From Ariolimax columbianus (Eukaryota; Mollusca; Gastropoda; Stylommatophora; Arionidae), in NCBI GenBank assembly GCA_036924085.1, contig JAVGWX010000011.1, positions 41,029,970 through 41,093,969 of the forward strand: DNA of 64,000 nucleotides, read 5' to 3'. Under the pieces are notes generated by a model that was not told the DNA's origin, ran no database searches, and worked only from the letters and a program-made list of their open reading frames with translations. Below, piece after piece: positions 1 through 64,000 of this stretch (positions are counted from its first letter, which is position 1; each line of letters starts with the position of its first letter). The translations under genes and the position numbers were made by a program.

Positions 1-1075
1 TATGTATTATGTTGTGGTTGTTAGTTTTGTTAGCATGTAATTGTTTGTATGAGGTAGATGTTACTATAGTTATTGTTATTAATGTTACATGTTTTTTAGT
101 ATGAAATAATTGTTAGTATTAGTATGAACTAATTGTTAGTATTAGTATGGTCACCATGGCGTAGATGTCAGTATGAATTGTTGGTATGGTGTAGCTGTTT
201 GTATGAGGGAGTTGTTGGTATGGTGTTGCTGTTAGTATGATCTAGTTTACTTGTTTTGTTGGTATGGTGTAGCTGTTAGTATGAGGTAGTTGTTAGTTTT
301 GTTAGTATGGTGTAATTGTATGTGGAAGATTTTAGTATAGTTAAGTATAGTGTAGCTCTTAGTATGAGGTAGTTGTTATTATGAGGTAGTTGTTATTATG
401 AGGTAGTTGTTGGTATTGTGTTGCTGTTAATAGCGTTAGTATGAGGTAGTTGTTTGTATGGTTAAGTTGTTATTATGTGGTAGTTGTTAGTATTGTGTTG
501 CTGTTAGTATGAGGTAGTTGTTACTTGTTTTGTTTGTATAGTGTAGCTGTTAGTATGAGGTAGTTGTTATTTTTGTTAGTATGGTGTAATTGTTTGTGTG
601 AGGAAGTTTTTAGTATAGTGTAGCTGTCAGTATGATGTAATTTTTAGCATAAGGTAGCTGTTATTATGAGGTAGTTGTTGGTATGGTGTTGCTGTTAATA
701 AGGTTGCTGTTAATAGTGTTAGTACGAGGTAGTTGTTTGTATGGTGTAGTTTTATGAGGTAGCTGTTTGTATGGTGTAGTTGTTAGCATGATGTATTTGT
801 TAATTCTGTTAGTTTGAGGTATTTGTTTGTATAAGGAAGTTATTAGCATGGTGTAATTGCTAATATGAGGTAGTTGTTAGTATGGTGTTGCTGTTAGTAT
901 AAGGTAGTTGTGTGTATGATCTAGTTGTTAGTATGGGGTAGTTGTTTTTATTAGTTAGTTGTTTGTGATAGGGTATTTGGTAGTATTGGACAATTGTTTG
1001 TATTTGGTAGCTATTAGTTTTGTTAGTGTGGTGTAGTTGTTAGAATGGGGTAGTTGTTTGTATGGTGTAATCAAA
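1..1075. repeat. Decayed tandem repeat, G/T-rich on the + strand
   Basis: The stretch is built from short phrases such as GTAGTTGTTAGTATG and GGTATGGTGTTGCTGTTA, repeated about every 20-30 bases with many substitutions and small indels. It has no stable unit length. Short minus-strand open frames here are made of the repeat and are not credible genes. The array continues beyond the left edge. Confidence 0.75.
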
Positions 1076-1429
1076 CGTTTAAATGTACATGAATTATGTC
1101 ATAGACTTTCATGCAACATTATACTGAAATGACAAGGATGAGAGTGCAGTTGTAATAGAATTGAATTATTTGAGGAAGGTCAGTGGTGCCACTAGGAAAG
1201 ACAGACTGTACAAAATACACTGCTTTTGCCATGCCATGAGAATAACCCTCATCAACTTTCACTGATGGCTTACTATGCTTGTAGATCTGGCTACAGTTCA
1301 AGAGGGTGGCCGTAAGACAGGTGGATAGATGACATTAGAGTGATTGTGCAACATCATAGGCTCTCAATGATCAACGCGATGCACTTGGTGCAGAACAGAC
1401 AACTGAAACTCCCCACGGCATAAGTGGAA

Positions 1430-1548
1430 ATAAAACTATCTAACTAGAAGAAAACATATGCCTTGCTGAGGATTTAAACCTATGTCCTCATGGTCAAAGA
1501 CCGACATCCTAGCCGTTCGTCTAACCGAACCTCCATATGGACTGGAGA
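1430..1548 (-). repeat. tRNA-like SINE head, reverse orientation
   Basis: On the minus strand a tRNA-like block runs from GGAGGTTCGGTTAGACG to GGTTTAAATCCTC, resembling pol III box A and box B promoter spacing. The 1320-1430 stretch next to it may be the SINE body. No target-site duplication was found. It lies just upstream of the first visible SIAE exon. Confidence 0.4.
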
Positions 1549-1688
1549 GTAGTTTTGGTGTATTTTTTTTATCTAACAAATATTTTATCTTTATGTGTCA
1601 TTTATATTCTTATTTATTCTTGATTTGTTTAATCAGTTAACATGAAAATAAAAGTTTTACACATTGTATCTCTCCTGTGTCTCAATAG

Positions 1689-1849
1689 AACTAAAGTCAA
1701 GCGAGCAGTTGGTGAAAAATGAAGCACCTGAGGCTGTTACATTTTCCCTTGCCAAACACTTCCAGAACCACATGGTTCTTCAGAAGGCACCAGCTAGAGC
1801 CAATATTTATGGATTTTCTCCTGATATAGACAAAAAAGTTCTTGTGTCG
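1689..1849 (+). CDS. SIAE: SIAE first visible coding exon
   Basis: It follows the acceptor tract TCTCCTGTGTCTCAATAG and ends before the donor GTACGT. It encodes the N-terminal beta-domain segment with [16 protein letters not shown], typical of SIAE just after the signal peptide. It enters with one nucleotide owed by the previous exon and leaves in phase 0. An in-frame ATG at 1664 exists, but it lies in the pyrimidine tract before the acceptor and gives no hydrophobic signal, so I do not take it as the start. Confidence 0.85.
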
Positions 1850-4800
1850 GTACGTTTAGTTAAAGTTACAATTATTGAAATAATAAAAATTTACATGTCT
1901 AGACTGACTTTTCAAAACAGAAAAAATGAAAAAAAAGACAGAGTGAAGAGATCAAAGACATAATGTGTTTAGGAGATTTTCATCCTCTTATGTGAAGAAA
2001 TCATGAGTTTATTTAATCATTAAGGAAATGTGATTCACAAATTTGTTTGTCATTCCATATGACAAAGGTGAGACTACCATAATAGATATTGGCTTTCCAA
2101 TTTTATGTATATCTTGTAGCTATTTCTTTTTTGCCTTGTTGTCAAAGGCTGAGAACATTGTACCGTGTTATGCACCTTAATGGCCCATTGCATCTGACTT
2201 CAGCCCACATTTTAAAAATGAGTATTGCTTTCCATAAGAGAATTACCTTTGTGCTTCATAATTCTGAACGAAAGCAAGTCTGGGTTGTGAACCATGCCAA
2301 TGTCTGTATCATCACACTACCGTCCCAAAAATTATATATGCACCTTTTAATATGACAAGGGCCAGTTCGTCATGAAAATTCAAATGATAAATGTGAACCA
2401 GCCTCCAAGTGATAAGGGTGAGCCAGCCTCCAAATAATAAGGGTGAGCCAGCCTCTAAGTAATGAGCGTGAGCCAGTCTCCAAATAATATAGGTGAGCCA
2501 GCCTCCAAATAATATAGGTGAGCCAGTCTCCAAATAATATAGGTGAGCCAGCCTCCAAATAATAAGGGTGAGCCAGTCTCCAAGTGATAAGGGTGAGCCA
2601 GCCTCCAAATGATAAGGGTGAGCCAGCCTGTAAGTAATGAGCGTGAGCCAGTCTCCAAATAATATAGGTGAGCCAGCCTCCAAATAATATAGATGAGCCA
2701 GCCTCTAAGTAATGAGCGTGAGCCAGTCTCCAAATAATATTGATGAGCCAGTCTCTAAGTAATAAGTTTGAGCCAGTCTCCAAATAATATAGGTGAGCCA
2801 GTCTCCAAATAATATAGGTGAGCCAGTCTCCAAATAATATAGATGAGCCAGCCTCTAAGTAATAAGGGTGAGCCAGTCTCCAAATAATATAGATGAGCCA
2901 GTCTCTACGTAATGAGCGTGAGCCAGTCTCCAAATAATATAGATGAGCCAGCCTCTAAGTAATAAGGGTGAGCCAGTCTCCAAATAATATAGATGAGCCA
3001 GTCTCCAAATAATATAGATGAGCCAGTCTCCAAATAATATAGATGAGCCAGTCTCCAAATAATATAGATGAGCCAGCCTCTAAGTGATGAGGGTGAGCCA
3101 GTCTCCAAATAATATAGATGAGCCAGTCTCCAAATAATATAGATGAGCCAGTCTCCAAATAATATAGATGAGCCAGTCTTCAAATAATATAGGTGAGCCA
3201 GCCTCTAAGTAATGAGGGTGAGCCAGTCTCCAAATAATATAGATGAGCCAGTCTCCAAATAATATAGATGAGCCAGCCTCTAAGTAATTAGGGTGAGCCA
3301 GTCTCCAAATAATATAGATGAGCCAGTCTCCAAATAATATAGATGAGCCAGCCTCTAAGTAATGAGGGTGAGCCAGTCTCCAAATAATATAGGTGAGCCA
3401 GTCTCCAAATAATATAGATGAGCCAGCCTCTAAGTAATGAGCGTGAGCCAGTCTGCAAATAATATAGGTGAGCCAGCCTCTAAGTAATGAGGGTGAGCCA
3501 GCCTCCAAGTGATAAGGGTGAGCCAGCCACCAAGTTATTAGGGTGAGCCAGCCTCTAAGTAATGAGCGTGAGCCAGTCTCCAAATAATATAGGTGAGCCA
3601 GCCTCCAAATAATATAGATGAGCCAGCCTCTAAGTAATGAGCGTGAGCCAGTCTACAAATAATATAGATGAGCCAGTCTCTAAGTAATAAGGGTGAGCCA
3701 GTCTTCAAATAATATAGGTGAGCCAGTCTCCAAATAATATAGGTGAGCCAGTCTCCAAATAATATAGATGAGCCAGCCTCTAAGTAATAAGGGTGAGCCA
3801 GTCTCCAAATAATATAGATGAGTCAGTCTCTACGTAATGAGCGTGAGCCAGTCTCCAAATAATATAGATGAGCCAGCCTCTAAGTAATGAGCGTGAGCCA
3901 GTCTCCAAATAATATAGATGAGCCAGCCTCTAAGTAATGAGCGTGAGCCAGTCTCCAAATAATATAGGTGAGCCAGCCTCTAAGTAATGAGGGTGAGCCA
4001 GCCTCCAAGTGATAAGGGTGAGCCAGCCTCCAAGTTATAAGGATGAGCCAGCCTCCAAGTGATAAGGATGAGCCAGCCTCCAAGTGATAAGGATGAGCCA
4101 GCCTCCAAGTGATAAGGGTGAGCCAGCCTCCAAGTGATAAGGGTGAGCCAGCCTCCAAGTGATACGGATGAAAAACTGAAAACTGACTGTGGTCAGTGAG
4201 GTGGGGATCAACACTTTGATCCCCATAGTTGTGAGTCTACTGAGAAGTCGCACATTGCACTACAACCTGGAGCGTTTAAGTTCATTTTCTTCAGTATGTC
4301 TTGTGATTAAGAAGGTGCACTGTTACCTGCAACCAGAGAAGCAAACTGATGATTCCCATAGCTCGCTGGTTGTACATGCTCCTGCACTGTCCTATCAAGT
4401 GCCCATCTCTTCTAGACATGTACATTATTCCAAAGTTATGCAATTTGTGCATTATCAGTTCAAGTTTCTTCATCTAAGAGGTAGGCATTGATCAACCTCA
4501 AAATTTAATCTCTATTCATATTTGTTGTTCTTGTGGCTTAAAATTACTAATCTTTGCTACCCTTCCACACCCCTGCAACATTCAGTTCCACAAGCCATGT
4601 AGTCAGTAAACAAACCAGATGATCCCTGAGGACCGCATAGATGTAGATGTACAGCAATTAGCCCCAAAAAAGGTTGTGCAGGAAAAAGGCAAAGAAATAA
4701 AACAAATTATAAAGTAGTAGTCATTGCGATTACTGCCATTTTATGCAAAAATATTTGTTTTGGAGTTGAGCTTGTAATCAACCATCAGTCAGTGCAATCA

Positions 4801-7800
4801 GGACACCTTTGACATCAACATGAATGGCAACTGACTAAATCACCATTGCTTTGTGGATGATCTAGTTCTTATCACAGAAACAGCCACACGAGCAAGACAA
4901 AAGTTGCTCGCCGTGATCCAGTCATCCTTGATTGAAAGAGTATGGATGACTGGGATGAACACATCTATCTTGGATGTCTGATCAACATGCAGAAAAACCT
5001 GAGTCCAAGACAGCGTCATGGCGGCTGGACAGCCTTATCATTGATAAAGTCTGAACTGGACAGCAGCCATGACCAGAGCCTGTGCATCTCTCTCTTCAAC
5101 CACAGTATTACACGCAATAAGGTCACTTACAAAAGAGATGAAGTCCAAACACAGAGTGACCCATGCCTCCCTTGAGAGACACATGGTCAGCCTCACGCTT
5201 TATAGCCAGCGCACAAAATGTCTACATAACTCTAATATACATTAATTGTCCCTAGTAGAAAATTAGAAGATGTAGTTATTTATGCAAACCAGCTCAAGCA
5301 TCGTTGGACTGATAATGATGATGACCACCATGCGCTGGTCCGACTTTTTTGCATTCCACAACAACATTCAGAATGCTTCAGATAGACGACTCATTGTCCA
5401 CTGTGGCCCATGACAGAGACCATTGGAAGAGAAGTTGGGACCAGTGGTGAAGGATGGATCCTCCAGTAATCCAGTAAACATTGGTTTGGATTATCAGTGT
5501 TAACAGGGATAATTATTGTAACAATAAAAAAAGGGACATACAATGACAAAGCTGGAAGAAGCTTGATTTTTATCCTGATGACTTTGTATAGTGATCAAGA
5601 ACAGAATTGATGATCAACTAAATAGCACTAGGGCAGCAAGTTTTAGATAAATATGGTCACTTAACCAATCATCATAGCACATGAAGAAGAAAATCATTTT
5701 TTTTATATATAGCCATAATTTTTTTTTCTGGGCATCGATATCGCTGAGAGGTAAGACAGGCGCTCGCCTCACAAGAAATAAACATAAACGCAAAATGGTT
5801 CAAATCTTGCAAGTTTCAGGCATCCATTGATCGGAGGGAGCTCAAATCAGCACCTAGTCCTATTGGAGCTGGATGAGGAACTCGGAGGTCTAATGTACAT
5901 GCTGTGCATGTAAAAGAACCATTCGCAGTTGAAAATCTAAAAGAACAAGATGTTAGTCGCTGTCCAGGCTAAAATTATAAAGGTAACAAAGTTCCTACCC
6001 AAAAGTGACCAGCAAGGAGGTAAAAAAAAGAAGGCGTATTATTTATTATGCAAAGACATAACAGGATAATCGCTTCTTTGTATGCACACATGATTACAAG
6101 TAAAAAAAAAAGGCTATTGTTCTTGCCAAGAGGAGTGATTGAGTATTTTTTAAATTCTTTATTGGAAGCATGGAAACCTTTCTATCGTTCCAAGTAATGA
6201 GTCAAGGAATTCTAAACCGTGGCCTTTTTATTTAATTATATAAGCATGTATGACATAGAAACATTAACAATGACCAAAACAGTTGGAGATGAGAATTGAG
6301 GCATTTGAAGTGTAGACAAATTACACAAGAAGAGTTGGGCTCTTCTCAAAGAAAGAAAAAAAATAGGTCTTCGTGAAGTTACGTGTGAAAAGTTTGTTGA
6401 TGTTCTTGTTCCGAATGCCCACAATGAGTAGGTTTAGTCTTTTGTGCACCATGAAAAGGACATTAAGGTGCTGATTGCAGTAGATTTCCTCACATCCTGA
6501 GCATGCTGATGAAGGTGGACCGGGCTCTTCCAGGCAGTTGTGCTATGATTGGCTTCATCTGTGTGTCATTCACTACTACGGGGATCACGTCGATCCCTCA
6601 CCCCGTTAGCCAGGCTGCCATGAAAACAGCCCATTTCAAGGGAGGGAATCCGAGGTGAGGGTCTTGGCCTGTATATTTTGTCTGACCCTGACTAAGATGT
6701 CTGATCAGTATGTTGTTTCTGATCAGACATTAGTCTTCCTCCTTGTGTGAAAAGTTAATAATGAACACAATCAAGATAAGATAAGGCAGTTTATATATTT
6801 TGATCATTAAAAAAAGGCATAATACTTTGCTGAAAACTGTAATTGTAGGACAAATAGATTATAAAAATGCCAGAGAAAGGCATCTTTATAAGAAGCCCAT
6901 GATGCTAGCTCATACAGACCGATATCTCTAACCTCTCAAATAGGGAAAATCTTAGAAACAATAATCAATAATCGTATTAAATATCACTTAGAACAAAACA
7001 ATCTATACAGCCCCACCCAAACAGGATTTAGGAAAGGAAAAAGTACAGTAGACCAGCTACTAAAACTAGAACACGAAGTAAAAGCAGGATTCCAAAAAGG
7101 AGAAAAAACTGCTGCAATTTTCTTAGACGTAGCAAGAGCATATGACGAATGTTGGAGGGAAGGGGCACTTTATAAAATACAGAAGATAGGAATAACAGGC
7201 AAAGCCTACCAGTACTTAAAGAACTTCATGGAAGAGAGATACTTTGAAGTTCAAATCCAAGACCAACGGTCCGGAAAATTCAAACAAGAGAACGGCATTC
7301 CCCAGGGGTCAGTAATATCCCCAACTATCTTTACAATAATGGTAAACGACCTGGGGGAAGAATTCACAGACATTAGAAATAGCTTATCGCAATATGCAGA
7401 TGACGCAGCAATTTGGAGATCAGGAACACACCTACCCCATACCTATAAAAAACTACAAATACAAATAAACAAAGTAGCAGAATGGATGGTCAAGTGGGGT
7501 TTTAATCTAAATATAAATAAGACTGTAGGGATGGTTTTCGGGAAAAGCCGAGAGAAACAAATAATGAATGTACATGTAAATCAAGAAAAAATTAAAACAG
7601 TGAGCAACACTACGTTCCTAGGAATGGACCTAAATCGAGATTTAGACTGGAGTAACCATATAAACAAAACAGTAGAAATATGTAGGGGTACAATAAATAT
7701 GATGAGGTATATAAAAGGAAATGGATGGGGAGCTGGCAACAAGACAATGTTAACCTTCTACAAAGCATTTGTCAGGGGGAAAATCGACTACGCAAGTATT

Positions 7801-8649
7801 GTATATGACTCCGCCCCAAACAGCTACAAAAGTAAATTAGATAGAATACAAAACCAGGCCCTTAATATAATAGCTGGAACAATAAAGACCACATCAAAAG
7901 AAGCAATAGAGGTAGCCCTAGGAGTAACTCCCCTAGGACTAAGAAGGAAAGAGCTAAGATTAAAATATTGGAGCAAAATAGCGAACAATAACACACATCC
8001 AGCATTTAAATCTTTTGTAGAGTACTACAACCTCATCGGGAAGAAATCAATAGTACTCAGTAGATGTCCGACAGGGTGGAAAACAACAACAGAAATCAAA
8101 GATTACCAGATGCTTAAAGAAACAATACAATCTGTCAAATCAACAAGACTAGATATCCCCCCATGGGAACTCATAACCCCAGTTACAGACACGTTCCTAG
8201 CTAATCACAAAAACAAGAAAGAAAAGAAAAACAAATTAAGAAACGAGGCAAATAAACGCATCAAAGAAAACACGAGAAACCATCTAAACATATACACAGA
8301 TGGATCAAAAGGGGAGGATAACACAGTAGGTGTAGGGATAGTAATCCCTCAGGGGGATTTAACCAAATCATATAAAATAACAGGCCCAGCAACAATATTC
8401 ACAGCAGAACTTATAGGAATCCAAAAAGCAATGGAAATACTAATGGACAATAAAAATACTCCAAGCAAAGTGACGATATTAACAGATTCACTATCCGCAA
8501 TAAAATCAATTCAAAACCTGAGAGATCACAAAGCGGGTATAGAATACGAAATACTGAAACTGAATACTAAATTGTATCTTAAAAAATGTCACGTGACAAT
8601 CATGTGGGTCCCAGCTCATGTGGGGATAGAAGGAAACGAATTAGCAGAC

Positions 8650-8682
<33 letters not shown>

Positions 8683-10094
8683 GTTGACCCAAAAGAGACC
8701 TTGATGCTGGGTTGTGAGTTTTGTGGGCAATTGATGAATTTGCACAAGCCTCACGGAGGTGGATGTCCCATTATTGGCAGCTCCTGGCTCTGATTTACGG
8801 AAGGCAATACCATTCATCTCTTTGCTCAATACATGAAGAGAGTGGTCTCCCTGTAGGACAGACGTGTACCCTCTAGCCATGTGCCGGAGCGAGCAGAAAT
8901 GCCCTGCTGACATGTGCGACCATCTCTAAGCGTTCTTGGTGGGCTGTTGGAGACATAGCAGGTCTTGACACTTTGTTTGGTGCGCAGTCCGACGATGCGT
9001 AAGATTCGTCTTTCCAGCGATGACTGCACACGGGGTTATTCTCCTGCGGTGCAGGAGGTCCACTTTCCACGTGCTGAGTTGGATCTGAAAATGACAGTGG
9101 TATACCTCGCGACTTAAAAATGTGGTGCTTCGTGTGGTTACATTCTACAAAATTTGACCTATTGTTGCCAGTGGGTAAATTAACACACAGGTGCCCATGT
9201 GGCGATAGACTCGGTGGATTGCTCTAGCTTGGCCACAGTTTCTGTGTCGCCTGTGCCTTGCACGTGGTGATCGGTGGTCGATGCTTGTGGTTTCAGTGGG
9301 AGGATGCGTCGACTGATGATGTAACGGACTCACACTACAATTAGCCCATCGGTTATGTAGCAAGTGGGTGTGACAAATCACGAACGCTACAGTGTGCACA
9401 CATGTAGATGTGCACATATGTAGGTGTGTAGATATGTAGGTGTGTAGATATGTACGAATGAGTATATATATGTGGACATTTTAATTTACACTTATGTATG
9501 TATTTATAGGTTTATATATGTATATCCCTTCTGCGGGCATCCTCACCACTATATATCCACACTTAATATAATTATACTACTATTACATCAACCTTTTTGT
9601 ATCTATAATTATTTAATCAATTATCTACCTTTCTATTGTTCTTCTGTTCCTGAGCCTACCACACATTCAACACATAATTGACTGCGAGAGCTAGAGGGCA
9701 CAGGTGAGATGAGGGATCTACAAGGGGACACACAAATCAGTGAATCGCTTACAAGTTGGAGTACATGAATGCGATGGAAAAATATGAGAGCAGGCAAAAC
9801 CTGATACACCAAGACCAGACAGAAGGAAGTCAACACAGATGGGCCTCACAACAGAAGGAAGACACTTTTCAATTAATTTATATTGTACTCTTAATCCTTA
9901 TGTATCAAGTATATTGTTTGTTATATTTCCCAATCATTCCATCTCATTCATTATCGTTGTACACCTCACTACACTGCTATCTTCACAATTGTGTATAAAA
10001 TGTATGAGGGGGCTTTATATATTTTTTTTTTTTTTTTTTTTTTTTTTAAATAGAAGGAAAAAAAAAAAAAAAAAAAAAGGAAGGAAAGAGGGGA

Positions 10095-10134
<40 letters not shown>

Positions 10135-13100
10135 AAAAGAAATCAGGAAACAAAAAAACAAAAACAAAAAAGAAAAGAGATCCGAATCAAGTATGACAGA
10201 AAATAAAAATGGTCCCAGGAAAACTATTGTGCATATTTATGCAAATACCTACGGCGGACAACTAGGAACATCAAAAGCGAGGAACAACGGGAGGAACATC
10301 ACGGAAATACCAGGCTAGGTACAAACAGATACACACACGCATCCAAGCACTGGTTTATGCGTCTTAATATCGCCCAAATTGACTACGGTCTGGGGTGGAA
10401 TAGGCGCGCCTCCGCCAGTAGAAACTAGTGAGGCAAACACATAAAATAAAAAAAAAATAAAAAAAATCTTTATAAATCCCAGGAAAACTATTGTGCATAT
10501 TTATGCAAATACCTACGGCGGACAACTAGGAACATCAAAAGCGAGGAACAACGGGAGGAACATCACGGAAATACCAGGCTAGGTACAAACAGATACACAC
10601 ACGCATCCAAGCACTGGTTTATGCGTCTTAATATCCCCCAAATTGACTGCGGTCTGGGGTGGAATAGGCGCGCCTCCGCCAGTAGAAACTAGTGAGGCAA
10701 ACACATAAAATAAAAAAATAAAAAAATCTTTATAAATAGAGGTAAAACCCTCTAATGATGAACAGAGACAGGTCTGGTAGGCTGTTGATTGAGGCAAGTG
10801 ACAGACTACATTTGATCTGTATCTGTAATACTTGAGATCAATCAGGAGTATCAGGTGTCTGATGTAAGGTAGCCAGATGTTTCAACTCATTTTGGTCTGT
10901 TGCCTTGGAGTACCATGTTGAACCAAAACTCAATCCATCTCTCCATCTCATCAATCAATATCTGCATGAACACTCAAAGTTGTGCAGCCACCAGTGTGTC
11001 CCTTTTTGTGTCCATCTGTTGTCAGGCTCTATAATGCGTGTGTATCCCGGGCACCCTGCTGGCCCTAATTGAGGAGCGTCATAGTCACACCAGCGCCAAA
11101 ATTTGGCATGGGTGGAATCTCACAGAGGGGTTCTCTACATCATCCGGTGTCCATCATGTCTGCGTTGTCGCTCCCGAGCTTTTGTGCTGCGCCATGGACT
11201 GGATCCTCACAGTCTTCTGCCCACAACCCAGGGGTCCTTTTTGGCGACTCCAGAGTAATCGATCTCGTCTGCGCTGATGACGTCGTAGGCCCCCTAGAGG
11301 CACAGAATCAATTGGTTATCCATCTAGGCTTGCACATCTCCTGGGCGACGACGAAAAACCAAAACCTCAGCAGGGGCCTCTCTGCACTGAGCAGTGAACG
11401 ACAACCCCATTGCAGCCACTGAGGACTTCGTCTACCTTGACAGCAGGCAGTCTTCTGATACACTCAGCAGTCACAAGATCACCCATAGGATTGGCTTAGC
11501 GGCTTCATCCATGCACTCGCTCTGCAGAGTCTGGTCCCAGCAAAGGCTCTCCCTGGAGACCAGGCTTCATATTTACTTCTCCTGCATTGTCCCCATTCTC
11601 TTGTTTTGCTCCGAGTCCTGGTCACTACAGCAGGACTGGCTGCGTCTTGAGGCCTTCCACCTGCGCAACCAGAAGCACATCCTCAGGATCGTCTAACATG
11701 ACATGATTTCCAACAATGAAGTAGTTTGACGTACTCAACTTGCAGGCATTGTCTTAATGATTGATCACCATCAGCTCTCTTTCTTTGGTCACGTTGTTCG
11801 TCTTTCCCGGAAAGTCCCAGTCCACGAAATGCTGTGGCAGGCTGTGGGTACGAGTTACGGGACGAAGCTGTGCTCATCCTGGAGACGTCCTCGGGGTTGC
11901 CCTTGCAACACCTAGCTAAAACAGATAGCCACCTCCCCAACACAACTGCAGGCCGCCTGGGACGCAGCCATCAGACAAGGTCATTCGACGCGACTGGCCC
12001 CAATCTCCTAAGCGTACTATTGTTGTCAGTCATATGCATCACATGCCAAACCCATCTATATTTTTTAAAATTATGATATTGCATATGGTTCAATGCCTGA
12101 TTTCTGTGTTGTAATTTTGGTCCTGTACAGACTGTCAATATTCTTCACTTCATTGCCCTTTGAACAACTCGCAGCGTCTGTGTATCTACTTATCATAGGT
12201 TTCAAACCTTGCAGCCATAAACCATGGTTGGAATAACCATGCTGTTGAAGGTGGGAGCAACTGTTGAAGGTGGGAGCAACTGTTGAAGTATAGGTTGGAT
12301 GAAATGGAAGCTCAACCATCCTGTTTGAAATCTCTTTGTTATGTAAAGGTAAAAGTCAGTCTCATGACAACAATTGTCATCAGGGATGAAGATAACTCTT
12401 CATGTACTAAGCCGCAGCCTATGTGAGATGGGGTGGCCAGTTCCCTTCCTTGCTGTTTTTACTTTACCCAACTCATACATCAGGTGCCCATTTACAGCTG
12501 GGTCGACTGGAAGAGCAGTCGTAATAGGAACAGACCACGTCCTGATTTTTTTCTGTCCGTCCATGATTTAGAACCCTGGCACACTGTAATCTAAACAAGC
12601 CAGCTTACTGTTGCCTTGGCTACATGCCTATGTTATGTAGGAATTTGTAATTTCTTGATCTAGGTAAATGCTGATCTGAGATATGCTTTAATCTTTGCTG
12701 TTTTTAGATGAGGACTGCTTTAAATGACACGTACAGTTATGAGACAATAGTGAAACCTGGGTCTTCCTCTGGGACTGGCATATGGATTGTTTTGTTAGAC
12801 TCAATGGTTGCAGGTACTTCAGTTGACATTACTGCACAATCACAAGGAATCAATTTCACTATAACTGATGTCATTTTTGGAGATGTGTGGCTCTGCTCTG
12901 GCCAGTCTAACATGCAGTTCACTACAATTCAGGTTAGAAGTGTAAACATGTTTATAGAACTTTGCAAGAATGACAAAAAAAATTAACATTAGTTTAAAGT
13001 AAACTTTTGTGAAAATATACTATTCAATGTATATACAGTTATAATTATGAATCAGCACTTTGTTTACAGCTTATTACATTTTGGGAAAACACTCTCATTC

Positions 13101-16100
13101 ATTCTGGGATTATTTTGAACTTTTGGATACTTCTTAATTTTTTTAACCTTCTAGGTTTCCACATTTTTTTTGCTACGTCACAAACATTTAGACTTACCAA
13201 ATTTTTGGTACACCAGTTGTCTTGTAAATCCATTAAATTGCCTCAAAGCACTGGTAGTGTTCCTAACCAGATCACCATATCTAAATTTCCACTACAAACG
13301 TATTAAATATAACATCTAAATAAATAAACTAACCAAACCTACATCAAAAAAGTCAGTTGCAACAACTTAACTTCAATCACCCCCAATAATGGGATAACCT
13401 TCCAAATCCATGTGAAACAGACAAAATTTGTTTAATAATTATCTGAAGTAAAAAAAGCCATTGTATTGTTTTGGGGACAAGCGGAAAGGGTCTTGCTTTT
13501 TTATTCAGCTGTTTCTATAGCAAAACTGGTGTTAACACAATGAATACACTGGTGAGTATACAGAGACAATGCCCTAGTTGAATTTTATTGCCAATGGTTC
13601 TTCTTCTTCGTTCGTTCTCAATCTCCCACTACCAAACCCTGAAAGGGCTTAAGTAGCAGAATGTAGTCCAGAGAACGGAATGCGTTGTGTTGTAGTTTAC
13701 AGAGAACGGAATGCGTTGTGTTGTAGTTTACAGCTTGGCTGCGATATTTGCACCTTTCGGTCCAACACATCCGACTTCAGCAAGCATTTTTTGAGTACCA
13801 GGTTAGCATTCCCTCTTCGATCCCTTCTCCTTAGCCAGTCTGCCCTGCTGCAGCCTGTTATCCAGGATCACCGCATGGAGGTGTAGAAGGGTCTTGGCAG
13901 CTATGGTTCGCTGGCCCTGACGCTAGCAGTCAGCTATGGGTCGCTAACCACTGCAGCTCATGTGCTGCTCAGCATCTTGATCCTGCCAATGGTTCAATAG
14001 AAGTTAAATGTAAAACTTTGGTTGGAAATACATTTATAAATTGTGGAAAAGTTATTGAAAAGCTTTCAAATATAAATATGTCAATAGTTCAAACCAATAT
14101 ATCGACTCTATAGCATTGTTAGCAAGTTTTCAAGCTCTATGGAATGAACCAGTTAATTAAGCAAAATTTGAAAATAAATATAATTGATATGACTATTCCT
14201 GGATGAGTAAACTATGCGCAAAAAATGGAAAATAATTGTTAAAAGATGCATTGTTTGTAAAACTGTTCTTTTTTAGCAAATGATAGGGAATAATAATAGA
14301 TTCAGTTTTTGTCAGTGAAATCATTTTTAGAAGAAAACTACAGAAATTATAGACAAATTTAGGGAAGAGAATTTAAACAGAGCCGCAACAAATATGTGTT
14401 TTTCTGCTTCTTGGTATATATACACGAGGGTAAGTCAGTAAGCAGGTCACTAACTCATATGGGATAGCTGAAAAAGATGGTTGGTAGTTTCTAAAGGTTT
14501 TGTGATTACTGTAGGTAGCAGATGGTAGGTGTCACATCTACTTGCGCAGCTCTGAAACAAAATTGTATCCATGCTCACAGAATGTGCAATTAAAGAACAG
14601 TGTGATGTTTTACATTATGTTTGGACAAAATGACTGTATGCAAAGGATATGCATAAGGAAATGCTGCCTGTTTATTGTGAGAAGAGTTTGTCACGTAAAA
14701 TGGTGCATAGCTGGGTGAATAAATTTTCTCAAGGATGCTCATAAATTGCTGATGAAGCCCGACCGAGTCATCCTGCTCAGATTTCAACAGAGGCATTTGT
14801 GTAGTGGATGGGGGAGATGATTTGAGCTGACAAGAAAGTAAAGGTAGACAGTGTAGCAACTGTAATAGAATGTTTGCATGGTTTAGCCTACAGCATGATG
14901 CATGATCCCATCTTGGTGGGAGACATTTCATGACTGCCGAAAAGGTTGAGAGCGAATTGCAAATGTTGCTTAGAGAGTAGACGAAAGACTGCTATGGTTT
15001 TGGTGCTCTGTTAAAGAGTTGGAATAAGTGTTTTAATGTTGGTGAAAATTATGTTGAGAAATAGAACAATGTAAGTGCAATTTTAAAAAAATTGTTTTAC
15101 TTTCGTATCTTATTTAGTATTTTTTAATGGCATATGTGACCTATTTACTGACTTGCTCTGATGTTTGTGTGTGTGTGCACGTGTATACACGTATGTATAA
15201 TATCAGTCCTAGTCTTAGTAGACCTGCACATTTACAGGGACAGATAGATGCCGTTGTGCAGGCACCAGCTAAGGCGTGAGCTGGATGTAGTCGAGAGGAG
15301 GATTTTCTGCTTAGTGGGCTAGGCTTGAGCAGCCTATTACTCCAATGAGTTGGGACAAATGCTGCGGAGAGTAGTTAACCGATGTGCGAGTCCATTTTAA
15401 TAGACACTAGAGCAAAGTAGACCGCAGCCTGTTAGGTGCCATCTATGCAGCTCTTAACAAACCACCTAACCATGGCCGGTGTATGCCATGCCACACAGTT
15501 AGTCGTTTCTTATGACATGCTCATGTTATCACAGTGCTTAAAAATACTTGTTTTTACAATCCATGTTCTTGCTCTATTTATTTTATTTTAGCCATAAACT
15601 TGAACCTTGTTTCAGATGTTGAATGCCGCAACAGAAATAGCTGACGCCCACAATTACCCAAATATCCGGCTCATGACTGTGTATGAAAAAGCATCCAGTG
15701 TTCCTCTTTATGATTTGTTGAAGATTCAGCAAAACTGGACTAGGCCTGACAATGGTATGATAAATTAGATAACATTAGGCAGCAAGTAAAAGTCAACAAA
15801 ATATAAAAGAAATTTAAGTTTCAGATGGCCAAACAAGTTGGAGCTATGAAGAATGCTTAAACATACATAAAGGAATAAAGATCTTGGATTTAAGAGATTT
15901 AAAAAGAACTTTTTTAATTTAATAAAATCTGTTCTGTTCTGTTAAGAATTTAGATCATTGCCCTCCGGATTGACCCATAGGTGCTCATTCTCTCTTATGG
16001 TTCCTGTAGCTTACTAGTTGAACACACTTCTGCTCCGTCCTTTAAGGTGCCCTTCTCTGCTGGACCAGCGTATTAATTCAAATCTTTGCAATCTGTGCAT

Positions 16101-19100
16101 TGCTGATTCACCAATTGCAGTGTCCTCATCCAAGAGGCAGCCATTGATCAACTTAAAAATGTGATTTCTATTCATAGTTCAATGTCCCCACTGCAGATGT
16201 CCATGAGGCCAGGATGTTTGCTATTTCATTACCACAAACTTCAGCATGACCGGGAAAGTAGTAGTAATAGTTGTCCATTGTGAACAAAGATGCTGACAGC
16301 TTCAGATTTCTTTGGGCAGATATAGCTGAGCATGAATCTGCATTTGGTTGTGCAGTCCAATTATGGATGTGCACACCATACCGCTCAAGGGACACACGTG
16401 GGTGGTGTTGGTAGCTGGGGCATACTGCGCTGAGACTTATCTGGTGACTTCTCCCTTGCTACTTCAGAGATTTTCTGCACAGCCAGGCGAGCACCTTGTG
16501 TGATTGCAGAACATCATGCTGAGCTGTCCGATTCAATTGACTCTCAAGAGACAACACCAATCAGCAGGTTTTTCTAGGAGGCCTTTAGTGAATCCTTGTA
16601 TCTTTTCTTCTGCCCGTTGAATGTTTGCATGTCTTAACTGCACCATAAAGGGGTTGCTTTGCTAGGCGATGGTTTGAAATGCGAACAACATGTCCAGCCC
16701 ACCAAGTCTTGGCACTCTGCAAGAGTGCAGTAGCTAGAGAGTTTTGGTCTATGGAGCACTTTATAGTCAGGTACTCTGTTCAGCCAGCTGATCTTGAGCA
16801 GTTGACACAGATAGCCCATCTGAAAGTGATTGATCCATCTGCCACGACCGATGTATACGGTTCAGATCTCACAGGTGTAGAGGCATGAACACTTTCACAC
16901 GGGCTTCCAAATGCAGCACTGACCCTGGCAATCCTATTGTTGATTTTGTAGTCTTTGCACACATCTCTAATTAGGGTCCTATCGAAGTATTTAAATCCAT
17001 CTGTCACCCATAGATGCTGGGTATGCACTGTCATGGTTGGTTCATTATAGGGTTTACCAGGAGCATGCTTCATTCTTATTAATAAAGACAGTACAGTAGA
17101 TTCACTCAAGGTCCAAAAGGTTTGAAGCTGCAATATCCGCAATATACTAATGCCATAGCCAGCTCTTCTGTACTTTTTGAAGAAAGGATTTAGTCAGAGA
17201 TGATTTCAGTACTCAGAGCTGAACTTACTGCATTGATCTCCATTCTCATATTGGAGGTTGTTGTTTTATTAATGCAAATTTTCACTCAACAACAACCCTG
17301 CCTCACACTCTAGCAGAAAAACAGCAGTTGACTTTCTTACTGCACATCATATATTTATCGGTATACATAACTACATCAATATCCTGGGCATTTTCACTTA
17401 TTGCTTGTTAACTTCAAGGTCTGCTTTCCCATTGCACCAGTTATTGTATTCTCTCCCCAGGCTGATGATGACTCATTGTGAATCCATTCTAGCCCTTTGT
17501 TTATAGTCTCCACTGAGGTCACCAAACCAATCGTTTTCTCTACCTATGCCATCCATGCCAACTCTCTCTTGATTCTTGTATCTTGTTCATGAGTTCCGTG
17601 CTATCCGTGGCAACCATCTCTTGATTCTTTTATCTGCAGTGTTCTTCTCTGCAGCTGCTCGCATGTAGGCCATGTTTACATGTGCCAGTGGATATCTAGA
17701 CTGGACGATGTAAGTCCAAGCATGAATCTCATCTATATGATAGAGGTATCCCTGGTACACTCAAGGACCAGTCACATTTCTTTATTCTTATTGATTTTCA
17801 ACTGCCAACATTTATTTTAAGTGCACTGCGTATACACAGGATCTCTGAGTTTTTTCATCATTCTCCAATATGACTAAGTGCTGGTCCCACCTCCCTTGAG
17901 ACTAGGGATTGCTTGAAGCTTGGGGGATTCAAAATCCTACCATTTTGAGCTTTCATTTCTTAAGAGGTAAGCACTTTTGCCTCTCAGCTATAGTGACTGA
18001 TTGTATATATTTTTTATTTTACATTGGTACTTTCTGGTTTCGGGATAAGGTGTCTTTCTCGGCTGCAGGAGGTCGTGGGTTCGAATCACGGTGGAGAACG
18101 GAATTTTTTAACGTCAATCTCTGGGTAGTGAGATCGGACTCACAGGTTCAGTGTCGAGCACATTCAAAATCCTTTGACAGTTAGAATTTGAAAATAGTAG
18201 GCTAAATGGCCGCTGCCCAAACAAAATTCTAAAATTCTAGTTAAAAATCTACGCAAATTATTTGTACCCAGACCTAGTAAGCCGCAGACATTTTAAAATA
18301 CCTATTAGGGATAGCCTTTGGCCACCTGGCAACAGATATTAGCAGCATGCCTGTTTGAAAACCAGGATTCCAAGTATTTTGAATAAAGTAGTGTAAATCT
18401 GGTACAAGTTGCAGAACCTGTTACTAAGGAGGAAAGAATAGGGTCACTGCACCTTCAAGCATGTCGTATAAAGCAACTAAAGAGGGTTTTGTGTGAGACT
18501 AGGCATCGCATAATGTTAATCAAATGGCTACAGAAACAACCAGTGAAAGAGCCATAGTTGACAATGTTATTGTACTCAAGATCACACAAAATAATAAAAT
18601 AATTTGGTGCATGTTTCTTATAAGTAGTTATCTACAGTGGTAGGTCTATTCTATGTAAAGAGAAAAATGCAAAGAAGAAAATGAAATAGAGGAAGATGTA
18701 GAAGGAAAGCAGAAAAGATTAAGAAAAGGAAGTAGAAGAAAGAGGAGAAGGAGCTTAAGGTAATTATGGTAGGAACAAAACTACTGAAACACAAAGATAG
18801 AGAGAAAGGGAACATGATGATAGATAGAACACAGGAAGAATTACAAATTTTACATTGGAAAATTAGAATAAGTGAAATGAGTAGTCCAACAGTTTTGATG
18901 TCAGTCTTCTAGTCATGAGGATTTGTGAACAAAACCTCTGTGAGGCATAGGTTTTTGTTCAATCAGATATAAGGTAAATACTTTGCCTGTACAGTATGTG
19001 GTGACAAGACTGGCAAATGACCGTTATTCCTCAGCTCAATAAATCCTCCCAGTGGGCCTTAGAAATGGGAATAAATACCTAAAAGAAAGCTGTTTTGTTT

Positions 19101-22100
19101 TTATTTTTTGTTTTGTTTTTAACAAAGTTTAAGGAGAAGATCAGGTCTTAGTCGAGGAGACAGAACAGGCTGTATAGCACTTACTCTAGTAAATTAGCAG
19201 CACCACAAAGGACCACAGAATGAAGATAAATCGAAAGAAGACAAAAGTTATGATTTTTGTAAGAGAACCACAAGCAGCAAATCTAGAAATAGAAGGCCAA
19301 CACATCGAACAAGTGAAACAGTTTCCATATTTGGGACAAATCAATGCTGAGGATGATCATTACAAGGAGGATATAAAAGATAAAACTGCAATGGGGAAAA
19401 CAGTGTTCACAGAGACACTGAGAACTCTATCACCGAAAAGTACAAACATCTCCCTCCATGAAACAATTCACAACACACTGTAAGGCTCAGAGATATAGGC
19501 TTTAAACAAGTGAGAGGAAAAGCATTTGGAGACTTTTGAGATGTATTTTTTGAAAGATGAGAAATATTAGCTAGATGCAAAGGAAGTGTACAATAGATGA
19601 TTAAAAAAAAATAATTTTGGCAATAATAAGTAGGCAAAGATTGTACTGGTTTGGCCATAATCTGAGACACACTGCTCTAGTACTATATGTATTTGCTGAT
19701 CTTCTTCGTCGCTCGTTCTCAAATTCCCGCTACCAAACATGAAAAGGGCTTTGCAAGTAGCAGGATGTTATCCGAAGAATGGAATGTGTTGTCGTAGTTT
19801 TCAGCTCAACTGCAATATTTACACTTTTTGGTCCGACTTCAGCAGACATTTTTGGGTGCCAGATTAGTCTTTCCTCTTCGATCCCGTCTCCTTAGACAGT
19901 CTGATCTGTTGCAGCCTGTTATCCAGGATCACCATGTGGAATTGTAGAAGGGTCTTGGCAGCGCTAGTTCGATGGCCCTATTTGCTAGCAGTCAGCTTTG
20001 GACTGCTGCATCTCATGCACTGCTCACTATCTTGATTCCTGTCTGTGCTGATCAGGGTAGGAGATGCGGCAATCAAGGAATAACCTGACCACACAGGATT
20101 GTCGGGATGGGGCAGTAAAATCCTACGCAGAACTCAAAAGTGCAGCAGAGGACAGGTGGCATAAGTGTGACAAGTTACAGTCTCTTCAGAACCAGTCTGA
20201 GGACTAAATAACTGATGATAATGTGGTTAATCAAATATTTAGGGTGGGTCAGAGATGGTTTCGGCACTCAAGAGTCGAACTGTCTCGATCTCCAATCTTC
20301 TTCTTCTTCTTTGTACGCAGTCAGACAGTAACCATTATTTTTTCGAAAAAAGCGGCGGTCATCCTGAGGCTGTCGCCACTGCCATAGAGCTTGTCTTGCA
20401 GTTCCACTGGTGATGGCCACATCTGCTCTCTCTGATCCTCGTATGTCGGGCAGTTCTGCAGCAGATGTTCAGCGGTCATTTTACCAGTACCGCACGGGCA
20501 TTCGTCGGTACCACCTATCTTCAATTTGTTGAATAGGTGGTACCTCAGTCTATTGTGGCCAGTGCGAAGTCTGAAGACAACGACCTGCTCTCTTCGGTTC
20601 AACTGGTAATAGGCATCGTTTTTGGTGTAACCAGTATGTTCGGTTTCCCATTTGGTCATGTATCTGGCTTTGATAAGCCGTTTTGACTCTTTGTACGTCA
20701 TACTAGTATCTGTTTGTCGTAGTCTTGCACCTTCTTTTGCCAGTCTGTCTGCCTCCTCGTTGCCTTGGATGTTGCAGTGTGATGGGACCCACTGTACCAC
20801 TACCCTTTTTGGTGCGGACTGCTGGCACAGTTTGCAGAGTGCTGCTCTTAAGTCATTAAGCTCAGTGTTTTTCTGGCTTTTTAGCGCTGTGACTACGGCC
20901 AGAGCATCTGTAAGCAGGACTATATGGCTTTCATTTTCATTGTGTGTCACCATTTCTTCCACTGCCACCCTCAGTGCCTCTGCCTCCGCTCTGAAATTGC
21001 TTGTGTACTTACCAGTAGCGAATGACAGTGTTATTTGTCTGCCATTTGGTAGGTTCAGGAATGCTCCTGCCCCTCCGTTCCGTGTAGTGTTTGTTACAGA
21101 ACCGTCGGTGTATGCATGGGTCCAGTCCATGCTTGGGTAGCTTTTTGATATAAAGCTTAGGGTAGTATCTCTCCTTTCTTTTTCAGTCTGGCAGTTTTTG
21201 TTTCCAATACCTGGTATATTTTCTACCACTTCTGGAAATACATCCTGCCTCCAGGTAGGTTTTCGTACAGTAGTGATGGGTTTTGGTGTTGTTAGTGCGT
21301 TTATGGGATCTTCGTGCATCTTTGCTTTGGCTATTTCTGCAATGTTTCTCCGCTTTAGTTTCCCATTTTCCAAATTGTTTAGTCTCTGGTGCATTGGATG
21401 GTCAGTCAGTCTTCGGAGTTTCTCTGCCTGCAGCTGGGCTCTGCAGTCTCTTCTATCGGTCATGGATTGCAGTTTTGTAATCTTTTCAAGTTCTACAATT
21501 GGCGTTGACTTCATGCCTCCTGTTATAACTCTCATGGCTTGGTTTTGAAGTTTGCTAACTTTATCGAAGTTCGCCTTTGCTGCTGTTGTCCATGCCGCAA
21601 TGCCATACTCGAGAACTGGTCTCACTCTTCCAGTGTACAGTTTCTTTAGTATGCCTTCATCTGCTCACCAGCTTGTGCCAGCAAGTTTCCTCATGATTGC
21701 CATTCTTTCTCTGGCTCTCATTCGGTTTCTCTCGATCTGACTTTTCCATGTCATGCGCCGATCAAATGTGACTCCCAGATAGGTTGGGTTGTCGTTTGGC
21801 TGCAAGAATTTGCCATTTAAACTTAATTTGGTATTTTGGGGTTTTATTGAAAGCGAGAATATTGTGCATGTGGTTTTCTCCTCGTTTATTTTGACCAGCC
21901 ATGAGTTCACCCACTCTTCCAGCGATGTTAGGGCCTGCTGCATCCGATTTCTTGCTATGGTGAGATTCTTTTCAGAGGTCCACATAGCCAGATCGTCTGC
22001 AAACATTGAGCTATGGACTCTCCTTGGTATATTCTCTGTAATGTCGTTTATATATACCAGGAAGAGTGTGGGTGACAGTACTCCCCCTTGGGGTACTCCC

Positions 22101-25100
22101 TGCTCGAGTGTCACCTTTTTGCTCATCTGCTCTTGTACTTGGACTCTGGCCGTTCTTTGTTTGAGGTAGTGGTTGATCCACTTGTACATTTTCCCACAAA
22201 CATCACTTCTTCTTAGCTTGACTCTAAGTCCGTCTTTCCAGACTTTGTCAAATGCCTTTTCCAGATCCACCCAAACGGCTACTGTGTGTTTCTGTGCCTG
22301 GTAGGCATCTTCTATTTCCTGGGCTATGAGGATGACCTGGTCCTCAGTGGATCTGTGCTGTCTAAAACCGGCTTGCTGTGGAATTAGTATTCGTTTTTCT
22401 TCCAGATGCCACATCAGATCTCCAATCTGATATTGGAGGCTGTTGTCATATATGCTGAAATCATTTTGCGATCACAAAAATCCTGCACCAACTGGCGACT
22501 GAACCTTGATCGCTCGGCTCGGAAGCCAGTGCATTAACCACTCTGCACTACCTCAGCTCCCAAAATAGATAATGTAGCATCAACTAAAAGACGTAAACAA
22601 ATATGATTATTTACAGTTCATGTTGTAGAAAGTCAATATTTTTTTTAACAGACAGTGTTGGTGGTCCAGCTTGGAGCTATTTCTCTGCTGTATGCTGGTT
22701 GTATGGGAAAGCTATACACAAAGCTCTAGGATATCCTATAGGTCTAGTGGCCACAGACTGGGGTGGTACTCCTATAGAAGCTTGGTCATCTCCTGAAGCC
22801 CTTGCCAAGTGTGGTATCCATGGTAAAACCACAGGCCAGCAACCTGATTCATTCATAAAGTAGGTTTTTAATGCAAAGTTAGTGTTTAAATAAACTTAAT
22901 CTGCATTTTAAGTTAATTTAATATTTATGAATTGTGTGGAGGGATTTGTTTGATCCTTTGCTGCAGGTTTTGATTTTTGTGGTTCATGAGCATTTATGCA
23001 CAGAATATAGCAAGTGGTACGCAGAGAAATTATTTGACTTGCTTAGAGGGAATATTGCTGGACAGCTACAGGTTTGTTTCAACAAAATTAAAAGTATCTT
23101 AAAATTGAACAAAAATTGGTAGAGAAACTAATTTAGTAAAAGTTATAGATTGTTTAGCAATTTCAGGCTCAAAATGTCTTTAAAAATGTAAAACTTTCAT
23201 GACGGGTTGAATGTTAAAGCTGAATTTTTAATAGTAGATATTACATAGTATATAACAGTTGCCCATCACAAGCAAAATTGGCAACAGCATAAGACTTGTG
23301 CTGCGAGATGTGTTCTCATATGGCTATAAAGACTAATCCTGGCACAGCAGACTTTGTCACAACCGGCTCACACATGTGAGGAGTTACCTGTGGAGTTGTG
23401 CATTCTGCTCTTTCGGCAGCACAATTTTTTGAAGCCTCCGAGATGGAGTTTTACTCTGCAATCTAAGTACCTTTGGTATTGTTTGTGCGCCAGGTAGATT
23501 TTTGTGCAAGCAACCAGGAGGTGACATCAATGTTGAAGCTTTTCAAAGACACTTTCAAGGAGTCTCTATAGTGCTTCTTTTTTCCCCCTTATAGGCATCA
23601 CTAATAATAATTCCTTTTCTGAGCTCACCATATAACAGCTGCTTGGGGATGTGCTCATCAGACATGCAAATAACATGTCCCATCCATCTTATCTCTTCTT
23701 TTTGCAGAAGTGAATGGATGCTCAAAATGTTAGTCTTGTTAAGAATTTTAGAGTTTGGCACTTTGTCCTGACACCTGATCCTGAGTAGCCTACACAGACA
23801 GCTCAAGTGATAATAATTAAGCTGTGGGGCATGTCTGCTATATACTGTCCATATTTCACAAGCTTTCAGCAGAGTGGTGAACACTACAACATGATACACT
23901 TTTACCTTAGTGGTGACACTGATGCCTAGTGGGTTCCAGACATTTGCTTGCATACTTTCAAATGCAGAGCTCGCTTTTGCAATACTGATGTTCATATCAG
24001 AGTCAATATTTGTCTCTCTGGTGAGGGAACTGTCTAGTTAGGTGACACTATTGACTGCCTAGAGACATTGGTTTTGTACAGTAATTATTGGTTCAATGTC
24101 CAGCTTCCCAGAGCAGACTAGAAGCGTACCTCAGTTTTTTAAGTGTTGAACATGAGGCCAAAGTTACTGCATGTCATCAAAAACTCTGTCATGGTGAACT
24201 GCATATTTTGTTCTGAGCAGATGTTAAGGACACAGTCATCAGCGAGATCAAAGATCATGACCTCACTTACCTTGGTGTGAGACTTCAAACATCTCAGATT
24301 AAACAACTGACCTTTCATCCTGTATCTGATAGCAGTGGCACTTACATCATCAGGGAGCAATGCTGCAAAGACCATGCTAAAGAGTGTCTGTGCCAGCACA
24401 CATCCCTGTTTGTGACTGGGAATTCTACGGAAAATGTTCCTTCATGCAATACTTGAGCTATCATGAAACTGACTTACTACCACAATGAATCTGCCAGGGA
24501 AACGAAACTTCTCCATGATTTTCCAGAGTCCTTCCCTATTGGTGGTGTCAGATCGATGTAAACTGTGTACAGGTCACAATACTGCTCTTGATATTTCTTC
24601 TGAAGTTGATGTGATGCATATATCATGTCTGCTGTCTCATGACCTGCATGAAAACCCTGCTCAAAGTGACCACTTAGGCTGTTGAGCAGGACTCAGGCCA
24701 GATACTTTGCCTGCAATTGACAGCAAGGAGATACCTCTGTGATTGATGCAGGATTGATGGGTACAACTATACAATTGGGACATCTTTCATCTCCTGTGAA
24801 ACTTTCTTTGCTTCCGATATACAACAAAAGAATGTAGTCAGTTCTTGGAGGAATACAGAACCCCCTGCTTGGTAAATATCAGCAGGGAGCGAATCTGACT
24901 CAGGATCTTGCCTCTGGACATTGTGACAAAAGGGTTTCTGACCTCAGCCTCACCAAGTTTGAGATAAAGTCCCTAGTTAACAGCAGCTTGAGACATACGA
25001 GTAATGGCATGTTTGCTGATGATATATGTATATAGCAACAAAAAAACTTTTTAATGGAACAGGATTTTTTTAAAATACGCACCTATGGAAGGGGATCCTT

Positions 25101-25229
25101 TCCACAACTACTTTTAGAAATAAAAATATATTTTATAGGACCAAACATTAAAATTGCTCTCTCCCTCTCTCTCTCTTTCACTCCCTCTCTCTCTCTCGCT
25201 CTCTCTCTTTCTACTTCTCTATCTCTCTC

Positions 25230-25261
<32 letters not shown>

Positions 25262-28200
25262 ACTCCCCATGGATTGGAAAGATGCAGGAGTGATCCCCTT
25301 TTTCAAAAAGGGCAAAAAATCAGATCCAGCAAATTATAGACCGGTGAGTTTAATGAGCATAGTTTATAAATTGTTACTCAATAATCAAAGAAAACATTGA
25401 AATGCATTTAGACAAGTTTAATATAATCAGAAATAGTCAGCATGGGTTTCCTAGAGAGAGATTATGCTTAACAAATCTATTAGAAATCATTGAGTAGGTA
25501 ACTAAAATTATAGATAAAGGGGAGCCAGTGGATGTTATTTATCTAAATTTTGCAAAGGCCTTTGATAGAGTACCTCATCAAAGATTATTTAGAAAGTTAA
25601 AATCACATGGAATAGGTGGGGAAGTTGTCAAATGGATTGAAAATTGGTTGACGGGAAGAAGGTAAAGAGTGGGCATAAATAAGGAGTACTCTGAGTGGTG
25701 TGAAGTAAAAAATGGAGTGCCACAGGGCTTGGCTTTGTGACCAATTTTGTTTTTTATATATATAAATGATCTGGACATTGATATCGGATCCATAATTGCA
25801 AAATTCGTTGATGACACAAAACTATTCAGTAGTTTCTCATCTAAAGCAGAAGTGGATATATTAAGGTCAGATTTAGATAAAATTCTAGGATAGTCTGTGA
25901 ACTGGCAAATGGGAGTTTAATATAAACAATGTACAGTCATCCACATGGGTAGATCCAATATGGAACATAATTACAGAGTGGGCAAGAATAATCTTAGAAA
26001 GATGGAAAAGGAAAGGGACCTAGGGGTTATAATAGATCATACAGGTAAGGTGAGTGAGCAAGTCCAGATCTCAGTCTTTCTTTCTTTTCACTTGTCCTGT
26101 TTGTGCCTTTCAATATCAGGTTATGTAGAGGTTTCTTGACCTGACTGGTATGTGCTTCGTAGATGGGGAGCTTTACTGCTTCTGTTATTTCAGCTATCTA
26201 GTGAAAAAAGGCAAATGCAATGTTAGGAATGATAAAAAGAAATATTAAACATAAGAGCAAGGAAGTGATAGTCAAACTGTTTAAAGCATTAGTTAGACCT
26301 AGATTGGAGTACTGTGTACAGGTGTGGAGTCCTTATCGTAGAGGAGTTATAAACATTCTGGAAAGGATACTAAAAAGAGCGACAACATTGATAGTGGGAT
26401 TCCGGAATTAAAGTTGTGAGGAAAGACTCAGTAAAACCAGTCTACAGTGTCTAGAAAAGAGAAGAATTCAAGGTTACTTAATACAGGTTTATAAGATAAT
26501 CACAGGAAAGGTTAAATTACACTATAACAAGTTTTTCAAAATGCAACCACCAACGAGAACAACAGGGCACAGACACAAATTAGCTCAAGAAATGTCCAGT
26601 TTCGATATTAGGAAATATTTTTATTGGTGAATGATTGCAATGCATTGCCCCGGGAGGTAGTGGAGGCAGGGACAATTAATGCATTTAAGAATAGATTGGA
26701 AGCCTATAGCTTTTAGAACAGGGTAATGCAAATGTAACTGGTTGTCTACAGACTCTGATGAATCTTCTAAACCAGTATGAAAAAACGTTGTTTAAGTTTC
26801 TGAATCAACTTTATTTACGCAATAAGATTTCTAGGCCCTTGCAAAACTCTCTTCATTCACCTTTTATGACATGGAGGTGTCATGATCCTATTTCCTTTGC
26901 TCCCTATTAAGAGGCACAAAGATCCACCCAGACAATTGGATTAAAAACTTATTTTATTTGTTTCGATTTTTGTTGTTGATTTTTGTTTTGTTGCTTATAT
27001 GACTTTTCTTTTATATCATTTTCACTTTTCCAATTCCTATTAATCATCTTTGTACGTTAAAATAAGGGACACATCTTTTACTGCTCTCATGTAAACCTTT
27101 CTTGTTTTGTAATTGCAAATGAATTTTTAAAATTTGTTTTCTTGTGTGATTTAATAAATTTGCTACTTACATCTCTTATTCAATTTTGCTGTGTGAATTT
27201 CTTAGAAAATAAGTTGACAATCTGTAAATGTATAGTAAATGTTAAGGTCAGTCCCATGACAGCAATTGCCATCAGGGATGAAGATAACTTTTCATGTACT
27301 AAACCGTAGCCTATGTGGCCAATTCCCTTCCTTGCTGTTTTTACCTTCCCCAATTCATACGGCAGGTACCCATTTAAAGTTGGGTCAACTGGTGGAGCGG
27401 TTGTACCAGCCACGAACCACGGCTTTGAATTTTTTTCTGTTTTCCCTCCGTCTATGAATTTGAACCCTGGCACGCTGTAATCTCAGTCTAGCAAGCCAGC
27501 TCATTGTCGATTAGGCTACGCGCTCCAATGTATTTACCATTTCAGAACAACAACTTCAAATATAAATATTTTTTAAAAACAATTTACTCATATAAAATTA
27601 AATTTCTTCATTTCAGATACCATGTGTGAGTCTGAGTATTTTGAAGTTACCAGTGAAAAGTAATTGAATTTATCTTTTATTTGATTATTTTAATGCAAAA
27701 AGTTTAGTTTTTTAATAAATTATTTTGAATATTCCTCTATGTTAGGTATGTAAACAAGCTTCCATCAAAATCTAGAAAACGTCTTCAAGGTCCTGATAAC
27801 AATTCTGCTTTATGGAATGCAATGATCTACCCTTTCCTGAACATGACAATATATGGTGCAATTTGGTATCAGGGTAGGTACAAACTTGATTCTGTTCATG
27901 TCACAGTTATGTTCCTTAAAGTATTCAATAGTCGATAGTTTAGCTTTGTCAGTGCTTAAATATTCACAGGAGTGGTATGCAGGCATAAAATAAAAGAACT
28001 ATTATAACCTTCCAAGCATATTTTATAGGGTGACTTAAAGATGGTTGTGTATGGGACTAGCAACCTCATCATGTAGAACCATTGCTGTTGAAACCACAAC
28101 TGCAAATGCTTCAATAGTTTGTTCCTGGAGAAAGTTCACAGAATTTACCTTGCATTGGTGGTTTCAACACAATAAATAAATCTTTTTACACTAACATAAA

Positions 28201-31200
28201 TTTACAGATTTAATATAAATTTAATCTAATAATAAATAATAATATAAACAATAACAAAATTACATAATAATTAGATTAAATCTGTTTCTGACAGACATCC
28301 AACTGCCATTGCTGTAGAATCATGTGAACACTTTATAAGCAAACCAAGCAAAATTCCAAGGCTAGTAAATTTGTAAACAAAGCAGCAAAATTAATTACAC
28401 AGACAAGTATATTTTAAACACACCAATACCAAAAATAGCAAGCACAGAAAAGGAAGTGGCAGAATCAAATCATAGACACAAGTGCTTTGCTGAAAGAAAG
28501 GTCTGATTGCTTACAATGTGATTGCATTTCTGATCATTGCCACTACTTTATTTTCCAACTTGTGTAAGAAAACATAGAATTCCAGATCTTTGTAAATTGG
28601 AGCTAATGTATTGAAAGGAATTTAATGACTAGTGCTTTAAAAACTCTTAAAATGTACAAATATGTAACAAAAGAAAAGATCATTTGCTGATACGCCTATG
28701 TCAAATGAAAACCCAGTATAAGCAGGTGCCCATCTGTTTGAGAATTTGGCTAACAAAAAATATAGAAAATAAATGCTTTCAAATGTCTATCATTAAACTA
28801 GCTTTACTTGGAAAACATGGCATATAGATCTAGTTTAATTATACATTTTCTATACTTTATTTTACTTTGATCATTTTGAAAAAAACCATTTTGACACATT
28901 CTAGTACAATTTTTTACATTTTGTTTTATTTCACTTGCTTCTCTGGTCTTTAAATATTATTTATGCTGCCACTGTATCCTTCTTTTGGTCAGGAATTATT
29001 TGTATTTTCTTAGCTAAATTCTAAGTAAATCTTTCCATCTGCTGAGAAAATTACAGTGTGTAGCTTTAGTTTGCATCCAGTTTTTGTTTCCTTCACAGTG
29101 AATAATTTTAAAGATTTTAATGATGTAAATGTCATTTTTAGATGAGAACCTGTTCTTTCATTCCAAAGAACAACTTAGCAAAACAAGTTTTTATCTACGA
29201 GGTTTATAATCTTGTTATAGTTGGACCATTAAGGCTCAAAAGAGACACAATGTTTAACAATTTATAATCCAGATATTTTCTATCAAATCTTAATCTTTCT
29301 CTGAAATCATTATGGAATCAATATATACATTTTTTATTTTCTGTTTCATAAAAGAAATGAGGTAGTGTTTCTATAGCTTTATTTCAAGCCCAAAAATTTA
29401 CTGTACTAGGTGACATGTGCAACTCTGTGCTGTGGAGACTTCAACTACTCTAGTGGTGTTTTTGCTCGTTATAATACATTAACCATTATCCTGCCACATA
29501 ATTTTTTCAGCATGTCACATTTTGCTATGGTTCTTGACTTTGAGAGCATGTAACCATTTTATCTGTTGATCTATAAATATGATTTGTTGTTTTTAGAGAC
29601 ATAAATTAATAAAGAACTTTTTGGTGTTCTTGAAGAAGATGAAGGTGATAGTGTTGAAATACAGCACAAACATATCGATTTACTCGTTTTCTGCTTCTCT
29701 TGTTTGTCAAAATTAAAATTTGTTGAAGTTCCACATAGGACAAATAATCAATGTTTACTAGATCAGCATATCTGTTAGTATCTACCAAAAACGTATTATT
29801 GCATCTACATATACAAACTAAATAGATCCACCTCCGAAAAATCAGTTGCAAAAACTTAACTTCCACATTCCACATTCAAATCCAAGTGAAAAAACATAAA
29901 AAATCATTTCCAAATGCCTAAAACAAATTTCTAAATCACCACTGTTCTTAACCTGACCGGACGGAAGTGGAACTTTCTACAATTGGACGATCAGTATTTT
30001 CAGGTTGTCTATCTATGATTAAAGTTCTTTGAAAAAAACGTCAGTGAAACGTAAATTCAGTTGGATGAAAGCGACAGATAATGTCCTGGGCAATTTTTTT
30101 CACCAATCCTTACATAAAAGTTAATAGCATAAACACATCACTCTGACCTTCTGACTTCAATGTTATCTGGGACATGTATTCTTCATCAGGTGAAGCTGAT
30201 GCTAGTGGTGTTAAAATGAATAACTACAACTGCACTTTCCCAACAATGATCAGAGATTGGAGGAAGAACTTTTATCAAAGTTCTGGAGGACAAACAAATC
30301 AAACATTCCCATTTGGTTTTGTGCAGGTATCTCATTTTTGTGTCTTGTCTTGTCCACTCCTGCCTTGAGACATCGTGGAGAGCCGTAGTTTTCTGTCCAT
30401 GGTCAGACGTCGCTGACTTGAAGTAGTCATCGTCCCATGACAATTTAGAATATCCACAACATTTCTTATCCATCTAGTTATCTGTCTTCTATGGTTGCGA
30501 AAACCCGAACGTCGTGCATTATAGGCGCATGTCAATATACTCACATCGTCGTCAATATATTCAGTGCAGGGTCTTGCTTTAACTATTCTTCTCACATCTT
30601 CATTGTGCATTCTATCTCTTCTAGTTACATTGATTGTGTTCCGGAGGCATCTCATCTCACATGTTGCGATCTTTTTCTCTAGAGATTTTGTCAAAGTCCA
30701 CGTTTGACACTGGTGAGAGTTGGCATGAATATACTGTTGATTAGCATTCTTCTTGTGGACATGTTTATGTTAGGGTGTTTCAATAATGGGGACAGCTGTT
30801 ATACAATTGCATTTGCTTTTTGGCACCTGATCTCAATTTCTCTATCTAAACCTCCATCCTATTTGAAAACACTGCTTGTACTTGAATTCCTGCACTTGCT
30901 TGATCTTGGTCCGTTTGTGTTTTCAGGCGACCTGCTTATCTGCATAGTTTCTGTTTTTGATGTGTTAATTCTCATACTGTATCTTTCACACACATTTTTG
31001 TGTAAATAGGTCTAAATGTTTTTTGCAGGTGTGTCTCAGTTTTGTATTTGTATCTATCTCATTTTGGTGCACGTATCAATTCAAGTTTTTTGCAGTTATC
31101 TGTCCCAGTTTTGTATCGATATAATTTTATTTTTGCAGCTATCTATCCCAGTTTTGTACTGATATCACTCTATTTTGTAGTTATGTACTACAAATATTAT

Positions 31201-34200
31201 ATGACATATGTTATGTTATGGTTTTTGTTGTGATTTGTTAGGTGTGCAGATAGATTGGCCACGGAGAGCACAAATTGGGGAGACAGGAATATACATCGTA
31301 CACCCCAACGGCGACATAGAAAACCATTCCATACTAGCAGGAGAGAACCAAACTAATTTCAGAGCTGAAGCAATGATTGTACATGCAGCAACTCAGATTT
31401 GTATCAGCCAAAAGACAACTACAAGAATAACGGTTATTCTAGAAGACTACAGCAGCTGACTCCAAGCCATCTTAAGCCCCAAGCAAGATAGACTCACACG
31501 AAATAAATTATACAAATTTGGATCCCAAAAAACAGATTTAGTCCTACAGTGGATTCCAGCCCATTGTGGAATACTTGCAAATGAGAAGGCATATGAGCTC
31601 ACAAAAGCGAGAAGTGGTGCCACACAGATTCACCATCCACAGAGCTATAAAGAAGCAAAAGCATTCATAAAATGATCCTTGAGAACAGAAGGGAGAGATC
31701 AACACAAAGAATACATACCAGAAAATGGCAGCATAAACAAACTTGACAAGATGGAAAGAGAAAGATCTTCAGAATCAGAATGGAACATTGCAGACTCAAG
31801 GCCCACCTCCACAGAATGGGTCATAAAGACACCGCCGCATGTGATTGTGGAGTACTCAAGCAAATACCAGAACATATCCTGGAGGACTGTCTCACTTATG
31901 CGGATCAAAGAGAGACAGTCTGGCTTGGGAAAGCGACCATATTCGAAAAAATGTGGGAGGGCCGGCAAAGATCTGTTATGTGCAGTATCCTTAGTGAAAC
32001 TCATCAGCCTAGAAGCATAGCATTAGTTAAATGAAGAATAAGAAGAGATATGACTTGTTTAAATTTATTATTTGTCCCTGACAAAGGTCTTGTGTCTGAC
32101 ATGCCTTTTTTTTTTATATTTGTGCTACTGTAAGCACCATAAATTTGTATAGACTATTTACCTTCAATAGAGTGGATAGATTCACCAAAGCTTGTTCAAA
32201 TTTTAACCTTACCATCAACATGGGAAAAACAGAATCATACATCAACCAGCTTCTGGCAGTAGTTAAACTGAGCTAATTATCAAGAGAAATGGTGGGAAAA
32301 TAAAATGAACAGATTAATGTAGCTTCGTAGCTCGATATCCAAGAATGTCACCATTGATGATGAGGTGAACACTAGGATCTCCATAGCCAGCAGCTCATTT
32401 GGCAGACTATTCACAGATGCTTGACATTGAAGTGGCTTTAGTTTGCAGAGGAAACTGAAGGTTTACAGAGCTGGGGTATTTCTAGTGCTGTTGTATGCTT
32501 GTGAAACATAGACTGAATACAGGCGTCAGGTAAAAAATGTTGAACCACTTCCACACAGTCTGCAACAGAAGGGTATTTCAGATCAAATGACATGACAGGG
32601 TTCAAGATACCTTCTCTCATTAAAGAGTTATCCCTAGCATTAATACTATTCTGTTTCAGTCACAAATCTCCTTGGCGGGTCATGTAGTCTGCATAGAAGC
32701 CCATTGGTTGCCAAAAATACTCTTTTATGATGAGATGCAGAAGCGTAAATACTCCCTTGGTGGCCAAAGAAGTGCTTTAAAGATACATTTAAGGCTTCAC
32801 TAAAAAAACTTTTGTACAATACTCATAACTTGGAGAAACTGCTGCAGATAGCCAGACAGTTTGGTACACATCTCTTCATGAAGATGCTGTGTCATACAAT
32901 GCATCCATTAAAAACAGCAACTGAACAATGTAGACAGACTAGAAAAGTCAGTGAAATAAATCCTTCACATTCCCTGTCCACATTAGCCGAGGTCTTTCCA
33001 GATCCACAGCGGCCTCCTCAGTCACCTCTGCACTCGTTGACTGACTGAACATATTCAAAACGGATGAACAGAAAGAGTAGTTATCCTCACCAATGAATGA
33101 CGAACATCATTATCATCACCACCTTCAGTACCACCTCAGCTTTGATTTACATATTATTGCATCTTTCTGGCTCATCACTCTGAGAAAAGAAGAAAGTAAT
33201 CTTCATTCTGTTGCTATATTATTTCAACTTTCTTTCACAGTTTAGTTACATAATTTGTTACTTGAGTTTATAAACCTAGATTATAGTGAACACTGCCATG
33301 TGCATCTTATGAATCCACCTATGTGCATCATATAAATCTAGCCATGTGCATCATATGATCCAGCCATGTGCACCTTATTAATCCAGCCATGTGTACATTA
33401 TTAACCCAGCCATACACTTTCTTAAAATGTGTGTGGTTTTTATTTAATATTAAAATTTATCTGTAATAGAAAATTGAATCTTTTAAATTTGTTTTTCGTT
33501 ACTGTTACTTTAACAGCTAGCACCAAATTCACCAAGCCAGTCTATAACTGTTGGGTTCCCTGATATACGGTGGCATCAGACAGCCGACCATGGATACGTA
33601 CCAAACTCTAACATGGTCAATGTTTTTATGGCTGTAGCATTAGACTTACCAGATTTCAATTCTACTTATGGCTCGTAAGTAACGCTTTTTTCCAATCATA
33701 TTTTTCCAGGCTGTTATGTCAGTATATTCTTAATACTTACCTGTTTTGTTAATTTCATGCTAGCATAGATGTACCAGTGTACCAAAAATACAAATCTACA
33801 GTACTGTTGGTTACAAATTGATACCGAAGAGTGAGACAAGAACATACAAAAAGACATCTGATACAAAACTGACAAACAATTAACAAATTAAGACAATAGC
33901 ACTCATTACAAATTGCAATAATCTTGACAGAAAAAAATTATTTTGCACCTAGTTTCCACATAATTGCCTGTAGCAGGAGTCTATTATTGTTCATCTTCAG
34001 CACGTGCCCGGAATATGCCCAATGTTTCTTCCTGATTATATTAGAAACATAATTTTCAATGAACTGTAGTTATATTTGCTCGTTAGTCATGCATTCTTTC
34101 CAGCCAATGCCCAATAGACATCTAAGGCATTTATTTTACATAGGTGAAATTCTCAACTTTCTCTCACGACATCACCAGTAGAACGAGCCTGGCGACTTCA

Positions 34201-35482
34201 TTCATGCACTCAGTTCGCAGAGTCTGGTCCCAGCAGAGGCTCTCCCTGTAGAACAGACTTCATATATACTCTTCCAGGGAACGGTGTGGCCTAGTGGTTA
34301 AGTGGCACGGCTCACAATCCGAAGGTGCTGGGTTCGATCCCCATCACAGCACCGACCGATATCCCAGGGAAGCAAACCCTTAGAAAATGCAGGAGGAAGC
34401 AGATCCTTACATAAAATGCATGCTGAAGTTGGATGCACTGGGGCGACGGGCGCAAAATAAAAACTACAGTGCAACGCACACCGCCTTGGGGATTAGAGAA
34501 ATAAGGTGAACGCACACACACAAAAAAAATTAAATATATATATACTCTTCCAACATTGTTCCCATTCTTTTGTATGGCTCCGAGATCTGAACACTACTAC
34601 AGCAAGACCGGCAGCGTCATGAGGCCTTCCACCTGAACAACCAGGAGCGCATCCTCTGGATCCACTGGAATGACCCGATTTTCAACAGTGAAGTGGTTCG
34701 ATATACTCAACTTGCAAGCATTGTCTCAGCAATTGATCGCTCATCGGCTCTCACTCTTCGGTCATGTTGTCCGTCTCCACTGGGAAGTCCCAGCCCACGA
34801 GATGCTCCAGCTAGCTATGGAGGCAAGAGACAAGAAGAGGCCGTGCTCATCCTGGAGATGTCCTCGGAACCACCCTCATAACATCTGGCTAAAACAGATC
34901 GCCACCTCTCCAAAGAAACTGCAGGCAACCTGAGACACGGCCTTCAGACTTGGTCATGGACATATTCATTCGACGCGATGGGCCCTGGACGCCTAAGAGT
35001 ACTATTGATTATTGATTGATTGTAATACTTGACCATTGGGCTGTATAACTGATTCATTACAACTGATTTATTGTAATACTTGACCATTGAACTGTACAAC
35101 TGATTGATTGTAACACTTGACCATTGAACTGTACAACTGATTGATTGTAATACTTGACCATTGAGCTGTACAACTGATTTATTACAACTGATTAATTGTA
35201 ACACTTGACCATTGAGTTGTACAACTGATTGATTGTAATACTTGACTATTGAGCTGTACAACTGATTGATTGTAATACTTGACCATTGAGCTGTACAACT
35301 GATTTAGTGTTATACGTGACCATTGAGCTGTACAACTGATTTATTACAACTGATTTATTGTAACACTTGACCATCGAGCTATACAACTGATTGATTGTAA
35401 CACTTGACCATTGAGCTGTACAATGATCCCTGAGAGTGTGAGAATTATATATATATATAATATACATATTTTCTTCTTAGTA

Positions 35483-35560
<78 letters not shown>

Positions 35561-38500
35561 TACTAAGAAGAAAATATGTTTTAGCATTGAAAGATATACA
35601 GAGTATATTAATTAAATTGCACTATTTGCAGAATAAATCAAAAACACTTCAAAAATTTAATTTAAAAGTTAAAATTTTCAGCAAAAAAAGGTGGGTTACA
35701 CCAACATAATAATTATGTAATTTTTCTTATAATTTGTTCAAAACTTAATGACAGCCAAATACATTTGTAGCTAATACATATCATTTATTTTTGAAACATT
35801 TGCTTTATATTGAAATGTCTTGAATTACATGCTGAGCTGATAAATTTAATCTTTTACTGTGTAGCACTGGTATATCTTATGTTATTACAGTGCCTAAATG
35901 TCGGCGGCCTAGTTTTGTTCTTGTGATTTAGTCCATTATGGATGCGGTCAGGCCACGGATTTGTCTGGAATTCACTCTAGTTGATGACTAACATTTGTGT
36001 TCACGGAAAAGTGTTGTAGTTTCCATTTGGATTAGTTACTTTGTTTATTTTGTGGTGGATTTCCTTAGATTATTGGGCATAGTCTATGACTATTTGCAAT
36101 AGTATTTTGGTTACTCTGTGTTGAATTTCCACGGTCGAGTACACACGGCTGAACTTCACGAGACTGGCGTCTTTTACCCTGTATGCTGACAGTACTGGTT
36201 TTGGTGTAGCTGTAAAATGTACACACTGGCCAATAATAATGAGCTAACAATCATTATGAAGAAATTAGGTTCTGCCAGTTAGCAAGTTGTCTATGATACT
36301 GCTCATACAGTGAGGGATGTTGTCGAGAGGTAAGGCACTCGCCTCTCAAAGCGATGAATGGAAATGGTTGGCGATCTAATCCCGCAAATTTCAAGTGACT
36401 CCTGGTCTCAAAGAAGGTGAGACCAGAGTGCCTGCATCCTGAGCTATCTTCAGTCTTCTTGACAAGTCTTACCACTGGTCCAAGTTAGATTGGGACCAGA
36501 GAGTGGGGTTGATGAGCAACGCAGTTTCGTCCTCACTATAATCCAAATACAGTGCAAATTACATCATCAAGACAAAACCGTCTAATGATGTTGCAATCAT
36601 TGCTTGCGATGAGCAACTAACTACGTAACTTTCTTATTTTATGGTGACTGAAAAACATGAAAGGTTAAAACATAATTCTAGGTAAGAACAGAAACAGATA
36701 AGGATAAATGTTTCAACTATTAAAGGTATTTATTAAGAACTGGACAACATGAAAACAAAGCAGAATAAATCAATTAACTAAGCTAAAAGAGTAAAAAAGA
36801 AGAATGAGGAAAAATGGAGGTATCTATTATAAAATGGAGCTGAGAGAACAGCAAAAAAAGCTGCAGTAAAATGTGTGTCAATATTAACCCTTTACATTCC
36901 AGTCTAATTGATTTGATTTGTCTTAACCCTTTACAGTCCAGTCTAATTGATAATATTCATATCTTAAGACAGCAATCTAATAAATTAGGCTGGACTGTAA
37001 ATGATTAAAATTGGGAATGACTTGTTATTGTTATTTTCTATCATCATTGCTTTCCAGCTTCAATGCAGTTTTTCCCAATTTTAAATTCTTATTGAATAAA
37101 CATCATGTTAGATAACTAAAAGAGGGCTAAAGATGTAGCACAGTGAATGAGCTGACAGTAGCTAGGTACTCATAGCTGGCTGCTTGGACCAAGTCAGCGA
37201 ACCATAACTGACCAAGACCCTAATCTGCAGCCAAGCAATGGCCCTGGAAACAGGTTGCTCTAGTGTAGTCTGGCTAAGAGAATAGGGATCACAATGGGAT
37301 GGCAAACCTTGTACCCAAAAATAACCAGTTTAAATCGGATGTGCCGGGCCAAAAGGCACAGATATCACAACCTTGCTGTAAACTCTGACACAATGTCATT
37401 TTCATCCTTTTCAGGGCTATCGCAGCAGTAGAAAAAGATAACTGAATATTTATTGCTAAATGAACTGGATTTCAGTGGATAAAGTTCTTATGAAAACCAA
37501 TTTTGTGGACTCATTGTTGTACTTTGTGTCTCATCATTATTATCATTTTTACAGTATTCACCCTCGTGACAAAGAAGATGTTGGGTACAGGTTAAGTCTC
37601 AGTGGCCTTGCTGTTGCCTATGGCAGGTCAGAACTTTATCAAGGCCCATTTCCAGTACAGGGTGAAGTGACATCAAAAGGTCTGAAGATTCTCTATGGTG
37701 ATAAATGGAACTTGGAAGTTAGAGACACAGCTGGTTTTGAGGTATTGAACAGATACCATCTGTAAACATTAGTTAGCAAGTACACAATTCTTTGCTTACG
37801 GTTTCATGGTTATGTGTCTTTAATAATTCTAGCAAAAGTATATTTACTTTACTTTACTTCTTTTTTTGCTTTGCCCGGTAACAAGCACAAAATTGTTAGG
37901 GCCCTTTTAATGGAATTGCAATATAAATAACACCTAATGGAAGGCCAGATATCTTACTTCAACAAAGGAAACAGCAGCACTGTTTAGCTAAAGGTTTCTT
38001 TCAACATCTTTCAAGTGTCTAAGCCTGAAAAATGACTATTTTTGTAATGTTCTGCAATTTCTGATATAACTGTGATTGAAATGTCAGTGGATAGAAGTCA
38101 TGCCTTCAGTGTTAAGAAGGTATGTGGTAAAAATGTCTTTGAATACAAGAGGCATAAATTTGCCATTAAGAAAATTCTTAACTTTTAACTCAGCAATATT
38201 TAAATTCTGGTCTGGATAAGAATGTGCAAAAAAACAAATGAAGTATGAGTAATATTCTTCTCTCATCATTTGCGATTCTGTTGCTAATTTTTTAAATCTG
38301 AACTTTCCAGATTAAGAAGTGCCTTATGAGGTTACCTAATGACTTTCTTAGTATGTATTCTTTATGTTAGGGCTACTTCTTCTTCTTCTTCTGCGTACGC
38401 AGTCAGACAGTAACCATTATTTTTTTGAAAAAAGTGGCGGTCATCCTGAGGCTGTCACCACTGCCATAGAGCTTATCTTGCAGTGATGGCCACATCTGCT

Positions 38501-41500
38501 CTCTCTGATCCTCGTATGTCAGGCAGTTCTGCAGCAGATGTTCAGCGGTCATTTTACCAGTACTGCACGGGCATTCGTCGGTACACCCTATCTTCAATTT
38601 GTTGAATAGGTGTAAGTGCGTTTATGGGATCTTCGTGCATCTTTGCTTTGGCTATTTCTGCAAAGTTTCTCCGCTTTAGTTTCCCATTTCCCAAATTGTT
38701 TAGTCTCTGGTGCATTGGATGGTCGGTCAGTCTTCGGAGTTTCTCTGATTGCAGCTGGGCTCTGCAGTCTCTTCTGTCGGCCATGGATTGCAGTTTTGTA
38801 ATCTTCTCAAGTTCTACAATTGGCGTTGACTTCATGCCACCTGTTATAATTCTCATGGCTTGGTTTTGAAGTTTGTTAACTTTATCGAAGTTGATCCACT
38901 TGTACATCTTCCCACAGACATCACTTCTTCTTAGCTTGACTCTAAGTCCATCTTTCCAGACTTTGTCAAATGCCTTTTCCAGATCCACCCAAACAGTTAC
39001 TGTGTGTTTCTGTGCCTGGTAGGCATCTTCTATCTCCTGGGCTATGAGGATGACCTGGTCCTCAGTGGATCTGTGCTGTCTAAAGCCAGCTTGCTGTGGA
39101 ATTAGTATTCGTTTTTCTTCCAGATGCCACATCAGTCTGGTGTTTATCATCCGTTCCATCAGCTTGCCGACACAGCTCAGTAGGCTTATGGGCCTGTATC
39201 CATTTGGATCTGTTTTGTCCTTTCCTGTTTTTGGTACTGGTACCAGTATTGCGTCTTTCCATGCCTGTGGTACAATTCCCCTTTTCCAGCTTTGGTTCAG
39301 GACCGATAGCAGTTTCTTCTTCGCTGTTTGGCCCAGCCCTATCAGCATTTCGTTTGTTATCCCGTCTTTTCCGGGAGATTTCCTTTTCTTTAGTGTTCTC
39401 ATAGCCTCTTCCGTTTCGCGCATTGTTAGTTTGGCCATCATGTGCTCTTCAGGTGCCGTATTCATGTTTTCGTGTCCCTTTAGCTCTTCGCTAATGTCTG
39501 TATGCTTATCTGCAGGGACCTCGATGTGGTTTGCTCTGGCATAGTGATCGACAAAAGCGTTTGCGGCTTTCTTACCTGTGATCAAGTTCTCGCCCTGCTT
39601 GATAGTAATTTGTTTATTTGACGGGGTTTCGTCGTTCATGGCTCTGACTAGCTTCCATAGCTTGTTCCCGTCTTTGTCCAGGTTTAGACTTTCCGTTTTA
39701 TTTTTCCAGCTTTCTCTTGCTGTGTGCTTGAGAGTGTGTTTGTACTTCGCCGCGGCGGCTTTGAGGGCCATGTTTGCCTCCATGGATTTTTCTCGCTCTG
39801 CCATGTTCCTAGCATTTGTTACTGCATCTTCCACTTTCTGCAACTCATCATTCCAGTAGGGCTTATAGTTTTTCCTAGCTCCTCTTGGGATGGTTTCAGT
39901 GGCGGCTTGCATTATTGCCTTGCTTAGGCTCTCTACCATGGGCTTCATTTTGGTGTTTCGTGTGTTGATGGTTTCACACAGCCCATCTGTCAGGATTGTA
40001 AATCTGTCCCAGTCGGCTCGTTTGTAATTCCAACGTGGGAGCGGTTTTGTTTCCTGTGGGCCTACTTCCATGTCAATGGTTAGCCTGATCGGCCTGTGGT
40101 CGCTACCTGCTAGTTGGTTTAGCACCTGGCGGTCTATTTTATGGTGTATGTCCTGTGTGGAGAAGGCCAAATCTGGAGTCGAGGTGGTATGCCATGTTCT
40201 TGAATAGAAGCTAGGGCTATCCTCCGGCCTATTGATTAGGGAGAGATTTGCATCTATCTCCCAATCTTCCACTTCGTCACCTCTGCTGTCTGTGTCAGAG
40301 TATCCCCATCTCTCCGAGTGGCTGTTGAAATCTCCAACTACTATGCAGTTGGAGTCTCTGACCTCCCTACTCGAGAGCGATAGGTCTCTATTTGGTGGTC
40401 CGTACAGATTGAAAATGCGGAGCTTCGTCTCTTGAGCCATTATGTCAACTCCTACAATTTCTGCGTGTCCGGTGTGATTGACAGATACCGCGCTACTCGG
40501 TATGCAGTTTCTGGTCAGTATCAGGACCCCTCCTTTGTGGCCTTCTCTATCTAGACGGAAGGTCTGGTATCCTCTGATTGAGAATTTATGGTTATTGTTG
40601 AGGTGCGTTTCCTGGATACATGCCACGTCAATCTTACCTTCATGCAGGTGATGTGTTAGGGAAAGTTTTTTGTTAATGACTCCCTCCGCATTCCACTGTA
40701 GTATTTTGAGGGTCTTGAGGTTTTGGCCAATAGAAGTTGTCCCATAGCTATGTGCCTTGACTCCACGACACATGGGTGGGTGACCACCAGTAGTCAAGGG
40801 TGGGCCCCTTCGAGGCGTGAGGCCCGGCACTATCGCTGCCTGGCGGGACTCCGCAGGATGAGCGCCATGCGTTTTTCTAATAGGTTGTACTGCCATCATG
40901 CGGCGATTTACGTTGCACTGTTTTGTTAGGCTTGCGGCCCCGTGCATCCGATTTCAACAGGCGTTTCTGTAGGGATGCCCTCCTTAGCCTTTGGCTGTCC
41001 CCAGCCTATCTGCAAGGCAGCAGTTGTTTATGATCAGAGTTGTCTCTCTTATGGAAGTTGTCTTACCAGACTATCGAGTCTTCACTACTCGTGTCTATAG
41101 GGTGCAATGATGATATGTGAGATGATATATGAGATGGACTGGTTTACCCGGAAGAGAGGCAGTCCAGTGTGTCTGCATCCCAGGATCGTCACGTCCTGCC
41201 AGAAACGTAGCATTTGCATGTGAGTGGGGTATCTCTTTCTCCCTTTATTTTCTTTGCTTCTATGCAGAGATGGTACGCCTAGCATTCCCCGCCACCTGGG
41301 GTGTTGACACAGTGGGGCAGGTGTGCAATGTCCGCTGGTCTGCATCTCTTCTGCGTCCAGCATGATAGTTATATGGCTGATAACGTACAGAGGTAGATAT
41401 CGTAGCCGACGTGCATTTAGCCGGAGGACAAGTCTGGTAATGCCACTGAGATGTTGTTCGCCTGGTGTGCGGACAGCTCTCATGGTCATTGGTTGAGTCT

Positions 41501-42536
41501 CGACAGTTTAGTGAGGTGGCTGTTCTACTGTTTTCGACACCCGACCAGGTACTAAGTCTTTAGTTGGTGGTTTCGCACCCCATCGCCGTATAAGGTGAGT
41601 ATCAAGCAGTTGTCCGCCCGCTTTGATCGGCGGACGGCAAGGACCTCTTGCTGCGGCTCTACCGGATAGGGCTGGGTCCCTAGCATGTAGGAGCCTCCCA
41701 TTGCAGAGGTGCTGAGATTTTGGGCGGGATTGCGGCTTACAAGGGTTCGGCCGTAATCCCCCACATGGTAGCCTCGCGCCATTGGCTTATCAGCCTGGTA
41801 CGTGAACCAAAGTGTCTGCGGCTCCTCTCGATATGAGCTGGTTTTCCGTAGCAACGCCCTGTCATTAGTAGGGTAAAACTGACCTGTCTTCAGATGGTCT
41901 ATTTCCAGCACCCGTTCACTATTTGGTCAGACGAATTTATTGAGGGCTTTTGTTTGTCAATGACCAGGTATTTAAAATCTGCGGTTTCTGCGGGGTTAAA
42001 CACGATTTCCGTAGCGTTCTTTCATTAGAGTGTTTGAGAGCTGACTTGTCTTCCATGAGTCTAATACCAGCGTACGTTCATTTTTAGAACCAAACGGTAG
42101 TGCTCTCGATTTGTCAGTCGTTCTACAGTATTGGCGTGTTCAGTCAAATAAAGCCGCAGGTTCCACTCCTGGTGGTGACCTTCCGTCAATTCCTTTAGCG
42201 AGACAATCAAGTTACTTAGAGGGTGGCCCCAGATTTTCGAGGGTCTAATTCCAGCACATGTTCACTATTAGACCCCACGAAGGTGCTCTCTTTTTGACCG
42301 TCATTCTACAGTATTGGCGTGTTAAGTTAATTTAAGCCTCAGGCTCCACTCCTGATAGTGCTCTTCCGTCAATTCCTTTGTCAGAACACTCGATGCAAAC
42401 CAACCGAGCCACAGGGGGCATAACCCCAGATTTCTGAGGGTCTAAATCCAGCACCAGTTCCATATTAGACCCCAGAAAAGTGGTCTCGGCATGTCAATCA
42501 TTTCAGTGTTGGCCGTGTTGAGTCAAATTAAGCCGC

Positions 42537-42570
<34 letters not shown>

Positions 42571-45500
42571 TCTTTAAGTTTCAGCTTTGCAACCATACTT
42601 TCCCCGGAACCCAAACACTTTGGTTTCCCGGAAGCTGCCCGCAGAGTCATCGAAGCAACTCCTGCGGATCGCTAGTCGGCATCGTTTATGGTCAGAACTA
42701 CGACGGTATCTGATCGTCTTCGCGCCTCTGACTTTCGTTCTTGATTAATGAAAACATTCTTGACAAATGCTTTCGCAGTAGCTCGTCTTGCGGCGATCCA
42801 AGAATTTCACCTCTAACGCCGCAATACTAATGCCCCCGTTTGTCCCTGTTAATCATTACCTCCAGTTCCGAAAACCAACAAAATAGAACCGAGGTCCAAT
42901 TCCATTATTCCGTGCACCATTATTCAGGCAGCCGAGGCCTGCTTTGAACACTCTAATTTTTTCAAAGTAAACGCGCCGACCACCCAGGACGCTCAGTGAA
43001 GAGCACCCGTGGGAGAGAGCCGGCAGACGGTAGGGCAGGAGACAACGGGCAGTGAACCGGCGCGAGCCGGACCGCCCGCCTGCGCCTGAGATCCAACTAC
43101 GAGCTTTTTAACTGCAACAACTTTAATATACGCTATTGGAGCTGGAATTACCGCTGCTGCTGGCACCAGACTTGCCCTCCAATAGATCCTCGTTAAAGGG
43201 TTTAAAGTGTACTCATTCCAATTACGGGGCCTCGAAAGAGTCCCATATTGTTATTTTTCGTCACTACCTACCCGTGCCGGGAGTGGGTAAGTTGCGCGCC
43301 TGCTGCCTTCCTTGGGTTAGGGCTACTAAAATGGTGTTCCCCCAATAACCGGTGTTCCGCGAGCTAGCAGTATCAAATATTTGATTATACCTACATATTT
43401 TGTATCTATATTTCTTTATTTTAGTATCTTATATTAATATTTTCAATGAAACTATATCTATCTGTTGGAAGACAAGGATGCAATGTACATCTTTCAATGA
43501 ATTTTGTTTTGGTGGTTTTCTTCATCTTCACCAATGAGATTCTAGTCACTCTGAATTACTCTTCTATTTTTCTTTCCCATGTGTTATTTGACCTCATTCT
43601 TCTCGTGCTTTGTAAGTTCAATCCAAAAACATCTAAGGATTGGTTTTGGCGATATACACTTTCTCATATGATGTTTGTGACAGTATCATCATCAGGTCAG
43701 TCAGTCCTGAGACTGATGTTGGTCTTCTGATCATGTCACATCACTGTTCTCTATTAGTCAGTCCTGAGACTGATGTTGGTCTTCTGATCATGTCACATCA
43801 CTGTTCTCTATTAGTCAGTCCAAAGACTGATGTTGAAGTCTTCTGATCATATCACATCACTGTTCTCTATTAGTCAGTCCTGATGTTGAAGTCTTCTGAT
43901 CATATCACATCACTGTTCTCTATTAGTCAGTCCTGAGACTGATATTGAAGTCTTCTGATCATATCACATCACTGTTCTCTATTAGTCAGTCCTGATGTTG
44001 AAGTCTTCTGATCATATCACATCACTGTTCTCTATTAGTCAGTCCTGAGACTGATGTTGAAGTCTTCTGATCATATCACATCACTGTTCTCTATTAGTCA
44101 GTCCTGAGACTGTTTCTGAGACTGATGTTGGTCTTCTGATCATATCACATCACTGTTCTCTATTAGTCAGTCCTGAGACTGATGTTGGTCTTCTGATCAT
44201 ATCACATCACTGTTCTCTATTAGTCAGTCCTGAGACTGATGTTGGTCTTCTGATCATATCACATCACTGTTCTCTATTAGTCAGTCCTGAGACTGATGTT
44301 GGTCTTCTGATCATATCACATCACTGTTCTCTATTAGTCAGTCCAAAGACTGATGTTGGTCTTCTGATCATATCACACCACTGACCTTTGTCAGTCAGTC
44401 CGGAGACTGATGTTGGTCTTCTGATCATGTCACACCACTGACCTTTGTTAGTCAGTCCAGAGACTGCTGTTAAAGTCTACTTATCAGCTAACACCACTGT
44501 CCAGTTTGAAGACAGATGTTGAAGTCTGTTGGTTGTATCAACCCACTGTTCTGCCATGGTAGCGCAGGGGTTAGTGCTTCCTAGTCAGGGTTCAATCCCC
44601 AGCTGGTGCGGGTTTTTATTTCTGATCACAAACCGACCCCTGTTTTCAACCCAGCCACAGAAATTTGGTACCAGAAAAATCTGCGAAGTAAAGGCAGCCG
44701 GCGTTATACTGACCCCATCATCCACTATGTGCCGTCAGTCACAAAATAATATGGACCTAACACCATATTTCCTAAGCAACGCAAGGCGTGACGGGATCTT
44801 TTTTTTTTACCCACTGTCCTCTGTTCCCAGCAGATCTCTTCAGCTCATTATAAGTCTGCACACTTATGTTTTTGCAAGCTTGTTTGACATAATTGTTTCT
44901 TGGATGTCCCCTTTTTCTTTCCCCTGAATTTTGTCATCAAGTATTTTCAAAAATAAGCCTCCAAACCTCATGTTGTGGCGAAGACAATCTACCATTTTGT
45001 CTACTTGTGATTAGTTGTCTAAGTGGCCCTATATCTTTAAGTATCTATTCATTTGACCTTGTTTCTGTTCAGCTCACTCTTTGCATCCTTTTTGTTTAGA
45101 GTCCATGTTTTAAATCCGTACAATGCTACGGGTCAGATATGTGTAGTGATTTTTTTGTTTCATCATGTGGAAGAAGCAACTAGAGCCAAAAACACACTTT
45201 ACCTTGTATTTGCTACAGAGGAAAATATTATTGTAAATGTAATCATTGGAGAACTGTTTGGCTCAAGTAACCATCAGATTATACGTAGGGATTTTGTAGA
45301 AAGGAAGGAAGAAAACATAAGTACAAAAACATATGACTACTCTAAGACAGATGTTAAGAAGATGAAAGAAGTAACAAGCCACATGATCTAGTAAGATATT
45401 GACAGTGGAACTTCTTCTACTTCATTGATCAACTGATGCTATGCTTCTTAGTCTGGTGAGGTTCACGAAGGAGACTCTGCATTTCAGGTCTTTGCCAGTT

Positions 45501-48500
45501 CCCCCATAGCTTTTCGAGCATGGTCACTTCCCCAGGCCAGACTGCCACTCTTTCATCTGCATAGGTAAGACAGTCCTGTAGAATATGTTCTGTTGTTTGC
45601 TTTGGTGCTCCACGATTGCACGTGGGGATGTATCTGAGACCCATTCTGTGGCGGTTGGTCTTGAATCTACAATGTCCCGTCTTAGTCTGAATATTTTTTT
45701 TCTGCCATCTCTGACAACTTTGTCTATGCTGTCATTTTCTGGCTTGTATTCTTTGTATTCATTCTGTCCTCATAGATTGTTTGATGAGTTTTTTTGTTTC
45801 TTTATATCTCTGTGTGTCCAAGAGTTGCTAGTGTATTGTCTCTTGAGCTCCTGCAGAATGTTGGTTATTTGTTTGTTCTTTTGCTGATTGCTCACTTTTC
45901 TTTGTTAACCCTGGAACTTCCTAGATTATTTTGGACCTGTCCTGACTCTGTGTCCATGGTTCTGGAAAAGGTGCTTTGCACTTTTTGTTTTCAGCTTCAA
46001 GGGTGGACAGTGGAAAAAATGTTGAGGAAGTGTGGGAGAATGTCAAAACAATTCTAGGAAACCTAAACTAAGACTTTGTTTCATGTAGGTAAACACCTAA
46101 ACTAAATAAGTGGATAATTAGATATGTAGTTAAATGTAGAAGAGCTAAACAATAAAGCATGGACAAAATAAAAATACAATTTTTGTTTAAAATAAAATAT
46201 TTGGGCAAACAAAACATACAGAGGAAATGGTTTTTAAACAATTGGGGAGGTTAAAAGTGAATAAATGTCTGGCTCAAGATGGTATTCATCCAAAATTGCT
46301 GTTTGAAATTAGAGACATTTTAGCAAAACCATTGGCTATATTATTTCTCAAACACTTGCGAAGGGGACTATTCCAGGGAATTGGAAAGATGCATGAGTGA
46401 TCTCCTTCTTTAAAAATGGAAGACAAAAAAATCAGTTTCAGCAAATTGTAGACTAGTGAGTTTAACAAGTATTGTCTGTAAAATGTTAGGTTCTATAATA
46501 AAGAAATCATTGCATCATATTTAGACAAATTTACCTACTAATGACAGGGCGTTGCTACGGTAATCCTGCTCAATCCGAGAGGAATCGCAGGTTTCAGACA
46601 CTTGGTCATTGACTGACTAATACCTCTCTCTTGATCCGTTGGGTCTAATAGGGAACGGGTGCTGGTATTAGACCCTCGGAAGACAGGTCAGTTTTACCCT
46701 ACTAATGACAGGGCGTTGCTACGGAAATCCTGCTCAATCCAAGAGGAATCGCAGGTCTCAGACACTTGGTCCACGTGCCTAGCTGATAAGCCAATGGTGC
46801 GAGGCTATCATCTGAGGGATTACGGCCGAACGCCTTTAAGCCGGAATCCCGCCCTGAATCAAAGCACCACTGCGACGGGAGGCAACGATATGGTTGGGAC
46901 GTGGGGCTCGCGTCCCAGCCCGACCTGGTCGAGTCGCTAAAAGAGGTCTCTGCCGTCCCGCCGTCAAAGCGGGCAGGGAGCTACTCGATATTCACCCCAT
47001 ACAGCGTTGAGGTGTGAAACCACTAGTAGAAGACTTAGTTCTCGGTTGGGGTGTCGTAAGCAGTAGAGCAGCCACCTCACTGCGAACTGTTGAGACTCAG
47101 CCCTTGATCATGAGATATGTCCGCACACCAGGCGAACAACATCTCCGTGCCATGACCAGGCTTGTCCCCTGGTTAAATGCACTCCTGCCTCGCTCTTTAC
47201 CTCTGTCTGCTATCAGTCATCCCAATGGACGCAGAAGAGATGCAGGCCAGCGGACATTGCACCTCTGCCCTATTGTGATAACCTCCCAGGTGGCGGGGAA
47301 TACAGAGAAGCCGAGAAAATAAAGGGAGCAAGGAGATACCCCACTCACATGCATATGCTACGTTTCTGGTAGGACGTGACGATCCTGGGACACAGACACA
47401 CTAGACTGCCTCTCTTCCGGGATACTTAAAAAAATAGTACATACAGTCCATTATATCATATAATATCATATCACCACCACACCCTATAGACACAAGTGGT
47501 GAAGACTCGATAGTCCTGCACGACAACTTCCCTAAGACAGACAACTCTGACCACAAACATCTGCTGCTTTGCAGATAGGCTGGGGACAGCCAAAGGCTAA
47601 GGAGGGCATCCCTACAGAAACGCCTGTTGAAATCGCTTGCACTGGGCCACAGGCATAACGAAACAGTGCAACGTATATCGTTGTATGATGACATTACAAC
47701 CTAACAGAAAAAAGTATGGTGCTCATCCTGTGGAGTCCCGCCAGGCAGCCAGAGTGCCGGGCCGCACGCCTCGAAGGGGCCCACCCAATGCTACTGGTGG
47801 TCACCCACCCATGTGCTGTGGAGTCAAGGCACAAGGTGATGGGGCATAAACTATTGATCAAAAACCAAAGACCCTCAGAATACTACAGTGGAATGCGGAG
47901 GGAGTCATTAACAAAAAGATTGCCCTAACACATCACATGCATGAAGGCAAGATTGACGTGGCATGTATCCAAGAAACGCACCTCAACAACAACTACAAAT
48001 TCTCAATCAGAGGATACCAGACCTTCCGACTTGATAGAGAAGGTCATAAAGGAGGGGTTCTGATACTGACACGTAACTGCATACCGAGTAGCGCGGTAGC
48101 TGTTAATCACACCGGACAAACAGAAATTGTAGGAGTCGACATAATGACACAAGAAACGAAGATCCGCATCTTCAACCTGTATGGCAACCCAAAAAAGACC
48201 TGTCGCTCTCGAGTATGGAAATCAAGGACTCCAACTGCCTAGTGGTTGGAGACTTCAACAGCCACTCGGTGAGATGGGGATATTCGGACACAGACAACAG
48301 AGGTGATGAAGTGGAAGACTGGGAGATAGACACAAATCTCTATCTTATCAATAGGCTGGAGGACAGCCATAGCTTCTATTCTAGAACATGGCATACCACC
48401 TCTTCTCCAGACTTGGCGTTTTCCACGAAGGATATTCACCACAAAATAGACCGCCAGGTGCTCAACCAATTGGCAGGTAGCGACCACAGGCCAATTAGGT

Positions 48501-51500
48501 TAGAAATTGATATGTAAGTAGGAAATAAAACCGCTCCCATATTGGAACTATAAATGAGCCAACTGGGACAGATTTGCAATGCTGACAGATGGGCTGTGTG
48601 AAACCATCAACACACGGAATAACAATATGAAACCTATGGTGGAAAGCCTAAGCAAAGCAATAATGCAAGCAGCCACCGAAACCATCCCAAGAGGGGCAAG
48701 GAAAAACTACAAGCCATATTGGAATGATGAACTACAGAAAGCGGTGGATGAAGTCTCAAATGCTAGGAACATGGCAGAGAGAGAGTAATCTATGGAGGCA
48801 AATATTGCCCTCAAAGCCATCACGGCGAAATACAAAAGAACACTAAACCAAATAACAAGAGACAGCTGGAAAAACAAAACAGAAATCCTCAATCTAGATA
48901 AAGAAGGGAACAAACTATGGAAGTTAGCCATGAATGACGAAACACCATCAAATAAACAAATTACCATCAAGCAGGGAGACAACACGCTTACTGGAAAAAA
49001 AGCAGCAAATGCCTTTATAGAACATTATGCCAGAGCAAACCACATTGATGTCCCTACAGACAGGCATACAGACATTAGTGAAGAGCAAAAGAACCACAAC
49101 AACATCAAGATGGCACCAGAGGAGCACATGATGGCAAAACTAACAATGAATGAAATGGATGAGGCCATGAGAACTTTAAAGAAAAAGAAATCGCCCGGAA
49201 AAGATGGGGTAACAAACGAAATACTGATGGGTTTGGGCCAAACGGCAAAGAGGAAGTTACTATCAGTCCTGAACCAAAGCTGGAAAAGGGGAATTGTACC
49301 GCAGGCATGGAAAGACGCTGTACTTATACCAGTACCAAAGAAAGAAAAAGATAGAACAGATCCAAATGGATACAGACCTATCAGTCTACTGAGCTGTGTA
49401 GGAAAACTGATGGAGCGTATGATAAACACCAGACCAATGTGGCATCTGGAAGAAAAACACATACTAATTCCACAAGAAGCAGGATTTAGACAGCACAGAT
49501 CCACTGAGGACCAGATCACTCTCATAGCCCAGGAAATAGAGGATGCTTACCAGGAGAAAAAACACACAGTAGCGATTTGGGTGGATTTAGAGAAGGCATT
49601 TGACAAGGTGTGGAAAGAGGGACTTAAAGTCAAGCTACGAAGAAGTGAAGTTTGTGGGAAAATGTACAGATGGATCAGCCACTACCTCGAAAACAGAACA
49701 GCCAGAGTTCAAGTACAAGGGCAGATGAGCATAAAGGTGACACTTGAACAGGGAGTACCCCAAGGGGGAGTACTGTCACCCACACTTTTCCTGGTGTATA
49801 TAATCCACATCACAGAGAATAAACCAAGAAGAGTCCACAGCTCCATGTTTGCAGACGATCTGGCTATGTGGACCTCTGAAAAAAACCTCACCATAGCAAA
49901 CAATCGGATGCAGCAGGCCCTAACATCATTGGAGGAGTGGGCGAACTCATGGCTGGTCAAAATAAATGAGGAAAAAACCACATGTACGATATTCTCGCTT
50001 TCAAGTAAACCCCAGAACACCAAAATAAGTCTTAACGGCAAATATCTGCGTCCAAACGTCAACCCAAACTACCTGGGAGTCACATTTGATTGGCGCATGA
50101 CATGGAAAAGTCAGATCAATAGATACCGAATGAGAGCCAGACAAAGAATGGCAATCATGAGGAAACTTGCTGGCACAAGCTGGGGAGCAGACGAAAGTAT
50201 ACTAAAGAAACTGTACACTGGAAGAGTGAGACCAGTTCTCAAGTATGGCATTGCGGCATGGACAACAGCAGCAAAGGCGAACTTTTATAAAATTAGCAAA
50301 CTTCAAAACCAAGCCATGAGAGTTTTAACAGGAGGCATGAAGTCAACGCCAATTGTAGAACTTGAAAAGATTACAAAGCTGCAATCCATGATTGACAGAA
50401 GAGACTGCAGAGCCCAGCAGCAAGCAGAGAAACTCAGAAGACTGACAGATCATCCAATGCATTAGAGACTAAATAGATTTGGAAATGGGAAACTAAAGCG
50501 GAGAAACTTTGCAGAAATAGCCAAAGCAAAGATGAGCGAAGACCCTATGAACACCCTAACAATACCAAAGCCCATCCCTACTGTACGAAAACCTACCTGG
50601 AAGCAGCATATCATTCCGAAGGTGGTAGAAAATATACCAGGTAAATGAAACAAGAACAGCCAGACTGAAAAAGAAAGAAGAGACATAACCCTGAGGTACA
50701 TAACGAAAAACTACCCAAGCATGGACTGGACCCATGCATACACCGACGGTACTGTAACAAACACAACACAGAACGGAGGGGCAGGGGTATTCCTGAGCCT
50801 ACCAAATGGTAGAAAAATAACACTGTCAGAGGCAAATGGAAAATTCTCAAGCAATTTCAGAGCGGTGGCAGAGGCACTGAGGGCTGCAGTAGAAGCAATG
50901 CTGACAGGCGAAAGAAATGAAAGTCAGATAGTCCTGTTTACAGATGCCCTGGCCGTAGTCACAGGACTAAAAAGACAGAAAAATACTGAACTTAATGATT
51001 TAAGAGCAGTAGTCTGTCAACTATGCCAGCAGTCCGCACCAAAAAGAGTAGTGGTACAGTGGGTTCCATCCCACTGTAACATCCAAGGCAACGTGGAGGC
51101 AGACAGACTGACAAAAGAAGGTACAAGACTACCACAACCAGATTCTAGTGTGACCTACGAAGAGTCCAAAAGGCTTATTAGGGCCAAATACATGGCCAAA
51201 TGGGAAACAGAACATACTGGCTACACAAAAAATGATGCCTATTACCAGCTGAACAGAAGAGAGCAGGTCGTAGTCTTCAGACTCCGCACAGGCCACAACA
51301 GACTGAGGTACCACCTATTCAATAAACTGAAGATAGGTGGCACTGACGAATGCACTTGTGGTACCGGAAAAATGACCGCTGAACATGTGCTGCAAAACTG
51401 CCCGACATACGAGGACCAGAGAAAGCACATGTGGCCATCACCAGTGGCAACACTAGACAAGCTCTAAGGCAGTGCTGATAGCCTCGGGATGACAGCTGCT

Positions 51501-54500
51501 TTTTTCGAAAAAATACAGGTTGATGTTTGACAGCGTACGAAGAAGAAGAAGAAGACAAATTTACTTTAATCAGATATAGTAGCAAGGGTTTACTAAAAGG
51601 AGATCATGCTTAACAAATCTATTAGAATTCATGGAAGATATTACCAAACCAAAATGATAGATAGAGGGAGCCAGTGGATTTTATTTGTTTAGATTTTGCA
51701 AAGGCATTTGATAGAGTACCATATCAAAGATTGTTTAGAAAGTTTAAATCTCATGAAATAGTAGGGGAAGTTACCAAATGGATTGAATATTGGTAAACGG
51801 GATAAAGGAAGAGAGTGGACATAAATAAGGAATACTTTTGGGTGGTGTGAGGTAAAAAGTGGAGTGCCACAGAGCTCAGTTTTAGGATCAATTTTGTTTT
51901 TGATATGTATAAAATAATTTAGACAATGATATTGAATCCATGGTTGCAAAATTCACGGATGACACAAAACTATCCAGAAGTGTCTCATCTAAAGCATAGG
52001 TGGATATATTGAGATTGGATTTAGATAGAATTCAAGAATCGTCTCTGAGCTGGCAGATGGAAATTAATGTAGATAAATTTACAGTCATCCAGATGGGTAG
52101 ATCCAATATGGAGTTTAGTTACAGGATGGGAGAGAACAATATAAAGAAGATAGAAAAGAAAAGGGACCTAGGGGTTATAATAGATCATACAGGTAAGGCG
52201 AGTGAGCAAGTCCAAGTAGCAGTGGAAAAGGTAAATGCAATGTTAGGTATGATAAGAAATATTAAACATAGGAGTAAGGAGGTGATTGTCAAACTGTATA
52301 AAGCATTAGTTAGACCTAGATTGGAGTATTGTGTACAGGTGTGGTCCTTATTGTATAGGAGATATAAACATGCTGGAAACAATACATAGAAGAGTGACAA
52401 AGCTGATAGTGGGATTCCAGAATTATAGTTATGAGGAAAGGCTCAGTAAAACCGATTTACGGTGTCTAGAAAAAAGAAGAATTTGAGGTTTATAAGACAA
52501 TTAAGAGAAAGGATAAATTAGACTAACAAGTTTTTCAAAGTACAAGCAGCTGCTAGAACAAGAGGACACAGCTGCTAGAACAAGAGGACACAGCTGCTAG
52601 AACAAGAGGACACAGCTGCTAGAACAAGAGGATACAGCTGCTAGAACAAGAGGACACAGCTGCTAGAACAAGAGGACACAGCTGCTAGAACAAGAGGACA
52701 CAGCTGCTAGAACAAGAGGACACAGCTGCTAGAACAAGAGGACACAGCTGCTAGAACAAGAGGACACAGCTGCTAGAACAAGAGGACACAGCTGCTAGAA
52801 CAAGAGGACACAGCTGCTAGAACAAGAGGACACAGCTGCTAGAACAAGAGGACACAGCTGCTAGAACAAGAGGACACAGCTGCTAGAACAAGAGGACACA
52901 GCTGCTAGAACAAGAGGACACAGCTGCTAGAATAAGAGGACACAGCTGCTAGAACAAGAGGACACAGCTGCTAGAACAAGAGGACACAGCTGCTAGAACA
53001 AGAGGACACAGCTGCTAGAATAAGAGGACACAGCTGCTAGAACAAGAGGACACAGCTGCTAGAACAAGAGGACACAGCTGCTAGAACAAGAGGACACAGC
53101 TGCTAGAACAAGAGGACACAGCTGCTAGAACAAGAGGACACAGCTGCTAGAACAAGAGGACACAGCTGCTAGAACAAGAGGATACAGCTGCTAGAACAAG
53201 AGGACACAGCTGCTAGAACAAGAGGACACAGCTGCTAGAACAAGAGGACACAGCTGCTAGAACAAGAGGACACAGCTGCTAGAACAAGAGGACACAGCTG
53301 CTAGAACAAGAGGACACAGCTGCTAGAACAAGAGGACACAGCTGCTAGAACAAGAGGACACAGCTGCTAGAACAAGAGGACACAGCTGCTAGAACAAGAG
53401 GACACAGCTGCTAGAACAAGAGGACACAGCTGCTAGAATAAGAGGACACAGCTGCTAGAACAAGAGGACACAGCTGCTAGAACAAGAGGACACAGCTGCT
53501 AGAACAAGAGGACACAGCTGCTAGAACAAGAGGACACAGCTGCTAGAACAAGAGGACACAGCTGCTAGAACAAGAGGACACAGCTGCTAGAACAAGAGGC
53601 CACAGCTGCTAGAACAAGAGGACACAGCTGCTAGAACAAGAGGACACAGCTGCTAGAACAAGAGGACACAGCTGCTAGAACAAGAGGACACAGCTGCTAG
53701 AACAAGAGGACACAGCTGCTAGAACAAGAGGACACAGCTGCTAGAACAAGAGGACACAGCTGCTAGAACAAGAGGACACAGCTGCTAGAACAAGAGGTCA
53801 CAGCTACAAATTATTTAAAGAAAGGTCCAGATTAGATAGTAAGAAATATTTTTTAAGTGACAGAGTGGTGAATGTTTGGAATGCATTGGCACATTGCCAT
53901 AGTAAATTATGGAGGCATGGTCAGTTTATGATTTCAAGAATAGCTTGGACACACTCAGTTATTTTTAGATCAAGTGGAGTTGCAGAAACTGGATTTATAC
54001 AGACTCTGTAGAGCCTTCTATACCAGTATTTAGAAGTTAAGTTAAGTATTAAGTATTATTCTTTCCCTAAGCTCAATATTGATGTTATTTGTTGTTATAA
54101 GTTTTGTCTACCATTTTCAGTCTGAGCTAAATTATCACCAACGTTCAATTCAAAATATGTACGAAAATACAGTTAGTAGAAGGGTAGAGTAGAGTGGATG
54201 GTACGTGAAGAACCACTGACTGACAGCTTCAGGGTGCAAACAGGGGTGAGACATGGATGCCTGCTCTCACCTTTCCTGTTCTTGTTGGCTATAGATTAGA
54301 TAATGAAGACATCAATAGAGGGTAAAAGAACTGGTATTCAGTGGACAATATTGTCACAATTGGAAGACTTAGACTGCACAGATGATCTGGTATATTTAGT
54401 TACACACTCATGGCAAAATGCAAGACAAACTTGATAGGGTGAAAGAACAATCAACCAAATTGGGACTATCTACATTTTAAAAAAAACAAGCTCCTTAAAC

Positions 54501-55889
54501 TCAACATTATCAGTAAAGAACCAATCATGCTGGAGGGAAAGCATTTGGAAGAAGTGAATACATTTACATATTTTGGCAGCACTATTCAGGAAGTACAGAT
54601 GTAAGGATCAGAATTAGAAAGGCAAGAGGGATATTCCTGACACTAAACAACAGATGAAGATCCAGAGAAATCAAAGTTTGCACCAAAGTTATTCAACGAC
54701 AATGTTCAGTCGGTGATGCTGTATGGACTGGAGACATGGAGAACAACCAAGTCCATACAACAAAGACTCCAGTCCTTCATTAACAGATGCCTGCAAAGGA
54801 TAATCGGCATAAAGTGGCAGGGTATGGTGAGAAAGGAAAACCTATGGGAAAGGTGCCAACAACAGCCAGTGGAACAACAAATTAAGCGAAGAAAGTGGGA
54901 CTGGATAGGACATATTCTTTCGAAGGTGCCATCCAACATAGCCAGACAGGTTTTTTTCATCAAATCATCAAAGAGAGAGAGAGAGGAAGACCCAAAAATA
55001 CATGGAGAAGAGAATGTGAAGGAACTAAAATTAAATGATTACATCTAGAGAGAGGCAGAAAGAGCAGCATAGGAACATGAATGATGGTAAGGTGTTGTCA
55101 ATGGCCTATGCACCGAGAAAAGTGACGGGTTTTGATTGATTGAATGTTCTGTTTCGAACATTAGATGATGGAAATGCTAGTTTCACTTGCTAATATAGTC
55201 AAATATCAACATTAGGTAGACAGATAACTCATTTGTTCATTTTTGTCTATAGGCAGTGTAGCAACTACAATAGGGTGTTTGCATGGTTTAGCCTATAGCA
55301 TAATTCCAGCTTGGTGGGAGATGTTTCGTGAAGGACACAGAGGTTGAATGTGAAGTGCAAATGCAACTGAGACAGCAGACCAAAAACTTCTATGCTGCAG
55401 GTTTTAGTGCACTGATACAGTAAGGGGATAAATGTATCAATGTTGATGGAAATTATGTTGAGAAATAAGGGACAATATAAGTGTAGTAATAAATGGTTTT
55501 CCATTGTGTATTTCAGTTTTGTATTTTGATAACCTTTGTGACCCATTTACTGACTTGTCCTCATATATTGAGTTTTACTATAATCCTTTATATATTCAAT
55601 TGATGAATCTTCACATTTATTCTCATTGCAGCTCCAATGTACCAACAATAACTGGTTTCCTGCTGCTGTGATTGCAAGTGACATCAATTCTGTTACTATT
55701 GAGCAAAATGTGTGTCCATCCGGCGAATACATAAAAGGAATACGATATGAGTGGAGAGAATCACCCTGTGGTTTTAAGAACTGTGCAGTTTATGAAGCAG
55801 TGAACGGTCTACCAGGACCTCCTTTTGTGATACTTGATAGCAAGGATGTTAATGGAAAGTTTAAGTTTAATGGTCCTGTGCACATTTAA
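1689..55889 (+). CDS. SIAE: Sialate O-acetylesterase, split gene (nine visible exons)
   Basis: SIAE removes O-acetyl groups, mainly from C9, of sialic acids in the lysosome, cytosol or secreted fluid. Nine exons joined in order (1689-1849, 12708-12932, 15616-15754, 22652-22859, 27746-27873, 30190-30326, 33517-33674, 37555-37741, 55632-55889) keep one frame and total 1601 nt including the stop. Family landmarks appear in the right order: [11 protein letters not shown] near the N-terminus, the serine block [32 protein letters not shown] across an exon junction, the Asp-His block [12 protein letters not shown] and a C-terminal CTNNNWFPA block. Several N-glycosylation sequons (NFT, NWT, NMT, NCT, NQT, NST) fit a secretory or lysosomal protein. 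The length matches animal SIAE, about 520-540 residues. The first visible exon opens after a pyrimidine tract and AG and needs one nucleotide from an earlier exon, so the signal-peptide exon lies upstream or was missed. Introns range from 2.3 to 17.9 kb and are full of transposons. Confidence 0.93.
2385..4170. repeat. 25-bp minisatellite, about 70 units
   Basis: Units of the form AATATAGATGAGCCAGTCTCC repeat every 25 bases. Three main unit flavours (CCAAATAATATAG, CTAAGTAATGAG, CCAAGTGATAAG) are interspersed, and the right end is enriched in the CCAAGTGATAAGG flavour. The array lies in SIAE intron 1. Because 25 is not a multiple of 3, the minus strand reads as the same 25-residue phrase in every frame without stops. 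This explains the overlapping 67-187 residue open frames here; none is a credible gene. Confidence 0.95.
4340..4530 (-). repeat. Dispersed LINE-derived fragment (family also at 15970 and 63430)
   Basis: The block from TGCCCATCTCTTCTAGAC to ATCTCTATTCATATTTG resembles 16050-16180 and more weakly 63460-63690. At the 16-kb copy the neighbouring minus-strand sequence encodes part of an RNase H domain, so this is probably a decayed piece of the same RNase H-bearing non-LTR element. It is short, with no ends or duplications. Confidence 0.45.
4760..5200 (+). pseudogene. Decayed reverse transcriptase fragment
   Basis: Translating in shifting frames gives an RT active-site-like [16 protein letters not shown] phrase near 4847-4900, followed near 4960 by [14 protein letters not shown], which resembles the YLG thumb motif of non-LTR retrotransposon RTs. 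Stops and frameshifts separate the pieces. The clade cannot be assigned. It lies in SIAE intron 1 in the sense orientation. Confidence 0.4.
5735..5965 (+). repeat. tRNA-like SINE
   Basis: GCTGAGAGGTAAGACAGGCG CTCGCCTC followed by GGTTCAAATCTTGCAAG resembles a tRNA head with a box B. A related block lies at 36305 (GTCGAGAGGTAAGGCACTCG). The body ends near GTTAGTCGCTGTCCAGGC. No clean duplication was found. Confidence 0.45.
6440..6745 (+). repeat. Dispersed repeat family X, + copy
   Basis: This roughly 300-bp block is an inverted partner of 62765-63070. Shared landmarks are CTGATGAAGGTGGACC against the reverse of GGTTCACCTTCATCAG, CTCACCCCGTTAGCCAGGCTGC against its reverse, and a shared GGGTCAG/CTGACCCTGA end. 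No coding potential or tRNA-like head was recognised. It may be the 3' part of a LINE or a non-autonomous element. Confidence 0.6.
6880..8652 (+). pseudogene. Non-LTR retrotransposon RT plus RNase H, 5'-truncated
   Basis: Reading from about 6901 the frame is open for nearly 600 codons and contains RT blocks in order: [44 protein letters not shown], the catalytic QYADDAAIW and a thumb block [13 protein letters not shown]. An RNase H domain follows with IYTDGSKG (about 8290), [11 protein letters not shown] (8398), LTDSLSAI (8480) and [16 protein letters not shown] (about 8606). The endonuclease half is missing and a one-base shift near 6898 marks the 5' end. The frame stops at a 30-T run inside the RNase H domain just after ELADK. 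It resembles I/Jockey-superfamily LINEs, is A-rich unlike its neighbours, and is remarkably open, so it may be young. Confidence 0.85.
8653..8682 (-). repeat. Pure 30-nt poly(T) tract
   Basis: A homopolymer run of about 30 T interrupts the RNase H reading frame of the upstream LINE. On the minus strand it reads as a poly(A) tail, so the sequence to its right is probably a minus-strand retro-insertion. I looked for a matching duplication of the bases left of the tract and did not find one. Confidence 0.7.
8683..10015. other. Intron sequence with no recognised gene
   Basis: 8683-9420 may be the body of a minus-strand poly(A)-tailed insertion. It is unusually GC-rich compared with its flanks, but its minus-strand frames match nothing I know. 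9410-9480 contains a short imperfect run of ATGTAGGTGTGTAGAT. The rest is AT-rich intron sequence. Confidence 0.5.
10018..10175. repeat. Poly(T) tract followed by poly(A) tracts
   Basis: A run of more than 20 T is followed within 15 bases by a run of about 20 A, then a second run of about 40 A and an A-rich tail. The T and A runs can pair as a hairpin. This could be two opposite retro-insertion tails or simple low-complexity expansion. Exact lengths are likely uncertain in the assembly. Confidence 0.8.
10214..10738. repeat. 264-bp tandem duplication
   Basis: The block starting CCCAGGAAAACTATTGTGC at 10214 recurs at 10478, a period of 264, and runs to TCTTTATAAAT. The copies differ by only a few bases, such as the length of the A-run near the end and one T-to-C change. 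Both contain GGCGCGCCTCCGCCAGTAG. Near identity points to a recent duplication in SIAE intron 1. Confidence 0.9.
11000..12050 (+). pseudogene. Decayed LINE reverse transcriptase, C-terminal half
   Basis: Shifted frames give typical RT pieces: a palm remnant [18 protein letters not shown] (about 11250), a thumb remnant EDFVYLDS (11410), [18 protein letters not shown] (11570), [18 protein letters not shown] (11645) and [19 protein letters not shown] (about 11780). A close relative at 34190-34990 repeats the same order. Many stops and indels are present. It is sense-oriented in SIAE intron 1. Confidence 0.7.
12310..12605 (-). repeat. Dispersed repeat family G, tRNA-like head on the minus strand
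   Basis: The block from AAGGTAAAAGTCAGTCTCATGAC to CTAAACAAGCCAGC matches 27235-27525 along its length. The right end reads as a degenerate tRNA on the minus strand (box B near GAACCCTGGCACACTGTAAT). This is consistent with a SINE inserted in reverse, about 100 bp upstream of SIAE exon 2. Confidence 0.65.
12708..12932 (+). CDS. SIAE: SIAE exon 2 (catalytic serine block)
   Basis: Seventy-five codons lie between CTGTTTTTAG and the donor GTTAGA, phase 0 on both sides. It encodes [10 protein letters not shown] and the diagnostic [13 protein letters not shown], whose Ser in GQSN is the family nucleophile. An NFT sequon precedes it. Confidence 0.95.
13190..13470. repeat. Dispersed repeat family C, copy 1
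   Basis: The phrases CCACTACAAACGTATTA, ACATCAAAAAAGTCAGTTGC and CAACAACTTAACTTC recur at 29740-29870 and 57265-57370 in the same order and orientation. The copies are strongly diverged and carry no convincing coding capacity. Element class unknown. Confidence 0.6.
13595..13992. repeat. Dispersed repeat family D, copy 1
   Basis: It matches 19697-20050 over about 350 bp (landmarks TTCGTTCGTTCTCAA, CCTCTTCGATCCC, CAGCCTGTTATCCAGGATCACC, GAAGGGTCTTGGCAGC). An inverted diverged copy lies at 37130-37330. This copy has an internal 33-base direct duplication (AGAGAACGGAATGCG, at 13671 and 13704). The CTTCTTCTTCG edge resembles the AAG-rich LINE tails of the window read in reverse. Confidence 0.7.
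14423..15163 (+). mobile_element. Mariner element, internally deleted
   Basis: Terminal inverted repeats of about 28 bases flank the element: left CACGAGGGTAAGTCAGTAAG, right the reverse of ACTGACTTGCTCTG, both continuing to GGTCAC. The left one follows TATA. Inside, the + strand in broken frames encodes the mariner-type helix-turn-helix block ([17 protein letters not shown], then [15 protein letters not shown], then [17 protein letters not shown]). After that, sequence jumps to the C-terminal [14 protein letters not shown] region. The DDD catalytic part is absent and length is about 740 bp against about 1.3 kb for full mariners, so it is a non-autonomous deletion derivative. The related C-terminal piece at 55253 shares the same internal junction. 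Confidence 0.8.
15616..15754 (+). CDS. SIAE: SIAE exon 3
   Basis: It lies between TTGTTTCAG and the donor GTATGA, entering in phase 0 and leaving one base over. It encodes [20 protein letters not shown] and a QQNWTRP phrase with an NWT sequon, matching the SIAE segment between the serine block and the FSAVCW block. Confidence 0.93.
15970..16470 (-). pseudogene. Non-LTR element fragment with RNase H remnant
   Basis: On the minus strand a short frame ends with [19 protein letters not shown], matching the last RNase H motif (PGHxGxxGNExAD). The sequence left of it (16000-16180) is the dispersed fragment shared with 4340 and 63430. The frame is interrupted and the domain incomplete. Confidence 0.55.
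16470..17160 (-). pseudogene. LINE reverse transcriptase C-terminal remnant
   Basis: Minus-strand pieces in order are [20 protein letters not shown] (thumb), [21 protein letters not shown] (about 16690) and [13 protein letters not shown]. This is the usual tail of the RT family also seen at 23220-24960 and 32150-33070. Frameshifts and stops break it. It lies antisense in SIAE intron 3. Confidence 0.7.
17900..18245 (+). repeat. tRNA-like SINE remnants
   Basis: Near 18045-18105, GATAAGGTGTCTTTCTCGGC then GTGGGTTCGAATCACGGTGG is a clear box B-bearing tRNA-like block. A 100-base body ends near TAAATGGCCGCTGCCC. A preceding AAGAGGTAAGCACTTTTGCC at 17960 may be a second, older head. No duplication was found. 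Confidence 0.5.
18245..19200. other. Intron sequence with no recognised element
   Basis: I see purine-rich stretches (18660-18850) and no gene, domain or clear repeat boundary. Confidence 0.6.
19205..19690 (+). pseudogene. LINE reverse transcriptase fragment
   Basis: An open stretch from 19220 reads [13 protein letters not shown], then [20 protein letters not shown], the late palm and thumb motifs (KTKVM, YLG) of a non-LTR RT, followed by a [13 protein letters not shown] helix. After an early stop the next phrases are unrecognisable. It is short and dead, and differs from the three-copy rRNA-bearing family. Confidence 0.65.
19697..20050. repeat. Dispersed repeat family D, copy 2
   Basis: It is colinear with 13595-13992 but lacks that copy's 33-base internal duplication. 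It starts at CTTCTTCGTCGCTCGTTCTC. No coding content was recognised. Confidence 0.7.
20321..21625 (-). pseudogene. LINE RT thumb, RNase H and zinc-binding C-terminus
   Basis: The 434-residue frame begins after the nonsense codon in RT. It contains [12 protein letters not shown] (RT thumb), [13 protein letters not shown], an RNase H domain with [38 protein letters not shown] and [20 protein letters not shown], then [17 protein letters not shown] and [17 protein letters not shown], a Cys/His block found at the end of many I-superfamily LINE proteins. RNase H acidic residues and the final His-Asp region are all present. It is part of the insertion at 20297-22416. Confidence 0.88.
21665..22414 (-). 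pseudogene. LINE RT palm fragment
   Basis: This 249-residue frame starts in the fingers ([13 protein letters not shown]) and has [12 protein letters not shown] (motif A), [13 protein letters not shown] (motif B), MFADDLAMW (motif C, the catalytic Asp pair) and [15 protein letters not shown] (thumb). It ends at the nonsense codon after AGTSW. Upstream RT and the endonuclease are missing by 5' truncation. Confidence 0.88.
22652..22859 (+). CDS. SIAE: SIAE exon 4 ([11 protein letters not shown] block)
   Basis: Pyrimidine tract plus ACAG precede it and GTAGGT follows. Entering with one base and leaving with two, it encodes [20 protein letters not shown] and [19 protein letters not shown], both hallmark SIAE phrases. 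The acceptor lies only about 90 bp from the repeat that hosts the LINE. Confidence 0.95.
23220..24960 (-). pseudogene. LINE reverse transcriptase, decayed
   Basis: Minus-strand phrases in order are [14 protein letters not shown] (about 24650), [30 protein letters not shown] (the YADD motif degenerated to LADD, about 24250), then [35 protein letters not shown] (RT connection), [17 protein letters not shown] and [20 protein letters not shown]. This is the same RT family as 16470 and 32150. It is broken by several stops and lies antisense in SIAE intron 4. Confidence 0.75.
25155..25262. repeat. (CT)n microsatellite
   Basis: About 100 bases of imperfect CTCTCT with occasional TTT and GCT interruptions. 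It abuts the 5' end of the following LINE fragment. Confidence 0.95.
25263..26780 (+). pseudogene. CR1/L2-like LINE, decayed copy
   Basis: The + strand encodes, with stops, [63 protein letters not shown] (active site), [53 protein letters not shown] and a C-terminal [17 protein letters not shown]. The order and phrases fit the CR1/L2 group. An unrelated stretch of about 130 bp interrupts it at about 26068-26208, before AATGTTAGGAATGATAAAA. The sister copy at 46190-54040 lacks that insertion. Confidence 0.8.
27235..27525 (-). repeat. Dispersed repeat family G, copy 2
   Basis: It is colinear with 12310-12605 (landmarks GGTCAGTCCCATGACAGC, CCTTCCTTGCTGTTTTTACC, TTTGAACCCTGGCACGCTG). The right end reads as a tRNA-like block on the minus strand. 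It lies about 220 bp upstream of SIAE exon 5. Confidence 0.65.
27746..27873 (+). CDS. SIAE: SIAE exon 5
   Basis: It lies between CTATGTTAG and GTAGGT. It enters with two bases that complete Lys and leaves one base over. It encodes [20 protein letters not shown] and the first half of WYQGE, a conserved SIAE block, and contains an NMT sequon. Confidence 0.94.
27880..29430. other. Intron 5, AT-rich, no recognised element
   Basis: I see neither an open frame of note nor a repeat with clear ends. A short run near 28200-28270 (AATATAAATTTAATCTAATAAT) is low-complexity. Confidence 0.6.
29440..29990. repeat. Dispersed repeat family C, copy 2
   Basis: It is colinear with 56930-57470 over about 500 bp (AGAGACATAAATTAATAAAG, CATATCTGTTAGTATCTACC, AAAAATCAGTTGC) and with 13190-13470 at its right part. 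No gene was recognised. Confidence 0.6.
30190..30326 (+). CDS. SIAE: SIAE exon 6
   Basis: It lies between CTTCATCAG and GTATCT. It completes the WYQGEAD motif and continues with [18 protein letters not shown] and QTFPFGFVQ, strongly matching SIAE; NCT and NQT sequons are present. It ends in phase 0. Retroelement sequence begins within about 10 bases of the donor. Confidence 0.95.
30333..30745 (-). pseudogene. LINE RT C-terminal remnant at the exon 6 donor
   Basis: The minus-strand frame reads [39 protein letters not shown] and, after a gap, [14 protein letters not shown], the common C-terminal tail of a non-LTR RT (EMRCLR, then TRRDRxxNEDV). The left edge sits about 7 bases after the exon 6 splice donor. 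Confidence 0.7.
31240..32045 (+). pseudogene. LINE RNase H and zinc-binding C-terminus, decayed
   Basis: With two stops the + strand reads [50 protein letters not shown] and, in a shifted frame, [20 protein letters not shown] and [16 protein letters not shown]. The order is RNase H then Cys/His block, as in the three-copy LINE family, but sequence is clearly different. A sister C-terminal piece is at 45425-45790. The RT part is absent. Confidence 0.75.
32150..33075 (+). pseudogene. LINE RT C-terminal half, heavily decayed
   Basis: Reading with many frameshifts, the + strand gives [14 protein letters not shown] (late palm), SSFGRLF, [15 protein letters not shown] sequence, LLYACET-like [51 protein letters not shown] and a possible terminal zinc finger region near 32960. 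The order matches the antisense copy at 23220-24960. Confidence 0.6.
33517..33674 (+). CDS. SIAE: SIAE exon 7 (Asp-His block)
   Basis: It lies between CTTTAACAG and GTAAGT, entering in phase 0 and leaving two bases over. It encodes [18 protein letters not shown], which carries the conserved Asp and His of the SIAE active site, then [17 protein letters not shown] with an NST sequon. Confidence 0.95.
34190..34990 (+). pseudogene. LINE RT C-terminal remnant, split by a SINE
   Basis: It is a sister of 11500-12050: CTCAGTTCGCAGAGTCTGG, then after the SINE, TGGCTCCGAGATCTGAAC, CACCTGAACAACCAGGAGCG and CACTCTTCGGTCATGTTGTC encode the [13 protein letters not shown] and SLFGHVVRL phrases in broken frames. 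The insertion at 34276-34537 separates the two parts cleanly. Confidence 0.7.
34276..34537 (+). mobile_element. tRNA-derived SINE with 14-bp target duplication
   Basis: The head has a box A-like GTGTGGCCTAGTGGTTAAGT and a box B GGGTTCGATCCC, a tRNA-unrelated body, and an A-rich 3' end. Perfect duplications ATATATACTCTTCC flank it at 34262-34275 and 34538-34551. It inserted into an older LINE fragment in the sense orientation. The tRNA of origin is not clear because the anticodon arm is degenerate. Confidence 0.9.
34992..35432. repeat. 37-bp tandem repeat, about 11 units
   Basis: Units of TTGATTGTAATACTTGACCA plus TTGAGCTGTACAACTGA repeat every 37 bases. Some are separated by an extra 14-base TTTATTACAACTGA. 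The array starts at the end of the LINE fragment and lies in SIAE intron 7. Confidence 0.9.
35464..35579. repeat. 116-bp perfect palindrome with a (TA)n core
   Basis: The left arm CATATTTTCTTCTTAGTAGC and its exact reverse complement at the right end enclose about 60 bases of alternating TA. The whole block can form a single hairpin or cruciform, or may be a foldback element. Exact TA length may be uncertain in the assembly. Confidence 0.9.
36305..36565 (+). repeat. tRNA-like SINE (relative of 5735)
   Basis: GTCGAGAGGTAAGGCACTCG is followed by GGTTGGCGATCTAATCCCGC, a tRNA-like head with weak box B. The body has an internal inverted phrase GGTCTCAAAGAAGGTGAGACC. No flanking duplication was identified. 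Confidence 0.5.
36884..37008. mobile_element. piggyBac-like MITE
   Basis: TTAACCCTTTACAGTCCAG at 36923 and its near reverse complement ending TGATTAA at 37008 form terminal inverted repeats beginning in TTAA plus CCYTTT, the pattern of piggyBac-type elements and their TTAA duplications. A second left-end copy TTAACCCTTTACATTCC lies at 36884, so one MITE may be nested or partly duplicated. No coding content. Confidence 0.6.
37130..37400 (-). repeat. Dispersed repeat family D, copy 3 (inverted)
   Basis: On the minus strand it repeats the order seen at 13800-13990: TCCC...TAGCCAGAC, TGTTTCCAGG, AGGGTCTTGGTCAG, GGTTCGCTGAC and AGCTATGAGTACC. It is clearly diverged. It ends about 150 bp upstream of SIAE exon 8. 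Confidence 0.5.
37555..37741 (+). CDS. SIAE: SIAE exon 8
   Basis: It lies between TTTTTACAG and GTATTG. Entering with two bases, it encodes [20 protein letters not shown] and [18 protein letters not shown], the conserved SIAE HPRDK block, and leaves in phase 0. The following intron of 17.9 kb contains both long rRNA-bearing LINE copies. Confidence 0.94.
38403..38614 (-). pseudogene. LINE zinc-binding C-terminus, separated by deletion
   Basis: A 64-residue frame starts at [20 protein letters not shown] and continues with [16 protein letters not shown], the Cys/His block that ends the family protein. It is out of frame with the main open frame because of the second internal deletion, whose junction is near 38611. 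Confidence 0.85.
38554..40947 (-). pseudogene. LINE endonuclease-RT frame with an in-frame deletion
   Basis: The 797-residue open frame has a Gly/Pro/Arg-rich N-terminus (1-75) and an AP endonuclease: LQWNAEG (83-89), IQETHL (111-116), [22 protein letters not shown] (203-215), the TPDLAF block (257-262) and SDHRPI (282-287), with all catalytic signatures present. RT follows: [29 protein letters not shown] (584-600), [13 protein letters not shown] and [12 protein letters not shown] (653-664). After KMYKWIN (680-686) it jumps straight to [10 protein letters not shown] of the thumb region. 201 codons, including motif B and the FADD active site, are deleted in frame with a GTT microhomology. RT activity is therefore lost although the frame stays open; past the second deletion the tail is frameshifted. 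Confidence 0.9.
40948..41471 (-). other. LINE leader between 28S 3' end and main ORF
   Basis: This segment matches 47122-47640 of the + copy (landmarks CGCACACCAGGCGAACAAC, AGATGCAGACCAGCGG, CGTTTCTGGCAGGACGTG, AAGGAGGGCATCCCTACAG). A 134-residue frame (41085-41489) starts inside the 28S-derived tail and reads [15 protein letters not shown]; the first about 35 residues are alignable with the + copy. It could be a short ORF1 or just leader. Confidence 0.7.
41472..42065 (-). rRNA. 28S rRNA 3'-terminal fragment (LINE-borne)
   Basis: The minus strand follows the 3' end of animal 28S rRNA: GACAGGTCAGTTTTACCC, CTAATGACAGGGCGTTGC, the sarcin-ricin region as ATATCGAGAGGAGCCGCAG, GATAAGCCAATGGCGCGAGG, GGGGGATTACGGCCGAAC, then a variable domain, and finally AGAACAGCCACCTCACT to the mature 3' terminus ending TGTC at 41472. 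Differences from usual 28S are many, so it is an old, non-functional copy. The upstream 160 bases (41905-42065) are a second, more diverged round of the same region. Confidence 0.88.
42066..42512 (-). repeat. Tandem mixed 18S/28S modules
   Basis: Modules of 183-197 bases each join an 18S piece (AAAGGAATTGACGGAAG to GACTCAACACG; copies at 42135-42197 and 42319-42379, and the end of the long 18S block), a roughly 40-base spacer (CCAATACTGTAGAATGAC), and a 28S piece (GGGGTCTAATAGTGAACATG to TTAGACCCTC; at 42058, 42241 and 42438). The copies differ by about a fifth of positions by eye. The arrangement is like 5' promoter monomers of some mammalian L1s, but built from rRNA. Confidence 0.85.
42513..43315 (-). 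rRNA. 18S rRNA internal fragment (LINE-borne)
   Basis: About 803 nt of 18S rRNA from CCAAGGAAGGCAGCAGGCG to GGCTTAATTTGACTCAACACGG. It contains the universal TAATTCCAGCTCCAATAGCG, TTTGAAAAAATTAGAGTG, GTGAAATTCTTGGATCG and GGAATTGACGG-type regions (here AAAGAAATTGACGG). A few universal positions are changed (for example CAGCAGCAGCGG for CAGCAGCCGCGG), so it is not a functional gene and lacks both 18S ends. Variable-region sequence looks molluscan to me. Its right edge coincides with the LINE target duplication. Confidence 0.93.
43694..44520. repeat. 57/60-bp tandem repeat, about 14 units
   Basis: Units read CTGATCATATCACATCACTG, TTCTCTATTAGTCAGTCC, TGAGACTGATGTTGGTCTT. Variants have GAAGTC for GGTC (+3 bases), or lack GAGACTGA. 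Each full unit contains the self-complementary CAGTCCTGAGACTG. The last units before 44520 are diverged. It lies about 370 bp right of the LINE insertion. Confidence 0.93.
44553..44808 (+). mobile_element. tRNA-derived SINE with imperfect target duplication
   Basis: The head GCCATGGTAGCGCAGGGGTT and box B AGGGTTCAATCCCC fit a tRNA-derived SINE. The body runs to a T-rich end (CTTTTTTTTTTA). Flanks ACCCACTGTTCT (44541) and ACCCACTGTCCT (44809) are a 12-base duplication with one mismatch. It inserted at the right end of the 57-bp array, into an RT fragment. Confidence 0.75.
44821..45180 (-). pseudogene. LINE RT C-terminal remnant
   Basis: Minus-strand phrases in broken frames: a [16 protein letters not shown] RT connection (about 45110), [15 protein letters not shown] (44960) and GKEKRGHPRN then [15 protein letters not shown] near 44860, typical of the C-terminal tail of a non-LTR RT. 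Antisense in SIAE intron 8. Confidence 0.5.
45425..45790 (-). pseudogene. LINE zinc-binding C-terminus (sister of 31240)
   Basis: The minus strand reads a [20 protein letters not shown] phrase followed by [15 protein letters not shown], closely related to the C-terminal block at 31830-31930. It ends with an AAG-rich tail (GAAGTAGAAGAAG on the minus strand at 45410-45425). Confidence 0.65.
46190..46534 (+). pseudogene. CR1/L2-like LINE, 5' part of an interrupted copy
   Basis: Broken frames read [20 protein letters not shown] (RT block 0, K-PGxDGIxP-like), [10 protein letters not shown], then a diverged SFSKL-TSEFN for NYRPVSL and ASYLDKF at the cut. The sequence resumes at 51553 as ACAAATTTACTTTAATCAG. 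The inserted rRNA-bearing LINE splits it, leaving AGACAAATTTAC on both sides. Confidence 0.8.
46535..47121 (+). rRNA. 28S rRNA 3'-terminal fragment (LINE-borne), with duplication
   Basis: Two rounds of the sarcin-ricin region (CTCAATCCGAGAGGAATCGC at about 46570 and a similar one at 46734) are spaced 164 bases apart, the second preceded by TAATAGGGAACGGGTGCTGG and GACAGGTCAGTTTTACCC. The second round continues through GATAAGCCAATGGTGCGAGG, GGGATTACGGCCGAACGCC, a divergent variable domain, then GTAAGCAGTAGAGCAGCC, CTGCGAACTGTTGAGACTCA and the mature 28S 3' end, finishing TGTC at 47121. It is diverged from normal 28S but colinear to the terminus. Confidence 0.9.
47122..47640 (+). other. LINE leader of the + copy
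   Basis: It is colinear with 40948-41471 reversed (CGCACACCAGGCGAACAAC at the 28S junction, AAGGAGGGCATCCCTACAG near the end). A frame starting at an ATG inside the 28S tail reads [12 protein letters not shown], as in the minus copy, but diverges after about 35 residues because of indels. Confidence 0.7.
47640..48790 (+). pseudogene. LINE AP endonuclease, frameshifted
   Basis: Consecutive short frames read [18 protein letters not shown], then [15 protein letters not shown] (47955), [15 protein letters not shown] (48050), [20 protein letters not shown] (48235), SPDLAF and [11 protein letters not shown] (48480). All endonuclease signatures are visible but split by at least three frameshifts or stops, including one within the GNPKK phrase near 48190 and a stop after EIDM. 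Confidence 0.88.
48792..50465 (+). pseudogene. LINE reverse transcriptase
   Basis: A 557-residue open stretch with [105 protein letters not shown] and [18 protein letters not shown]. All RT blocks including both active-site aspartates remain. It is cut off upstream by a stop at 48789 and downstream by TAG after HPMH. In contrast with the copies at 20297 and 38378, its RT domain is complete. Confidence 0.9.
50466..51478 (+). pseudogene. LINE RNase H and zinc-binding end
   Basis: After stops between 50465 and 50650, a 248-residue frame reads [68 protein letters not shown], then [20 protein letters not shown] and [16 protein letters not shown]. In the RNase H FRAEAEA motif the Glu is Val here, and GNEEAD is GNVEAD, so a catalytic Glu and a conserved acidic residue are lost. 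Confidence 0.88.
51553..54045 (+). pseudogene. CR1/L2-like LINE, 3' part of the interrupted copy
   Basis: Pieces in broken frames: [38 protein letters not shown] (motif B, degenerate), [15 protein letters not shown] (active site), a 129-residue frame from 52000 with [37 protein letters not shown] and [19 protein letters not shown], then [13 protein letters not shown] where the 22-bp array starts, and after the array [16 protein letters not shown] and VVNVWNALA. It is the sister of 25263-26780. Confidence 0.85.
52546..53808. repeat. 22-bp minisatellite inside a LINE reading frame, about 57 units
   Basis: The unit CAGCTGCTAGAACAAGAGGACA repeats every 22 bases with hardly any variation: occasional AATAAGAG for AACAAGAG, a few GATACAG, one GGCCACAG and a final GGTCACAG. 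It lies where the CR1/L2-like protein should encode the (A)RTRGH-K phrase, and the RTRGH codons are themselves the unit. The sister copy at 26560 has a single ACGAGAACAACAGGGCACAG. Confidence 0.97.
54170..55085 (+). pseudogene. LINE reverse transcriptase, decayed
   Basis: Frames give a [18 protein letters not shown] motif B region (54245), [13 protein letters not shown] (active site changed from FADD to CTDD), [27 protein letters not shown], then a 111-residue open stretch from 54713 with [54 protein letters not shown] and [16 protein letters not shown]. This is a common non-LTR RT C-terminus, different from the other families in the window. Confidence 0.8.
55253..55566 (+). mobile_element. 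Mariner deletion derivative, 5'-lacking copy
   Basis: The segment from GCAGTGTAGCAACTACAATA matches 14845-15163 and shares its internal junction after the GLAYS phrase. It ends in a terminal repeat CCATTTACTGACTTGTCCTC, the mate of the 14423 element's ends, followed by ATATA. The left inverted repeat and helix-turn-helix part are missing. It ends about 65 bp upstream of SIAE exon 9. Confidence 0.75.
55632..55889 (+). CDS. SIAE: SIAE exon 9 (terminal) and stop
   Basis: After CTCATTGCAG it encodes [39 protein letters not shown] and [17 protein letters not shown], the Cys-rich SIAE C-terminus, and ends at TAA (55887-55889). Phase 0 at the junction agrees with exon 8. Confidence 0.95.
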   Translation, partial: LQCTNNNWFPAAVIASDINSVTIEQNVCPSGEYIKGIRYEWRESPCGFKNCAVYEAVNGLPGPPFVILDSKDVNGKFKFNGPVHI

Positions 55890-55982
55890 GAAGTTGCATT
55901 GAAAGAATTTTGTTTTGATTCAGTGATTTTTGTTTTAAACAGTGATATACAGGCCATTGTCTTCAATCTTGGTTTTTGCACA

Positions 55983-55988
55983 AATAAA
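55983..55988 (+). promoter_or_regulatory. Polyadenylation signal of SIAE
   Basis: An AATAAA hexamer lies 94 bases after the SIAE stop codon, in a T-rich context expected of a 3' UTR end. A cleavage site is expected about 10-30 bases further on. Confidence 0.75.
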
Positions 55989-56659
55989 TTTATTCAACAA
56001 ATTTTGCTATTTTCTCAAATTTGACATGTACAGCATAAAAACTTTTTACTCAATATTTTAGCATTTTAAAATCAGTTTTACTTTTAAAATGTTTTTATTA
56101 TTTTATCAAATTTAAGTAACATTCTGAATGAGTAATCTACAGCTATCTAATATACTCCCCTTTTTATTACATTACAGCACATGCTGCAGCAATTACATGT
56201 CACAAATTGTAATTTTGAGCCACATTCTTGAGTTATGTCCTTGATTCTTTGGTTATCAGAATTGTATTTGCCAGGTGTTCTTCAGCCACCACTTTCCATG
56301 TGAGTTCCAAATCAATTCATATTTATTTTATATATCACTACTTTCATTCCAACATATATCTAACTGTATTAGTTGTTGTGTTGATGTCTTCCCCAAGTCT
56401 ATGTTTATTATTTTTTCTGGAGTTCTGATTCAAAAATTGGTTGACAATATCTTGCTTACTTAATTTTTCACTCGCTTGCTTTGTTAAGCATTGTGGGAGC
56501 TTAATTTGTCTTTCTTGGGCCAAATGTGTTGTGTTGGATATTTTAAGCCTATGTTGTTGTAGGATTCATTTGTTATCTATCTATCTGCCTTGCAACCTTC
56601 CTTGAGCCTTGTAACTTTATCTGTATGTAAGCATGTAGTGATAATTGATCTGTATATTT

Positions 56660-56885
56660 TCAAATGCAGTGACTGAACCATCACATTTTCTGTCGGGAAG
56701 TGTATTCAGTACAATGGATAGTTTTCACCATATTTCTAATAGTATCTCTCATTTGATCTTTCTCATTTGATCTCTCTTGGGGACACCAATGATTTTTCTT
56801 AGACATTTAATTTCACACTTTGTCATTTTCATTTCTTGTGCAATGGATAAGAATCACCTATGACATTGGTAATACAGAGTTGATA
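56660..56885 (-). pseudogene. LINE RT C-terminal remnant
   Basis: On the minus strand KMTKCEIKCLRKIIGVPKRD and then QMRKIK resemble the EMRCLRxTxxxTRRDxxRNE phrase at 30600. It is very short and broken. Confidence 0.5.
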
Positions 56886-56929
56886 TACATAAACTGTTTA
56901 TAAGTGGTTGCTTTGTTTCCAAACTGATG

Positions 56930-57470
56930 TTTGGGTGTTTCACCTTTACCACACTCAAGAAACAAATAATGCAATTTTCCCTACAGCTGTATTATTAGTC
57001 AGCGCGTCACATTTTTCTAGGATGATTTGAGAGCCTGTATCTTTTTTATTTGATTGTCTATAGATATAACTTGTTTGCGTGTAGAGACATAAATGAATAA
57101 AGAATTTGTTGGTGTTATTATTTTTGTTGTGTGTTTGTTAGTTTCTGAGATACAAGAAGATAAATGTGAAAATAAAAAAATATTTAGACACTAATTTCGA
57201 GGGGAATCTGGACCTTCAAAATTTAAAAATTGTCATAGAACACTGATAGTGTTTCTTACAAAATCGTCATATCTGTTAGTTTCCACTACAAACGTACTTA
57301 TTACATCTACATAAACAAATTAGAAGATCTACATCAGAAAAATATGTTGCAACAATTGATCTTCATCACCCTCAATAATCTTTCAGTCAGAGCGAAAAAG
57401 AATAAATCATTTCAAAATTCTCTTTCAAACAAAACCAGCCATGTTCTGGTTTAAATCTATCATGATGGAA
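56930..57470. repeat. Dispersed repeat family C, copy 3
   Basis: It is colinear with 29440-29990 (GAGACATAAATGAATAAAG, CATATCTGTTAGTTTCCAC, ATATGTTGCAACAATTGATC). No gene was recognised in it. Confidence 0.6.
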
Positions 57471-57639
57471 GTGTCTATTTTTAGATTCAAATACTCACGT
57501 GTTCAGCCAGTGTAAATACAACGACAATGCTCCAGAATAATTTTCTTAATGCCTGGCAACTTTTTACGGCAACTAGTGAAAAACTAAAACATTTTTATGA
57601 CATACAAAAATGCTGTGCGTGTGGTAAAGGCTTTCTGAC

Positions 57640-58140
57640 ATGTATGTTTAATTTCTATAACAAATGTTCAATCTTCTTTCAAAATACTTCCCAGGTATTC
57701 AAACTTTTGGGCCTGCATTGTTCACGCATATGTTGTTCTGGTATGCTGTTAAATCTTCATAGTTTTTGTCTTTGATATTATAACATTCATATTATATCAT
57801 TCACAGGCTGTTCCAAGTGCATTCATTTGATCTTGCAGTCTATCTTTGTTTTTGTCTATTAGGCTTTGATCATCTGCAATAAGGGGTTTGTGTAATGATT
57901 TGATTTATGTGCTTCCTATGTTAAATTTCACTGCCGGTGTCACAATTTGGCTGGATTCTGTCCACGTAAATGTTGCACAGCAGTGATGAAAGCACATATC
58001 CTTGTCATACTTATTGTACATTATCTCACATGCATGTATGACTCCATCAGTTGTTCTTATTACCTGTATATTCATATAGTATACTCTCACATCATCCAAT
58101 AGTCCTCTACTATTGTTCATTTTATATTTCTCTTGGCCAA
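57640..58140 (-). pseudogene. LINE reverse transcriptase remnant
   Basis: In broken minus-strand frames the order QGYVLSSLLxNIYVDRI (motif B, about 58000), ADDQSLIDKNKDRLQDQMN (active site, near 57850), SKTKTMK and KVWIPGKYF is that of a non-LTR RT palm. Frameshifts are frequent. Confidence 0.5.
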
Positions 58141-60130
58141 AAATCTTCTCCTGATCTATAAATTATGTTTAAATAGTTGTACTTAAACTTAATTTTCAGA
58201 AGTTTATTATATTGTATACTTATTTTGGAGGTTACATGTTGAGATATGTGTTGTAATTTTAAAGTTCTGTGTTAAAAATACAACTATTTGGTATAGAATA
58301 TAAAAGATACTTTGTATGAAAAACAATACAGTACCCACATTCTTTTGCAGCAGTAGTTTATTATATTTTTTGGAAGTGCATATCAATATACATGTTCTAT
58401 TTCCAATTTTGTGTTGAAAATATCTATTTAAGAATATAAAAAAATTTGCTTTTAGGCAAATATAACATAACTACCTTGCATAATATAATTGTTTAATATA
58501 TCCTCTGTCCAGCGAAACGTTGAAATAAAATAAAACAAAAGTATGTAGCATAATGGTTTCTGATTGGTCATTGGACACACAACGCCTCCAAACTTTTGCT
58601 TGTCCTCTTCTTCTTCTTACTAATATAGTCTATTGAAATATAATAAAAGGTATTATCAATTGTAATTATTGCAGTTTTCAACATGTTTATAACAATGATT
58701 TTCTGAATGATTTAAACAATTTGGCTTTATATTATGTCTTTGACATTGCATAATAAATTATTGTACTGCCTGTTATATTGATACATATGTGTGATGAGGG
58801 AAAAATCTAAGATCAGGTCAGGACCTATTTCACACAGTGTAATGGCTGATCAGAAATGTTGTCTGCTATTTATCAGCGTCAAAATTTCCTGTGATCGCGG
58901 GGTAATACATTGCGGTATGTTTTGACCCACTTCAACCTTTAGTTGGACAGAGAATAGTTATGCTGATTTTGTGTGAAAGATTATGGGTCAATAAGCCTTC
59001 ATATTTGATTTATCTAATGAAATAAATTAGAGCAAGTACAGGCTGAAACCACAAACTTTCCATTTTGCTGCTAATTTAATTTGATGGAGACAACCAACCA
59101 CAAACTGAGTAGAGGAGACTTGTTAGCCCCGCAGGCAACTCTTCTAGAAGAAAAATTCTGATGACAAACCACACATAAGAGTCATTGTGGGAGCTAAGAA
59201 GATTGTGCTGTCACGTCAATATTTACAGCAAATGGCACCAATGACGATCGATGCAGAAGGAGAGGAAGGGAAGACAAGAGGAGAGAGAAAATGGAAAAAG
59301 AAAATGTCAAAGAAGTCGGATAGACTTAAATTTTAAAATTTTGAGCGGATTGGGGCGCATGAGAGAATGGAGCAGGAGAGTGTACAACCAGCGACCTACA
59401 GGAACCATGGGCATCCAGACCCTGCACCATTTGCTCAGACGGACTGAGCACATATGGGTATGCTCGGAGTGCAGTAACGTTGATTCTTAGAAACAGAAAC
59501 TCAATTCGCTGCTTTTATCAAAGCCATATTTAGGGGATCTGGTTTACATTACTTTACATTTAGAAGTCATAATTGGTTTAGTGACAGTTATATACATGAA
59601 CTGCAAAAAATTATTGCACAAATTAAGGCAAAGAAGATTATATGCTGATTTACAAACCTCATGTGGCAAATTGTTTTTTTTGTTATTTACCTATTTTATT
59701 TTGTTATATACCTATTTTTATTTTTTAGATACCTAGTTTTTTTTTTCTTCTACTAGCCCGGTGTTTTCCAAAGCATGTTAAATAATTTTAATCAACAAAT
59801 CAATCATACATACATATTTATATATATATATATATTTATTTTAGATTGGTGGCATGGTGGACTGGGTTATCAGTTGGGGTGATGGAAGAGGTGGGCAGGT
59901 TGAAGTATTGGATGGGAAGATGTGCCAAGGAGATTGGTGGGTTGAAGGATGGGAAAGAGATGGCGGACAGATGTAAAAGGGGGAGGGAGGAGGAGATGGA
60001 TGGATTAATGAGAAAAGAAATGGACAGCTTGTATGTGGACAAGGAGGGCAATGGGGATGTGAGTCAAGGAGTCAAGAGAGTAGCCTGGGAAGAGCGTTTT
60101 AAAAATTAACAACTATGTAATTATTCATGG
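58140..60130. other. Intergenic, no recognised gene
   Basis: AT-rich sequence. I see a purine-rich stretch (59250-59330), a small GC-richer block (59340-59480), a (TA)n-edged stretch at 59818 and a G/A-rich open stretch 59846-60109 with no known domain. Confidence 0.6.
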
Positions 60131-60136
60131 CACCTC

Positions 60137-60168
60137 GAGATATATATATATATATATATATATATCTC
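60137..60168. repeat. Palindromic (TA)n microsatellite
   Basis: GAGA and TCTC close an alternating AT run, giving a 32-base perfect palindrome. Confidence 0.85.
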
Positions 60169-60484
60169 AGACAAGGTTGCTTGATCCCAGGTAAAAGCTG
60201 TTTGAATCTGTGTTTGTCCTATGTTCTGGAGTACCATGGTGGTAAAAAGTTCTTGTTGGTGGGTGGCCTCGCAGGCTGTTGTAGTTGTATAGCCATAAGA
60301 AAGACACCGTCTTTGTCCATCTATCGTCAATCATGGCTCGCCCATCTACACTTCGGCACTGATTCAGAGTCTACGACATCCTGGAACTCAGTTTGGTCAT
60401 CATGGATGTCAGTATTTCAGATGTACACACACTCACCACATCACATCATATTACATCAAATTAATATATATTTATATGTAACAA

Positions 60485-60712
60485 AGAAGAGAGGCTGTGT
60501 GGCCTAGAGTGAAACTATCTCGGCTTTCACAATCCCAACATTCCGGGTTCGATTCCCACTTGTGTCCAGTTTGGCAGACACTAGGTTTTTTTTCTCGGGC
60601 GAATGCTCCTCCACTTATGGAAAGTAATGGCAACCTGCCGTACTGCACACTTCCAAAGAAACTTATAACAGCCAAATAGGTGGCGGTTGTAAAAAGCTAC
60701 GTTCTGTAAAGG
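60485..60712 (+). repeat. tRNA-derived SINE
   Basis: GGCTGTGTGGCCTAGAGTG and CCGGGTTCGATTCCC form a tRNA-like head closely resembling that of the SINE at 34276 (GGTGTGGCCTAGTGG, GGGTTCGATCCC). The body has GGTTTTTTTTCTCGGGCGAA. No duplication was identified. Confidence 0.65.
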
Positions 60713-61607
60713 ACAGGTTACTTACTAACAAAGAAATGGTTTTGACAATTCATGCTGGAATGGAAACTGTAACAAATATATAATTTTTACATTTTTTTTA
60801 TTATCTATAACTCTGCTGTGACTTGTGACATAAATGAAAGTAATAAAATAGTTTTGGTTACTTAAGTTTGTTTTTATCCTTTCTGTGTTTGCTATTTTTA
60901 AAAAGCATTACTTTGGAATAAAAGAGGGTTATCTCTTTACATGACAATGCCAAACATCACAATTGTCAGATTATTTGTGTAAATCTAATAGAAGTTTTTT
61001 GTTAAAAAAAGTTATATATGTATTTGTATGCATGTATATATGTGTGCGTGCATGCATGCCTCTCTTTCTTTCTCTCCTCTCTCTCTCTCTTTTTTTCTTT
61101 CTCATGGTCTAGTTCACAGGACTGAACTTCACGAGATTAGCGTCGGTTTTGGTGTGTGAAATTTAGACACAGCTATAATGGACAAGAACACGGTCTGGGA
61201 GAGATGCCCAACACATTACTTACACGCTGAGTGATGTCCCTTCAACCTCTTGGGGTTATGAGAAAGACATGACACACAACAATATATGTCATCCTCCCCC
61301 TCTGCTGCCTTGTGGGATACCTGTTTTTGGGAAAGGCTTTGGGAGTAAACCCTAAGGAAAAATCTGCAAGTGGTCAAATCAAGAAAAATCCCAGACATTC
61401 CTAGTCAAACTGAACACGAAGTGATTTCGAACCGGGAACCAGACATGTTAGAATTGCAAACCAAGATTGCTCTCAATTCTTTAGCAGCCTAGTTTAATAA
61501 CTGCATTTGATTTCTTATATAAAACAAATTAGTATAATACCTTTGCTGTTGTATATACATAAAATAATATGCTGCTAGGCCCATATTTTTCTTGACCAAC
61601 GTCACAC

Positions 61608-61800
61608 TAAGGGTGATGTGGTCAACATCATGCTTGCCGCCTTTACTTTTCCAGATTATTCTGGTACCCATTTTTTAGGCTGGGTCGACCTCAGGAGCTA
61701 TTCTGGGATAAACAAAAATCCTGAACCAATTGGGGACTGAACCTCCATCGCTCAGCTGGGAAGCCATTCTATTAACTACTGCACAACCTCGGCTCCCTAA
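61608..61800 (-). repeat. SINE-like repeat, reverse orientation
   Basis: It reads as a tRNA-like head on the minus strand (GAGCCGAGGTTGTGCAGTAG, then GAGGTTCAGTCCCCAATTGG), similar to 22470-22560. The left part resembles family G bodies (TACCCATTTTTTAGGCTGGG against TACCCATTTAAAGTTGGG at 27370). Confidence 0.6.
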
Positions 61801-61854
61801 GTTCGAGGCGAGTTCAAATACATACTTACGATGCGCATGTGTATGATGTGCATA

Positions 61855-62085
61855 TGAGTTAATGCAATAATATGCACCTGACCAGGTCTCTGAAGATCTT
61901 TAATTAACTTGCGTCCTTCTTTAAACATCATTGTCCAATTCTTCACTGTTGTCTTTGGCACACTTTTATCACCATACACTGCTTGCATTCTGCAATGAAT
62001 GTCAACTGTTTGACATCCTTCAGCTGTTAGAAACCGAATCGCCACTCGCTGATCAACTCTGGATGGATTCCGTATCACACTACCA
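61855..62085 (-). pseudogene. Mariner-type transposase N-terminal remnant
   Basis: The minus strand reads SRVDQRVAIRFLTAEGCQTV, AVYGDKSVPKTTVKNWTMMF and KEGRKLIKDLQRPGQVH, the helix-turn-helix DNA-binding domain at the N-terminus of mariner transposases (W-x-x-x-F-K-x-G-R and the RPGR-like end). The catalytic domain is missing. It differs from the element at 14423. Confidence 0.75.
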
Positions 62086-62764
62086 TGTTTTCAGCAGTTT
62101 TCTGAGGAAACTATGAGTCAGAGAATAATTAATTTTTGCAAACTTGACAGTTGGTATGCGCTGTTTACACTAGAAGTGATGTCATCATGCGCATCATACT
62201 TATGTTCACTTGTTGCAAATTGGTCCGGTTTAATTTGAACATACCTCATATGTCTATATAAATATTACAAAACATAATACAATAGAAAATGCTCATTTTT
62301 CAGTTTGGTTGGTGATAAAAATTATAGCTTCAAATATTCAAACATCTTCATTTTTAATATGATGAGATTTAGTTTATTTTTAGTAGCATTGTACACAAAA
62401 TATAAAGGAAAGAAATAATCTTCATCAAAGTGAGATAAGTGAGAATTATCTTTATCTCATCATGACTAGGATAACACATAGCAATTTTATTAGCATATAC
62501 AGTTTTGTCAGGTAATATCGGCAAATTGTTTTGTCCCGTTTTGAAATAAAACATAGAGATGACACATAATAAAAACATAATAAAATGTAATATAACAACA
62601 AGTGAAAAAAAAAAAGTAATAGAAGATCAGTCAAATGGACTATATAACAAAAAAGTGACGAGAAGCTGGAAAGAACTAGGTATAGTTTGCATGACAGGTA
62701 TGCTTTGGTGAGGATTAGGCCATTGCACATGAAAGAGATAACATAATTGAATAAAAATAATGGA

Positions 62765-63070
62765 GAGAGGAGATTAACGGCTGGTCAGGCAAAACATACT
62801 GATCCAACAATTTAATCAGGGTCAGGAAAAACATACTGGCCAAGAACCCCACCTCACTTCCATGTAGGTCTCTCTGAAAACTGACTGTTTTCATAGCAGC
62901 CTGGCTAACAAGGTGAGGGATAGACATGATCTCCATAGTAGTGAATGACACAGCAAAGCATAGCTGACTCTGGTTCACCTTCATCAGCACACTCGGGATG
63001 TGAAGAAAGCTACTGCAACCAGCAGCTTAACGCCCTTTTCAGGGAACACAAAAGAGTAGTCTTCCTCATT
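62765..63070 (-). repeat. Dispersed repeat family X, - copy
   Basis: The inverted partner of 6440-6745. GGTTCACCTTCATCAGCAC, CAGCCTGGCTAACAAGGTG and GGTCAGG match the reverse of that copy. Confidence 0.6.
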
Positions 63071-63429
63071 GTGAGCATTCAACAACAATTATATTGGCTT
63101 ATAAAGAGATTTAATGATTTAATGTACATCTTCAATCAGCAAAAGAACCTAACTTAGAAAGAAATTTAAAAGCCAAAGTGTATCACAAAAATGAATGTAT
63201 AAAACCCACATTGTTATAATAACCCCAGTAAAGGAAGTCATATGGAAATGAACAAATATTCCAAAACAATTAAAACCAGCTAGACACAGCAGTGGCTGCA
63301 GGAAAAAAACAAATTCAGGACATGACCTTAGGCAGATTGGAAAATAATGTTATGCTTTTCATTTAAGAATAAGAAACAAAGAATATGGAATGTGATAGAG
63401 AGAAGATATTATATTCTGTTCTGTTTGCA

Positions 63430-64000
63430 AGAATTAACACTTCATAGCCCTATGTGCATCCCCACAGGTGCTCAGTCTTTTCAATAAAGGGCAAAGAGGG
63501 TGGATGCAGATGGTTCCTGTAACTTGTTGGTTGAAAACACTCCATCTAGATACTATCTTGCCCCTACTGCACTCAAACCTTGTTCGATTTCAAAGCTCTG
63601 CAGTAGGTGGATTTCTGATGTATCTATTTCAGTGTCATCATCCAACAGACTGTCATTGAATGTCTTAAAAATATCGCTCATATCGATATATAGGAAGTTT
63701 GGGATCTCTCCAGCTACATTCACTCATGTTGTAGCCAGCCCTTCTGTACCTTTTGAAGTGAGGATAAGGAGTCTGCCACTATGACTGTCCTTGTCAAGAA
63801 GTCTCAGATAGCCATCTCAGAGTTGCAATCACTGCTTCCATCTCCATTCTTGGGCTAGAGGTTGTTGTTCTGTATGTCCCACTCTGCTCAGTATCAACCT
63901 GATCTCTCACTTTAGCAGAGAAACTCCAACCAGATATCGTAGAATCAATCCATAAGTATATATGATGGCATCACCATCCTGAATTTTATGGTGTATCATT
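63430..64000 (-). repeat. LINE-derived dispersed fragment, related to 15970-17270
   Basis: The left part (GTTCCTGTAACTTGTTGG, GTGTCATCATCCAACAGAC) resembles 16000-16170. The right part (GCCAGCCCTTCTGTACC, TCTCAGAGTTGCAATCACTG, GGTTGTTGTTCTG) resembles 17155-17270. It runs off the window. No intact frame. Confidence 0.5.

Follow-up and report, generated by a model that had tools for sequence, protein, structure and literature searches.

A 64,000-nt stretch of Ariolimax columbianus DNA (the window) holds two long copies of a LINE with ribosomal RNA sequence at their 5' ends. This raises the question of whether the rRNA is an accident of individual insertions or an inherited part of the element. 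LINE enzymes are known to jump from their own template onto cellular RNAs, mostly in single events, and the original prediction for this locus was that one such jump, onto the 3' end of 28S rRNA, had created a chimera that was then propagated. Pfam matches over the window copies identified an APE-type endonuclease (PF14529/PF03372), a reverse transcriptase (RT; PF00078) and an RNase H domain (PF00075). Judged by this domain content, the family is a LINE of the I superfamily type, and it may belong to the Ingi clade. The closest protein relatives among the matches listed are mostly single ORFs, mostly of about 1,200-1,300 aa; the best of them (P0001) is 67% identical and carries all three domains in a single ORF of about 1,280 aa. 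Four of the 120 relatives listed bear an organism name (Batillaria and Littorina), and no relatives of the LINE were found in viral contigs. A SINE28-type short non-coding element was ruled out because the family encodes endonuclease, RT and RNase H, and a site-specific rDNA element of the R1/R2 type was ruled out by the dispersed sites, the unrelated flanks and the differing target duplications. Elsewhere in the window (7228-8793), the translation of an ORF resembles the RT-RNase H region of a different LINE.

The features of the window copies are listed in the Table. In copy 1, the Rfam model LSU_rRNA_eukarya matches positions 46710-47118 (135.9 bits, E 1.6e-32), and with laxer filters this match reaches the last model position (3401 of 3401) at 47120. 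The last bases of the head, TGTC, are the 3' terminus of the 28S model, and a short 18S-like linker, identified by eye, sits between the two internal 28S repeats. The same model matches copy 2 at 41475-41860 on the minus strand (57.2 bits, E 8.5e-11). As predicted, a single junction is common to both copies, TGTC followed by CGCACACCAGGCG being read in each (in copy 1 at 47121/47122), and the rRNA lies inside 12-bp target duplications (AGACAAATTTAC for copy 1 and AGTAGCCCTAAC for copy 2). Both copies had also been described as beginning in 28S sequence. This is true of copy 1 but not of copy 2, which begins at 43315 in 18S (SSU_rRNA_eukarya, 357 and 115 bits) and then runs through short ETS, 18S and 28S units to the 28S 3' end. 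The 18S-derived part of copy 2 (42432..43315) shows 97.3% identity to positions 1052-1934 of the family head, and the order around its ETS-like unit at 42380..42431 recurs in L021, L025 and L022_1. The window also contains a 57-bp repeat array (43650-44552), which lies between the two LINE copies.

Table. Coordinates of LINE copies and of their rRNA-derived parts in the window.
Feature	Position	Strand	Remarks
LINE copy 1, subfamily A	46535..51552	+	begins in 28S-derived head; tail is (GAA)n
5'-side target duplication of copy 1	46523..46534	+	AGACAAATTTAC
3'-side target duplication of copy 1	51553..51564	+	AGACAAATTTAC
28S-derived head of copy 1	46535..47121	+	Rfam; blastn against family head
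Internal 28S repeat, copy one	46534..46607	+	start-to-start spacing 164 nt; same duplication in family head
Internal 28S repeat, copy two	46698..46771	+	96% identical to the first
LINE leader of copy 1	47122..47850	+	CGCACACCAGGCGAAC...; between 28S and coding region; end approximate
RT portion of the disrupted ORF, copy 1	48792..50465	+	Pfam RVT_1
RNase H portion of the disrupted ORF, copy 1	50721..51467	+	Pfam RNase_H
LINE copy 2, subfamily B	38378..43315	-	with internal deletions
5'-side target duplication of copy 2	43316..43327	-	AGTAGCCCTAAC
3'-side target duplication of copy 2	38366..38377	-	AGTAGCCCTAAC
18S-derived part of copy 2	42432..43315	-	3' end runs into short 28S piece; Rfam
First short unit in copy 2, similar to the initial ~50 nt of the 5' ETS	42380..42431	-	gap between blastn matches, by eye
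18S-tail/28S unit of copy 2	42235..42379	-	after first ETS-like unit; sequence comparison
Second short ETS-like unit of copy 2	42198..42234	-	by eye
18S tail and 28S 3' end of copy 2	41472..42197	-	joins leader at 41472/41471
ORF of copy 2, APE-type endonuclease and RT	38554..40947	-	internally deleted; Pfam
Third LINE copy, 5'-truncated, subfamily B	20296..22417	-	92-97% identity with copy 2 over shared parts

Searches with the 28S part as the query gave 5,401 first-look candidates, 40 of which were scored; the 39 non-self matches, at 93-95%, cover nearly the whole query. Since a sample obtained with a 28S query is biased towards 28S, copies were also counted by their leader. The first 24 bases of the leader occur 3,726 times as exact matches in the host genome (reversed control, 0), and TGTC, the last four bases of 28S, stands before 3,339 of these leader starts (89.6%). 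Likewise, all of the 20 copies that were picked by the leader alone, namely the first 20 places of the leader list, all on one contig, carry 28S through the 100 nt examined and represent at least three visible types. The junction base is identical in 20 of the 21 copies in the first 20 regions, the exception being L011, which has a deletion across the junction. The prediction that 28S is a standing part of the family is thus upheld: most copies do have 28S, the junction is constant but for the deletion in L011, and a one-off, non-inherited chimera is ruled out by the 3,339 leader starts that have it. Nor is the 28S part a perfect functional 28S, for the head of copy 1 departs from the conserved Rfam consensus (AAUCCAAGAGGAAU versus AGUACGAGAGGAAC) and the 28S also differs between subfamilies, the host gene itself not having been found. 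By script, target duplications adjoining the head were detected in 9 of the 21 fetched copies, two of them being only 8 bp long and L025 and L028, which have identical flanks, representing one insertion. An assembly or mapping artefact, in which ribosomal reads were fused to a LINE, has a negligible probability: nothing was found in its favour, and the junctions occur in thousands and on many contigs. This view is supported by the diverged 28S and by the target duplications beside the head in both window copies as well as in the nine fetched copies; the target duplications together with the divergence between subfamilies rule the artefact out.

Many of the 21 junction copies extend upstream of 28S into 18S. 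Four of them (L009, L016, L020 and L023) reach nt 1 of the 18S and then continue for about 620 nt of sequence directly preceding it, which we take to be the 5' ETS; L018 has the same ETS start but a deletion across the ETS/18S border. L010 and L024 (Rfam position 4) were rejected as further copies reaching nt 1, because the sequence there is not 18S. All five ETS-containing copies begin with ATCTGGGGCTAG directly after unrelated DNA, and in L018 and L023 a target duplication abuts this start base. A search with the ETS as the query gave 3,494 first-look candidates (loosely scored); among the 40 that were scored, all 39 non-self matches begin at query bases 3-13, and 30 of them at base 6. Inspection of 32 copies (27 ETS-query matches and the five from the first sample) placed the ETS start at one base in 29, whereas two copies are 3 and 7 nt shorter and one is without the first base. 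We infer that this first base (at the start of ATCTGGGG) is the Pol I start. In the longest copies the head measures 2.5 kb and consists of the 5' ETS, 18S from its first bases and the 28S 3' end. The ETS occupies positions 1-624 of the family head, the 18S begins at 625 (Rfam positions 4-1116; by eye to about nt 1265, with a small deletion), and the 28S, with the 164-nt duplication, ends at 2539. Accordingly, the reading of the family as a chimera with inherited 28S stands, but it was too narrow in scope, the 28S being only the inner piece of a multi-piece pre-rRNA head.

Several further observations concern the outer ends of the element. The base before the ETS start, as read by eye, is C or T in 22 of the 29 copies, G in 5 and A in 2, and with G in 5 of 29 there is no sign of a cap-derived G before the element. 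The minimum free energy fold of the first 50 nt is a hairpin. In 13 loci, including the five copies with the ETS start (L009, L016, L018, L020 and L023), no ribozyme family was detected at Rfam gathering thresholds, at which a divergent HDV-like ribozyme would be missed. Copy 1 itself is not full length, as longer genomic copies extend into 18S and ETS. It is, however, one of 5 among 22 copies (the others being L011, L019, L022 and L026) that start at one and the same 28S base, CTACTAATGACA. The query for this sample began at that base, by which shorter copies were excluded, but this should not have favoured starts at precisely that base. Given this recurrence, the truncation of copy 1 may not be random, and a strong stop, a processing site or an alternative start may be considered as candidates. 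A unit composed of ETS 1-50, 18S tail and 28S is repeated in L021, L025/L028, L044 and subfamily B; splicing was rejected as the cause of the ETS50/18S join, the joined ends being, by eye, without GT-AG. In 4 of the 21 copies (L017, L018, L021 and L023), the rRNA head and leader pass straight into the final few dozen bases of the LINE. The joints differ, as judged by eye, and these copies represent short internally deleted derivatives.

We then have to ask whether the parts of this head are of the same age. The 28S of B copies shows 78-83% identity to the A head (17-22% difference in L022_1 and copy 2), and for the 28S of four B-like copies (L022_1, L039, L042 and L046) the distance amounts to 0.148-0.182 substitutions per site. 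Because the 28S differs by 15-22% between subfamilies while the junction has been kept, it can be regarded as an old, standing part. The 18S of copy 2, on the other hand, matches the A head at 98.4% identity over 749 nt, against only 78% for the 28S of the same copy, and the 18S of the A consensus is the same as that of L043 (0 of 543 nt different), the ETS of which differs from the A ETS by 17.7%. With the 18S nearly identical, the L043 ETS 17.7% off and the 28S 17-22% off, the 18S and ETS would seem to have been taken up separately from functional pre-rRNA, at different times and more recently than the old 28S. A separate switch point is seen, by eye, in L018, where the 18S runs past the 18S deletion of the family and then re-enters the family tail.

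Uptake of this kind could in principle happen anew at each insertion: the LINE RNA would start in the rRNA-like tail, the enzyme would switch by homology to the 18S of pre-rRNA and run to the pre-rRNA 5' end, and only the 28S part would be inherited. Such recapture would account for the 18S of the A consensus and of L043 being the same as the inferred host 18S, and that of copy 2 nearly so, as well as for the different switch point of L018 and the different ETS of L043 and A. Nevertheless, we consider it quite improbable, since the A copies have in common the small 18S deletion and the 164-nt duplication, as well as some changes in tail and 28S that mark subfamilies (L025 and L028 being one insertion), and since the 3,494 loosely scored ETS candidates would demand a very efficient switch. 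Within subfamily A, the mean non-CpG divergence is 0.032 for the ETS, 0.025 for the 18S and 0.031 for the 28S. As the three parts have decayed alike, the head appears to arrive as one unit. In the nine copies with both parts, the divergence of the ETS is higher than that of the 28S in five and lower in four; L031 and L034 show high 28S divergence. The ETS variants that are common to at least three copies do not separate inheritance from recapture of the ETS, because 8 of these 12 are C-to-T or G-to-A changes. The A copies form a star-like tree with minute internal branches, in which the distance to the consensus is 2.6-4.4% for 20 of 23 rows and greater for the other three, L011, L022_1 and window copy 2. 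CpG sites in the A copies are 7-14% diverged, 2.5 to 4.3 times the value of other sites depending on the region, which suggests that these repeats may be methylated.

Pieces from the other side of the 18S were also found. A 5.8S search gave 53,434 loose candidates, and all 40 that were scored exceeded the cut-off, on many contigs. However, the 5.8S model is unspecific, ringing in 9 of 14 control prokaryotes, in 5 of them over the cut-off, and for this reason the best 12 matches, which were fetched, were checked by their sequence context (L040 and L041, at 99.3% over 2.8 kb, represent a duplication). Eight of the 12 loci (L038-L042 and L045-L047) have the 28S head and the leader downstream in sense, and in L044 the 28S head continues to the locus end. 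L048 carries contiguous ITS1-5.8S-ITS2-28S (LSU, 618 bits) beside LINE 3' sequence in the opposite orientation, and we read it as a 5'-inverted insertion. In L043 and L049, ITS2 is joined to the ETS start at one same point, as seen by eye, and neither LINE leader nor coding sequence is present within the locus. The 5' ends in ITS1, compared by eye, fall into three clusters of a few bases in 10 of 11 insertions (four, four and two), while L039 reaches further. These clusters fit natural 5' ends of processing intermediates; alternatively, they may be inherited, as L040 and L047 have other joints in common, or may be strong enzyme stops. Two ITS1/ITS2 types can be distinguished among L038-L049 (90-92% and 93-97% within types, 82-88% between them), which possibly correspond to rDNA of different ages or to two rDNA lineages. 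L047 contains a 28S-headed leader fused to ITS1 belonging to a second chimera, which looks like a jump of the enzyme from a pre-rRNA 5' end to another LINE RNA.

The main rival to template jumping is a LINE that adjoins 28S in an rDNA unit. In this case, the LINE would lie just after 28S in at least one, partly deleted, rDNA unit and be transcribed by Pol I as the tail of the pre-rRNA, and the dispersed copies would be dead descendants, cut at pre-rRNA processing sites or internally deleted. Such a resident master would account jointly for the ETS start and the ITS1 ends, it would suit the star-like A copies, which look as if they came from few masters, and it would agree with the contiguous ITS1-5.8S-ITS2-28S beside LINE 3' sequence in L048. 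What was taken for the leader (CGCACACCAGGCGAACAAC...) may simply be the host 3' ETS. Against a resident master, the 28S has changed at conserved positions and differs by 15-22% from one subfamily to another, with the 18S intact, whereas ageing or homogenisation should affect an rDNA unit in its entirety. Neither intact host rDNA nor a unit with the LINE in it was found: a query from the 5' part of 28S gave 89 candidates, and among the 40 that were scored, only the query itself was full length. The host rDNA array seems to be missing from the assembly. On balance, we regard a resident master as rather unlikely.

The explanation that we favour, and consider probable, is that template jumping occurred repeatedly, with the 28S 3' end as the first acceptor and pre-rRNA as the later one, and that the products were inherited. 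It agrees with the finding that a cellular RNA lies in sense at the LINE 5' end, inside the target duplications, and that the join is at the natural 3' end of this RNA as defined by the LSU model (3401 of 3401) rather than by host 28S. In a first step, having arrived at the 5' end of the LINE RNA, the RT would have switched to 28S rRNA at its 3' end, and copying of this chimera would have made 28S the fixed head of the family. The head was evidently built in more than one step. Subsequently, the same jump onto pre-rRNA, made from LINE RNAs that were already 28S-headed, would have added 5'ETS-18S in subfamily A, 18S in subfamily B, and ITS1-5.8S-ITS2 and 28S 5' pieces elsewhere. The outer ends of these additions recur (one ETS base, three ITS1 places), as if the enzyme had run off natural 5' ends, which would be those of the primary transcript and of processing intermediates. 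Lastly, subfamily A would have come to inherit the ETS-18S-28S head, so that the element RNA would now start at the ETS start, transcribed either from an internal promoter in the head or from few Pol I-transcribed masters. That 28S is common to A and B suggests that the start of transcription has long lain upstream of the leader. A more far-reaching idea, which we put forward tentatively and think somewhat doubtful, is that the LINE is a mimic of pre-rRNA: its RNA would start at the Pol I start site, carry 5' ETS and 18S and undergo synthesis or handling in the nucleolus, and the head would be the basis of the success of the LINE. If this were true, a dispersed LINE would have captured the strongest transcription and RNA-processing pathway of the cell.

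In the case described here, one jump seems to have given a family of thousands of copies its permanent front end, and this front end has been extended more than once, up to the apparent first base of the ribosomal ETS. A very abundant mobile element carrying host rRNA at its front indicates that such an element can take over rRNA and pass it on. This bears on the origin of new 5' ends and promoters in LINEs, and on the possibility that the ribosomal RNA pathway serves to express a dispersed LINE. In addition, the insertions form a fossil record of pre-rRNA, in which differing versions of the ETS and ITS have survived, possibly along with 5' ends of processing intermediates.

Searches of the open-access literature brought up no LINE family headed by pre-rRNA. 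Within the accessible text of a survey of gastropod non-LTR elements, rRNA is mentioned once, in the title of a reference (PMC11203168). In mammals, 18 chimeric L1/28S insertions have been described, with 28S segments of 50-482 nt that often start near position 3,636; 83% of the segments are in sense, and the chimeras were attributed to RNA ligation or template switching (PMC13174262). These insertions likewise join 28S to a LINE, but the accessible part of that report mentions no family, whereas the present LINE has a fixed 28S-3'-end junction in thousands of copies and extends to ETS and 18S (PMC13174262). SINE28, a mammalian SINE (PMC3576234), is stated with a citation to be of 28S origin (PMC13174262), and the SINE28 probe sequence given in PMC3576234 may, on our reading, correspond to the 28S 3' end. 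It resembles the present family in being a dispersed repeat of 28S origin, but SINE28 is non-coding, while the family described here is a LINE with endonuclease, RT and RNase H (PMC3576234). A lineage of R2 carries 28S-derived sequence in its 3' UTR, which has been tied to a shift of the target site (PMC5035012). In that lineage, too, 28S has been taken in for good, although here it is found at the 5' end and without an rDNA target (PMC5035012). R2 also template-jumps onto small stable RNAs, and one such jump may have founded a subfamily (PMC3414825). A template jump that leads from the 5' end of the LINE to a cellular RNA, and short internally deleted derivatives, are features that our family would share with R2 and the R2/R1 SIDEs; unlike R2, which is specific for a 28S site and needs a 28S cotranscript and a ribozyme, it occupies dispersed sites and carries kilobases of pre-rRNA as its head (PMC3414825).
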